This document shows, one piece after another, positions 1-64,000 of a DNA stretch of 64,000 nucleotides (position 1 is its first letter; every line of letters begins with the position of its first letter). This stretch comes from Schizophyllum amplum. Its lineage: Eukaryota; Basidiomycota; Agaricomycetes; Agaricales; Schizophyllaceae. Both the position numbers and the translations under genes were made by a program. The notes beneath the pieces were generated by a model. That model was not told the DNA's origin. It did no database searches and was given only the letters and a program-made list of their open reading frames with translations. The stretch lies in NCBI GenBank assembly GCA_007026445.1, contig VDMD01000002.1:1240001-1304000 (forward strand), written 5' to 3'.

Positions 1-1
1 T

Positions 2-523
2 GCCGAGCTCTCCTCCCTCACCTCGAGCCAGGACGGCGCGCTCACGAGCCTCGCTAACGTGACACATTGGCGGGAGGTGAAGTCACTCAAGGATGCGATG
101 CCCGGGACGCTGATGGAGCCTTGGAGCAGCCAGGGCAGCAGCGACCAGTACGATGGGGCTGGCGCGGCGCCAGTGCAGGAGGCGCAGCCCAGGCAACAGC
201 CGCGCGCCCTGGGTCCCACGATGAGCATGCAAGAGCGCGAGTCGTTCCTACAAGACGTCCGGAAGAAGAGCAGCGCGCTGATCTATCAAGTCCCTGCAGC
301 CAACGTCGAGGATCTACAGACGCGAGCGAAGGAGCTCGGCTTCCACACACGGCTCGTGCACGCTATCAAGGGCAGCGACGAGCGTTTGCTGGTTATGGGA
401 CCAATCAAGGCCCATGTCGAGCAGCTCTACCAGCAGACTAGGCCTCAAGGACAGACGGGCGCGGTTGCAGGAGGCGTGGTCGTTGGCGCGGCTGCCGCGT
501 TCGCCGGGCTGGCTTACTCGTGA
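2..523 (+). CDS. 3' part of an unrecognised gene (5' end outside the window)
   Basis: A reading frame is open from the first bases of the window to a TGA at 521-523, so the gene is cut at its 5' end. The visible 173 residues are polar, with a Gln/Pro-rich stretch in the middle. A mixed alpha/beta segment follows (starting near MSMQERESFLQDVRKK), and the protein ends in a Gly/Ala/Val-rich stretch of about 20 residues (AGGVVVGAAAAFAGLAYS) that could be a C-terminal membrane anchor. I do not recognise the family. The codon use matches neighbouring host genes, which supports it being real. The tail-anchor reading is an inference from hydrophobicity only. Confidence 0.55.
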   Translation, partial: AELSSLTSSQDGALTSLANVTHWREVKSLKDAMPGTLMEPWSSQGSSDQYDGAGAAPVQEAQPRQQPRALGPTMSMQERESFLQDVRKKSSALIYQVPAANVEDLQTRAKELGFHTRLVHAIKGSDERLLVMGPIKAHVEQLYQQTRPQGQTGAVAGGVVVGAAAAFAGLAYS

Positions 524-692
524 TTGGGAACACCACTCTGCACTGTATTGCTTTACGTTGTTACCTCAACTGTCTTTCTAGCACCCTGCGATCTATGAGT
601 CTCTGATAGGCTGTCTGAACAATGTACTGCCTGCCATATATCGCATCATATACGACAAATGTAGAGAATAACCCGTGTTGCCTTCGTCCCAA
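524..692. other. Intergenic 3' ends (gene 1 and gatB converge)
   Basis: This short AT-richer stretch lies between two convergent stop codons and probably holds both 3' UTRs. I see no gene or repeat in it. Confidence 0.5.
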
Positions 693-2768
693 CTAGCGCA
701 TGAGCTCCTCCAGCTTCTCCTTCGCCGCCTTCGCATCCGCGCGACCCTTGCTTTCCCTCATCACCCAGCCCAGGATCTTGTTGATCACGTTCGTCTTCCC
801 CGCCCTATACTTCACCACCTCTGCCGACTGCGCCTCAAGTGCACGCGCGCACAGCTGGCCCAATTCGTCCCCTTCCGCCGCGGCATCTCCCCCGACAATA
901 AATCCTTGCGCCCCCGCCAGCTCCATTGGCGGGATCGTCGGGCTCGCCAGCATGTGTCGCAGGAGGTGCTTGCCAGAGGTCCCTGAAGCAGATTGTTATA
1001 CGCGTGAGCCAGCGACACAGGATGAGACGGAGGCGACGTACATGTGATTGTCCCAGTCTGGACGAGGTCGATCAGCTGCCCGAAAGCCTCCGCGCTGAGT
1101 GGGTTGTCGGCGAAGGTACGGTGCTGCGCAGTGAGCTGCCCAAGGAGATCCTGTGTCATCCTGGAAGAGAGGTCTAATCAGTCGGCGTAACAAGCGGGGA
1201 AGCAAATGGAAAGGGGCGCCTACCAGTTGACGATGACTTTGGGGTCGCGTTGTCCATGCTCGCATACGCGGTCGAGGTAGGCGACGGCGCCGATGGAGCC
1301 CTCAGCCGGGATACGCTCGCCCATGTGTTCTTCCTCAAGCTTCATGAGTATATTCACCTCGCGATCAGCGAGGCCATACACATCGCGCAGACGCGCACGC
1401 GTTTCCCAAGGTAGCGGAGGCTGCGTCGCGCGGAGGCGCTCGAGGCGGTCCTTGAGTTCTGTCAAGGAGAGATATCGAACTAGAAAACTGAAGACACGCA
1501 CCTCACCAATCCTGAGGACGCCGAGGTTCGGATCGGGCATATACCGATAGTCCTGCGCATCCTCCTTCGAACGCAAGGCGTACGTCTCAAATGTGTTTGG
1601 GTCGAAGCCGCGCGTCTGCTGCTCAACCGCCACGCCAGAATCGAGGAGCGCCTTTTGTCGTGCGATTTCGTGCCCTGGATTGCAGACATGAAGATTACTG
1701 ACGGCTCGTGTAGTTTGAATAGGGCAAACGCACTTATAGCAGCCATGATGAACTTGACTCCGTTCACATTCTTCACCTCGCATCGCGTGCCGGAGCCCGC
1801 GGGCATATCCGCACGGTTCACGGACACATTCACGTCACAGCGCAGCGAGCCCTGTGCATATTAGTATATTGCTTTCAACGTGCTTGGAGTGCCCTACTCA
1901 CCATTTCCATATTTCCATCGCTCGCACCAACGGTGCGCAGTACGGACTGCAGGGCGCGTACATATTGTCCGGCTTCTTCCGGCGAGCTGTCGGAGTGTTA
2001 GTCGTGAGTGGGTGCAGGTCTGCGAAACGCACCTCATGTCGGGCTCCGTAACAATTTCTATAAGCCCCGTGCCCGCCCTGTTGAGGTCGATGTACGATTT
2101 ACCCAAACGCGGGACGAACGTCGACTTTGCCGTGTCCTTTATATCAGGCGCTTCAGCAATAGTTTCTGGGCAGCATTCCATATTGCCTTCACCTGCTCGA
2201 GCTGCATCTGCGTTATTCTCACGTGACAATCGTCCAGGAGCAGCATGCCATTTCGCGCGAACGGCGCTGGGTCGTGCTGGTCAGCCTACATGAAGAACCC
2301 ACCTAGCAAACGAACGTACCGTAGTGTTGCGTGATTTGATACCCAGAGGGAAGGTCTGAGTAGAAGTAGTGCTTCCTATCGAACGAAGACCGCGGGTTGA
2401 CTTCGCATTTAAGCGCCAAGGCCGCGCGGAGAGCAAGGTCAACACAGGCCTGATTCAAGCGCTTCTCCAGAATTAGTTGAAGCACATCAACTATGAACCA
2501 AGTTACCACGCACAGGCAAAGTCCCTGGAAAAGCCGCATCGAACGGTACACAATGTGTATTCGGAGTGTCTCCCAGGTCCGAAGTCCGCGCCTCTACCCG
2601 TGGGTTGAACTTCGCATTGTCGTACAAATCAGATAGGCGCTTACCGGAAAACAGCTTGTGTTTGGACTTCAGCTGCGCGTGAGTCTCAATGCCTATTACG
2701 GCCTGCCAGCCCGGCCATCGGCTGTCATGTTTGAATGCGCGCGTATGGATACGGCGCGCGACGAACAT
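693..2768 (-). CDS. gatB: Mitochondrial glutamyl-tRNA(Gln) amidotransferase subunit B
   Basis: GatB (Pet112 in yeast) is the tRNA-handling subunit of the GatCAB/GatFAB amidotransferase, which converts Glu-tRNA(Gln) to Gln-tRNA(Gln) in mitochondria. The fragments in order match the family: the N-terminal signature [12 protein letters not shown], then [20 protein letters not shown], then [17 protein letters not shown], then [12 protein letters not shown], then [19 protein letters not shown], ending in the helical tail domain ([20 protein letters not shown]) just before a TAG at 693-695. The gene is broken by several short introns. The ATG at 2768 begins [15 protein letters not shown], a basic, acid-poor leader of the mitochondrial presequence type directly before the catalytic domain. 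The neighbouring CNH gene lies upstream on the same strand. Confidence 0.9.
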
Positions 2769-2988
2769 GCAGGTTGCAGAAGAGACGCGTTTGGGCACGT
2801 GACATGACTTCACTGTTCAACATGGACCCACATTTGAGTCCCAAACCTTCTCTGTCACATCCCTCTCAGCGGGACACCGTAGACGACGAGTGGACGGTCC
2901 CGTATGTCGATGAAGGTATTACTCCGATGAAATATTTTACATATAGTGGCCCTGTCCTGCAGATATGTGGTTCCCAATGTCCGACCCA

Positions 2989-5760
2989 TTAAAAATCGCC
3001 ATTCAAGGGCTCTTCGTCGTCGTCATCCTCGTACATCGCAGACCCACCCACCCAAAACACTCGCCAGTCATCCAAGCTCTTCCGGCACACACCGTATACG
3101 CCCTGCTCGCGCTTTAGGTCGCTAACCATCCGGTCCGTGTCCACGCTCCCATACGTCGACGTAGAGCTCATGGACGCTGAATACCTCAGCCCGCCGGGCG
3201 ACAAGCTGCTCGAGAGGCCTGGCGGTGACATCGCATTCATGTACCCCTGCGCCATGGTGCTGCTATAGTAGGCTCGTTCCGGGTTGTCCCAATGCCCACC
3301 CGTACACATAAACGCTGCGCCTCCGCCAACGTCCTCAAAGGCAGAGCGCTCTTCGACCGGCCGCGCCCTGCCCTTCCCCTTCCCCTTCGTCATCAGCGCG
3401 GCGAGTGGGATCTCGCGCACCTCAACGCCGTCCTCGCCTAGCGCGATGAGTTGCATGAAGGGCTCGTCACCGTCGTCGTACGCGGACATTCCGCATAAGC
3501 GCACGGTTACGGACGACGGCGGTGCTTGCCAGATAACAGCATGCAGAGGCGGCAGAGAGTGCGTGGGCAGCGGACATGGTAAGAGATGCGAAAGCAGGCC
3601 TTTCGTAAGGAGATACAAGTCTTGCGTCCGACCTTCGCCCATCTCGAGGTGAACACGTGCTGGCGGCGTCCACTTGGGATGATGAGGGGTTACGTCTGAG
3701 GATGCACGAGAGCGCCGGCTTGCATTGCTGACCACAGAGGGGTTCGCATGCAGGGAGACATTGGAGCTAGGATCGTCCCATAGCTCCCATTCGCCCACCG
3801 CGGAGTCAGCGAGACGTATCCAGCCGGCTTTCTTCTCGAACACAACGAAGAGACTGGTGTGGATGCCGTAGTCAATAGTATGCGCGGCGCGGGGGCTCTC
3901 GCTCGTCACATGCATTGAGCTTCCGCTGTTCGAACGACGGTGTCCATGGTGTCTCGCCGACGCATCGGACGATGAGCGCGCCATCTCGTGCACGGCCTGC
4001 TGGAAGAATGTGATGCTTCGGGGTGTAAGCGGGGTGTAAAATTCCTACGTCAACATCAGCTAAAGCGCAGGGGGAAGCAATTCCGAACCCGCCTTCACGA
4101 AGTGGAAAGCACGCTCGCCCTTCGGCGTCTCGTAGAGAAGGATGTTCGATTTAGTGGCGACCGCGAGTAGCTGGCCACCCGTCCCTTTTCGCGCCTCATC
4201 TTTCCACAAGGCATACGACAATATAGACGCATGCAATAGCCTTGACCCTGCGGACGCGAGCGGGACGAAGTCTGTCGCCCAACGTAGGGGCAGGTCATCG
4301 ATGATGTCCCAGCTGTCCCCGCGTGTGGGCGTGCTAGGACGGCCTTCGTCAGGACTCCTGTCATGCCCTTCAGATGACCCCTCCCTCAGACTTCCTAGAC
4401 TAGGCGTCGGACTTGCTTGTCCGTTTCTTCCAGTGATCGAAGTATGCGAGCGCAAGGATGCTGTCGGAGAGAGGAGATTGTGGTATGATGAAGAGCTCGG
4501 CTCAGAGTGATCCTGCCTGGGCTGTTCGATGAGATTTCGGAGCGACTTTGCGAAGCTGCTCGTTGGCCTATGTCGCTTCTTCGTCGGCGTCGATTGGGTA
4601 CTCCAGTTGGGGGCTGCGTGCGCAAGATCAAGAGGTTTAGAGCCCTGATAGATGTTCAGTCTCTGCACTGCTAAACGCCACAGAGGCGGTGCGTACCTTA
4701 TTTGCGACCGCCCATTTCGCCAGGCTGGTGAGACTCGACAAGTTATACATGCGCAAGCTGCGGACAGATTCCGAGTCCCTGCCTTGCGCGGGCCCGGGCC
4801 CGACTAAGGCCAGTACTACACCTTGCGGGGTACCATCTCCTGTACTCTCTGCTTCAAGTACGGTCATCTGGAAAACCCTGGTAAAGTCAGGATCACCACC
4901 AGTGAGAGCGAAGCAGAACGTACCCTTCGCCGAGCCAGATTGCACGCGCTTGCGCTTCATCTGGTCCGTGCTGCACTACATGACCTGCCGAGTCCCACGT
5001 CTGGTGGTAGATATCGAGCACGCTCAGGCCTTCGTCGTGTCCTATGAGTATAAGCCGGTCTGACAAGATGGGGAGGAGACAGCGTATTGGCGTCGTAGAG
5101 TGTGGTAGAAAGCGCGAACCAAAGTTGAACATCTTCAGATGAGTCGGTTTCAAGCGTTGAGGGAGGAATGGCAGCGCGGGTAGTGGCGGTGTGTCCGGCG
5201 GCGCCTCCGCCTCTGACTCCTGCTGCACAAGGTTCATGGTCCGAATTTGCAGCGTCGGCTGCGGCGTTGGGGGCTCGTGCACAATCATAGGCGCCGGGAC
5301 GTTGATACTGCGCGGCGGGAGTGGTGGCGGGATCGCGCGCGACGGCAAGTCCTGCTGCTGATCCTGGTATGTGGGATCCTGTGTATGGTTCGAGACGTGT
5401 GCCGGCTCACACTGACATCGATGCACGTACTATCTCGTTGCCCCATCCGCGCTCGCGCCGCCGCTGGCGCTCCTGAGGCGTCACGTCGCGGTACCGCTCT
5501 GCCGCTCTATACGCCCATGATCGACCATCAGCTTGGAATGTGCGCGTCCTTGGGCACAGCCCGTACCTCTTCTCAATCCAGCCCTGCCAGCGGCCAAAGC
5601 TGCTCGGGACATCAGTCTTTCTCTTGCTGCTTATACAATAGTCCACGCACCGAGAGTTCGGCCCATTGCTGGCGGCGAGATCGTCGTACGTCGGGAGCTC
5701 ATCACCGGCGCCACTATGGTCTTGTTCGACGCGGTCGAATGCTTGTCCTTGGAAGGACAT
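2989..5760 (-). CDS. CNH-domain-like protein
   Basis: This is a multi-exon gene on the minus strand ending at TAA (2989-2991). The N-terminus from the ATG at 5760 (MSFQGQAFDRVEQD) leads through an intron at a GT just after ...ASNGPNS into FGRWQGWIEKR and a basic segment. A low-complexity Pro-rich linker follows, then a beta-propeller-like region. Segments such as ILIGHDEGLSVLDIYHQTW and LLAVATKSNILLYETPKGER have the pattern seen in citron-homology (CNH) domains, which act as protein-interaction modules in Rho/Rab signalling. The C-terminus is Ser/Gly-rich and ends in an acidic tail (YEDDDDEEPLNGDF). The CNH assignment rests on these repeats only. The cellular role is unknown and exon joins are approximate. 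Confidence 0.65.
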
Positions 5761-6376
5761 CCTGCTCTGTCGCTGTGACTGTTCAGAAGGAAACAAGTGT
5801 GCGGTGCTTTCCGCAGTGGGGTTACGGGTCCGCTCTATGCGTGATTGCGTTGCACAGGCTTCAATGTGGGGGCGATCAGGGCGTGAGCGTGGTCGTCCAA
5901 TCGGATGGCCGATTCCTACGCGTCCAACAGATATCCTGCGAAGGCGTTCGTGAAGGAGCTGGTCAAGAGTCCTTTGTGCGCAGCTCGCTACCGTTGTCGC
6001 CGACACAATTATGAGCGGGATCCATTCGGGCCCCGGCACGTCCGGCGCTGTGCACAGTCCCCATTCGTAACTTCCATTGTTTTCATTGCATTCACCGCAG
6101 AATACTTGTCTCCCGCGGCCATAGCTCATTCAAAATCTAATTACAAGTGATTGATAACACCTTGTCTTCCTACGCTACCCAAGACATGATGCATGATACG
6201 CCGCACACCAAGTTGCTTCACAGTAAGCTCGCTGAGAATGGATGGCGAAGAGTTACCTACCATAGTCATGAGTATACCCAGGCCTCTCGAGATCGAAACA
6301 GCCTCCATTGCTTTCTGCCATTGTGTCTCATACGGTACAGATTGAGGGTACAGGTCTGGCTTGTCTTGATCTTCCT

Positions 6377-7358
6377 TTACACGCTCACCTTCTTCTCCAA
6401 GAACTCTGACCACTCCTTCTCGCCCCAGCTGCTCGAGTGAGACGGTTCGATGATGCCATCCCACAGCACAGTCGGAGAAACGTGGATACTGTTCTGGCGG
6501 GAGAACTTGACTGAGGACGAGAGAGATATCATGAGCTCTGTCGACTACTAATGGTCAGCGAGAGGCACTCACGGTTGTACCGCATGTCATCCGTCACCGC
6601 ATTACCGCCGTTCGCCGATGTCTTGTGCGCGAGGAGATCCTATAGGATGATAGATGAGAATGCATGCATCACGCCGCGGATAGCAGGACAGACCTTGATC
6701 TTGTCCGCAACGCCCTCGCCACCGACGACCTCAGCCGCAAGGTCCGCTAGCTTCGCGCGCACCTCAATGGGCGTCATGGTCGACGTGGGCACGTCAAAAT
6801 ACTCGGTCTGGTGCTTGAACAGGGATGTCGCAAACGGCCAGAACTTCTCGGGGTACGCCTTAAGCACCTGATTGAGTGTACATCGTCAGTTGAGATTGTA
6901 GCGTGCGTGGATGTGTAACGCACCGCCAGAGCAGCTTCGTGCGTGAGCGTCGAGCTCGCATGCCACGGCTGGGGATGCAGACGAAAGATGGCCTTCACGC
7001 GGCCATCGTACTTCCCTCCCTGGCCGAGCATGGGCCGGAGAACATTGTCGATCGTAATAGCGGTCTTGGCGCTGTGAGACCGGTGCAGAGCACGTCGGAG
7101 CAGAATGCGCCGGCAGAGATGGCAGCATCAAGGTGTTCGTGTAAGAGCGAGAAGGGGATACGCAAGTCGTCAGCCAGTGTCCTGAAGACCAACTCGATGA
7201 ACGCACCAGAACGGGCAGACGAAGTCCACTGAAATCAGCAGTCAGTGATGATACTCTCAGCTACTGATATCAAGCTGCTCACAGAACATATCGATGGTGT
7301 GTGGTGCAGTTGCCTGACCAGCGACGATGAGCGGACGGAGAGACGGTTGGAGAGCCAT
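6377..7358 (-). CDS. Thioredoxin-fold (DsbA-like) protein with CPFC motif
   Basis: Splicing the minus strand from the ATG at 7358 gives MALQPSLRPLIVAGQA..., then LDFVCPFC across two introns, then AKTAITIDNVLRPMLGQ, FRLHPQPWHASSTLTHEAAL, YPEKFWPFATSLFKHQTEYF and DVPTSTMTPIEVRAKL. It ends in FSRQNSIHVSPTVLWDGI and GEKEWSEFLEKKV. The CxxC pair is rebuilt only if the roughly 150-bp intron after CPF is removed. The domain is the thioredoxin_4/DsbA-like fold, expected to be a small cytosolic oxidoreductase or glutathione-type enzyme. The substrate is unknown. The stop is the TAA at 6377-6379, just after GVS-type terminal residues. It is divergent from the CSN12 homologue across about 360 bp. Confidence 0.72.
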
Positions 7359-7721
7359 GGCGATTGCTCGGTGATTCCGTGATGGGGGAAGGGGATGACA
7401 GTCTGAAGCAAGTTCAAGGGGGCGACACTAGCAGTCTTATGTACCGCAGGACACTCCGCAAGCGATTGCGCTGGCAGTACCGACGATGGCGAGATGATGG
7501 TCAATATCAACCGCGTTCGTCAGATTCCGAATGCATGCCTGTCCGGTCCGGTCACGGGTGTGCGCTTCTGAATCGGCCGGCGCCACAAATCTCTTTCTGG
7601 TTCGGGCTCCGCCGAACGCAACTTGAACAAGACCTTCCACTTTCGTCTACCACTTGCCACCCAAACGCTGCACTTATCTATCAGCAGAACTCTCTCGTGG
7701 TGGTCGACATCTCTGACAGCC
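7359..7721. promoter_or_regulatory. Shared upstream region of two divergent genes
   Basis: About 360 bp separate the start codons of the thioredoxin-fold gene (-) and the CSN12 homologue (+), so both promoters must lie here. I see no clear TATA box or repeat. Confidence 0.45.
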
Positions 7722-9441
7722 ATGGACTTTCCCACATTCATCACGCACATCAACGATTCGCTAGCGCATGAGAACGGCATCGGGCTTGCCTACCTTCTCA
7801 GGCCGACGAGTCCACACGGGAGAGAATTAGTCAAACAGTATCGCAATCTCTCTGTAAGAATATCTCACCGCCGCTCACTACTCTCTTGCTCATCTGCGCC
7901 AAAATATTTATCGCAGCGTCCCGCCCTCCGCCGGTACGAGGGCTGCATAGCGAGCCCATGGGACGAGATTGCCATTCTCTATGTCCTTATATGTGGCCAC
8001 ATACACAAAAGGAGGTCGCCTGAAGCCTTTAGAGACCAAGTACTCCTGGTCAAGTGCGTTTTCTTCTTAATCATCGTTATACTGCACTGCCGCCTGACTA
8101 GGCTGCTGTCGCAGTAACTTTCTGCGCTACTTCGTGGAAAATCAGGGATGGACCTTGCAAGCATTGTTCGCCATACTGCGGGACTTACGCGATCTTGCTA
8201 TCGATGTAAGCTACCCCTTGCCCGTGGAATGTCACTTACATGCACCTAGGCAGACATTCAAGCACGGGCGGAAGGCGGAAAGGCGGATCATATGGAAGAG
8301 GCTGCCCGTGTCATCATGAAGGCCTTCACGCATTGTGTAACAGATAGGTTTGCTTTAACGCCGAGTCATAGCCCGTGCTCGTGTGCTGATTTGCATACAG
8401 GTCATCTCCCCCGGATAGGTCAAGGAAATGGGGCGTATACTACGTCGCCGGCCTCGTGTTCAAGTGCTACTTCAGGGTAAGCGTATCCTCATTTGTCAAT
8501 GAATATGAGCTAGACAACGCTGCCCGTAGCTCAAACGTATATCCCTGACCAAAAACATACTTCGTGCGCTGGAGGTGAACCAGGATATACCGTCACTAGA
8601 CGCGTATCCACGAGCTCATCGAGTAAGAAGTTCTACTGTTCCGGCCGTCTGCTCCCGTGTCCTAACATCTATCGCAGGTTACCTTCCGCTACTATCTCGG
8701 CATGCTCAACTTCCTCAACGAGGAGTATGCAAAGGCGGAAGAACAGTTAACCCTCGCCTTTTACAATTGTTATACCGGACATCACGCGAACCAGGAGTAA
8801 GCGGATCTCGCCATATTTCTAGAGCACATCTAACCTTCGTGAAGGCGTATTCTAGCATATCTCATCCCTCTTCGTGTACTCAAGGGACATCTTCCATCCA
8901 AGGGCTTACTCGCACGTTTTCCTATCCTCGAGGCATTGTACACGCCCTTCGTAGAGTCAATCCGCAAGGGTGACATCGCGACCTTTGACAGCGCCCTCGA
9001 AGCCAACGAGCAACGACTCCTTGCGCTCAACCTCTTCCTAACGGTCGAGCGGAGCCGTGAATTATGTATGCGCAGCCTGTTTAGAAAAGCGTAAGCAACA
9101 TCTTGAGCTGTTCGCTTTGACCTTTGCTCATTATTTTATAGATGGGTCGCTGCAGATAGGACCACACGCATGCCGATCTCGATGTTCCACGCAGCACTAC
9201 GAATTTCTGGAAGCGACGTGCCCGTCGAGGAGGCTGAGTGCTTTGTGAGTTGGGCCTCGCTAGGGTGCACGGATGAACATGAATGAGCTAAGCTTTGTCA
9301 ATTCACAAACAGGTTGCGAACATGATCTACAAGGGGTTTATGAAGGGATACATCAGCCATGGTATGCAGATGGTCGTCTTGTCAAAAGCCAATGCGTTCC
9401 CGCGGTTGGTCGAGCGGCCGTCGCCATTCTCAGTCTTGTAG
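7722..9441 (+). CDS. CSN12: PCI-domain protein, CSN12/Thp1 family
   Basis: This is a PCI-domain subunit of the COP9-signalosome-like or TREX-2 (Thp1/PCID2) type, which scaffolds nuclear complexes acting in mRNA export and protein degradation. The start ATG at 7722 gives MDFPTFITHINDSLAHENG. Family blocks follow in order: VTFRYYLGMLNFLNEEYAKA, EEQLTLAFYNCY, the region encoding LLKGHLPSKGLLARFPILEA, YTPFVESIRKGDIATFDSAL, and the winged-helix end of the PCI domain (EECFVANMIYKGFMKGYISH-like, then MQMVVLSKANAFPR). The stop is TAG at 9439-9441. There are many short introns, some splitting codons. Whether it belongs to CSN or TREX-2 cannot be decided here, but the block order fits CSN12 best. Confidence 0.82.
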
Positions 9442-9730
9442 CTTCAGAAATATATGAGACGATGTTAGCTGAGAGATATGTGATGGTCGTTGATGCTTGG
9501 CCCAGGGAGGCCCAAAACACCGGTTTCGCTGCACGTTTGCCTGAGTTTCTCACGGTTGATCATTGCGCAGCCTTGGTCTGGTGATCGTGGGAACTGGTCT
9601 CGGCTGTCTCGAACCACCACCGTCCACTGCCACTGAGGCCTGACCCAAAGCCATTCGGTCTTGCAGTAAGTATACCTTCAGAAGATCGTATCTACTACTG
9701 TCATCTGAGGCATAAACTTCTCTAGTCGAC

Positions 9731-11240
9731 ATGGCGAGTCCCACCAAGAAATCGCAGGCAGATATCACCGCGCCCTCTATGTCGAAAGATTATAGATATA
9801 CCCAAGAGATATCACAGATGGTAGACCCATCCACTTCGGCCCTTCGACTGCTTGGAACTGACCTGATGGCCTATTCGATAGATGTTCGTCTTCGGCGAAA
9901 TACAAGATCCCAACTCGGAGACCGTGAACCTCGTCGAGGACATCGTACGGGGTCAGATCGTAGAGCTCGTACGTTGAACATGCTGAGTTATTGTATTCCG
10001 ATATCTAAGGGCTGTCATATAGCTCGTGCAAGCGCGTTCCCAGTCTCTCAAGCGCGGCGCACGTAGTATATCCGCAGAAGACCTCATCTTCTTCATTCGC
10101 CATGACCGCACTAGGGTTCGTAGGTTTACCGCGTCTTACGATGTTGTCTCTAACGCATCACACTCAGGTCAACCGCCTTTTACAATACTTATCCTGGAAG
10201 GACGTGCGAAGGCATGCCAAAGATTCGAATGACGGCACGGGTGGCCTGGAGCCGGGTGACAACATCGACGAGGAAGGAGGTACGTATAAATGAAAATTCG
10301 GAACGTGAATATGAACCTCTCAGCAGAGGAGATGAAGACGAAAGCGCAGAAGATTACAATCAGGCTGCCTTGGGAGATTCCGACTGTCTTCTCTGAGGTT
10401 CTTAGAACTGACAAGAACCGCGCCGCGTACCAGTCTGACGAAGAAGAGGACGAGGACGACATCGAGGCTTATGAGGCCAGCGTGGCGCGCCTGAGGGTAA
10501 TTTACGCTCCCTATCTCCCATTGGGTGTCAGGCTAATCATACCTGAACAGGAAGCCGATGAGGTGACTCGCCAGATGACTCGCGACGAGTACGCACACTA
10601 TACCGAGTGTCGACAAGCATCATTCACCTACCGCAAGGGTACGGCCTCTATCTTCAGGGTCTCATGATGCTGACGGTGATCTGCCTATCTCTCTGCTAGG
10701 CAAGCGGTTCCGTGATTTCCTCAATTTACCACCAACCCTCGATCTCAAGACACAAGACGACACGATAGATATCGTCGGCTTTCTCGCCTTTGAGATGGTG
10801 CGATCACTGACGCTCGCAGGTCTGTCAAAACGTCCTTTACATCGTGCGTGCCAACTAATCGTGCCTCGCAGGTCTGGCTGTGAAAAAATCGCTTGAGGAG
10901 GCCTACCTGCGCGAAGATTATTCGTCTTCGCCTGTACTCGGGAAGCGCAAAGCAAATAACACTATCGGTCCAGAGGGGAAGAGGATGCGAGAGGTAACGC
11001 CACCTGGCATGACCGCTCTTGTGGCGCTGGCTCATGATTATTCAGGTCACTCCGGAGGACGATACACCGCTCCCCGTGAATACCCTATTCCTTCCGCCTC
11101 CAGAAGCTCGCACGGCTCTCGCGCCTGAGCACATACAGGATGCGTTCTCGCGCATGCAGACCGACTGGTCGCATCGCAGGTCAGCCGGGATGAACAATTT
11201 CCGCGGAGGGCTTGTACGCACTCGCGTTTCTATGATTTGA
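9731..11240 (+). CDS. SPT3: SAGA complex subunit Spt3
   Basis: Spt3 is the histone-fold subunit of the SAGA co-activator that delivers TBP to promoters. From the ATG at 9731 the frame reads KDYRYTQEISQM, then across an intron MFVFGEIQDPNSETVNLVED, IVRGQIVEL, then the second histone-fold segment RSISAEDLIFFIRHDRTRV and NRLLQYLSWKDVRRHAKDS. The C-terminal domain has FRDFLNLPPTLDLKTQDD, TIDIVGFLAFEMVRSLTLAG and the conserved tail SRMQTDWSHRRSAGMNNFRG ending in GGLVRTRVSMI. An intron after ...KRMRE (GTAACG...TTCAG) joins the tail in frame. The stop is TGA at 11238-11240. Both halves of the split histone fold are present, so the gene looks intact. Confidence 0.92.
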
Positions 11241-12034
11241 CAGACGACTGTTCCGTGCGTATGCCCTCATCGTTTGTGTCCTATCTTGCCTTGTCTTGTC
11301 TTGGTCACATATCTGCTATGCATTGCTTCTGTGGAATTTTAGGAGCATTTCAACCTGCGCCCTTGAAACGCGTAGGCCTTCCCTTCAGGACGCAGACTAG
11401 ATAGGAGGGTTTTCCGGACACATGTACGACTGTTGTCTGTCGAGGTACACCCTCTACCTCTCCCATTCTCATCATCTATACCCGACTATCGCCTCGAAAT
11501 CAACTACGTCCGAAGGCCTCGTTGAGGGACGCGCTCTTTCCTGACTGGGCTAACTTCTGAGACTTGCTGGGGCAGACCGGTGACCTCAACGGTGATCTGG
11601 ATTGCCCATCGGGCTGTTCCCCAGGACCCCCCACTGGATGCGGGAGTTTCGAAGCGTGATACCGGAAGTATAGAAGTCGAGGAGGCGGACTGTCCGAGGT
11701 CCAATTGGGCTCAAGACTGCCCAAGACTTCCCGAGACCTAAGGCCTGGGGCCTGAGATCTCTATGTCGAGATCTGAAAAGGCTGGCGGGAGTTTCGAAGC
11801 GCACGGTGCCTGATCCCAAGATTAATGGAGGTAGCGGAGGCAGAACTTCGACTTGGCCAAGACAATGGAGTAGGCGTGCAGACAACTAGAAGGGCCTATG
11901 AGACAAGTGATACAAATGCATTGACTCGGGGTAGGTGGCGCAACAGCTGGCGTCTACGAGCACGAGAATACACGGTGCCCGCCGGCCTCAATCCGAGGTT
12001 CCAACTGCGTCCAAAAAGGCAGTCGCGTCTCCGA
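11241..12034. other. Gene-free interval with a 17-bp direct repeat
   Basis: I see no convincing coding region in these 790 bp. They hold the 3' side of SPT3 and then a GC-rich stretch carrying two copies of GCGGGAGTTTCGAAGCG, at 11640-11656 and 11785-11801. The stretch could be a relic of a small repeat element, but no boundaries are visible. Confidence 0.4.
12013..12017 (-). terminator. RNA polymerase III T-run behind tRNA-Thr
   Basis: Five A's on the plus strand give TTTTT on the minus strand, about 18 nt past the 3' end of the tRNA. This is the expected position and length for a Pol III terminator. Confidence 0.6.
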
Positions 12035-12128
12035 TTCCCCACAGCCGACTTGAACGACTGACCTCCTCATAGTAGATCCAGTGATTGATGTTTACTAGTG
12101 AGGCGCTCTACCACTGAGCTAGCAGGGA
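12035..12128 (-). tRNA. tRNA-Thr (anticodon AGT) with intron
   Basis: The minus strand folds as a complete cloverleaf. The acceptor TCCCTGC pairs with GTGGGGA with two G.U pairs, the D-arm is GCTC/GAGC with loop AGTGGTA, the anticodon stem is CCTCA/TGAGG, and the T-arm AGTCG/CGGCT encloses loop TTCAAGT. The anticodon loop CTAGTA(A) places AGT at 12094-12096. A 21-22 nt intron sits one base 3' of the anticodon, the canonical site for nuclear tRNA introns. The discriminator is A. Confidence 0.88.
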
Positions 12129-12318
12129 TACAATGCGCCCCCAATAACTGATATTTGACACAAGTGTTCCATCTCAGCACGCGTAAGGTGCATTTGACAA
12201 TTATAGTTCACAGAATCGCATACAGCACGTATGATACAGCAGTATATTTCATGTACAATAGATGTCATGCAGCTAATTCACAGTCAGTGTCGCTATACAG
12301 GCTGTTGCTTCCTGACCA
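12129..12318. other. Spacer between tRNA-Thr and the SSADH 3' end
   Basis: AT-rich spacer, presumably the 3' UTR of the dehydrogenase gene and the upstream flank of the tRNA. No feature was recognised. Confidence 0.4.
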
Positions 12319-14630
12319 TCACATATCGGCACCCAACCCGCCGAGGACGATGAGCTTAGTGTTCATGTACTCCTGTATTCCTTCGCTCCCACCTTCACGG
12401 CCCAGGCCGCTCTCTTTGATACCACCGAATGGCGCACACGACTGAGAGATGAGGCCAGTGTTCACGCCAACCATGCTGTAGCAAATGCATCAGTGACAGA
12501 CGCAGTAGGACCCTTTCCGTCAACTTACCCAACTTCCAGCTTCTCCGCCACGCGCCAAATTCGGCCGATGTCCCGCGAGAAGAAGTAGCCTGCAAGGCCG
12601 ACCGGCACGTTGTTTGCCAGCTTCACAACCTCATCCTCCGACTCGAACATAGTCAGCGCGGCAAGCGGGCCGAAGGTCTCCTCAGTGTTCAGCTTCGCGT
12701 CCGCGGACACGTCCGCGAGCAGCGTTGGCCAGAAGATGTTCGTGTTCTCCACGGCACGGCCGCCAACCATGACTTGCGCACCCTTTGAGATTGCATCCTC
12801 AACGTGCTCCTTGACCTTCTCCACGGCTTTCTCGTGGATCAAAGGGCCATGCGTACTGAAAGTATTGATGAGTGGGAGAGTCGATTAACAAAGGAGAAGA
12901 AACTTACGTCTCCTCATCTAAACCATTCCCGGGCTTGAATGCGGCAATCTTCTCTGCCAGCCTAGACGCAAAGTCGGCATAAACGGAAGATTGAACGTAG
13001 ATACGGTTGGCGCAGACGCAGGTCTGGCCGCTGCCGCGGAATTTAGAGGCAATTGCACCTACTCCTTGTTAGCGACATCTCTTCTTGTAAGATGTCAAGA
13101 GCTTACCAGTGACGGCGGCATCGATATCAGCATCGTCGAAGACGATGAATGGCGCGTTGCCACCAGCCTCAAGAGAAATCTTCTTCAAAGTGGAGGCCGA
13201 CATGCCGTACAGCAGCTTTGCCACATTCGTGGAGCCGGTGAAAGTAACCTACACTTCCAATCAGAGGAGGTACGATTGAAGGTTGAACATGAACGTACCT
13301 TCCTGACCGCGGGAGACTCGCACATCAGCTTGCCAACGTCCGACACATTGCTCTGTGTGGTGACAATGTTTATGACGCCGTCCGGGATGCCTGCGCGGCT
13401 GGCCAACTAGAGACTGCCGTCACTTTTGGGTCGTCCGCAACGACTGTATTTCTGCACGCACCTCGCCCAGAGCCAGAGCAGAGAAGGGAGTTTCATGGGC
13501 GGGTTTGATAACGGTCGTGCAGCCAGCTGCCAGAGCAGCGCCAAGCTTGCGAGTGATCATAGCGGACGGGAAGTTCCACGGTGTCAGAATAGAACTAGGT
13601 TCGATGAATAACTGAAAGGTGAGAGGGCGCAGGGATGACTCACACAACGCCTATAGAGGATTAGAACGCATTTAGACACTCAAGGAAATACACCTACCGA
13701 CGGGTTGCCGGATTGTGATGTTGCGCGTCCCGGGTGCAGCGCACGGTATAGTTTGTCCATAAGTGCGCACGGCCTCTTCAGCTACAGATGGAGGTCAGTA
13801 TAAGCAGCCGTGAATGCCGGAGTAAGCGCGCACCAAACCACTGATGATGTGCGCTGAGGTCAGCATGAGCAATCCAGCGCTAGAAGCGAGCACGGACTTC
13901 GAGGAAGGAGGCAGAGTATGTGACTTCTCCCTGGACGCTGAGTGAGTATACAGCAAGCTTATTAGAACTTGTTACTCGCACCTTCGCTTCAGTGAGCGTC
14001 TTTCCGTTCTCTAGGGTCTGGAAGGTACGTATTATAAGGGACGTCGCAAAGCTTTGGTGAGGAGAGGCGTACAATCATGCGACCAAGGTCGTCAGTATTC
14101 TCTGTCATGAGCGCGTATAGCTTCATCAGCAGGTCATGTCGGTACTGCGAATAATTCCCGTAAGCAATCGTTCACGTAGCAGGATCCCATGTACGCACCT
14201 TGGCAGTTGTCTTGCTCCAGGATGGGAAAGCTGCCTCCGCGGCCTTGATCGCCTCCTCGGTCTCCTTCGCACCCATGTCGGGCACGGTTCCCAGCTCCTC
14301 AAAGGTCGCCGGGTCTGACTCCGGTCAGTATTCTGAGCTGTTCGAAGCAACTCAGCACGCACTCGTCACCGAGACCGTCTGCCCATCCTGCGCGTCCAAC
14401 CACTTCCCGTTGATCAGGCCTTGAATTTTGACGAGCGACGGGTCCTTCAGTCCCCACTAGTGATAACCAGCCGGGTCAGCGAACCGCGCGTTCTGTGACG
14501 CGCTGGACGGTGGACGCACCGCAGACGCAGCTTTGGTCGACGCCATCCTCAGCGCCGTCGGTATGTGATGGTCAGAGATAAGTCGGAAGCCGGAGGGGCC
14601 TGCCAGGCGAGCGAGTCGCGTGAGGCTCAT
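12319..14630 (-). CDS. Succinate-semialdehyde dehydrogenase (ALDH family)
   Basis: This NAD(P)-dependent aldehyde dehydrogenase oxidises succinate semialdehyde to succinate in the GABA shunt. Translated in order on the minus strand are [20 protein letters not shown] (cofactor-binding), [39 protein letters not shown] with the catalytic Glu, and [20 protein letters not shown] with the catalytic Cys. [14 protein letters not shown] and [20 protein letters not shown] follow, ending in GGLGADM and a TGA at 12319-12321. The cysteine pair in GQTCVCANR is typical of the SSADH branch. The ATG at 14630 opens [19 protein letters not shown], a plausible mitochondrial leader. An internal Met further on could give a cytosolic form. 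Introns are numerous and short. Confidence 0.9.
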
Positions 14631-14849
14631 CGTGGTCTGCAGCTGAGCGCGGTGCAATGCTCATCGGCGACGCGCGCGAGTATTGATCTCGACATGACCT
14701 CATGCCGTCGGCCAAGGCGCGTGAGCGGCTTCCATTGGACCCACAAACGTCCATCGCGAAACGTTGACCTTCACTCTTCTCCAAGAAGCTCCCCAACCGC
14801 AAGGTGAAAGGAGATGAAAAGTAATTCAGGAGGACTGGTATAGTATACT
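14631..14849. other. Spacer between IMPACT 3' end and SSADH start
   Basis: About 220 bp between two minus-strand genes. It should hold the SSADH promoter, but no motif stands out. Confidence 0.4.
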
Positions 14850-16139
14850 CTACTTCTTCCTGCCCCTTCCTGCGTGCTTTTTGGAACCTGGCTCATCCAG
14901 AAAGCCGCCCAGCTCTAAGGCGTCGCGTGCCGCTTGGTTTATGTGCTTGAACCTATCTGGTCCCAGATGGATGCCACCGTAAATTCTACGAGGATATTTT
15001 CAGGGCTCAATCGCGCTGATCTCATGCCAGACATACCTTGTCACTACGACGAGGACATTGTTGAGATCCATAATCTGTATCAAGTGAGCCTACAGTGCAT
15101 GAGCATGGCTTCATAAGGACAGAGAATGCGACGCACTAATCGCGCTCCTGCTGGAGTCTCCCCGTCATCGTCGTAATCTGTCCGTTCAAGTGAGCAACGA
15201 TCTTCCCCGCACACTATATAGCCGCTAACCTTGTTGCTGTCGCCCGTCCACTTGACATCGCCAGGCATAGATGGTAGGATGTGCAGCCCGCGCGACCTTC
15301 TTGTCCTTGAGTAGATGTGCTATGATTATTGGAACCTGAGCGGACGCCAGTCAGATCTACATCAGGATTCAACGAAATGCGCAACTAACCACCGAAGGAT
15401 GCGTTATGTGCACTGTGCGCCCGATGAACACACTCTTGCGATCCAAGATTGGTTCTGCTTCGAAGATTTCTATGCCGTCCGGCAAAGGAAGTGCAGGAGC
15501 CTGCACTCGCCCCACCCTTGACTCCTCTTCCTCGGGCGGAGGAACGTCGTACTCTGGGTGCCGCTCCTTCTCGAATTCGCGCTGTAGTTCGCCGGCCTTG
15601 TCAACACTGAGGCGCTCCTTGTACCATTCAGTCAGGCATTCGAGGACGTGCTGAACACCATCGAACACGGCGACAACGCCTGGAGTGAAGTCGACGCCGG
15701 AGACAGATATGAAGGTTCGTAGGATGCGACCGAAAAGCTCAGAGTCCGCCTTGAAGGGTCCTGAATTGAGTTCAGATATCAAGTAAGAGATTTATGGACG
15801 ACAGCAGCGCACCTATATACCGCGACATCAGCTGCAGCTGCGGCGGCGAGACTGCTGGATAGTCGGGGGGCAGAGATACCAGAAGGTCTATATGGACATC
15901 CTCATGAGGAGCCAATAGGGTAAGCGCAACTTGGTACCGAAACGTCCGGCCGCCCGCCTGCGATGTCTGCCTCTCGTCCGCGCCCGCGGGCGGCGTCCAG
16001 GGAGTGATGCTATCGTCGCCGTAGATTGATTTCAAGACTTGCATAGGGCGTACATTAGGGCAGTCTACGCCGTTGATGTGCCGCCCTCACCCTCCACCTC
16101 GGAGGCAACCTCCTCGTCCTCGGGAATCGACTGTACCAT
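14850..16139 (-). CDS. YIH1: IMPACT/Yih1 homologue (Gcn1-binding regulator of Gcn2)
   Basis: IMPACT/Yih1 proteins bind Gcn1 through an RWD domain and damp Gcn2 activation during amino-acid starvation. The spliced start from the ATG at 16139 reads MVQSIPEDEEVASEVE and continues across an intron into VLKSIYGDDSITPWTPP. The RWD core has LVSLPPDYPAVSPPQLQLMS. After a linker come the IMPACT (UPF0029) domain blocks AEPILDRKSVFIGRTVHITH, the DDDGETPAGARL motif, VLVVVTR, and across an intron YGGIHLGPDRFKHINQAARD. The protein ends in a basic tail and TAG (14850-14852). Both domains are complete. Confidence 0.88.
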
Positions 16140-16271
16140 CGCGTAGATGATGGTGGATCGAAAGAATAAGGAGAAATACAAATCCTGCCTGTTTGGGAAT
16201 TAGCAAGGCTCCTGGCTAAGCGCGCGTCTTGCTCCGCGCCACCACAGGTTGCAAACCCCTCTGAACCCGTT
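16140..16271. promoter_or_regulatory. Short bidirectional promoter, IMPACT (-) / ATG29 (+)
   Basis: Only 132 bp separate the two divergent start codons, so the regulatory region must be shared. No TATA box is evident. Confidence 0.45.
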
Positions 16272-17598
16272 ATGCCTGCGGAAACCTTGCCAAAGGTACG
16301 CGTCGTTGTACGCCTGCCATGGAACAGGCCCGAACAGGCTCCAGAAGATCCCCCAAACGTGCGTCAATCGCCGCGGTAGGCGCCAGACCTCGCTCACACC
16401 TGTCCAGGTGCAATGGACCGCCGAGAAGGCAGATATACTGTGGAAAGGTATAGAGCAGTCAAGATCTCGCGACAACAGGGCAAATGACTGTAATTTAATA
16501 CCTTTACCTGTGGAGCGTCGGCTGACAGCTTCTAGATAAAGCGCTTGCCGCGCGCCTCGACGTCCCACTGCCCTACCTGCTCTACCGCGTACACGCGAGA
16601 TTCCAGGAAGAGCTCAAGGGGCTGCAGGATCTCCAAGGAGCGCTGAGCTCATTGCCTCCGAATGGCTCTCCTGAAATACCTCTTGCCCTCCCGCAAACCG
16701 TTGCCAGTCGCGCAGCCGATCGCCTTGGTCTCTCATCATCATCACGCCTCTCCACCCCCTTGGGCGTACGTGCACGGCTCAACTCTTTAGGCCATAACAC
16801 ATCCAGTCCACACAAGACCGCCTCATCATCCACCTTGACCATCCAGAAGCCCTCCGCGCCGCTACCTCACTCACACCCATCACCTACCGCGTCCTCTGAC
16901 GGCTCCGGATCCGACTCAGAAGGCTCGGCGGAGCGCGAGGACGACGCGGGCCGTAGTCTCGAAGAGCAGGAGGCGCTCGACCGCAAGCTCGCGGACCTGC
17001 AGCGCATGATGACGAACGACGCGCTCGGCCTCGTCAGCGCACCGCGCGCCAAGATCAAGGGGAAGGCCCCCGCACCCCTCACCGACCTAGGTCCCCGCGG
17101 GCGCGTAGCGGAAGTCGTGTCTAGCCGCTCGGGGAGCACCAGTCAGAGCCTCTCGAGCGCGGGCTCTGCGCGGTCCATCCCCGACATCCCCAGCCCGTCA
17201 TCGGCGTCGCAGCCGGCGAGCCGGCACATGTCACCCACGACATCGGGGAGCCCGCCTGCGCTGTCGCCGCGGAGGCCAGGGCACCGGTCTGCCCTTGTGG
17301 TGGCGCGTAGCCTGAGCGAGCAGAGCAGCAGCAATCAGGGTTCGACGGCTTCCAGTTTCAGCGATATCAGTGGTACGTGCGAGGGGCGATTCTGTCGCGA
17401 GGTGCCAGTCCAGCTAACGCTGTGCAGATTTGTCGGCCTCTGCGTTGGAGAGCGTGTCGAACACTAGAGCGGGACACTCTTCGCGATTGTGAGTAACAAC
17501 GCGCTGTTGGTTTGCAATGATTCTCACGACGGCTTCGCAGCTCGGCCTTTGGCATCACGCGCAGTCGGTTTGGACCACGAAGCGGGATACCGCAATAG
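16272..17598 (+). CDS. ATG29: Autophagy-related protein Atg29
   Basis: Atg29 works with Atg17 and Atg31 in the scaffold that starts autophagosome formation. The ATG at 16272 gives MPAETLPKVRVVVRLPWNRP. After a first intron comes VQWTAEKADILWKGIEQSRS and, after a 46-bp intron (GTAATTTAAT...TTCTAG), YKALAARLDVPLPYLLYRVH and ARFQEELKGLQDLQGALSSL. This is the Atg29 N-terminal domain with its diagnostic VPLxYLLYR block. The rest is Ser/Pro-rich and disordered, with the conserved C-terminal patch SSFSDISDLSASALES. The proposed last exon ends in SAFGITRSRFGPRSGIPQ at TAG 17596-17598. The transposon block begins about 220 bp downstream. Confidence 0.85.
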
Positions 17599-17806
17599 AA
17601 CGTCGGGCATACGCAGCCTGCGCGCGCTGCTGACAGACGAACTTGGGGGAGAGCCACGTAGAACTGACGCGTCCTTGGGACGCGCGTTCCCGCGAGTCAG
17701 ACGGACACATAGTCCACTTCCAGCACATTCTGTATCTGTACCTAGTATGGGGCCTTGGGGAAATATTATTCGGTCGCATATAACGCGGTGTATATAAAAG
17801 GCAAGG
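17599..17806. other. Intergenic DNA left of the insertion, probable DDI1 upstream region
   Basis: This holds the ATG29 3' flank and, near its right end, a TATA box pointing right. No coding region is visible. Confidence 0.45.
17791..17798 (+). promoter_or_regulatory. TATA box, probably of DDI1
   Basis: TATATAAA matches the TATA consensus and lies 18 bp left of the transposon boundary. If the element and one target duplication are removed, it lies roughly 140 bp upstream of the DDI1 ATG in the right orientation. It has no other downstream plus-strand gene to serve. The link to DDI1 is an inference. Confidence 0.6.
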
Positions 17807-17807
17807 C

Positions 17808-17816
17808 GCTTGTTCT
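17808..17816. repeat. Target-site duplication, left copy (GCTTGTTCT)
   Basis: Nine bases directly outside the left terminal GGGCC are repeated exactly at 41080-41088, directly outside the right terminal GGCCC. Nine bp is the classic duplication length of Mutator-like elements. Confidence 0.92.
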
Positions 17817-17848
17817 GGGCCATGATAAATCGCCGTATGGTGCTGTAC
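17817..17848 (+). repeat. Terminal inverted repeat, S-type end of E1
   Basis: It begins GGGCC and shares AAATCGCCGTATGGTGC with the T-type end at 18070 and its mirror at 41079. The two ends differ mainly at bases 6-10. Its last bases run into the phased GCCGTA array. Confidence 0.85.
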
Positions 17849-17941
17849 CCGGGCCGTACTCGCCGTACCGCTGCCGTACCCGCCGTACAGCCGCCGTACA
17901 GCCGCCGTACGGTGCCGTATAGGCGCCGTATGCAGGCCGTA
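17832..17941 (+). repeat. Phased GCCGTA array at the S end (outer copy)
   Basis: Hexamers start at 17832, 17842 (GCTGTA variant), 17853, 17862, 17873, 17882, 17893, 17904, 17914, 17925 and 17936. Spacing is 9-11 bp with a mean of 10.4, close to one turn of B-DNA. All point inward from the end. It is a candidate multi-site for a zinc-finger transposase. Confidence 0.85.
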
Positions 17942-18060
17942 TACTGGTCTCCAGCTTGCCAAAAGCTCTCTGGTGCTGTATGTAGATCTAGAAGCAGAAT
18001 TCTCCATTGTTCATCATAGCACTACGCGTGCATCACGTCGCGTCGCGTCGACGCGTGACG

Positions 18061-18069
18061 GTCCAGGTC
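18061..18069 (+). repeat. Inner target-site duplication, left copy (GTCCAGGTC)
   Basis: It lies directly before the T-type terminal repeat of E2 and is repeated in direct orientation at 29696-29704, where the E1 sequence resumes. Confidence 0.85.
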
Positions 18070-18084
18070 GGGCCTATCGAAATC

Positions 18085-18162
18085 GCCGTATGGTGCCGTA
18101 TGGCGCCGTTCCCCTGCCGTGTCCGGGCCGTACCTGCCGTACGGTGCTGTACTCGAGCTGTA
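18085..18162 (+). repeat. Phased GCCGTA array at the T end (E2)
   Basis: Hexamers or one-base variants start at 18085, 18095, 18105, 18116, 18127, 18136, 18146 and 18157, again spaced 9-11 bp and pointing inward. The mirror in E1 is at about 40987-41064. Confidence 0.78.
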
Positions 18163-18901
18163 CTACCGCCTTTCGCATTGCTTGTGTCCTCAGTAGATAG
18201 GAGTTCCTTTTTTCCCTCTGTATTCCTTCGGCAAGCATATAGATAGTGCAGCAATAGTAATCAGTTACCCCTCTGTGTCGATCTTCACTGTTTTGGAGCC
18301 TTCAATGTTATCAATGGTGATTATTTGCTCTCCGCGAGGAAACAGAGATGTTCAGTTCGAGTCAATGCGCCGCATGTCTGTACAGGCCCTCTGATAGTAC
18401 TCGTCAAACTGAACTGACTCCCCGCCGAACGGTGTGACATTGTGACTCGTCGGCGTTTGCCGGCATACCAGCGTTGAGCTTGGTTGGGGTGAGTCCCTCA
18501 CACCGCTGTAGATTTAAGGAGCCCAACCGCCATAAAATAGAAGTTATAGCTCTTTCAAGTATGTTTTGATGTCCAGAAGTTTCGCAAATCTATAGGCACT
18601 TGTGGCAGCGCGTATAGCACAATCCAGCCCGTGGTAACAGTGATTGCCTTTTTGGGACACGAGCGTCCTGCTTGCCTTCGACCGCGATGAAGTACTACTG
18701 GTCCGCGCGACACCAAGAACGTCTTCATACTCATGATGCATTTGTGCTCCCTTGATATCAATGGAAATTTTGGCAATGGCACTGCAAGGAGACAAACTCC
18801 TCCTCCTACTTTCTCACCCCGAAGCCAGAGAGCAATATACGGCAAGAGGTACGACTGTCGCACAGTGCTTTCACAGCTCATGTCAGCAGAATATCATTCT
18901 G
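18163..18901. other. Element non-coding region between T-end array and inner array (E2)
   Basis: No coding region is convincing here. Part of it is AT-richer. One isolated TACGGC lies at 18838. It probably belongs to the upstream region of gene A. Confidence 0.4.
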
Positions 18902-19086
18902 TACGGCACATATACGGCACTCTGAGGCGATGTACGGCTCACGTACAGCAGGCGTACGGTCGCGTACGGCGGCTGTACGGTGCCATACGGCACTTATACG
19001 GCACTTATACGGCCCTGTACGGCGCGTCTACGGCCCTGTACGGCTCAACATTACCTTCATATGGCTATCCTACGGCTGTCTACGGC
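18902..19086 (-). repeat. Inner phased hexamer array upstream of gene A (E2)
   Basis: TACGGC (GCCGTA on the other strand) or a one-base variant starts at 18902, 18913, 18933, 18944, 18955, 18965, 18976, 18986, 18997, 19008, 19018, 19029, 19039, 19071 and 19081. Steps are 10 or 11 bp, or about two or three times that, so 15 sites stay on one face of the helix. It lies about 500 bp upstream of the gene A start. Confidence 0.85.
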
Positions 19087-19580
19087 GAAGCACGGCAGTG
19101 CATTGTACTCATAGATCTCGAGTTTCAAGCAGAAGTACAGGCTCTCTTTATCGCTCGTGTCCGACCTACTCTTTGGTAGGCCTGTTCTTGTTCTTGTGCC
19201 GCCTGATGGGGCTGACTACAGCTGCAGCTCAGATATTTTCTGTAGCCTCAACAAGAAGCGCACACAGCAGCGTATCGAATTCGAAGCAAGCCTGCCACGC
19301 CTCGAACACCTGTGATCCTTTGTAGTGTTCGGGTGCTGGCACTGTGGTCAGTTGAACTTTCCCGTGACTGTGGGGAAATTGGAAAGGCCTGACATTCCCC
19401 ATCAGGCAGCCGATATACCGATGGCTCTAAATGCAATAGTAGGCCAATTTGTGGCGCTATGTAGCAGCGAGCCCTCGTATCGTCGCCCTGCTCCTTCATC
19501 CCGCCTTGTCAAAATTTCTGTCCTTTCTCATCTAATGGTACACTAACACTCATTGTCCGCATTCTATCGAAAATTATACC

Positions 19581-22500
19581 ATGGCCCTGGTATGTTTGTG
19601 CTTGCGCTGAGTACTCAAATCTCAGACCCCAGACTTTACAGAATTACTTCAAAGGCATATGGGCCGCGATCATCAAGCCCATCATCCCATTGTCAGGGCC
19701 CGAGGCAAACCCATCTGCCTCTCAGACTGCCGCAAGCAGTGCGGGAAGCACAACTCATCAACTGCCTGACGGTGCGGCAGCTCTTCTTTAATCGGGAGGG
19801 GAGAAACTGATATCCATCTCTCGCAGTCGTGCCCGTGTTTGATATTCATGGTCGGTCTTGCAGCGTGCTCTCTCAGTGCGACGCATTATTCTGACTCTCT
19901 CGTAGGACGTGTTACTTCTTATATTCCTCGTAATATGAGCGGCATTGCCACCGCTGGATGGCCTGCTGCTGCACCAACTACCGCTTTGGACTCAGCTGCG
20001 CAGAGAGCGCCTCCGGCGCCATATATCCCTAATGTGCCACAAGCACTGAACACTCCGAACAACATCGCCCTCACGCCCGGTATGAGTGCGACAGCGTCCG
20101 CTGAAGCTGCTGCTGCTATCAGCAGTACCACCGCATCGTCTGGCCCCCCAATACCTACCCCTGTTCCTCCTCCCATCGGCACTCATGCTCCGAGTCCCAT
20201 CCCTTCACCTCCTACCGCCGCCGCCGCCAACAACAACTTAACATTTGAGGCTGATGCTATAGAGTGGGATCCCTGGTTGGATGGCGCAGTCTCTCGCAGC
20301 CATTCCTTCGGTTATTTCACCAACTCGCAGACGTTCATGGTGCACTGGTCCATGACCACGCAGGGCGGCGAAGCGCATGGCAATGAGGCCCAACTCACGT
20401 GGGAGCAAGGAAAGCGCACGGTTCGCAAATGCAACGGCATCATTGTGTGCAATGAGTGCGGAGTGGTCATTCGCCCGAAGACCAAAGTGGCGACCATCCG
20501 GATGCAGGCTGCTCAGCGTTGTCCACAGAACGACTGCGGTGGCTATCTCAGATACGAGTCTTGCAGCGTATCCCTGAAGTACTATCGGTACCTCTATGGT
20601 GTGCACATCCAGACGTCCGGCACCCATTCCCACCGTCGACCTACCCATATCCTCCATCTCACTAAAGCGCAGAAGGCCTACCTGACGCGCATATTTGACG
20701 AGCACCCCAATGATGGCCCTCTCATGCTGCAGATCGGACGACCGGGGCAGCCTTCTGTCTCCGATGAGGTCGATCTCCTGATCAACACCGACCGCGTTCG
20801 TGCCGAGCGTACGCAACACCGCCGGCAACGTCATGAAGACTTCCCAATCGCGTACGCCAGCTTTGCCGAACAGCACCAGGACTTCATCATTGGCAGCGAG
20901 TTTGGCGACATTACCGTCGTCTGCATGCAGTCAAATTTCATGCGATCACAGCTGGTTCGCTCGCAGACGATGGACGGGACCTGTCCCGGGATTGTCTCGG
21001 ATGCAACATACAAGTTCTGGAGAGAGCCCACCTGCGTCCTAATCATCAGCTCCTTCTTCAACGCAACACTGTCTCGTTGGGTCCCTGCGCTCATGACTTA
21101 CGCCAACGGCACATCCGCCACTCATTACTACTACCACTTCAACGCCCTATTCCAGAGCATCGCCATGGAGTTTCAACAGATGGGCTCCCAAGTCACCGAT
21201 GAAGTTCTTGCCAATGTACGTTTCACCACCTGGTTGCTTGGTGTCTGCGCTAATACCACTACTTTTGGTCAGGTTGTAGACTTCAGTGAGGCGGAGCGGA
21301 ACGGGTTCGTCATGGCTTATGTCTCCTTTCGCCAGTGGGAATACGAGAATGGCATGGCCGAGGAATTGACGGCGACCGAGGACGACTTGCGAGCAACGGC
21401 GCTGAACCTTCTGAAAGGCTGCCAGCAGCACTATCGCGCGCAAGTAACACGCGTGTCCGCTATCAGCGCTGTTGTCAATCCCGCCCGCCGAGCCGAATTC
21501 CAACGCCGTGCACACTCCCTCGTTGATCTCACCACTGTCGCCGACTTCAACGCTGCAGCAAATAGCCTACAGTCCGACTTTCCATTCTCTCGACAATGGC
21601 TAGACTGGTGGCGGCGCGCGCCCAACGCGCGCATGATCTTCGAATCCCATCGTACCATGCCCGAGGAACTTTGGCGATCTTTGCCGGACACCACAAATGC
21701 GGCGGAGGCAATGCACAGCAAGATCTACAAGGGGATTGGCAAGGAAAAGACACTGATAGACGGCCTATATGCGCTGTATGCCTTTGTGGAAAGCTTGCAA
21801 AAGACCTACACGGCCGCGCGAGGTAAGTACGGCGTGCCGGCCAGTGCGGTATTGTGGCGCTGAATATCTTTGCAGATGGCATGAAAATTGGCTATGGGGA
21901 TCGGCGTCCTTGGGATACTATGAAGGGGAAGATTGGGCGTACCAAGATCTCACGGACGCCAGGCTACCGTCGCCGTCGCACACTCAACGATGGTAGGCCG
22001 ATGGATACAGCCGCGCAGCTCGTCGGCACTCGCACGAAGGCACCTGCACTTGAAGCCCAATCCGCAAAGAGTCCCGACTCGCGTGTTCCACAAGCGCTGC
22101 CTGGCATGAAATGGAGACAAAACTCATGCTGGCTAGACACATCCTTGCAGCTGCTGCATCATGCAATCGCCCGCGACGCCGCCGACTTTACACGCAGCTT
22201 CATCTCTTTGTCGACCTCCGCAGTACTGTCCGCCGAGCACCAGCCGATATACGAATTCATCAACGTCACAATGCAGCGGCAGGAGATTGTTGGAACCGCG
22301 TTGCATCGTCTTGATTTAGAAGAGCGGACTGCATGCACAGAGCAGCTCAGCGTGCTGCGCGACAGCCTGCGCCAGGAATTGCTCAGCAAGAACATCATTG
22401 ATGCTGGTGACGCCGGCGAGTCAAATCTATGGGTATGAACGCTTCACCACAATATACGTTGGAATAGCTGTGCTGATAATCAACCGGAATAGACATGGCT

Positions 22501-25500
22501 CATGACGCTGCTGTCTCGATCGCCTTCAGCAACACGGCCGCACGACTACGCATCTGTCCAGCAGCTTTATTTTGCCATGGGATATTTCACCTGGCGGACA
22601 TGCACAGGCAATGCGCAGGCGCAGATCCCAAAGCATCATCAGTTGACTCGCCAAGCCAGACTGCAGTACATGATCTCACTCCCTACCTCGACATCTGTTC
22701 CCTCGATGTTGCACTACGATAACCACATCACGGCGTGGTTTCGGGATCTTCTTAGCCTGAACCAGCCAGACCCGGCGGTCGGTTCTTGCTGGCGCCAAAG
22801 AGATGGTCATATGTTCTGCGATGGTGCGGCCTGCCGCAAAGATATCGTCACGAGCATACCCACAGTGCTCATCTTGCTTCTGGAAGGCTGGGACGACACC
22901 ATCTGCGCTTCCGATGTACAACTATCCATCCCCACCGAACTCTTTCCGCTCACAAAGACTCTCGGCCGTGAATGTGGCCTTGTTTACAACATTGTCGGTC
23001 GTGCATACTTCGATCCGTCCGCCGCTCACTTCTGGGCGCGCTTCACACCAGATGGCAAGCATGTTTACCAGTACGATGGACTGACGGGCGGCGGATCATC
23101 TTACCTTCAAGAGGCAATGCATGTCAAGGACGACCTGGCAGGCGATTTGTATATATCTGCAAGCGATGCAGAACATCCACGCCCGGTCTCTCTTGTCTAC
23201 CATCTTCGGGGAGGTGTGCATGCTCAGCAGGTTTTCTTCAAGCATAGAACCAAGGCCATTGAAGACAAGTTTCATGGCATACGACTTAGTGATGCGTACG
23301 GGCCCGCAGCCTCAGCCCCGGCTGGGGGACCGAGGCTCTCGGCGGACGCCACCCTTCTCCCGTTTGCCTCCATGATCGCGCCTCTCTACACAAGACTTGC
23401 GGAGGACGAACGACCCTGGATGGAGGGGACAAGCAGCGCTACGACGGACCTGTGGATTGACTACAACAGCCGCAGCCCCACTTTCTCCGGTATGTCTATT
23501 CTCCAAGCTGCTGCTCCGGAGTGTGCTGACCTATCTGAACAACCAGCATCACCAACAAAGCGCAAACGAAATCATGCAGCTTTCAGCACCTGGGAAGAGG
23601 ATGATGCTTGGAATGACAGGCAGGGCCAGGCGTCAGTCCCTCCCAGCGAAGGCGAGACCGGCTCTGGTCCAGGATCACACAAGCCCCCGTTGGCCGTGTT
23701 TCCAGCCGTGACCGCCGTCCGCCGAAGGCAGCACAGGCTGAGGAATCTGGCCAGCCAAAAGCAAAGAAACGTAAGCACCATTTACAACCACTCGATTCAT
23801 TTCAAACTCACGCCCACTTAGAACGTACCAAAGCACCGTCCAAGTCGCACGCGCGTACTCGGGCGACTGCCACTAACCGTGACGCTCCTCCTTCGAAGAA
23901 GCGCAAAGCTTCACCCACAGCTGTAGCCGAGGTGTTGCCTTCCAACAAGCGCAAGAAAGCGAGAGTACTGAGCCCTCCCCCTTCTGCGCTGACGGCGACT
24001 CAAAAGGAAGGCCGCGGCAAGCGTACCGGAGGGGAGCGTCCTCGTGAGCCATCCATTCAAAATGCAACTCTATCCGCACGACTAACAATGCCTGCCTCAG
24101 ATCCCTCTCTGGCTGCACATCACGGTTCGCAAGACACCAATTCTGACAGCAACTATGATTTCCAGTGTCGATGTGGCCTGTCTGGCCGAGGCAACGATGT
24201 TCTCCGTGATTCTACTGCAGTGGAAGCGTTGATACAATGTGACACATGTCGTTCTTGGTCGCATATTGCCTGCCAACGCGATGGGAGGCGGGCGACGCGG
24301 CAGCAGCGACAGACGCCCCATTTGAGTGTGACAATTGCTCAGGAGACGGCGGAGTATACGAGCAGCTATCACGCCGCAGGAACTCAGCCGCATATGAGTG
24401 AGTTGATCATGTTCATTCCGTAGTGGCGTAAGGCTAACATGCTGATATAGAGCAGAGTATTATCAACGATTGGACCGCAAAGCGCAGCTACCGCTGGAAG
24501 AACGCCTTCTGTAAGTCGACATCGCTTCTTGAGAGTAATGAATGACTGAGCCATATGTGGCCCTAGCCTTGGGCAAGGTTGTTTAGTCCGTGATGGCGAG
24601 TTTTGGTACCCTGCTCGCATTCTCAACCGCACGGACAACTTGTGGACAATCAAATTCTGGCGCTTCCGACATTTCTGTTCTAGTACCACCACTGGTAGTC
24701 GGGCGCTGGTCAGGGAGGTACGGCTAGAAGATATCTATGATGAGCTTTGGCAAGATCACTCGCATCGACGTATGATTCGCGTAAGTCGCCATTCACCCCA
24801 GATTTGTGCTACTGTGACACTCAATGACAACTAATAGCTCGGCAAATGGACACGGATATGTGATATCCCGGACGACGATGATATCCTGATTGGCTTCAAC
24901 AACTTCCCTTACTCTCAGGAAGTCGAGGATATACTTGGCCCACACCTGCAGACACTCAGCCTTATCTTGGCAGAAGGACACCTCGGCCGAGACGCGCGCC
25001 TGCTGAAGATCCCTTGCATTCAGTGGCTGCGTGACAGCAAGGCCAAAGTTGCAGGTGTCAGCGCCAGCGCTCTCAAGCGTCTGAAAGATGAAGGCAGCAT
25101 ACCTTTCGAAGGTCCTCTCTCCCCTGAAGATCGTGCACAGATCTCGAACTGGATATCTCGAAGGGTTCCAGGAGCGTCGGAGCAGTCTTTGGAATGGTTT
25201 GGGAAATCGCTCGCTGCTCATGCACAGACCATTCTTATTGCAGCACGCCGGCAAGCTGAGATCATAGACCTCCTCGGTGACGATTTTCCCGCAGGCCCGG
25301 GAAGCGCTGTCAAGCGTGTTCAAGCAATCTGGGATATTGCTTGGAAGCTCATGCGAGAGGAGAGGTGGTCAGCCCTCTCAAAACCCAACGGAATTGACGT
25401 CGACCGCGAATGTCTGAAGATCTTCGAGAGGAAGATTTTGGAGAACTCCGAAGAGGCTGGAAGGGCGGGGAACTGGCAATGGGGACTGGACGCAGGACAG

Positions 25501-25780
25501 CATGAGCACAACTGGCTCCCATACGCTGGTCTGGGTGAACAGACAGTGTGGGGTTCACCAAGGTCAGAGGATACGGACCGTGATAACGAGGAGTGTATGG
25601 TGAGTCGCTTGACCAATTCATGCTTGCCGCATCTCATTTTCTCCTCAGATCGGCTTAGCCACGGATAGCTGGATTATTTCTTCAGAAGATTGTGAGAAGG
25701 TGACCTCCTCTACGCACCCCGGTGTTGGACCTCGCCCTCGAGCAAGACTTCGGAGGAATCCTCGGAGGAAGGCGGCTTAA
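19581..25780 (+). pseudogene. Gene A, E2 copy: transposase-peptidase fusion with two frameshifts
   Basis: This has the same exon plan as the E1 copy (33367-39568). Introns lie at 19590-19641, 19772-19826, 19851-19905, 21216-21272, 21823-21875, 22433-22492, 24398-24450, 24511-24566, 24781-24837 and 25600-25648, and the stop is TAA at 25778-25780. The zinc finger, DDE core and peptidase are intact. One C is missing from the run at 23684-23688 and one G from the run at 24287-24288, relative to E1. Together they shift the frame before and inside the PHD finger and do not restore it. There is also a Glu/Lys difference at 20805. The losses lie in homopolymers, so sequencing error is possible. If real, this copy makes a truncated protein. 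Confidence 0.72.
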
Positions 25781-26655
25781 CGACACGAGTAGAAACAGGG
25801 ACTGTTCGGATAGCTACAAATCACAGTTCAGCCTAGCTTGCTGCCGCTAAAGCTCCTTCCAGTGTGGACATGGATCTTGATGTGAGTTTGGGCTGCATCC
25901 TGCACACGATGGACCTGAGTTTCAAGTACGGGGCGTCGGGCGAGCTCGCAGTATGGCTACTTACAAGCTAGTTAAAGCTTATTTGGGTATGGGGGTATAT
26001 GATGGGAATACGGCATAGTTACAGCTACATACGGCCCTCATACGGCCCTCGTACAGCCCTCATACGGCACTCTACAGCCCTCATACGGCCCCGTACGGTA
26101 GGGTACGGCACCCATACGGCAGGGTACGGCAGGGTACGGCAGGGTACGGCAGAGCATGGCATTGACTGCATCATGTTTCAACCCACAGTAGGAATGTCAT
26201 CTAGAACACAGACGGTCATCAGCGCCAGACAAACCAACAGGAGTGCGCAAACCAACGTTCGTGACATACATGTGACACAAGTCACATGCGACGCGCCAAT
26301 GCCAGCCGCCATATTCTGGGTTTCCGCGCTTGAAATAAGAGACAAGGAGAAGAAATTCGAGTAGGATGCGATCCATTGTACTCATATCAGCAAGAATTAC
26401 CCTCACATATGGCGAAACCATCTCAGAACGACATGTTCATTGCCACCATCATGCAACAAACAAAGGTAAACATTGCATGCGGCGTTGCGTTGCGCACCTA
26501 TCTCGTCTGACACAAGTATGCTCTTCCATAACATAGGTTACATGTTACTTGTTGGTGGAGACTATCAGGTAGAGCGAGTGAATATCCATATAGCCATGCA
26601 GTCGAAGGGTCTCTATGCCACAATATTGGCATAGCTAAATCTGATCGTAAAGGGT
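25781..26655. other. Convergent spacer between genes A and B (E2)
   Basis: It contains the 3' flanks of both element genes and the third hexamer array. No additional gene was recognised. Confidence 0.45.
26009..26150 (-). repeat. Third phased hexamer array, between genes A and B (E2)
   Basis: TACGGC starts at 26009, 26030, 26041, 26063, 26084, 26104, 26115, 26125, 26135 and 26145. Steps are 10-11 or 20-22 bp, and the last four are exactly 10 bp apart as a small tandem repeat. The mirror lies at 32997-33138. Confidence 0.82.
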
Positions 26656-29392
26656 CTAATAGGATCTACGTGTCCTTCTCGACGCAGAGATAATCCCTTC
26701 CACTCCAGCAATGGCGCGGTCAGCACTCGCACGCTTGAACTTCTTGGTGGTGCAACGTTCGTCATTATTTTCTTTAGCTGCCTTGCGCTTCGCGGTCTCG
26801 ACTGGAACCTGTGCATCGATACGTCGAACCTCAGCAGCGGATAGCCCTTCCTTCCGGTCGCCTTTAGCTCCCAGTCTAGCTGTAGCAATGGCTAGCAGGC
26901 GTCGACGCTGCAGGAAGGCTGAGTGGCGAGGGTCACGCTCGCATACAAAGATCCTAAAAACGCGTGTGAGTAAAGCACGTTCAGAAAGCGCACATGCTTA
27001 CTTGTAGACCGTACCGCACTTGACCTTGCGTGCAACCCCGCAAAAGTCGAGAGGACCCACAGTGTACTTCTTATAGTGGTGGGCGACATTGTAGCGAATC
27101 AAACGTGTCCGCCGTTCGTCGGCGGAGAACAGGCGCCCTTTTCCCTTGCTGGGAATCAGGGGATCATGGTAAAAGGTGCGCCAGGTGGTTCCGTCGTCGG
27201 GGAGAGATTGCAAGAAGGTGGATAGCGCCACCTGACTAAAGGAGAGGAGTATGTAAGTCACATACTCTGGAGCGGCAGTAGGGGCAGTACACCTTACCTG
27301 CTGACATTGCGAGTGCACCGTCTAGAGGGCCGAGCGCTAATCTCGCCGCGCGCCTTCTGATCCGCATCCGCAGCGGCGCGAGCGCGCTCAGTATCGTATT
27401 GTTGTTTCTCTTGCTCAGCCCGGCAACGTGCGTTAGCCAACTCTTCCTGATGTCTCTCTTTACGCTCTCGAAGTTGCTCAACACTACCGACAGGTTGAGA
27501 GAGGTGTGGATAAGGTGGTATGCAGGACCAGATGTCGCAGGTGAAGTCGTACACTTGCGTGCCAAAACGTCGCTTGTTCTTGCCCTCCTCTGTGAAAAGG
27601 ACGGAGTAAAGATCGAGATTGAGATGACTATAGGTCGGATCTTGGAATTTGTGAGCCAACGAACAGAGCAGAAAGGTGAGGCGTACCATGGCCTCTACCA
27701 ATCAGCCACTCTACTTGTTCGGGATCGCAGAAGAGTCGCGCGATGGGGTTCAGCCCCGAGCAAGCATCTTCGGTCAAGCACAGTTGAGACTGCGCTAATG
27801 TACGCCACCGATCCGGTCCAAATATCAAAGGCCCTGGGTTTGAGGCATCGTTCATTGTCAGGGCGTGACACACGTCATTTGGCTCAAAGGGATCGAATGG
27901 ACAAGCACCCGGTCGCCGAATCCAATGAGCGATCACGTCGCAGGGCTCCATATCCTACCAAGAAGGTTATCTCAGCAAACCAAATGAACGAGAGGGAATG
28001 GTGCACGCGTACCTTGCGCTGCTCGCTCTGCGTGACCCAAAATTCCTACAAATGGTATGAGCACAAGCGAACAGAATATACGAGATTTCACTGCACCTTA
28101 GCAGCTGATAAAGCGGCACCATATCGGTTTGTTGTGCAGCTTTCGTCGCGGCCGTATACGCGCAGTTCGCGCTTCTCGTAGTCACGCCGCTGTTCCTGCG
28201 TCACAGCCAGGAGATAGTGATGCATGTAAGGGCGGATGAAAGTCCTGTAGGGAGTTAAGCAAGAGAGAGACGCCGAACAACACGGAATTACCACGCAGTA
28301 AGATCTGCAGCTTTGACAAACGAAAAGTACGCCGCAACAAGTCGTCCAAGGCGTCCGCCGTTGTCGTCATCACAAAGCTCCTCCTCCGTTATGTTAGGTG
28401 GAAGCCCTGGATATATGGTTCAGCTTCACTTTGCGGTCAATGATATGTCAGGACTTGCCCGCCAGATGCCATATTTCCGATGTCGTATAAACACCCATAC
28501 CCGGGAAAAGGGGTGAGTTATCGTCTGTGAGTGCAGACCGCACACGGTCGACGGCAAAACACGTCCTGTCCGCATTGCCGCGACGGCGGCGCAACACCCA
28601 GCGGCGGACATTCTCTTCCAACTGAAGAAGATTTCCGGGCTGAAGGACATCGAGGTACCGATGTCCCAGCTCGTCCCGTGAGCGTGCCCAATGGAACTGT
28701 AGGTGATCAAAGTTTGTCAAAGGTGTGCGCCGCGGAAAACAGCTGCACGCACCTGCGTAATGTTGTCGAGAGAGTTGAAAGAAAGCACATAATTCTTGAA
28801 GACGAAAGCCAGCGAGACACGAAAACCACGTCCTTCTACACCAGGCTGACATTTCATAAGACAGGGTTTGACAAGGACGGCTGGTGCGCGCACCTTCTCC
28901 GGCTGACAAGGTACCTGCTTCACGCCATCATCCCACTCGTCAAGCGTGTAGATCTGTGATACTGTATGTTGGAAGTACTGGATCTGAATATTGTAAGTAG
29001 AGCAGCACAGTTGAGCTCTATACTCAAGCACTCACCTCTGTCCAAAGAGACCCGCCATCAGCCGCGCGAAACTCGAGGAGAACCGATCGAGGAGTAGCCT
29101 GGGCGCGTAAAAGGACGAGACCGTGGTTGCGGATGGGGACGTCGTCCTTCGACGCGTAGAGGGTTGGGAAGAGATGGGTTTGATTGGCCTTCTGTCCGCG
29201 CAAGACTGACGATGACGCCAAGAGCTCTTCGACGTGTCCGTGGCGGCCAGCACAATGAGACGGTGCTTTGGCGCTCTCGTCGATGGTCCGATCGTAGCAG
29301 AGAGTATCGACCGTGCGCTCAGATTCCAGCTCGCGTTGCGTGAAGTTGTTGATCTTTGCTGCTTCAATCTTCAGTTCCCTTAGTTCTGGCAT
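26656..29392 (-). CDS. Gene B, E2 copy: partner protein of unknown function
   Basis: This is the mirror of the E1 copy at 29755-32491, with the same ten-exon plan and intact frame. It differs by one base at 28234, which turns the Cys of TFICPYMHH into Arg. Its start codon lies 362 bp from that of the E1 copy, head to head across the flipped 244-bp spacer, so its natural upstream DNA is in the opposite orientation from that of E1. No function is recognised. Confidence 0.7.
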
Positions 29393-29451
29393 GGAGGTAG
29401 GAGCAAGAACGAGTGCGTGCTCGATCAATAGACGCGCGCTCAGACCTGGAC

Positions 29452-29695
29452 GGGCCATGATAAATCGCCGTATGGTGCTGTACCCGGGCCGTACTCGCCG
29501 TACCGCTGCCGTACCCGCCGTACAGCCGCCGTACAGCCGCCGTACGGTGCCGTATAGGCGCCGTATGCAGGCCGTATACTGGTCTCCAGCTTGCCAAAAG
29601 CTCTCTGGTGCTGTATGTAGATCTAGAAGCAGAATTCTCCATTGTTCATCATAGCACTACGCGTGCATCACGTCGCGTCGCGTCGACGCGTGACG
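29452..29695 (+). repeat. 244-bp palindrome loop (S' segment), flipped relative to expectation
   Basis: It is identical to 17817-18060. It is bounded by GACCTGGAC (29443-29451) and GTCCAGGTC (29696-29704), which are reverse complements. A simple inverted self-insertion would place it on the other strand. The hexamer array (GCCGTA from about 29467) is included. Confidence 0.85.
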
Positions 29696-29704
29696 GTCCA
29701 GGTC
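29696..29704 (+). repeat. Inner target-site duplication, right copy (GTCCAGGTC)
   Basis: Exact direct repeat of 18061-18069. E1 sequence continues at 29705. Confidence 0.82.
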
Positions 29705-29754
29705 TGAGCGCGCGTCTATTGATCGAGCACGCACTCGTTCTTGCTCCTACCTCC

Positions 29755-32491
29755 ATGCCAGAACTAAGGGAACTGAAGATTGAAGCAGCAAAGATCAACA
29801 ACTTCACGCAACGCGAGCTGGAATCTGAGCGCACGGTCGATACTCTCTGCTACGATCGGACCATCGACGAGAGCGCCAAAGCACCGTCTCATTGTGCTGG
29901 CCGCCACGGACACGTCGAAGAGCTCTTGGCGTCATCGTCAGTCTTGCGCGGACAGAAGGCCAATCAAACCCATCTCTTCCCAACCCTCTACGCGTCGAAG
30001 GACGACGTCCCCATCCGCAACCACGGTCTCGTCCTTTTACGCGCCCAGGCTACTCCTCGATCGGTTCTCCTCGAGTTTCGCGCGGCTGATGGCGGGTCTC
30101 TTTGGACAGAGGTGAGTGCTTGAGTATAGAGCTCAACTGTGCTGCTCTACTTACAATATTCAGATCCAGTACTTCCAACATACAGTATCACAGATCTACA
30201 CGCTTGACGAGTGGGATGATGGCGTGAAGCAGGTACCTTGTCAGCCGGAGAAGGTGCGCGCACCAGCCGTCCTTGTCAAACCCTGTCTTATGAAATGTCA
30301 GCCTGGTGTAGAAGGACGTGGTTTTCGTGTCTCGCTGGCTTTCGTCTTCAAGAATTATGTGCTTTCTTTCAACTCTCTCGACAACATTACGCAGGTGCGT
30401 GCAGCTGTTTTCCGCGGCGCACACCTTTGACAAACTTTGATCACCTACAGTTCCATTGGGCACGCTCACGGGACGAGCTGGGACATCGGTACCTCGATGT
30501 CCTTCAGCCCGGAAATCTTCTTCAGTTGGAAGAGAATGTCCGCCGCTGGGTGTTGCGCCGCCGTCGCGGCAATGCGGACAGGACGTGTTTTGCCGTCGAC
30601 CGTGTGCGGTCTGCACTCACAGACGATAACTCACCCCTTTTCCCGGGTATGGGTGTTTATACGACATCGGAAATATGGCATCTGGCGGGCAAGTCCTGAC
30701 ATATCATTGACCGCAAAGTGAAGCTGAACCATATATCCAGGGCTTCCACCTAACATAACGGAGGAGGAGCTTTGTGATGACGACAACGGCGGACGCCTTG
30801 GACGACTTGTTGCGGCGTACTTTTCGTTTGTCAAAGCTGCAGATCTTACTGCGTGGTAATTCCGTGTTGTTCGGCGTCTCTCTCTTGCTTAACTCCCTAC
30901 AGGACTTTCATCTGCCCTTACATGCATCACTATCTCCTGGCTGTGACGCAGGAACAGCGGCGTGACTACGAGAAGCGCGAACTGCGCGTATACGGCCGCG
31001 ACGAAAGCTGCACAACAAACCGATATGGTGCCGCTTTATCAGCTGCTAAGGTGCAGTGAAATCTCGTATATTCTGTTCGCTTGTGCTCATACCATTTGTA
31101 GGAATTTTGGGTCACGCAGAGCGAGCAGCGCAAGGTACGCGTGCACCATTCCCTCTCGTTCATTTGGTTTGCTGAGATAACCTTCTTGGTAGGATATGGA
31201 GCCCTGCGACGTGATCGCTCATTGGATTCGGCGACCGGGTGCTTGTCCATTCGATCCCTTTGAGCCAAATGACGTGTGTCACGCCCTGACAATGAACGAT
31301 GCCTCAAACCCAGGGCCTTTGATATTTGGACCGGATCGGTGGCGTACATTAGCGCAGTCTCAACTGTGCTTGACCGAAGATGCTTGCTCGGGGCTGAACC
31401 CCATCGCGCGACTCTTCTGCGATCCCGAACAAGTAGAGTGGCTGATTGGTAGAGGCCATGGTACGCCTCACCTTTCTGCTCTGTTCGTTGGCTCACAAAT
31501 TCCAAGATCCGACCTATAGTCATCTCAATCTCGATCTTTACTCCGTCCTTTTCACAGAGGAGGGCAAGAACAAGCGACGTTTTGGCACGCAAGTGTACGA
31601 CTTCACCTGCGACATCTGGTCCTGCATACCACCTTATCCACACCTCTCTCAACCTGTCGGTAGTGTTGAGCAACTTCGAGAGCGTAAAGAGAGACATCAG
31701 GAAGAGTTGGCTAACGCACGTTGCCGGGCTGAGCAAGAGAAACAACAATACGATACTGAGCGCGCTCGCGCCGCTGCGGATGCGGATCAGAAGGCGCGCG
31801 GCGAGATTAGCGCTCGGCCCTCTAGACGGTGCACTCGCAATGTCAGCAGGTAAGGTGTACTGCCCCTACTGCCGCTCCAGAGTATGTGACTTACATACTC
31901 CTCTCCTTTAGTCAGGTGGCGCTATCCACCTTCTTGCAATCTCTCCCCGACGACGGAACCACCTGGCGCACCTTTTACCATGATCCCCTGATTCCCAGCA
32001 AGGGAAAAGGGCGCCTGTTCTCCGCCGACGAACGGCGGACACGTTTGATTCGCTACAATGTCGCCCACCACTATAAGAAGTACACTGTGGGTCCTCTCGA
32101 CTTTTGCGGGGTTGCACGCAAGGTCAAGTGCGGTACGGTCTACAAGTAAGCATGTGCGCTTTCTGAACGTGCTTTACTCACACGCGTTTTTAGGATCTTT
32201 GTATGCGAGCGTGACCCTCGCCACTCAGCCTTCCTGCAGCGTCGACGCCTGCTAGCCATTGCTACAGCTAGACTGGGAGCTAAAGGCGACCGGAAGGAAG
32301 GGCTATCCGCTGCTGAGGTTCGACGTATCGATGCACAGGTTCCAGTCGAGACCGCGAAGCGCAAGGCAGCTAAAGAAAATAATGACGAACGTTGCACCAC
32401 CAAGAAGTTCAAGCGTGCGAGTGCTGACCGCGCCATTGCTGGAGTGGAAGGGATTATCTCTGCGTCGAGAAGGACACGTAGATCCTATTAG
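29755..32491 (+). CDS. Gene B, E1 copy: element-encoded partner protein, function unknown
   Basis: Ten exons splice in frame: 29755-30111, 30164-30394, 30451-30646, 30741-30855, 30903-31050, 31102-31134, 31193-31460, 31507-31849, 31912-32145 and 32194-32491. They give 740 residues. The first ATG in frame is at 29755. Visible blocks include PGLPPNITEEELCDDDNGGR, GRLVAAYFSFVKAADL, CPYMHHYLLAVTQEQRRDYE and ACPFDPFEPNDVCHALT. A charged coiled coil lies near residues 505-545, and the C-terminus is strongly basic and looks like a nuclear signal. Scattered Cys/His could bind metal. I know no named domain. From memory, similar unnamed proteins recur in Agaricomycete genomes, which I cannot verify here. 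Its conservation in both copies suggests a role in transposition. Confidence 0.75.
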
Positions 32492-33366
32492 ACCCTTTAC
32501 GATCAGATTTAGCTATGCCAATATTGTGGCATAGAGACCCTTCGACTGCATGGCTATATGGATATTCACTCGCTCTACCTGATAGTCTCCACCAACAAGT
32601 AACATGTAACCTATGTTATGGAAGAGCATACTTGTGTCAGACGAGATAGGTGCGCAACGCAACGCCGCATGCAATGTTTACCTTTGTTTGTTGCATGATG
32701 GTGGCAATGAACATGTCGTTCTGAGATGGTTTCGCCATATGTGAGGGTAATTCTTGCTGATATGAGTACAATGGATCGCATCCTACTCGAATTTCTTCTC
32801 CTTGTCTCTTATTTCAAGCGCGGAAACCCAGAATATGGCGGCTGGCATTGGCGCGTCGCATGTGACTTGTGTCACATGTATGTCACGAACGTTGGTTTGC
32901 GCACTCCTGTTGGTTTGTCTGGCGCTGATGACCGTCTGTGTTCTAGATGACATTCCTACTGTGGGTTGAAACATGATGCAGTCAATGCCATGCTCTGCCG
33001 TACCCTGCCGTACCCTGCCGTACCCTGCCGTATGGGTGCCGTACCCTACCGTACGGGGCCGTATGAGGGCTGTAGAGTGCCGTATGAGGGCTGTACGAGG
33101 GCCGTATGAGGGCCGTATGTAGCTGTAACTATGCCGTATTCCCATCATATACCCCCATACCCAAATAAGCTTTAACTAGCTTGTAAGTAGCCATACTGCG
33201 AGCTCGCCCGACGCCCCGTACTTGAAACTCAGGTCCATCGTGTGCAGGATGCAGCCCAAACTCACATCAAGATCCATGTCCACACTGGAAGGAGCTTTAG
33301 CGGCAGCAAGCTAGGCTGAACTGTGATTTGTAGCTATCCGAACAGTCCCTGTTTCTACTCGTGTCG
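32492..33366. other. Convergent spacer between genes B and A (E1)
   Basis: Mirror of 25781-26655. It contains the third hexamer array and no recognised gene. Confidence 0.45.
32997..33138 (+). repeat. Third phased GCCGTA array (E1)
   Basis: Mirror of 26009-26150. Ten hexamers step by one or two helical turns, including a run of tandem units of CCCTGCCGTA form. Confidence 0.82.
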
Positions 33367-36300
33367 TTAAGCCGCCTTCCTCCGAGGATTCCTCCGAAGT
33401 CTTGCTCGAGGGCGAGGTCCAACACCGGGGTGCGTAGAGGAGGTCACCTTCTCACAATCTTCTGAAGAAATAATCCAGCTATCCGTGGCTAAGCCGATCT
33501 GAGGAGAAAATGAGATGCGGCAAGCATGAATTGGTCAAGCGACTCACCATACACTCCTCGTTATCACGGTCCGTATCCTCTGACCTTGGTGAACCCCACA
33601 CTGTCTGTTCACCCAGACCAGCGTATGGGAGCCAGTTGTGCTCATGCTGTCCTGCGTCCAGTCCCCATTGCCAGTTCCCCGCCCTTCCAGCCTCTTCGGA
33701 GTTCTCCAAAATCTTCCTCTCGAAGATCTTCAGACATTCGCGGTCGACGTCAATTCCGTTGGGTTTTGAGAGGGCTGACCACCTCTCCTCTCGCATGAGC
33801 TTCCAAGCAATATCCCAGATTGCTTGAACACGCTTGACAGCGCTTCCCGGGCCTGCGGGAAAATCGTCACCGAGGAGGTCTATGATCTCAGCTTGCCGGC
33901 GTGCTGCAATAAGAATGGTCTGTGCATGAGCAGCGAGCGATTTCCCAAACCATTCCAAAGACTGCTCCGACGCTCCTGGAACCCTTCGAGATATCCAGTT
34001 CGAGATCTGTGCACGATCTTCAGGGGAGAGAGGACCTTCGAAAGGTATGCTGCCTTCATCTTTCAGACGCTTGAGAGCGCTGGCGCTGACACCTGCAACT
34101 TTGGCCTTGCTGTCACGCAGCCACTGAATGCAAGGGATCTTCAGCAGGCGCGCGTCTCGGCCGAGGTGTCCTTCTGCCAAGATAAGGCTGAGTGTCTGCA
34201 GGTGTGGGCCAAGTATATCCTCGACTTCCTGAGAGTAAGGGAAGTTGTTGAAGCCAATCAGGATATCATCGTCGTCCGGGATATCACATATCCGTGTCCA
34301 TTTGCCGAGCTATTAGTTGTCATTGAGTGTCACAGTAGCACAAATCTGGGGTGAATGGCGACTTACGCGAATCATACGTCGATGCGAGTGATCTTGCCAA
34401 AGCTCATCATAGATATCTTCTAGCCGTACCTCCCTGACCAGCGCCCGACTACCAGTGGTGGTACTAGAACAGAAATGTCGGAAGCGCCAGAATTTGATTG
34501 TCCACAAGTTGTCCGTGCGGTTGAGAATGCGAGCAGGGTACCAAAACTCGCCATCACGGACTAAACAACCTTGCCCAAGGCTAGGGCCACATATGGCTCA
34601 GTCATTCATTACTCTCAAGAAGCGATGTCGACTTACAGAAGGCGTTCTTCCAGCGGTAGCTGCGCTTTGCGGTCCAATCGTTGATAATACTCTGCTCTAT
34701 ATCAGCATGTTAGCCTTACGCCACTACGGAATGAACATGATCAACTCACTCATATGCGGCTGAGTTCCTGCGGCGTGATAGCTGCTCGTATACTCCGCCG
34801 TCTCCTGAGCAATTGTCACACTCAAATGGGGCGTCTGTCGCTGCTGCCGCGTCGCCCGCCCTCCCATCGCGTTGGCAGGCAATATGCGACCAAGAACGAC
34901 ATGTGTCACATTGTATCAACGCTTCCACTGCAGTAGAATCACGGAGAACATCGTTGCCTCGGCCAGACAGGCCACATCGACACTGGAAATCATAGTTGCT
35001 GTCAGAATTGGTGTCTTGCGAACCGTGATGTGCAGCCAGAGAGGGATCTGAGGCAGGCATTGTTAGTCGTGCGGATAGAGTTGCATTTTGAATGGATGGC
35101 TCACGAGGACGCTCCCCTCCGGTACGCTTGCCGCGGCCTTCCTTTTGAGTCGCCGTCAGCGCAGAAGGGGGAGGGCTCAGTACTCTCGCTTTCTTGCGCT
35201 TGTTGGAAGGCAACACCTCGGCTACAGCTGTGGGTGAAGCTTTGCGCTTCTTCGAAGGAGGAGCGTCACGGTTAGTGGCAGTCGCCCGAGTACGCGCGTG
35301 CGACTTGGACGGTGCTTTGGTACGTTCTAAGTGGGCGTGAGTTTGAAATGAATCGAGTGGTTGTAAATGGTGCTTACGTTTCTTTGCTTTTGGCTGGCCA
35401 GATTCCTCAGCCTGTGCTGCCTTCGGCGGACGGCGGTCACGGCTGGAAACACGGCCAACGGGGGGCTTGTGTGATCCTGGACCAGAGCCGGTCTCGCCTT
35501 CGCTGGGAGGGACTGACGCCTGGCCCTGCCTGTCATTCCAAGCATCATCCTCTTCCCAGGTGCTGAAAGCTGCATGATTTCGTTTGCGCTTTGTTGGTGA
35601 TGCTGGTTGTTCAGATAGGTCAGCACACTCCGGAGCAGCAGCTTGGAGAATAGACATACCGGAGAAAGTGGGGCTGCGGCTGTTGTAGTCAATCCACAGG
35701 TCCGTCGTAGCGCTGCTTGTCCCCTCCATCCAGGGTCGTTCGTCCTCCGCAAGTCTTGTGTAGAGAGGCGCGATCATGGAGGCAAACGGGAGAAGGGTGG
35801 CGTCCGCCGAGAGCCTCGGTCCCCCAGCCGGGGCTGAGGCTGCGGGCCCGTACGCATCACTAAGTCGTATGCCATGAAACTTGTCTTCAATGGCCTTGGT
35901 TCTATGCTTGAAGAAAACCTGCTGAGCATGCACACCTCCCCGAAGATGGTAGACAAGAGAGACCGGGCGTGGATGTTCTGCATCGCTTGCAGATATATAC
36001 AAATCGCCTGCCAGGTCGTCCTTGACATGCATTGCCTCTTGAAGGTAAGATGATCCGCCGCCCGTCAGTCCATCGTACTGGTAAACATGCTTGCCATCTG
36101 GTGTGAAGCGCGCCCAGAAGTGAGCGGCGGACGGATCGAAGTATGCACGACCGACAATGTTGTAAACAAGGCCACATTCACGGCCGAGAGTCTTTGTGAG
36201 CGGAAAGAGTTCGGTGGGGATGGATAGTTGTACATCGGAAGCGCAGATGGTGTCGTCCCAGCCTTCCAGAAGCAAGATGAGCACTGTGGGTATGCTCGTG

Positions 36301-39300
36301 ACGATATCTTTGCGGCAGGCCGCACCATCGCAGAACATATGACCATCTCTTTGGCGCCAGCAAGAACCGACCGCCGGGTCTGGCTGGTTCAGGCTAAGAA
36401 GATCCCGAAACCACGCCGTGATGTGGTTATCGTAGTGCAACATCGAGGGAACAGATGTCGAGGTAGGGAGTGAGATCATGTACTGCAGTCTGGCTTGGCG
36501 AGTCAACTGATGATGCTTTGGGATCTGCGCCTGCGCATTGCCTGTGCATGTCCGCCAGGTGAAATATCCCATGGCAAAATAAAGCTGCTGGACAGATGCG
36601 TAGTCGTGCGGCCGTGTTGCTGAAGGCGATCGAGACAGCAGCGTCATGAGCCATGTCTATTCCGGTTGATTATCAGCACAGCTATTCCAACGTATATTGT
36701 GGTGAAGCGTTCATACCCATAGATTTGACTCGCCGGCGTCACCAGCATCAATGATGTTCTTGCTGAGCAATTCCTGGCGCAGGCTGTCGCGCAGCACGCT
36801 GAGCTGCTCTGTGCATGCAGTCCGCTCTTCTAAATCAAGACGATGCAACGCGGTTCCAACAATCTCCTGCCGCTGCATTGTGACGTTGATGAATTCGTAT
36901 ATCGGCTGGTGCTCGGCGGACAGTACTGCGGAGGTCGACAAAGAGATGAAGCTGCGTGTAAAGTCGGCGGCGTCGCGGGCGATTGCATGATGCAGCAGCT
37001 GCAAGGATGTGTCTAGCCAGCATGAGTTTTGTCTCCATTTCATGCCAGGCAGCGCTTGTGGAACACGCGAGTCGGGACTCTTTGCGGATTGGGCTTCAAG
37101 TGCAGGTGCCTTCGTGCGAGTGCCGACGAGCTGCGCGGCTGTATCCATCGGCCTACCATCGTTGAGTGTGCGACGGCGACGGTAGCCTGGCGTCCGTGAG
37201 ATCTTGGTACGCCCAATCTTCCCCTTCATAGTATCCCAAGGACGCCGATCCCCATAGCCAATTTTCATGCCATCTGCAAAGATATTCAGCGCCACAATAC
37301 CGCACTGGCCGGCACGCCGTACTTACCTCGCGCGGCCGTGTAGGTCTTTTGCAAGCTTTCCACAAAGGCATACAGCGCATATAGGCCGTCTATCAGTGTC
37401 TTTTCCTTGCCAATCCCCTTGTAGATCTTGCTGTGCATTGCCTCCGCCGCATTTGTGGTGTCCGGCAAAGATCGCCAAAGTTCCTCGGGCATGGTACGAT
37501 GGGATTCGAAGATCATGCGCGCGTTGGGCGCGCGCCGCCACCAGTCTAGCCATTGTCGAGAGAATGGAAAGTCGGACTGTAGGCTATTTGCTGCAGCGTT
37601 GAAGTCGGCGACAGTGGTGAGATCAACGAGGGAGTGTGCACGGCGTTGGAATTCGGCTCGGCGGGCGGGATTGACAACAGCGCTGATAGCGGACACGCGT
37701 GTTACTTGCGCGCGATAGTGCTGCTGGCAGCCTTTCAGAAGGTTCAGCGCCGTTGCTCGCAAGTCGTCCTCGGTCGCCGTCAATTCCTCGGCCATGCCAT
37801 TCTCGTATTCCCACTGGCGAAAGGAGACATAAGCCATGACGAACCCGTTCCGCTCCGCCTCACTGAAGTCTACAACCTGACCAAAAGTAGTGGTATTAGC
37901 GCAGACACCAAGCAACCAGGTGGTGAAACGTACATTGGCAAGAACTTCATCGGTGACTTGGGAGCCCATCTGTTGAAACTCCATGGCGATGCTCTGGAAT
38001 AGGGCGTTGAAGTGGTAGTAGTAATGAGTGGCGGATGTGCCGTTGGCGTAAGTCATGAGCGCAGGGACCCAACGAGACAGTGTTGCGTTGAAGAAGGAGC
38101 TGATGATTAGGACGCAGGTGGGCTCTCTCCAGAACTTGTATGTTGCATCCGAGACAATCCCGGGACAGGTCCCGTCCATCGTCTGCGAGCGAACCAGCTG
38201 TGATCGCATGAAATTTGACTGCATGCAGACGACGGTAATGTCGCCAAACTCGCTGCCAATGATGAAGTCCTGGTGCTGTTCGGCAAAGCTGGCGTACGCG
38301 ATTGGGAAGTCTTCATGACGTTGCCGGCGGTGTTGCGTACGCTTGGCACGAACGCGGTCGGTGTTGATCAGGAGATCGACCTCATCGGAGACAGAAGGCT
38401 GCCCCGGTCGTCCGATCTGCAGCATGAGAGGGCCATCATTGGGGTGCTCGTCAAATATGCGCGTCAGGTAGGCCTTCTGCGCTTTAGTGAGATGGAGGAT
38501 ATGGGTAGGTCGACGGTGGGAATGGGTGCCGGACGTCTGGATGTGCACACCATAGAGGTACCGATAGTACTTCAGGGATACGCTGCAAGACTCGTATCTG
38601 AGATAGCCACCGCAGTCGTTCTGTGGACAACGCTGAGCAGCCTGCATCCGGATGGTCGCCACTTTGGTCTTCGGGCGAATGACCACTCCGCACTCATTGC
38701 ACACAATGATGCCGTTGCATTTGCGAACCGTGCGCTTTCCTTGCTCCCACGTGAGTTGGGCCTCATTGCCATGCGCTTCGCCGCCCTGCGTGGTCATGGA
38801 CCAGTGCACCATGAACGTCTGCGAGTTGGTGAAATAACCGAAGGAATGGCTGCGAGAGACTGCGCCATCCAACCAGGGATCCCACTCTATAGCATCAGCC
38901 TCAAATGTTAAGTTGTTGTTGGCGGCGGCGGCGGTAGGAGGTGAAGGGATGGGACTCGGAGCATGAGTGCCGATGGGAGGAGGAACAGGGGTAGGTATTG
39001 GGGGGCCAGACGATGCGGTGGTACTGCTGATAGCAGCAGCAGCTTCAGCGGACGCTGTCGCACTCATACCGGGCGTGAGGGCGATGTTGTTCGGAGTGTT
39101 CAGTGCTTGTGGCACATTAGGGATATATGGCGCCGGAGGCGCTCTCTGCGCAGCTGAGTCCAAAGCGGTAGTTGGTGCAGCAGCAGGCCATCCAGCGGTG
39201 GCAATGCCGCTCATATTACGAGGAATATAAGAAGTAACACGTCCTACGAGAGAGTCAGAATAATGCGTCGCACTGAGAGAGCACGCTGCAAGACCGACCA

Positions 39301-39568
39301 TGAATATCAAACACGGGCACGACTGCGAGAGATGGATATCAGTTTCTCCCCTCCCGATTAAAGAAGAGCTGCCGCACCGTCAGGCAGTTGATGAGTTGTG
39401 CTTCCCGCACTGCTTGCGGCAGTCTGAGAGGCAGATGGGTTTGCCTCGGGCCCTGACAATGGGATGATGGGCTTGATGATCGCGGCCCATATGCCTTTGA
39501 AGTAATTCTGTAAAGTCTGGGGTCTGAGATTTGAGTACTCAGCGCAAGCACAAACATACCAGGGCCAT
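33367..39568 (-). CDS. Gene A, E1 copy: transposase fused to USP-like peptidase, PHD and Tudor-like modules
   Basis: The minus-strand splice model starts at the ATG at 39568 (MALNYFKGIWAAIIKP) and uses ten introns of 49-60 bp. It gives about 1,884 residues (up to 36 fewer if two frame-neutral introns are removed near 35.3 and 35.7 kb). Visible parts, in order, are: a zinc finger with C230, C236, C239, C260, C265, C274 and H295-S-H297 (GCM/WRKY-like); a DDE core with SDATYKFW (D420), VVDFSEAER (D494) and the TTNAAEAMHSKIY signature (E636); a USP-like cysteine peptidase with NSCWLDTSLQLL (C759) and HVYQYDGL (H1050); basic Lys/Arg-rich linkers; a PHD finger at about 1419-1476; and a Tudor/PWWP-like barrel at about 1520-1587 (RDGEFWYPARILN). 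The stop is TAA at 33367-33369. It probably acts in the nucleus. Catalytic residue choices are inferred from spacing. Confidence 0.8.
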
Positions 39569-40062
39569 GGTATAATTTTCGATAGAATGCGGACAATGAG
39601 TGTTAGTGTACCATTAGATGAGAAAGGACAGAAATTTTGACAAGGCGGGATGAAGGAGCAGGGCGACGATACGAGGGCTCGCTGCTACATAGCGCCACAA
39701 ATTGGCCTACTATTGCATTTAGAGCCATCGGTATATCGGCTGCCTGATGGGGAATGTCAGGCCTTTCCAATTTCCCCACAGTCACGGGAAAGTTCAACTG
39801 ACCACAGTGCCAGCACCCGAACACTACAAAGGATCACAGGTGTTCGAGGCGTGGCAGGCTTGCTTCGAATTCGATACGCTGCTGTGTGCGCTTCTTGTTG
39901 AGGCTACAGAAAATATCTGAGCTGCAGCTGTAGTCAGCCCCATCAGGCGGCACAAGAACAAGAACAGGCCTACCAAAGAGTAGGTCGGACACGAGCGATA
40001 AAGAGAGCCTGTACTTCTGCTTGAAACTCGAGATCTATGAGTACAATGCACTGCCGTGCTTC

Positions 40063-40247
40063 GCCGTAGACAGCCGTAGGATAGCCATATGAAGGTAATG
40101 TTGAGCCGTACAGGGCCGTAGACGCGCCGTACAGGGCCGTATAAGTGCCGTATAAGTGCCGTATGGCACCGTACAGCCGCCGTACGCGACCGTACGCCTG
40201 CTGTACGTGAGCCGTACATCGCCTCAGAGTGCCGTATATGTGCCGTA
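40063..40247 (+). repeat. Inner phased GCCGTA array upstream of gene A (E1)
   Basis: Exact mirror of the 15-site array at 18902-19086, with sites every 10-11 bp. Confidence 0.83.
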
Positions 40248-41047
40248 CAGAATGATATTCTGCTGACATGAGCTGTGAAAGCACTGTGCGACAGTCGTAC
40301 CTCTTGCCGTATATTGCTCTCTGGCTTCGGGGTGAGAAAGTAGGAGGAGGAGTTTGTCTCCTTGCAGTGCCATTGCCAAAATTTCCATTGATATCAAGGG
40401 AGCACAAATGCATCATGAGTATGAAGACGTTCTTGGTGTCGCGCGGACCAGTAGTACTTCATCGCGGTCGAAGGCAAGCAGGACGCTCGTGTCCCAAAAA
40501 GGCAATCACTGTTACCACGGGCTGGATTGTGCTATACGCGCTGCCACAAGTGCCTATAGATTTGCGAAACTTCTGGACATCAAAACATACTTGAAAGAGC
40601 TATAACTTCTATTTTATGGCGGTTGGGCTCCTTAAATCTACAGCGGTGTGAGGGACTCACCCCAACCAAGCTCAACGCTGGTATGCCGGCAAACGCCGAC
40701 GAGTCACAATGTCACACCGTTCGGCGGGGAGTCAGTTCAGTTTGACGAGTACTATCAGAGGGCCTGTACAGACATGCGGCGCATTGACTCGAACTGAACA
40801 TCTCTGTTTCCTCGCGGAGAGCAAATAATCACCATTGATAACATTGAAGGCTCCAAAACAGTGAAGATCGACACAGAGGGGTAACTGATTACTATTGCTG
40901 CACTATCTATATGCTTGCCGAAGGAATACAGAGGGAAAAAAGGAACTCCTATCTACTGAGGACACAAGCAATGCGAAAGGCGGTAGTACAGCTCGAGTAC
41001 AGCACCGTACGGCAGGTACGGCCCGGACACGGCAGGGGAACGGCGCC

Positions 41048-41079
41048 ATACGGCACCATACGGCGATTTCGATAGGCCC
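41048..41079 (-). repeat. Terminal inverted repeat, T-type end of E1
   Basis: On the minus strand it reads GGGCCTATCGAAATCGCCG and matches the S-type end at 17817 except mainly at bases 6-10. It is identical to the E2 end at 18070. Confidence 0.85.
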
Positions 41080-41088
41080 GCTTGTTCT
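41080..41088. repeat. Target-site duplication, right copy (GCTTGTTCT)
   Basis: Exact copy of 17808-17816. Host sequence resumes immediately after it. Confidence 0.92.
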
Positions 41089-41206
41089 CCCTTCACGTCA
41101 CAGTTACAGCACCTGCCTCGATCGGGCGCCTGCCACTTCTCTCATCAATTACCATCATCACAAAGGCAGCTTGTTTTTCGCCAGAATCTGCTGCAGACCG
41201 AGCGCG
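41089..41206. promoter_or_regulatory. Remaining 5' leader of DDI1
   Basis: Only 118 bp lie between the element and the DDI1 ATG. No TATA box is visible in them. The matching TATA box is on the far side of the element at 17791. Confidence 0.55.
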
Positions 41207-42901
41207 ATGGAGCTGACATTCGTGACCGAGCTCGGCCAGTCGTTCGTTGTCGAGATCGACCCGAACATGGAGCTCGAGAATGTGATGGCGTTGCTGGAAG
41301 CGGAGGTGGGTTAGCTCTGTGTGGCGCGCGGCGGTCCCGTTGAGGACGATGCTAACAACGGTTTGCGCGGTACAGTCCGGCATCCCCGTCACGGAGCAGG
41401 CGATCTCGTATGACGGACGGCCGCTGCAGGACCCAAAGGCGACGATGCGCCAGGCGGGCATCCCGGAGCAGAACGCGATGCTCATGCTTCAAAGAAAGGT
41501 CGCGGCACCGTCCGGCGGCGCGTACGTGCATCCTGCTCCCCATCTAGCGCGCGCTAACAAGACCCTCCCTCCTGCAGCCAGATCCCCCAAGACGCGGAGA
41601 TGATGCGTCTGCAGGTCCTCGGCGACCCGGCGCTCATGCAGCAATTGCGCGAGGTGCGCGACCCACTCTTCCCTCCCACCTCTACTTCATGCTGAACGTC
41701 AATTTGTCCACAGACCCAGCCGGATATCGCGGCCGCTGCCCAGAACGACCCGGCGCGCTTTGCGGAGCTCCTGCGGCACACGCGCGAGCGGCAATACGAC
41801 GCGGAGCTCAGCCACCAGCGAGAGATCGCGCACCTGAACGCGGACCCGTACGATGTCGAGGCGCAGCGGAAGATTGAGGAGGCAATTAGGCAGCAGGCTG
41901 TGCTGGAGAACATGGAGCACGCGCTGGAGTACTCGCCCGAGAGCTTTGGACGGGTGATGATGCTCTAGTGCGTCTATGTCAAGTCGTCCGGGTGTCTAGT
42001 CTGATGATTCCGTCGTGTAGCATCGACACGGAGGTCAACGGTCGCCCGGTCAAGGCATTTGTCGACAGTGGTGCACAGCAGACGATAAGTGAGTGTTGAA
42101 GCAGAGAAATGACATCCCTCAGCTGACGCTGCGCTTCTTACAGTGACCCCCGAATGTGCAGAGAACTGCAAGTACGTGAAAACGTACCTTCCATGTGTAC
42201 TTTTGGTCTGACATGCCTTTCAGCATCATGCGGCTCATCGACCGTAGGTTCTCTGGCCTGGCTGTTGGAGTCGGCACCGCCAAAATCCTCGGACGCGTAC
42301 ATACCGCGCAAATGAAGGTTGCTGACCTCCATCTGCCTTGTGCATTCACGATCATGGAGGTACGGCCTCAGTGTCATTGTTTATCGAATCTTTACCAAAG
42401 TGCTGTGTAGGGTCAGGACGTTGACCTCCTACTCGGCCTCGACATGCTTAAAGGGCACCGGGCATGTATCGACCTCGACAAGAACGTGCTGCGCATACAA
42501 GGCCGCGAGGTGCCCTTCCTCTCTGAGCACGAGCTACCGGAGAAGGCGCGCGACTCATATAAGAGAAATCGCCAGGAGGGTGAGGCAGGGCCGTCATCAG
42601 GTGCGCCCTACATTATCCCATCCTTTTTTCTTGTGAATAAGTATCTGACCCCTCAACGGCAGCTCCGGCCCCGGTGACACCTGCACCATCACACTTCCCT
42701 GGCGGAGGGAGCACTCTGGGCGCTGCGCCACGGTCAACGCCTGTCCCGGCCCAGCGGCAACCCCAGCAGCCTCCCCAGCGTTCTTATTCGGACCGCGACA
42801 TCCAGACGCTGATGGACCTGGGCGTATCTCGGGAGGTGGCGGTCAGCACATTGGACGCGGCGGGTGGGAACGTGGACGTGGCTGCGAGCCTGCTGTTCTA
42901 G
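41207..42901 (+). CDS. DDI1: DNA-damage-inducible protein 1 (ubiquitin-receptor aspartic protease)
   Basis: Ddi1 shuttles ubiquitinated proteins to the proteasome and has a retropepsin-type protease domain. The ATG at 41207 starts the ubiquitin-like domain ([18 protein letters not shown]). After introns come [20 protein letters not shown], the helical domain ([20 protein letters not shown]), and the protease domain with catalytic [31 protein letters not shown] and [20 protein letters not shown]. The protein ends in a UBA domain ([20 protein letters not shown]) and TAG at 42899-42901. All four expected domains are present. The coding region is undisturbed by the transposon 118 bp upstream, but its core promoter probably is disturbed. 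Confidence 0.93.
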
Positions 42902-43140
42902 TGAGTGGTGTATTGGTGAGGGACGGTAGAGCATGATGTGGTGGCTATAGAGAGCAGTAAAATGGTAGCGTGGTCGCTGAACCACGAATGTAGCATATAA
43001 TGGACTTGCAGTATTTTGGTTGCAATCGAGAACGGTGATCCATTGGAACTTGAAGGGGATATCGGAAATGAGAGTCTGGACTCTGCCGCCACAAAATCGC
43101 TAGCCTTGTCCCATCCTGCCATCGCGAGGCCGCCGCGACG
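42902..43140. other. Spacer DDI1-COA3
   Basis: About 240 bp with the DDI1 3' end and the COA3 promoter. No motif was recognised. Confidence 0.4.
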
Positions 43141-43966
43141 ATGCCCGTCGTCATCCGTCCCAAGTATGCGGACCCCAAGGAGGTTGCGCAGTCCTATCGG
43201 CCAAAACCGGGCGTGAGCAGAACTCCCGGCGCATTGCGGTTGCAGCACACTGACCGAACGTTTGCACTCCGCCGCACACCCATCCGCACGCTCCCTCACC
43301 GCTCTGCGCATTCCCCCTCTGCCAAATTTGCGATGTGCAGATGATGTCGCCGGGTCTGCGCCGTGCACGCGCACCGTATCTCGTCAAGAATTTGCTCGTG
43401 GGCACCGCGCTCGCCGCGTTCGTCATGGGCGTCTACTCGTATTCGCTATACGCTGTCCGCCAGGTGCGTCACCTGCTCTCCTCTTCACGCGCTTCTCTGA
43501 CAACTCCATGCTTTCTTCCTGTTCTTTGTTCACCGCACACCTCCACCACTTCATCCCTCCCATCCACGCTTGATCATACCCACAGGACCAATTTGATGAC
43601 CTCGACGAGGAAGCGCGCGAGCTCTCAGCCGCAGGCGTCCTCGCCCAGCGCACCACCCTTGAAGACAAGCAGCGCTCCGGGCCCCTCGCCACCGCTGCCG
43701 CCCTCGACCAGAAGCCCGGTGTCGGCGCGATCATCCCGACCAGCCCCGCCGCACCCGTCCCGCCACCAGCTACCACAGCCGAGCTTGCGCACGCGGCCAG
43801 GGGGAAGACTATGGACCCCAGTGCGCTCGCCGCACCCGGCGCTCCGCGCGGCATCTTGTCACGCTACCTTGCGAGCCGCTATCCCAGTCTATTTGACCCC
43901 TCGCAAAAGACGTTGGTGTTTGGCGCGCCGAGCGTGGACAACCCTGGTCGGACATCGTCTAGCTGA
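43141..43966 (+). CDS. COA3: Cytochrome c oxidase assembly factor Coa3
   Basis: Coa3 is a small inner-mitochondrial-membrane protein that stabilises and regulates newly made Cox1. The ATG at 43141 gives MPVVIRPKYADPKEVAQSY. An intron ending at ...TGTGCAG joins MMSPGLRRARAPYLVKNLLV, followed by one membrane segment (VGTALAAFVMGVYSYSLYAV). After a second intron comes DQFDDLDEEARELSAAG. This is the Coa3 (CCDC56) core: a basic stretch, a single transmembrane helix, then an acidic patch. The C-terminal Ala/Pro-rich tail is longer than in yeast and stops at TGA 43964-43966. Confidence 0.87.
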
Positions 43967-44439
43967 AGGGATGTGGAGGGATAGAATGGAAGAGGTGGTT
44001 CTTCCATGTCTGTCGCACAGTCTTAGTTCACTAGACAGCCTCACCGTTGCTGTCGACATGTATGCAAACCCCCACTCAGTGTATCATTATTTGCATGCTC
44101 CCACGAGCAGTGACAGATTCCTCGGGCTCTACCACAGGACCTCAGACAGCGATAAAAAAAGCTTGAACAAATGCGTGAAATTCGTGATAGCATAACGATA
44201 GCATGACAACCTGCAGAGCATCCACATACATACATCATCAATCAGTCCTGGGTATCCCGGGCAGCGCTCCTGCGATGCGCGTCTAGGTCACGTCATCAGC
44301 GCCTGTTTGCTCTCAGCGACACTCTTCTTCTCGCAGAGAAAACCTCCAGTCTTCAATAAGACCAGGCGGTGCGCATCGAAGTACCAGCTGTGGCCTTAGT
44401 CAGTATCATTCAGCCGCAGAGAATGTCGCAGATACGCAC
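43967..44439. other. Convergent spacer COA3 / Cdc14-type gene
   Basis: About 470 bp between convergent stops. No gene, RNA or repeat was recognised. Confidence 0.4.
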
Positions 44440-46587
44440 CTAGCTCAAGCCCCAGATCCCGGCCTTGCGCACACCGTCAACCAGCGCGTCTACGTTACCG
44501 AGCATCGTACCCAGGATCTCGCGCTTCTCGTCCGTCGTGCGCACCTTCCCTGCATCCTGATTGATCGGGACACCACCAGATGCGTTGGCCTTGTTCGGCA
44601 TGGGCGTTCCAGGCGCGCTCGACGCCGGGGTCGCAGGTCCGCTGTTGGACCGCGGCGTAGCCCAGAGCCTGGACGATGCCAAAGACCCATCTCTCGACAT
44701 CATGGACGCATCCCTCGACATCATCGACGCGTCCCGGGACATCATCGACGTATCTCGGAACATATTGGACGTCGACGCCATAGACGAGTCGCGCGCCATA
44801 GACATATCGAGCCTCGAAGACGCCATCGACGCATCCCTCCCCGTCACCTCCCTCATCGACGACACGCTCGCCGTGCCGCGGACGTGGCGTCGCCCAACAC
44901 CCAGCCCGGCGACTGAGCTCCGTTTGCGCTCGCTGCTGGGCATGCGGGGCTCGAGCTTGCCGGTGGGCAGCTGCAAGCTCGTCCTGGGGTCATCGTTCTC
45001 GAGCGACGTGAGCGACGCGGCCTTCCCGACCACGGACCTGTCCACACGGTCGACCTTGCGCGGACTAACGGGGGTGTAGTCGACGCCACCGCGCAGGAGC
45101 GCATGCGGGTCGTAAGATGCACCATAAGCAGAGATCGCGGAGGCGTTGAGCGGTCGCGGCGTCGCCGGAGGTCTGGGCGTCGTGGACTTTGGCAGGTCGA
45201 ACGTGGGCAGCTTCGGCACGTCGAAGGCGCCCTTCTCCGGAGAGGACGGTGCGGTAGAGCCTACAGAGCGGCCGGACGAAGCTGAGCCGGTCGAGTTTGT
45301 GGATGTCGTGGAGAAGGAGGAGGCGGAGCTGTTGGAGGCAGAACGCGAGGCACCGGAGAAGATGTTTGGTGTAGAGCCTTGACGCATCCCGGGATGCTGA
45401 GGGGTCGCGTTCACGTAGGGCTTGCGTGGCCGGCGAGCGGGCGTGGCGGGAACTGATGGGGTCATCGGCGGGGTCGAAGGCGTTGGTGGCGTCGAGGGTG
45501 TCGTCGGTCTGGAGGGCTTGCTCGTCTCGTTAGATGACACACGCGACCCATCTGACGACTGGCTCTCCAGCGAGGGGCATCGTTCCGTAGGGACTGGTGA
45601 TAGGAGGGAAGGGAGGTTTAGCAGGTCGGCCTTCGGCGTGAGCAGCGTGCCCGATTGATTTTCGTCGAGGAGGTAAAAGTAGAGGAACTCGAGGCATTTC
45701 ATGCGAACATCGCGCGGGGTGCCCGCCCGTTTAAGGATGCGCACAACGCTTTGCACACCGGAGCACGTCTCGAAAGTGCGAAGGGCGGCCGGCGAGTCGA
45801 CGAGGATGCAAAGAAGCGTGTCGAGGACTACGGAAGATAAATGAGGGGGCGATGATGGCTGCGAGCTGCGTCCCCCGTCATCTTTCGTGGATGGGTTCGA
45901 GGGGGGCTGTGTCGAGCCATCGGAAGCTTTCCGGGCAAGGTCGTTAGGAGAGATGGAAAGGTGCCGGGAGACGATCAAGAGGTCGACGAAGACCTGGGGG
46001 TGGCTTGAGATGTAGATTCTCACGAGAAATGAACTGACGCACCTCGAGGGCGTACTTCCTTCCCAGCCATTCCTTCGTGTTGGAGTGGTTGAGCGCAATG
46101 CCTTGGATGATGCAGAGTGCTTGTCGCATCTGCGTAACCAGCCTGGGTTCGGCCAGTTCCTTGTCGGCTACGATTATTGAGTCAGCTGATGCATGGATTG
46201 CAATACGAGTACGCACTCTTGGAAAGCCCCTTGCTAGTAATCTCCTCCAGCTTGGGTAAAAATGCAGCCAGATACGTCAAGAGCCGCGAGGGAACTGAAA
46301 AACATGGTTGGTGGCGTTCCGTCGGGAAGCTGGTCACGCACTGTTGCATTCGAAGGTGTATTGTAACGCCATGAGAGTATCGATGCCGCCGTCGTCGTCC
46401 CTCTTCATGCAAGACACAGCGAGTATGTGTTCGAGCTCGTCGAGTGCGTTCCCTCTGGTGGCCGTCGACGACCGCGAAGAACAGAGCTAGAGGAAGTATC
46501 AGATAATGATGAAGATGCGCGCCGAACGTCGCTCACAGCGTCAAGCTCGTCCTGCACGGCGGCAGCAAGCGTCCGGCCGTCGTCCAT
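44440..46587 (-). CDS. Cdc14-type protein of the septation initiation network
   Basis: It resembles fission-yeast Cdc14, the partner of kinase Sid1 in the septation initiation network (unrelated to the budding-yeast phosphatase of the same name). From the probable ATG at 46587 (MDDGRTLAAAVQDELDA) and across introns it reads YLAAFLPKLEEITSKGLSK, LVTQMRQALCIIQGIALNHS, VFVDLLIVSRHLSISP and VRMKCLEFLYFYLLDENQ, the diagnostic block. A long Ser/Thr/Pro-rich insert follows, with a heptad-like repeat (MSRDASM, three units, about 44690-44760). The C-terminus is EILGTMLGNVDALVDGVRKA before TAG at 44440-44442. The N-terminal exon joins are approximate. Confidence 0.82.
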
Positions 46588-46787
46588 CGTGGTGGCTGCG
46601 CAGATCGAACACGCCTCCGCGGCGCTCCAACAGAGATGAATTCGGCAAACACGCAGCGGTGGCTGTGCCAACACGCGTTCAACTAGCACGTGATCGCGCG
46701 GGGTGACTGGCACACGGTTCGGCCCGGTGGCGGACTCGCGGGACGCCGCATTGCGCTCACGGCGTCTGTCTCTTGTTCTGATCCGTC
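46588..46787. promoter_or_regulatory. Bidirectional spacer, Cdc14-type (-) / FAH-family (+)
   Basis: 200 bp between divergent starts. No core promoter motif stands out. Confidence 0.42.
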
Positions 46788-48054
46788 ATGGCTCCCATGA
46801 AGACGGTAAGAGACGAGAGCGATATGTGCGAAACATCATGCTGAGGAACACAGAACTGGACGCGTCTCATCCGATTTGTCGCAGCGGAGACCGCGCGGGT
46901 GCACATTGGCGAGCCCGTCGACGCTGCGCTCGATGTCGGCCTCGCGGCACATCAAGGGGGCCTCATACGCGCCAAAGAGATTGTTGGGAGCGCTTTGGAT
47001 CCCACTGCAGCGGTAACCAGTCGGGTTCTCACAGTGAAGACGCTGTTATCGCCACTGTCGCGCGAGCAGGTGAAGCTCGTGCGATGCCTGGGGCTGAACT
47101 ACAAGGACCATGCTGTACGCTCTCTTCCCTCATCCGCAATCTTCGTCTGATCATGACAATATATTCAGGCTGAGGCGAAGATGGCGTTGCCTGCGTGAGC
47201 CTCATTTATCGAGGCCAGGCCGTTGTCCTCATGCTTCCTGCAGATTCCCCGTTCTCTTCTACAAGCCGGTGACATCGCTCATTGGCCCGAATGCGCCGGT
47301 AATCATCCCCGCTGCTGCATGCCCGCCAAAGGACAATCTCTCGGACTACGAAGTCGAGCTAGTCATTGTCATCGGCAAGACATGCAAGGATGTTAAGGCA
47401 GCGGATGCTCTTGACTACGTACTTGCCTACTCCGGTACGCTTCATTCACTATATGTACACTCGTTGGAAGCTCCTACACAGTACAGGCGCCAACGACGTG
47501 TCGTTCCGCAAGCATCAGCTGGCGGTATCGCAATGGGGCTTCTCAAAGAGCTTCGGTATGCCATCGTCTTTGACCTTTTCTTTGGAATGAGCTGACCTTG
47601 CACGGCAGATAACACCAATCCGTTTGGCCCTTGTCTTGTGGCAGCTACTGCGATCAAGGACCCGCAGAATGTTCCACTGAGAACAGTTCTCAATGGAGAA
47701 ACCGTCCAGGACGGCACGACTAAGTCAGTTCTGCCCCAAGACTGCCAGTGGAGACGCATCAGAGATAGCTGATCTCTTTCAAGGGAACAAATCTTCGGTG
47801 TGCGCGACACCATCGCACACCTCTCGCAGGGGACCACCCTCGAAGCCGGGACCATTATCTTGACTGGTGCGCTGTCTGATACTGACGTTTCTAGCTTGCT
47901 AACATCCCTCGCAGGAACACCAAAGGGTGTCGGCTTCGTCAAGAGTCCGCCCATCTTCCTCAAGCACGGCGACAAGATGAGCGTCTGGGTTGGCGGCGGC
48001 ATCGGCTCGTTGTACAACGACGTCGTCGAGGAGCCCGCCCGGGCCAAGCTGTAG
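46788..48054 (+). CDS. Fumarylacetoacetate hydrolase (FAH) family enzyme
   Basis: This family hydrolyses or decarboxylates acylpyruvates and oxaloacetate with a bound Mg2+ (FAHD1/FAHD2-like). From the ATG at 46788 (MAPMKT, intron, NWTRLIRFVAAETARVHIGE) the frame continues to LVRCLGLNYKDHA, FPVLFYKPVTSLIGPNAPVI, DNLSDYEVELVIVIGKTCKD with the metal-binding Glu pair, GANDVSFRKHQLAVSQWGFS, DNTNPFGPCLVAATAIKD, ILTGTPKGVGFVKSPPIFL and the end ARAKL, TAG at 48052-48054. Seven or more short introns interrupt it. The length and motif order fit FAHD2-type proteins. The true substrate is unknown. Confidence 0.88.
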
Positions 48055-48704
48055 TTCCTCCTCACGACCCTGTTGCAAGTATCCCGGATGGATCTTGTAT
48101 CGCACAATGTAAGCACACCTTGTACCACTGACCAAATTATATGTTCTTCGCCTTGCAAGCTTGTTGCCAGACGTTCTTTCCGAACCATCCTCAAGATTGA
48201 AAACGAGACTGGCATTGCGGTACGTAAAGACAAGCGAAGGTACCACATGTGCTTCCAGTCCGATGCTAGTAAGTGGTCCGACGTTGCGCTACTGAAAATC
48301 GAATAGAGCAAGTGTCCATCAAGTCCGTTTGGTGATGTAAGAATTCGGAAAATGGGAGTCCGTCTCGCGCTAACGACAAGAAGTCTGTCTCCCGACAACA
48401 GGTCCATAACGAAGTGACCTAACGTCACAACGAGAAACGCAAGCTAATGGCAGGAAATGACAAAGCAGAACGAGAGAGATGAAAACTAATGGTGGGTTGC
48501 TACTTTTTCATTTTTTTTCATTTTTTTATTTTTTCATTTTTTTGGAGCTGGTAGGGGCAACCTCGCTTGGGTTCCTCCTATTTCAGCGATGGCGGCCTGG
48601 GTTTGGTTGCGGATACTTAATGGCCGTACAGGGAGCGCTGTTGCGCTGCGACCTGGACGGCACTTCGGCTATCACCCCTCCAAGCGCCGTCACCGCCTCT
48701 CTCC
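48055..48704. other. Gene-free interval with a T-rich tract
   Basis: I see no gene. Between about 48499 and 48543 the plus strand is a run of T's broken by single C/A/G bases, four to five T-tracts in a row. This could be a nucleosome-free promoter element or an old poly(A) trace read from the minus strand. Confidence 0.45.
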
Positions 48705-49283
48705 TCATCGCACATAGCAGTACGCTGGCTGCGCCGGAAGGTACCACGGGCCTGCACACGGCGGGAACGGTGGCCCTCGCTGTGGCGCGCACCTCGCTTG
48801 CTCTTGATACGACCGCCCCGGCGTCGGCACGGGTGGTCGTGTCGGAAGAGAGGGCGCGTAAGGGTAGTAGGCAGCAGCGGCGTGCCAGTCCCAGCCTTCG
48901 CGGGGTGGCATCGCTCGTTTCGGCGCAGGGGGTGCTGCGCGTCGCGGGCGGGGTTTCGCCTTCGGTGGCGGCGCCTTCCTTGGTGGAGGGTCCCTTCTCG
49001 GTGTGGGGTCCCTCCTCACAGGCGGCGGCGCGCGCGCCATCTCCTGTTCCCTCTTCGCCTGCTGCGTTTGCAGCCACACTGTCTCCCATTGGTCTAGCGG
49101 GTACCCGCCATGGTATCCCATTTCCATATTCAAATAATTCTCGTCCTGCGCCCAGCTAAGGGGAGGACGGTATTGCCGTGGTCGGGGTCGAACTAGCGGT
49201 GGTGGTTGGCAAGCTTCGACGCTGAGTGGCTTGGTGGTGGCGGCTCCCGCACTAGACGGGATCCTGGCGTTGACCCTCCCCAT
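48705..49283 (-). CDS. Pro/Arg-rich hypothetical protein
   Basis: A single open frame of 192 codons runs from an ATG at 49283 to a TGA near 48705. The N-terminal third is less biased (YRPPLSWAQDENYLNMEMGY, then LDQWETVWLQTQQAKREQEM). The middle is a basic proline repeat and the C-terminus is Pro/Tyr/Trp-rich. No domain was recognised. The opposite strand is also open here because of the repetitive composition, so strand choice rests on having an ATG start and the better-mixed N-terminus. It could be non-coding. Confidence 0.4.
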   Translation of the reverse strand: MGRVNARIPSSAGAATTKPLSVEACQPPPLVRPRPRQYRPPLSWAQDENYLNMEMGYHGGYPLDQWETVWLQTQQAKREQEMARAPPPVRRDPTPRRDPPPRKAPPPKAKPRPRRAAPPAPKRAMPPREGWDWHAAAAYYPYAPSLPTRPPVPTPGRSYQEQARCAPQRGPPFPPCAGPWYLPAQPAYCYVR

Positions 49284-49715
49284 CGCCAGCTTTAAGGCGT
49301 GCAGCGATGCATAGCGGATTAGCTTGAGGAGGTCAGCGCGTCCGTTCTCCTGGCAGGCGGCGCCTCAGAAATAATTCTTCAAATTACATTGAAGGAGGGA
49401 CATATTGAGAGGTCCAGTCTATGATGGCGGCGGTGCTCTTCTCTGGAATGGAAGCCCATCCTGTCCCTTGCATATCTCCAGGGAAGTATGTCTGGACCGC
49501 CGTGGTCTTAGGCTACGTCCAATGGCATGAATTGCGGCAAGATTCGTTTGCTAAATTTACGTCTAACCCTCCGACCGTGGGCGTCATTATGAAGATGAAC
49601 GAGATGCAGGCATTGCCGCAGGCCACTCCGGATATTCGAGGATCAATCGTGGTAATGGTATACATATTTATATTCAGCGGTCAAACATGTACAAATACAT
49701 TCGCGCCACAATCTC
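49284..49715. other. Spacer without recognised feature
   Basis: About 430 bp between the hypothetical gene's start and the 3' end of the hydrolase fusion. Nothing was recognised. Confidence 0.4.
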
Positions 49716-51467
49716 TTAGAGCTTCTTCAGATAACCCTCCAGCATCGCCCAGAACTTCTCTGTCTCGTCGATCATCGGGAGATGCCCCGCTCCCTCGATC
49801 TCTGCAAACTCTACCTGCACCCCCTCCGCGCCGCGAGCTTCGTTCCACTGGTCTCGCAGCTTCTGCAACCCCGCTCCCACTTTGCCTCCACCGTCCAAGC
49901 TTCCCGCTACCAGCAAGACCGGCAGTCGACTCTCGAGAAGACCCTTCCCGGCATTCTCCGACGAGGCGGGGAAGAGGTCGTAGTCTTGTAGGGCGCTCGC
50001 CCCCAACGCGAAGCCCGGAATACTTGTGCCATGAACCATGCCTGCTACCCACGCACCGCGCGCAGACCGCGACCCTGGCGGATGCCCGCTGGCACTGCCG
50101 GGAAAGCAGGGCGAGCCAGCAGGAAACCAGCGCGGTATAGTGACATCCGCGAGCGCGGCCATACCTGCGCCTTCCCCGCGCTCAGCCTCCGTTTCCTGTG
50201 CGAGAGCTATACGCGCATCCCAAGCTTCGCGATTACCCGCCGGTGTGCGGGGGCCCGTATCGCAAGCGACGACAGCCTTAGTTCGATTCGGGAACTGGGC
50301 TGCAAAGGAGAGTGCGACTGCGCCACCCTGCGACACGCCCACGACGGCATGCAAGAGTGGAATTTGGAGCGCATCCAACACGTCCGCAAGATCGCGCGCA
50401 AGCTGGGGGATGGACAGCGGCGCAGGAGATGTGGAAGATTTACCGTGTCCGCGCGCGTCGTGGAGGAGAATGTTGTACCCGCGCGGCGCAGCAGGCTCTT
50501 GTGGAGCGAGAAGGAAGGGTACAAGGCGATCCCACATCGAGAGGTCGGTGAGGAGAGAATTGCTGAGTGCAATCCAGGGTGATGTGGGGTTCGTGGTGAG
50601 GGTGACGGCGTGTATACGGTGCTCCGGGGAGGAAGGGAGGGAGATGATGTGCTGAAACGCGTTCAATGGGGGCAGGACGATCTGTGTCAAGATGTGGACG
50701 TACCTCTTCCCTGACGCAGGGCCATGATACGGGATCGTCAGCCATACCGTCGATGTCGAGCGAGAGCAGGAGGCGCGAGACCATATTATAGGTCGCTGTC
50801 ACTGCCGCGGCCTCGACAAGCAGGTCATCCAACAAGTCATCCTTGAAGTGAGACTCGGGATCGGAGATGAGGTTTTGACCCTCGCCATTGAGCCATGTTA
50901 CGAGTGCGATACGTAGCGCGTTCGTCACGTCTGGCGGCACGCGGACGTCCTTTGTGCTCGCGTCGGCGAACGCTATGCCCGCAGCAAGCAGCGAGCTGAG
51001 TACACCGGGCGTCGCGGAGGTGCGCGAGCGGTCGACAATGTTGCGGATAACGAAGAGCTGGTGCGATGTCAGCCCGTGGGATCGCCCTACGTGCTCGTGG
51101 TGTAGCCATTCGTACGCTGCGCCATTGTGCGCTGCCACGCGGAGGATCTGGGCGATACGGGTTCAGCTTATGTGTTTGTGTGTCTTCAATAAACTGGACG
51201 TACTACAGCTTCTCTCAGATCTCCTGGGAGCTTTCCTTTGGTCCGGATCGCGCCCAGGAGTGAATTCCAGCCCTCTGCGACGGGGGGAACATGCAGCAAC
51301 GCCGCATCCAGAGATGTTATCCCTCTGGCCCCGCGTCTCTCGCGTATAGCGTCTGCTATGGCTGACGCGCCCGGTTGAGGGTATCGTCCTGGGATAACGC
51401 GTGATGGAGGCATGAGAACAAGAGGCGCACCGAGCCGCGGAGGCAGATCGGAACAACGGGGCGACAT
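49716..51467 (-). CDS. Carboxymuconolactone-decarboxylase domain fused to an enol-lactonase-like alpha/beta hydrolase
   Basis: From the ATG at 51467 the first exon contains TSLDAALLHVPPVAEGWNSL and GKLPGDLREA. A 59-bp intron (51148-51206) leads to ILRVAAHNGAAYEWLHHEHV, an AhpD/CMD-fold domain. After DIDGMADDP a 49-bp intron beginning GTATCATGGC would join in frame to IVLPPLNAFQHIISLPSSPE. An alpha/beta hydrolase follows, with SNSLLTDLSMWDRLVPFLLA, NILLHDARGHGKSS, the nucleophile elbow GVSQGG, and the His near GAGHLPMIDE. The stop is near 49716. Both activities belong to neighbouring steps of the beta-ketoadipate pathway. If the intron is not spliced, these are two tightly packed genes, but no stop codon or start ATG separates them clearly. 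Confidence 0.72.
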
Positions 51468-51979
51468 CCGATGTTCGTTTTGGACAGGGAAGGCTTTCTA
51501 TTCTGACCGATCCTACTCCTGAGCGCTGAGCCGCTATATTCTACAGTTCAATTATTGAATCCTGGTATAGCTGGTATCCTACGCATGCTATGCAGCCTGA
51601 TTCGCTACCGTATGTTGCTCTGCTTCTGGACGCTTGCTCAGATGACCGGAAGGTCTCGTCACGTCACCTCCCCACTGCCCAGTGCACGCCGGTCCCGATA
51701 GTTTTGCTGAGTTGCTGCTCGTGCATGCCACAGCCAAAGCCAGATTGAAAAGTAGGTGAGAGTGATGTTCCATCGAACTTGTCTCAATCAGAGTGTCGGG
51801 CGCTTATCGACGCGCTGACGACAGAGAAAGACACCGAGGACGCCGAGGTAAAAGGCCCGCCTGCGATTCGGACATCGCGACGCGGTGGGTACCCGCGTCA
51901 TGAGCTTCGTAAGACTCTGCTGAATAATTCACGCGCCTGAGTGCGTAGTATAAAGGCCAGGCTGGGGGACATCCATCGT
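51468..51979. promoter_or_regulatory. Bidirectional spacer, CMD-hydrolase (-) / aldo-keto reductase (+)
   Basis: About 510 bp between divergent starts. No clear motif or gene. Confidence 0.42.
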
Positions 51980-53491
51980 ATGTTGTTGACGTCCCGGCTA
52001 TCCCCCGTTCTCCGCAGATCTCACGGTCTGTTACCGTCACCGTTATCGCCACCCATCAGAGCTCTATCCACGACGCGAATCGCAATGGCTGAGGAACAAG
52101 TCAAGCTCGAGTATGATGCGAAGAATATGCCCTTCCGCCGCCTGGGGCCCAGCGGCCTGCGTGTGCCGGTGTTCTCTCTTGGCGGATGTACGTGATCTAC
52201 GTGCTACCATCCGATCTGCTTAACGCGATCCCACCACAGGGATCACCCTTGGTGGTAGCATAGTTGGTGACCACGTCAAGGTACGTCAACGTCTACGCGT
52301 CTCCTCGCATATTGCTAACCTCATTCATGTAGGAAATCATCAAGACAGCGTACGAGAATGGCATCAAGTGCGTCCAACGAACATCTGCAACTCTCAGGGA
52401 CTGAGCGATTGCATAGCATGTTCGACACAGCAGAGGCCTACGCGTCGGGCAAGTCAGAGATCGAGATGTGCGTCTTCGATTGTCCCAAGCCGATCAGTCG
52501 CTCATATCCGCAGGGGACGTGTCTTCAAGGAGCTTGGCTTGCGCCGCTCCGACCTGATTGTCACCACCAAGATCTTCTTCGGCGTGCGCGAGGGTCCTAA
52601 CCAGCGCGGCCTCTCTCGCAAGCATGTCATTGAGGGCACGCGTGAGAGCCTCGCCCGCCTCCAGCTCGAATACGTCGATATCATCTTCGCGCATCGCCCG
52701 GATGTGAACACGCCCATGGAGGAGGTCGTCCGCGCCTTCAACTACGTGATCGAAAAGGGCTGGGCCTTCTACTGGGGCACCTCGGAGTGGTCCGCGCAGC
52801 AGATTGAGGAGGCATACAGCGTGTCCGCTCGCCTCGGCCTCATCGCACCCATCGCGGAGCAGTGCCAGCATCATATGTTCCACCGTGAGCGCCCAGAGAA
52901 GGAGTACGCGCCGCTGTACCGCAACTACGGCATCGGCACGACTGTCTGGTCCCCGCTCGCCTACGGCCTGCTCACGGGCAAGTACAACGACGGTGTGCCG
53001 GAGAACTCACGTCTCGCGAAGGAAGCCTTCTTCAAGGAGACCAAGGAAGGGCTCTCATCCGGCGAAGGCCAGGCCAAGATCGAGAAGGTCAAGAAGATCA
53101 CCGCGATTGCCGAAAGTGCGTATTTATACTGGCACTGAGCGCTGAGCGACGGCGCCTGACTGACCAACCTGCACAGAGCTGGGCACAACGACCGCCGCCC
53201 TCGCGCTCGCTTGGGTCGCACGGCACCCCAACACCTCAACCGTCATCCTCGGCGCATCGAAGCCAGAACAGGTCACCGAGAACCTCAAGGCCATCGAAGT
53301 TATACCCAAGCTCACGCCCGAAATCCTGGAGGAAATCGACGGCATCCTTGAGAACAAGCCCGCGGCATTGGTACGTGCCTGCCCTTCTATTCACTTTCTC
53401 AAGGGACCCAGCTGACCCTCTGCTGCCGCAGCCTTCGTACCGTATCCCTTTGCTCGACCCTTACGGCGCAAAGCCGACGAACATCTACTAA
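51980..53491 (+). CDS. Aldo/keto reductase, potassium-channel beta-subunit type
   Basis: NADPH-dependent oxidoreductase of the AKR6-like branch. It carries LGPSGLRVPVFSLGG, TLGGSIVGDHVKEIIKTAYE, FDTAEAYASGKSE with catalytic Asp and Tyr, SDLIVTTKIFFGV with Lys, and LEYVDIIFAHRPDVNTPMEE with His, completing the AKR tetrad. It continues with YWGTSEWSAQQIEEAYSVSA, TVWSPLAYGLLTGKYNDG, TVILGASKPEQVTENLKAI and the end YGAKPTNIY, TAA at 53489-53491. The usual start would be the ATG at 52085 (MAEEQVKLEYDAKNM). An in-frame ATG at 51980 adds 35 basic, acid-free residues that look like a mitochondrial leader. Both are kept in the span. Confidence 0.9.
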
Positions 53492-55033
53492 GCTACGCGC
53501 AAGTCAAGGAACGGGGAGTGATGTTCGCACCCGTGTACTGGATTTTAAACATGTATAACAATGGTGTACGAGTCAAAGACCACTTGGAACTGTTCCCAGG
53601 CTGTGAACTACGGTTAAGAGCGAGCTCCCCGCACCAAATATTTGGTCGTTTGTTCGGCATATCCCGCGTTCCGTGCCGAATTCAGCGGCCTGTTCTCGTC
53701 TTGGCAAGCACTCCTTCACAACTCATCCAGCACCATTTTCGTTGATACAATGTACATCGCTGTACCCTTCTGTCGAATCAAGGTCAGTCTGGAGCCGACA
53801 TGCTAATTCGAGCTCGTCGGCATGGACGATTTCCCGCTGTATAGCAACGGTCTAGCTACTTACTCGCTCCCACGAAGTAACACGTCTGGGAACAGCGCAA
53901 CGCCTGCCGGTCAGTCCAGGGTCAGTCTTCCTGTCTTCCCTGCAGTGCCTTGCTTATCCGATATGTCAGAGTCATCGCCAGTCATTGCTCTCCCGATCGA
54001 TAACCTTGAACTCAATGGGCTTCGGGTCCTTCTGTTCCGAAAGCAAAATCAGCTCCGCGCGGAGGGGCAGTGAAGATAGGAAGCCATCTGCCTGAAGAAG
54101 CCGGGGTTGTGCAATTGAAAAGTATGTGCGGCCTCTGAGTCAGACGTGAGTCTAGCGCATCGTCACTCTTCCATAGGGAGACTTCGAATCGCAGAGAGAC
54201 GAGTCTCTGTATCTTGCGCGCATCGCGCGTCGCTTGACGTGGAATGAGCCCTCACTGAAATTGTTTATAGCCGCTGAACGGTGCGTTCAATCCAGTATGA
54301 TGTCGTAGGCCTCCATAGTCACGGGGCAGGATTTCGCCCGCACAATTCTCTATTCCCCGTCGGAATGACGACTTCATAGCTTCGCTGCCCTGGTCTTTTC
54401 GAGACACAAAGGCATCGGTGAACTGCCATGGGAGTAACGACGGAAATGAGGTGTGGTATGAAGTTCGACAAGTGTGTAACTTTAAGGCGACTGAACAACA
54501 ACTTACAGCGTTCAAAAAGCGGGTATACTAGGACCTAGGTATCAATAGTTCAAGTCACAACTCAACTCTCGATCTCTCTCGATGAACACCGGCGGACACC
54601 CATCGGCTTTTGTGAGGCTCCTCTCGCACAACTGCTCCCCCTCCTCTCGTTGCTTGGCAATGGTACCATCGAACCAGCTCCCTGGGTTGTGCATACCCTT
54701 CTGTATACGAATCTGCCGACTGACTTCCTCATCCCGCCGAATTCAGCTCGCTTCTGAAGGCCGTCCTGCACGCGACAATGCCTGATTTATCGATACCATC
54801 GTATGGCTGTTCGGGGATAGCGTCTCTCACGAGCGACGTCACGCGACTGCACTTATAGCATGCAGGCTCAAGACTGGATGATCCTTGCTTTCCCCCGAAC
54901 TTCACCATAACCGCAGCTGCTAGTGTACCCTCACGCATCGACCGCTTGCTCGCCAGAATGCATTCCAAGACCCCTGCCAACGACCGGCCACCGTCGTCGG
55001 CAACAACGTGAGTGACTATTACACAGCTCGACC
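53492..55033. other. 1.5-kb interval without recognised gene
   Basis: Base composition is more AT-rich than in the genes. Small open frames on both strands show no domain, good start or splice pattern. One minus-strand frame near 54252-54515 faintly resembles an aldehyde-dehydrogenase tail but is too weak to annotate. Confidence 0.4.
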
Positions 55034-57555
55034 ATGCGCTCATCACGAGCTTCGGTCACCGACAGTCGATCCGCCGGCCTTCGACGAGCAGGGTCCTTGA
55101 GTGGCGCGCAGGCGCGCAGCGCTCAAGCAAGCCCTGTCGCTGCTCCAGGAGAGCCGATCAGGCGCACGCAGTCTGCGGGAAATAGGTGGGCGTCGGCGCG
55201 GGCACCGAGGTCGAACCGTCCACTTGCTGAGGTGTGGAACCCCGCCTCAAGCTCGCCATCAGCCGAACCAGCTACTGTCTGGGTACCCCCTGAGACGCCA
55301 CCCTTCTCTCCTCCCACTCTCGTCGCACCACGAGTCCGTGCCAGCGGACGACGAGGCAGAGTCTCGGCCTTGCCTGCGATCCCTGCGTCGCCTGACACGG
55401 ATACATCGTCGCTGCCGACGTCGAACTCGCCTCCCTTGCCCCTTCACGCCCCCGCGCCGCGCGCCGTACAATGGGCGACGCTGAACACTTTAATCTCGCC
55501 CTCCGTCACGAGTGAGGAGATCCCGCCCTCGCCGAACACGACAACCCCATCATCGGACATTCAGGCGATCATCGACTCGCTGACCTCCTCCCCCGCTCTC
55601 GACACATCTTCCACTGAACACTCCCGTACGACTCCCGCCGTGAAGTCGCTACCGCTGGCAACTCCCAGGTTCGTTGCCACGGTACCTGACCACGCGGATG
55701 ATGTGACGGACGATGAGTTGGTGCTGGGCGAACGACTGCGTGCCAATCCCCTCTCACGTCCAGGCTACGTCTCAATACCTGCCCGGACCAACGAGGGTCC
55801 TGTGAGTCCCGAGCCAGTCTACCAGGAGTTGGACGACGAGGCGCTCGCGCGCCAGCTTGCTGGCGAAGAGAGCGCAGACCAGGCCTCACTGTTTGCAGAT
55901 CTGGAGCAGAACCGGGAAGACATCCCGTCGACGTCTCGCTCCGGTGGCATGGCAGAGGGCTCACCAGTCTTCGGCAGCGACCTCACCTCACTCGAGTACG
56001 ATGAGTCAGACATGTCTACCGGTACACCAGCAACACCTTTTTCATTCGACCCATATGCTCCCTACGTCGAGGCTCATTCTCGTTCAGCCGGTTCTCCTCG
56101 TCGGGAGGTGTCGCCCTCGCATTCGGTGGCGGCTCGCAACATTCCGAAGATCATCATTACGCGCATGACTCCTAGCCCCAGTCCTCCGCCTGACAAGCGT
56201 GTCCCAGCTGCTACTCAACCCAGGCATGCGATGTCAGAACGGCAATTTGAGAAATCTCGCGCACCGTCGTTGCCTGAACTCACAGACTCATTGGTCGAGG
56301 CGGTGTCTCAGAGGCTAGCGCAAGAGGCAAATATCACGCAAGTGACGCCACGGTGGCACGCACTGCCGGACATCGTTATCAAGCCGCCACCTGCTCATGA
56401 CTCAATCAGCCTCCAGACCGCTCGATCTTCCACTGTGGTTGGTTCGGACGTTGGCACGTCAGACCGGAGGGACGACGCGAAAGCTTTGCCTGGGGTACCG
56501 CCCAAACCTGCAGCCCGACGCTCGAACAGTCAGCGTGCTCTTGCCGCTTTGTCTGCCGAGGATCGGTGGTGGGCCCAATCGCTTTCAAGAGGATCTTTGC
56601 GCTTTGGCGAGTGCGAAGGATGCAAGCGCGTGCTGCTGCGTCGGTCTCCTGTACGCAGTTATCCGTTCCCCATCTTCCTTCGCTGACTCCTAAATAGAAG
56701 GAGCGAGGTCACAGTTTGTACCAGCGGCTGCGCTCCAATGCGCACTTCCGATGCCATAATCCCAAACCTAACTGCCCAATCCGTTGCAGCGGTTGTGGGC
56801 GAGCTGTGGGGGCTTGCACAATCCGCGACTGTCTTGGCCAATACGAAGACTGCGAAATCTTCAAGTGCTGCTTTGCTGTACACGCGCTGGCCGTCCACGA
56901 CGCCCTCACGCAGCTCCAGTTGCAGGCAAACCCCGGCTCGACCCTTGGCTTATTCGACGTCATTCGCAAGCCTTCACTTGTGATCGAGGTCGCCGAGGCC
57001 ATCGCCGGGGTGATTGAGCAGGGTCCTAACAGCGCTCACGGGCCATCGTCCACAACCCGAGCCAAGGATGCTCTTCGTTGGTCTATCATGACCAGCCCGC
57101 TCTTCCATGTTGTTTGGACGCTTGCAGACATTCCAAAAGACATTGGAACATATGTCTTGATGGATAAGGTCAAGGGACCAGCCTACCGCGCCGTCATGCG
57201 CCTTCTTATGGTGCTCAAGCGCTTTGGCATCATCGACGGGTGCGAGCAGCCCGCGTGCATGGTCGACTTCCCTCGCGTTGCCATGGAGGCATGGCTCATG
57301 AAAAGCAACAAGGCGCCGCATCTGCCTGAGCTCATTGAGCGACAGGATCTCAACAATTTTCCTCTCGTGGGGATCTTGCAGAAGATGTTGAGGCAGCGAC
57401 AAGTGCGGCTGGAGCCGATGATGCGCCAGGTTGGGTACGATCGCTCGCGGGGCAGCTTCCAGGAGCTCCTCAACGCCATTGACGAGTTGCTTTTGGCATT
57501 CGATGTTGCAACGCCGAATGGACCGTCGGCTAGTTATCACCCTAGTGGTCTTTGA
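55034..57555 (+). CDS. Large Ser/Pro-rich protein with a Cys-rich, zinc-binding-like segment
   Basis: A long first exon from the ATG at 55034 encodes about 545 low-complexity Ser/Pro/Thr-rich residues with acidic patches (VYQELDDEALARQLAGEESA). An intron of about 48 bp near 56649-56698 joins GECEGCKRVLLRRSP to KERGHSLYQRLRSNAHFRCH, and a Cys cluster follows (NCPIRCSGCGRAVGACTIRD, then C..C). That cluster is like a RING or in-between-RING zinc site. The C-terminal part is helical (RDLNNFPLVGILQKML-like) and ends in NGPSASYHPSGL at 57555. RING/IBR membership, and hence a ubiquitin-ligase role, is a guess. The gene itself looks real because frame and composition hold across the intron. Confidence 0.6.
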
Positions 57556-58187
57556 CTTCCGGAGTCGTCTCGTGGAATCGGCCTCTCTTCCTAGCCCCCT
57601 TCTTAGTGTTTATTTTTCTACCTCTCTTCATCTCCGTCATTGTATCCTCTCAATACCCATACTTGCACAGTGCTCACAGTTATTTATGACTGTAACGGCC
57701 TCGATGTACACTGTACGACCCCTTCACGACCCTTCACGCCTGCCATCGACATGTTCATTCATCCTGCGATGTATATCGTTATCATCTGGTCATGTTCCTA
57801 CGCGTACGCTCCTCGAGATCCCATCGAGAAGGCTACCCAATTATGAGTTTGCCTTTTCATGTGGGACCTGCATGGTTGTTTGTGTTTGAGAATTTGTGCG
57901 TGAGGGCAGTCTATTAGTATCTGCGCTTCCAGCTCGCATACTCAGGCGTCGCCTGGAAGTCTAGTTTACGGGTCGAGTCAACGAACTCACTCAGTAAGTA
58001 GCATACCGCGTCGGTAGTCGTATGTGCACGAGATAAGTCGCATTATTTGATTACATACAACATAGCGTAAGGGCGACCGCCTTCGACGAGCACAAGACTC
58101 TGAACCCCATACCAATAATTAGTGCAAAGCAGCGACGGTGAAAAAACACAGTACAAGCAAGAAACGCGAAGAAGCACCTCTCCCCAC
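57556..58187. other. Convergent spacer, AT-rich
   Basis: About 630 bp between convergent stops, AT-rich with 3'-UTR character. No gene was recognised. Confidence 0.4.
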
Positions 58188-61100
58188 CTAGCCCTTATCC
58201 CCATTCTTCGTCGCAGGCTCTCCTGTAGGCGACGGAGACATAGGTGACGGTGATGTGGTTGCGCTCCTGCCCAGCTTGAGCTTCATCGTCCGTTTGCCAC
58301 TTGGTGGGTCATCCCCCTGCTTCACGCTCCGACTCGTGCCCGACGGTGCGTCCTTGCCCGCGTCCGCCTTCTTCACTTTGCTCAGCCGCTCGAGCGAATC
58401 GTCGTCGTCATCGTCGTCCCGCCGCCGCTTCTCGCCAAGCCGCGCCGGCCCCAGCTCGTCCATGCTCGCCATCAGGCCTGGTGAGGGCGACTCTGGTCGC
58501 GCACGTTCTGGCGGCTCGTCCTCCTCAGCGACCTGCTGCATCCGTTCGTCGTCCGCAGCGGCCGGTAACCGCCGCAGAGTCACAGGTTGGTCCTCCTCAT
58601 CCTCGTCTCCATACTCTGCCAGCTGACCTAACGACGGCGAGCGCAGAGGTCCGTTTGGCTTGCCCTTACTCGTGTTGGGCATGATGCGCCGCTTGCGCTT
58701 GAGGGACGTGGACGCCACGGGTTGCGCTGCATCGGTGCCGCGTGCGTAAGCGTGGCTGATCGCAGGTATAGTGTCGTCCTCTTCGTCTGCATTGAACCAC
58801 TCCTCTTCCTCCGCATCCATGGCGCGCACGTTCCGCCATGAGCGAGCGTCCGTGGATCTGCAGGTTGCATGTCAATAAAGCCGTACTCGGGGAATGCACG
58901 ATCACGTACGTCTCCACCTTCGCAACGTCCTTTGGTGGCGGTTCGCAGTTAATCTCGTACCGCTTGATGAACATCTGGAACCTATGCGAACCGAGCGGAG
59001 TCGCGGCAAGTTTCCGGATGTCGTCTCCATGGTGGGTCATGATAAACTCGATTATCGCCTTCATGTTCTCCTAGATACGCCGCTCATGTGAGATGAAGTT
59101 GGGACTATGAAACATCCTAGACCCACCCTCCGTATATGCTCGAAAAAGTCCTGACAAGACCCGCTCAACAAATTATCTCGTCTTGACTCGCTCATCGTGA
59201 GGTCTACGATCGGCTTGAATATATCGTGCTTCACCAATTGCTGGTGCATGTTGTTGTTGTTCATCCGGAGCAGTAAGCGGAAGAAGCGGAAGGCAGCTGG
59301 GCAAGAGCGGATCAGCATACATCCATCTCCCCTATGTTGTTGACGCAACCCGACTTACAATGTCGCAAGTGCTTGTCCTTGGCCTTGAATAGCGTCGCTA
59401 CACGTGTCATGAGGCCCTGGCTCATGATATGCACCATGATTCGGAAGTTGTGATGCTGCGTGAAATTGTACAGGAGGTCGCATAGATAGACGTAGCGATT
59501 GGTCTCCTCCCGTGTCAGAGGTAGTGTCCCTGGCCCAATGTCAATCAACCCTCGATATGATTATCGTGAGAGAACTCACCATTCACACTTCGCCAGTCAG
59601 GAAGATCCGTGATTGGAGCAAACAGGGTCTTCGCGCAGCCTTTATAGAAATAGTCCAAAAATCGCTCCGTCCCCGGCTCGTCCTTCCTCATCAACTTTGC
59701 AGCGCCTATTATCTGCAAATGGCCAGCCGATCAGCGTATATGTGAGCCGCAACGAATTATAACGCACATGAGAAGCTTCCCCCGCCAAGGCGCCCGACTC
59801 CGACGGCATATCCATCCAGACCTTCAACGCTTCGCCGATCTGACTTTGCACCGCCAGGTCCCTGCTCTGCGCGACGACCCTGCAGACGAGCTCGAGCAGC
59901 GTCTCCACCTTGTCCGCGCCACGATTGCCCGCCTCCTTCGCCCGCTCAATCGCGCCGATGTGCTTCAGCACGTGATTCCGGACGCCGTTGAGGTCGTGGT
60001 CGAGCAGCGTCGTGAGGATCTCGCCACCGGCGCTGATAACCGGCTTCGACGCCTCGTCGGACTCCGGGAGGCTCAACGCCCATTGTACGGGGAAGAGGAT
60101 GCCTCGGTCGACTATGCAGCGGAATAGGGACATACGCGCAGCAAGCTGGATGTTTTTGCCCATCACACATAGCTGCTGTATCAGGAAGACAACTTCGCGG
60201 CGCAGCTCGGCATCCTGCGTAGAGAGTATGTCAAGCGGGAGGCAGTGGAAGATGCGCGCCCCGGCGGTTCGCCGGCCGTTCTGCTGCGCCTCGCCATTGA
60301 CCTGCTTTGCGACATCCTTGCCGGCCTTAGCGTCGTCGAGTGAGCCGTCCGTAGAGTCGACCGCAGTGCTGTCACTTGAGGGTTCGTGATCGTTGACCTC
60401 TGTCTTCTTCTCTGCGAGCGTATCCTCGTCGACGTACAGCCGTATAATTTCGGCGAGAAAGCGTTGATCCTGCTGTATGTGGTTGACGATGTCGATCTGA
60501 TTGAAGATGATACACGAGTTGAGGACGTTGAAGGTGGAGTCGTCGAGAACCCGGGCAAGGACGACATCCTTTAGGAACTGCAGCCGGTACGTATGGTGTA
60601 TCTTGCGCTGTACGCCCAAGTCGCGGATAGGTACCGGTTGGTGAAACGTGGTGCACTGGGAAAGGAACTGCCGATAATTGGCCTTGTGCTCGGGGAACTC
60701 GGGATCATCTATGAAATGGTCAGGGGTCGGCAGACTCCATCCAGGACAATGGAACATACATTCGAGCATGCCGACGACGCCTAAGAATATGTTGTCCTCT
60801 AGTATGTGTTCATACAGGTTGTGATCGCCGAACATCACTATAGTGAACGATTGGGTTACAAGTTGATGCGGAGCACACGTCACTTACGTATAGTCTGCAT
60901 GAGGCTACACAAGAGATGCAGCTGCTCCAAGCTCTCCAGGTCTTCAAGATCAGTCATGACATTGATTAGCTGCTTGATGTATTCCTGATGTGAGGGGTGA
61001 TAATTGAGCATATTGTGTGGCGACGAAGTGGAGAGAGCATGTAACCAAAATGCGTTCGGCCCGGATATGAACATGAATATAAACGCACCTGGGATATGAA

Positions 61101-62078
61101 GAGCTCGCAGAGACGCTCCTTTACGTTGGGCGATCGCGAGAGGGTCTTCAGCGCGCGTTCTACTTCCTCAATCGCGCCCATGGTCGGGGAGGGTAGCTGG
61201 CCTGTCCGCAAGTACTTCATCGCGGTGGCCGACTCGGGGTTGTAAGCGGGGGAGGAAGAGGAAATGGGCACATCATCGGACGGCGCTGAGGGGAGGTAAG
61301 AGGAAAGCAATGAAAGCGGATCACCATGTGCGCCATACCGAATCCGGATTGCACCTCGAGAATAAAGTTCCATATCTCGGCACAGCCGTCAGGATCTTGG
61401 AAGCTAAGCGCGTAATCAACACCGTCCGGTTCAGTCCACACGATCAACGTTTCTGCGGACCAATGAGACGGAAAACAGGTGACTAGACGCGACGCGCTGA
61501 CCTTGTTGACGCTGGTACACATCATTGCGAACAGTGGTGGTGAGGATGACATCGTCGTAATTGCGCTCGGCGCGTGCCATGATGCGCGCGTCGCCGTTGT
61601 CCAATATGTCACCGAAGCAGAACGCGGTCCCCTTGTCTTCCCAACGCGAGCCTATGAGTTGGTATACCTGCGATCGGTCAGTCCCCCCGGCGCGCGGAAA
61701 GTGGCGCAGGACGCGCACCTTGACGCGTCTGAACTCGGGGTCGTCTCCTGGCCTGTTCTCGTCGTCGTTCATCTCCAGCAGCTCGTTCTCCTCTGCGGCC
61801 ACTGTGTCCGAGGAGGCATCGAGGAAAGAGTCGTCGGTTCCATCTTTGGCCGTATCCATCTCGTCTGCGCGGTTCTCCTTGTCGTTCTCCTCGGTGCGCT
61901 CTGCGCTGTCCTTTGCGTCCATGTCGATGTCCTTGGAGGGCGCATCTGGGTCGCTGCTGGGTTCTGTTGGGCATATGAGCTCATCGGACGGTGGGCGACC
62001 GGGGGGCCACGTACCGCTGGCATGCGCGGGGGGCTGGATGTCGGGGCGGATGTCGTGGTTGGGGGCGTCGTCGGTCAT
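58188..62078 (-). CDS. PSY2: Protein phosphatase 4 regulatory subunit 3 (SMEK/Psy2)
   Basis: Psy2/SMEK/PPP4R3 directs PP4 to substrates in the DNA-damage response, such as phosphorylated H2A and Rad53. The ATG at 62078 (MTDDAPNHDIRPDIQPPAHA) starts an acidic linker. An EVH1/PH-like domain follows with RVKVRVLRHFPRAGGTDRSQ, VYQLIGSRWEDKGTAFCFGD and LIVWTEPDGVDYALSFQDPD, GCAEIWNFILEVQSG. The long SMK-1 helical domain continues with LIVSQ-type helices, IVMFGDHNLYEHILEDNIFL, GVVGMLECMFHCPG and NQIDIVNHIQQDQRFLAEII. The C-terminal tail is acidic, then Lys/Ser-rich, ending in TGEPATKNGDKG and TAG at 58188-58190. It is divergent from TOM20. Confidence 0.92.
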
Positions 62079-62303
62079 GAACCCGCGGGCGTCGGGGGCG
62101 GCGGCGGCGGGGTCGGCGCGGGTGCTGTGATCGTCGGCGAAGAGAAGTAAAGTCGCGTGCGACCAGTTTGCTCAACAAACAACCGGAGCATCCGGCCGGA
62201 AGCCGCCGGAGATTACGTCAGAGTTTGCCCGAAATTTACACGCCGCCGGACGCGTTTGCCTTGCCTTCGCCCACCACCACCGGCGCCGCCACCGACAACG
62301 ACG
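62079..62303. promoter_or_regulatory. Bidirectional promoter region, PSY2 (-) / TOM20 (+)
   Basis: 225 bp between two divergent start codons. GC-rich, with no TATA box. Confidence 0.45.
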
Positions 62304-63095
62304 ATGAGCTCCAGGTCAACGTCCGCAACGACCATCGCAGGCATTACGCTCCTCAGCGGCCTCGTCGCCTATGCCGTCTACTTCGACTACAAGCGCCGCA
62401 ATGACGCCAACTTCAGGCGCAAGCTTCGTGCGTCTCATACCCCGTTTTCCCCGTCGCGCACCTCACAATTTGTCAGGCAAGGACAAGAAACGTGTAGACA
62501 AGGTCGTCGCCGAGTCTATGCCGCCTCCCATAACGAAGGAGGTCATCCTGGAGACGCTCGAGCGCGCAAAGCAGGAGCCCGCACCGGCGTCGCCCGAGAT
62601 GAGGGAACCGTACTTTATGGAGCAGATCAGCAAGGGAGAGAAGCTTTCATTGCTAGGTTTGTCGTCTCATCAGCTGCTACTACTCGCCTCACACCCGCGC
62701 TAGGACCCGAATTGCACCTCGAAGCCGCCCTCAGCTTCTACAAGGGCCTCCAGGTCTACCCGTCCCCCATGGAGCTCATCGTCATCTACCAGAAGACGGT
62801 CCCCGAGCCAATCTTCAAGGCGCGTCGCCTTCACGTAGTCGCTGACCGTATGTTTACCTTCCCCTAGATCATCACACAGATGATGGACCTGGACGTGAGT
62901 CAAAACCCTCTCGGCATGGGCATGGCGATGGGAATGGGTATGGGCATGGGCTCGGGCATAGACCTCGGCATGGACCTCGGCATCAACCTCGACGAGCTCG
63001 AGGCTGCTTCCGCTTCTGCCCCCACATCCAGTGGCCCTCCCTCCGAGACCTCGTCCCAGGACTGGGACAAGGTCACCGACCCTGCATCGAGTTAA
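62304..63095 (+). CDS. TOM20: Mitochondrial import receptor subunit Tom20
   Basis: Tom20 is the outer-membrane receptor for presequence-bearing proteins. The ATG at 62304 gives MSSRSTSATT and one N-terminal membrane helix (IAGITLLSGLVAYAVYF), then the basic segment DYKRRNDANFRRKLRKDKKR across an intron. The receptor domain has EPYFMEQISKGEKLSLLGPE, LHLEAALSFYKGLQVYPSPM and LIVIYQKTVPEPIFK. A third intron, 62820-62867, begins GC rather than GT if the family sequence IITQMMDLDV is to follow. The tail is a Met/Gly repeat (GMGMAMGMGMGMGSG) and an acidic end, TAA at 63093-63095. Confidence 0.92.
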
Positions 63096-63237
63096 TGCCC
63101 CCCATGCAAGCATCCGTAGACACGCCTACGCTGGTCCCATGCTTACCATACATCGCCTGTGCCCCTCTGCTGTCTTGCTTCATGTTTGAGACGCGTTCTA
63201 ATATATTTTCCCCCATGCTATTCCTCCTGTGTCCCAG
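63096..63237. other. Spacer TOM20 / SET-type gene
   Basis: Short spacer of about 140 bp with the TOM20 3' end and the next promoter. Confidence 0.4.
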
Positions 63238-64000
63238 ATGTCCTCCAAGATTGAAGGTGCGCCAATGGCCCGCGGTCAGTAAACGATGAATGCTAAGATT
63301 GAGCGCACCAGGGTATTTCCATCACTTCCCGCCAAAGTCGTTCAATGTGGCCATTGAGACGAAGGCATCCACCACGATGCCGGGCTCTCGCTCCGTCCTC
63401 GTCGCCAAGCAGGACTTCAAGGCTGGAGACTTGATCTACAAGGTTTGCAGACGCTCTCATTGTTGAGCTATGCTAAACAAGGCGCAGGAATACCCTGTCA
63501 TCGCCACCTTGGACCACGACCTTCACGAGGCAGGGACCCACTGCAACCACTGCCTGCGTGCCGTAGACCCGGAGTCGGCTATCACCACGTCCGACAACTT
63601 CAAGTCCACCTTTTGCTCCTCCGACTGCCAGATCGCCGCAAAAATTCAGTACCAGAACCTGCTCTTCAGCCTCGAGCCGCCCCTCCCGCCGCAAATGTCA
63701 CTCCCGCAGCCGACCGAGCAAGCCGAGAAGCGCAAGACTGCGCAAGAGGCGCTCGTCGGTTACCTCGCCGCGCACCCTTCACGCGATGGCCCCGCTCTTC
63801 TCGTCGCCGAGCTTGTCGCGCGCCAGCTCGCGCTCGAGACGGAGAAGATGATCACAACGATGATGCCCGGTGCGGTGCCCAAGGCGCCTGGCGGTGATTT
63901 CGCGGACGCGGAGGGCGGCGGATACCTGCTTGCGGACCACGTCGAGCGTCTTCGCTTCCTGGAGGCGGAGACGCCCGAGGAGGAGGTATCGCTGCTGTCG
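63238..64000 (+). CDS. SET-domain-type protein, 5' part (runs off the window)
   Basis: The ATG at 63238 gives MSSKIEG. An intron ending ...GCACCAG joins YFHHFPPKSFNVAIETKAST, and the next blocks are GSRSVLVAKQDFKAGDLIYK and, across an intron, EYPVIATLDHDLHEAGTHC. The stretch from SRSVLVAKQDFKAGDLIYKE has the SET-domain opening pattern, and the following CNHC...FCSSDC cysteines resemble a MYND-like zinc knot, as in SMYD-type lysine methyltransferases. The catalytic part lies beyond the window edge, so activity cannot be judged. Confidence 0.65.

Follow-up and report, generated by a model that had tools for sequence, protein, structure and literature searches.

Double elements, in which one transposon lies within an identical copy of itself, are known from the Ac/Ds system (hAT) of maize. 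Ds is a short non-autonomous element and, in double Ds, the inner element is in inverted orientation. PMC3744419 describes two reactions as established, the hybrid insertion of Drosophila P elements and, for maize Ac/Ds, sister chromatid transposition. It further describes reversed-ends transposition of hAT elements, another alternative transposition, as giving products with non-matching flanks.

Here we analyse a 23-kb palindrome of the basidiomycete Schizophyllum amplum. The window, that is the whole stretch of DNA analysed, is 64,000 bp long and covers positions 1,240,001-1,304,000 of a 3.48-Mb contig (C112), in a genome of 49.65 Mb assembled in 309 contigs. As in maize double Ds or nested Ds, one element sits within an identical copy. 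Unlike double Ds, the duplication is of 9 bp rather than 8 bp, the unit is an 11.6-kb coding element rather than a short non-autonomous one, the host is a fungus and the centre is flipped relative to plain nesting. The palindrome is best read as a real double element, produced by the transposon's own transposition machinery. A fungal inverted double element of this kind was absent from the matches listed, as judged from open-access titles and abstract openings.

Architecture of the palindrome

The palindrome and its borders comprise the following features (window coordinates).

17808..17816, + strand: outer target duplication, left copy, GCTTGTTCT
17817..18069, + strand: left-end fragment, element positions 1-253
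18061..18069, + strand: inner target duplication GTCCAGGTC, element positions 245-253, abutting the right terminus at 18070
18070..29451, - strand: left arm, inverted, element positions 11628 to 245, beginning with the right terminus GGGCCTATCG
29452..29695, + strand: palindrome centre, 244 bp, element positions 1-244; plain nesting predicts the opposite orientation
29452..41079, + strand: uninterrupted 11,628-bp element, both termini present
29696..29704, + strand: inner target copy GTCCAGGTC within the right-hand element
41080..41088, + strand: outer target duplication, right copy, GCTTGTTCT
28234/30913 and 20805/38344: substitutions between the arms
24286/34861 and 23683/35465: homopolymer length differences between the arms

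Aligned as reverse complements, the two arms (18070-29451 and 29696-41079) are 99.965% identical over 11,385 columns. A sequence-only reading of this DNA had counted four differences between them, and there are exactly four: two substitutions and two single-base differences in homopolymer length. That reading also described an outer 9-bp duplication and an inner direct repeat, and both were recovered (17808-17816 with 41080-41088, and 18061-18069 with 29696-29704). Removing 18070-29704 leaves 11,628 bp, as it had stated. When read in element orientation, both substitutions oppose a CpG in the left arm to a TpG in the right arm (C versus T before G); with two such sites, an origin by deamination is only suggestive.

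The segments 29452-29704 and 17817-18069 are direct copies, identical at 253/253 positions, and a full 11,628-bp element is therefore already present at 29452-41079. Its ends are GGGCCATGATAAATCGCCGTATGGTGC and, inverted, GGGCCTATCGAAATCGCCGTATGGTGC, and the similarity between them extends over about 30 bp and is imperfect. The 9-mers that flank this complete element do not match, with GACCTGGAC on the left and GCTTGTTCT on the right. At the inner junctions, the right terminus (18070) and the left terminus (29452, on the other strand) are joined to GTCCAGGTC, positions 245-253. One end of the piece 18070-29695 is a true terminus; the other is element position 244, where there is none. In the assembled orientation, three of the termini (17817, 18070 and 29452) point leftwards and one (41079) points to the right, and proper end pairs delimit the complete right-hand element and the entire 23-kb unit. 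The whole observed structure measures 23,263 bp.

The element and its relatives

The coding frames and repeat arrays of the element are listed below.

37286..39379, - strand: transposase open frame, 697 codons stop to stop
34746..37322, - strand: two open frames downstream of the transposase, cysteine-peptidase-like and with a PHD-like finger (sub-threshold Pfam matches)
22502..24398, + strand: peptidase/PHD frame of the left arm, split into three
29467..29616, + strand: GCYGTAY array, left end (element 16-165)
32997..33139, + strand: GCYGTAY array, internal (element 3546-3688)
40105..40312, + strand: GCYGTAY array, internal, upstream side of the transposase frame (element 10654-10861)
40986..41064, - strand: GCYGTAY array, right end, inverted (element 11535-11613)

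The transposase is 674 aa long from its first start codon (37286-39310) and is open in both arms. Three relatives were obtained (P0001-P0003), from Mycena pura and Coprinopsis, and a second protein search, run with the alignment, returned these same three only. Residues D388, D481, C528 and H531 are invariant in all four aligned sequences, and an N..E motif follows further on in three of them, the three that reach that far. These residues suggest a DDE-type active site, and the protein is a probable DDE transposase. A GCM-motif (zinc domain) match was sub-threshold in the window protein (21 bits, cut-off 25); P0001 scored 18.4 bits and P0002 and P0003 gave no match. The PDB held no convincing match to the transposase (5 rows, best E 0.027), and two AlphaFold2 models had mean pLDDT values of 35.5 and 38.0, too poor for a fold search.

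Downstream, the Peptidase_C98 match (14 bits, cut-off 27) and the PHD match in the frame neighbouring the transposase (20.2 bits, cut-off 24) are both sub-threshold. P0001 of Mycena pura combines the transposase and the peptidase-like part in one protein (31% identity over 224 columns and 37% over 129). The breaks in the left-arm copy of the peptidase/PHD frame coincide with the two arm length differences, and either true variation or sequencing error may account for these. A fungal transposon with this domain combination was not named among the matches listed, in open-access titles and abstract openings. In viral contigs, 63 pattern matches yielded no confirmed relative.

The element is a large DNA transposon, with a duplication length that fits MULEs and no Pfam MULE match. 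Pfam includes a KDZ model, and no KDZ family figured among the Pfam matches of the window protein (E up to 0.1) or of P0001-P0003 (E up to 1). The element resembles the KDZ group (Kyakuja, Dileera, Zisupton) as a DNA transposon in fungi, but it makes 9-bp duplications whereas those of Zisupton are of 8 bp (PMC12730594, in the text accessible). The sequence-only reading had called it Mutator-type. The duplication length fits this: 9 bp falls within the 8-11 bp given for MULEs in the accessible part of PMC6446971, and insertion near a gene start is another likeness. The assignment found no support in Pfam, where MULE (PF10551) matched neither the window transposase (E up to 0.1) nor P0001-P0003 (E up to 1), nor when a shallow transposase profile was compared with two open frames of this genome that match MULE. 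The imperfect termini of about 30 bp and the peptidase-like domain are further differences from MULEs. Six places in the genome exceed the Pfam MULE cut-off (L073-L078), including a 749-aa open frame on contig C245. Rehavkus elements combine a PHD finger with a minisatellite before the 3' terminal repeat, and the same portion of PMC6446971 gives insects and annelids as their only hosts. The sub-threshold PHD-like finger and the arrays of our element may recall this arrangement; the host here is a fungus.

GCYGTAY occurs 48 times in the element, both strands counted, whereas 60 first-order simulations gave 5.3 on average and at most 13; outside the palindrome, the remaining 40,728 bp of the window contain 23. 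When forward motifs are less than 70 bp apart, 27 of 31 spacings are of 10-11 or 20-21 bp, one or two helix turns. Genome-wide, a triple-motif pattern occurs at 24 places (18 in the palindrome and 6 in three copies of small elements) versus 2 for the reversed control. The arrays are likely transposase-binding sites, and the internal ones may be enhancers or serve autoregulation. An internal array is also present in the small non-autonomous relatives.

In the 49.65-Mb genome, searched with the first 1,000 bp and the two proteins, the high-identity element was found only in the palindrome; the copy counts from these searches are lower bounds. A search with the whole 11,628-bp element was left out of the count because the palindrome itself was missing from its 11 weak matches. 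Solo copies and an empty site had both been raised by the sequence-only reading. Neither was found: the 1-kb left end and the two proteins gave no high-identity copy outside the palindrome, and each flank, searched in the same genome for an empty site in another haplotype, occupies one place.

Several smaller or diverged relatives were recovered. One small non-autonomous relative, C250:123478-124466 (L069), has the same type of termini and a duplication, GCCGCCATT. The copy at C142:20498-21485 (L070) represents this same insertion, in near-identical contig sequence (99.85% over 3,983 bp), and was left out of the count. One stretch of C142, a contig of 29 kb, is near-identical to part of C250, and the assembly may thus hold a haplotig duplication. 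Another small relative, C244:927789-929747 (L068), is flanked by AGTCGGCCC and has about 980 bp of extra internal sequence. Used as a DNA query, one small element matched nothing beyond its own copies (C250, C142, C244) and short stretches of ends or arrays in the palindrome. A diverged coding relative at C244:970-978 kb (L014-L015) shows 36 and 46% protein identity, and 41% with the second protein; it carries a PHD-like part (20.4 bits) and few GCYGTAY motifs (12 in 16 kb). Its termini were not found when terminal repeats and 9-bp duplications were sought. With up to two mismatches, the terminal pattern gave 18 matches versus 16 in the reversed control, and only the five exact matches were taken as real, four in the palindrome and one at C244:927800.

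Formation of the double element

Plain inverted nesting predicts the order element 1-253, whole inverted element, element 245-11628. Compared in silico with this prediction, the observed sequence departs by the four arm differences and by one inverted block of 244 bp, 29452-29695; when this block is inverted, only the four arm differences remain. The orientation of the centre contradicts simple nesting, and hence a hybrid-end event, a later flip or an assembly choice is needed. The sequence-only reading had proposed nested transposition instead of a fold-back. Its argument for real transposition holds, with two independent 9-bp duplications and an element inserted in its own twin; simple nesting does not, the 244-bp centre being wrongly oriented. 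Judged as a double Ds-type structure, a complete element inside an identical one, the locus has the expected junctions and 9-bp duplication, and the expected terminus only after the centre is flipped. A hybrid-end model (element 1-253, inverted 11628-245, complete 1-11628) differs from the observed 23,263 bp by the four arm differences only. The blocks and junctions predicted for a hybrid insertion are present, together with the non-matching flanks GACCTGGAC and GCTTGTTCT, a result that depends on the centre orientation as assembled. Three other models did not fit the observed sequence: nesting in direct orientation, the direct-orientation outcome of a hybrid event, and a hybrid variant with insertion into the other sister copy.

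The most economical route to the assembled sequence would be a one-step hybrid-end insertion between sister copies, a reading that we hold at very nearly even confidence. After replication, the element would exist on both sister chromatids, and the transposase would pair its left end from one chromatid with its right end from the other. This hybrid pair would then insert at positions 245-253 of the copy that contributed the right end. That end would join the 253 side, and the left end the 245 side. The expected product is flank, element 1-253, inverted element 11628-245, complete element, flank; it would carry both 9-bp duplications and leave no donor copy elsewhere. The junctions, the duplications, the block orientations as assembled and the near-identity of the arms are read from the sequence. 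Both inner junctions are exact element termini on the same 9-bp target, which speaks for this route. Moreover, the restriction of the high-identity element to the palindrome fits a source in a sister copy; under either this route or ordinary nesting, that no third copy was found agrees with the sister chromatid, the homologue or the partner nucleus as the source.

From this single event, we infer sister chromatids as the source, the use of hybrid ends and a single step. As in P hybrid insertion and Ac/Ds sister chromatid transposition, the ends of two separate copies would cooperate (PMC3744419, available part), and the junctions carry a normal target duplication. Unlike in these reactions, the insertion would go into one of the two elements that supplied the ends, giving a palindrome, and that part of PMC3744419 contains no such case. 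Against the hybrid-end route, the reciprocal product, an empty chromatid, was not found, each flank occurring once in the assembly; the literature searched contained no hybrid-end event in this element family. That palindromic double transposons can form in one step, when left and right ends of different sisters attack their own element, with the 23-kb structure as a natural product, is a tentative proposal to which we give slightly less than even confidence.

In ordinary nesting, the inserted copy, near-identical and supplied by the sister, the homologue or the second nucleus of a dikaryon, would have entered in inverted orientation at 245-253, and the centre would later have been flipped by a crossover between the arms or oriented arbitrarily by the assembler. 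We regard this as a serious possibility, if somewhat below an even one. It predicts the same junctions and 9-bp duplication and, once 29452-29695 is flipped, matches the observed sequence apart from the four arm differences, but it requires an extra step or that the assembler made the choice. Flipping of DNA enclosed by long inverted repeats is described for chloroplasts, HSV-1 and designed yeast systems (PMC3147054, portion at hand); in the systems tested there, double rolling circle replication activated inversion and normal replication did not. Self-insertions are known for artificial transposons derived from P (PMC4744444, accessible portion), and in Fusarium one non-autonomous Helitron is nested within an autonomous one (PMC5148889, accessible portion). 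No third, donor copy was found, an objection that falls if the donor was the sister or the homologue.

The hybrid-end route and ordinary nesting are separated by the centre. Reversing the whole palindrome also reverses its centre, so that from within the palindrome looks alike either way. The orientation is fixed only by reads that link the centre to a unique flank across the 11.4-kb arm, and reads under about 11.4 kb cannot tell the two routes apart. Since the assembled orientation hangs on read length, we weight the two almost evenly.

An assembly fold-back is an unlikely source of the palindrome, and we consider any artefact, fold-back or chimera, made from one 11.6-kb element to be very improbable. 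Its appeal is that the palindrome is known from assembled sequence and that two of the four arm differences are of homopolymer length, a usual type of sequencing error. However, the palindrome sits within a 3.48-Mb contig between flanks that differ from each other and are each single-copy in the assembly. The outer flanks share a 9-bp duplication, and the inner junctions fall exactly at termini with a second, different 9-mer; a fold-back would not create such junctions of termini plus duplication. These same features argue for a real self-insertion. A single specified 9-bp match at the flanks has a chance probability of 4^-9 (3.8e-6), and a 9-bp duplication accompanies four independent insertions (outer, inner, C250 and C244:927789) among five family loci, the fifth being the diverged relative at C244:970-978 kb, without recognisable ends. 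End-proximal self-targeting, also put forward in the sequence-only reading and meaning that element ends specifically attract the same element, is highly unlikely in our view: the site does lie close to the end array, on its inner side and 244 bp from the terminus, but this is one event, the probability that an insertion lands no more than 253 bp from one of the two ends is 0.044, and the outer, C250 and C244:927789 insertions show no family sequence at the target side.

The host gene and the meaning of the double element

The insertion separates two features of the host DNA.

17791..17800, + strand: TATA-like box TATATAAAAG, ending 7 bp ahead of the outer target duplication
41207..42901, + strand: DDI1-like gene, ATG at 41207

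For the DDI1-like gene, two aspartyl-protease matches exceed the cut-off (E 2.2e-16 and 2.9e-6), those to UBA and to the Ddi2 helical domain are sub-threshold, and DDI1 chains are matched in the PDB (best E 5.8e-5). The outer insertion lies between the TATA-like box and the DDI1 ATG, which it separates by 23 kb; without the insertion and one target copy, the distance from the start of the box to the ATG would be 144 bp. We predict that DDI1 transcription is lost through the insertion. Neighbouring frames are Coa3-like (43335-44195), CDC14-like (44440-46098), aldo/keto reductase-like (52368-53138) and PP4R3-like (59642-60883). Among the 120 of 284 PP4R3 relatives listed are named Agaricomycetes, Pleurotus and Laccaria included; like the Mycena pura and Coprinopsis origin of the transposase relatives, this points to an agaricomycete host. 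On the other side, 8118-16651 is a stretch of 8.5 kb with no listed open frame of at least 150 aa. No tRNA was found in the window.

Nested Ds elements cause chromosome breakage in maize, and selection is thought to act against them (PMC3260210, in the part accessible); breakage there rises when the interacting termini are closer (PMC9910405, likewise in part). By analogy, the termini at 17817 and 18070, 253 bp apart, are predicted to be of the kind that raises breakage in maize. A natural fungal double element, with 11.6-kb units and intact junctions, provides a second system for questions on the formation of double elements and on chromosome breakage. The orientation of its 244-bp centre separates one-step hybrid-end transposition from ordinary nesting. 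If the one-step reading is true, the order of the blocks, the junctions and the duplications can be read from the sequence once the centre orientation is confirmed. Double elements were already known in maize; what could be different here is a possible single-step origin, using the ends of two sister copies.
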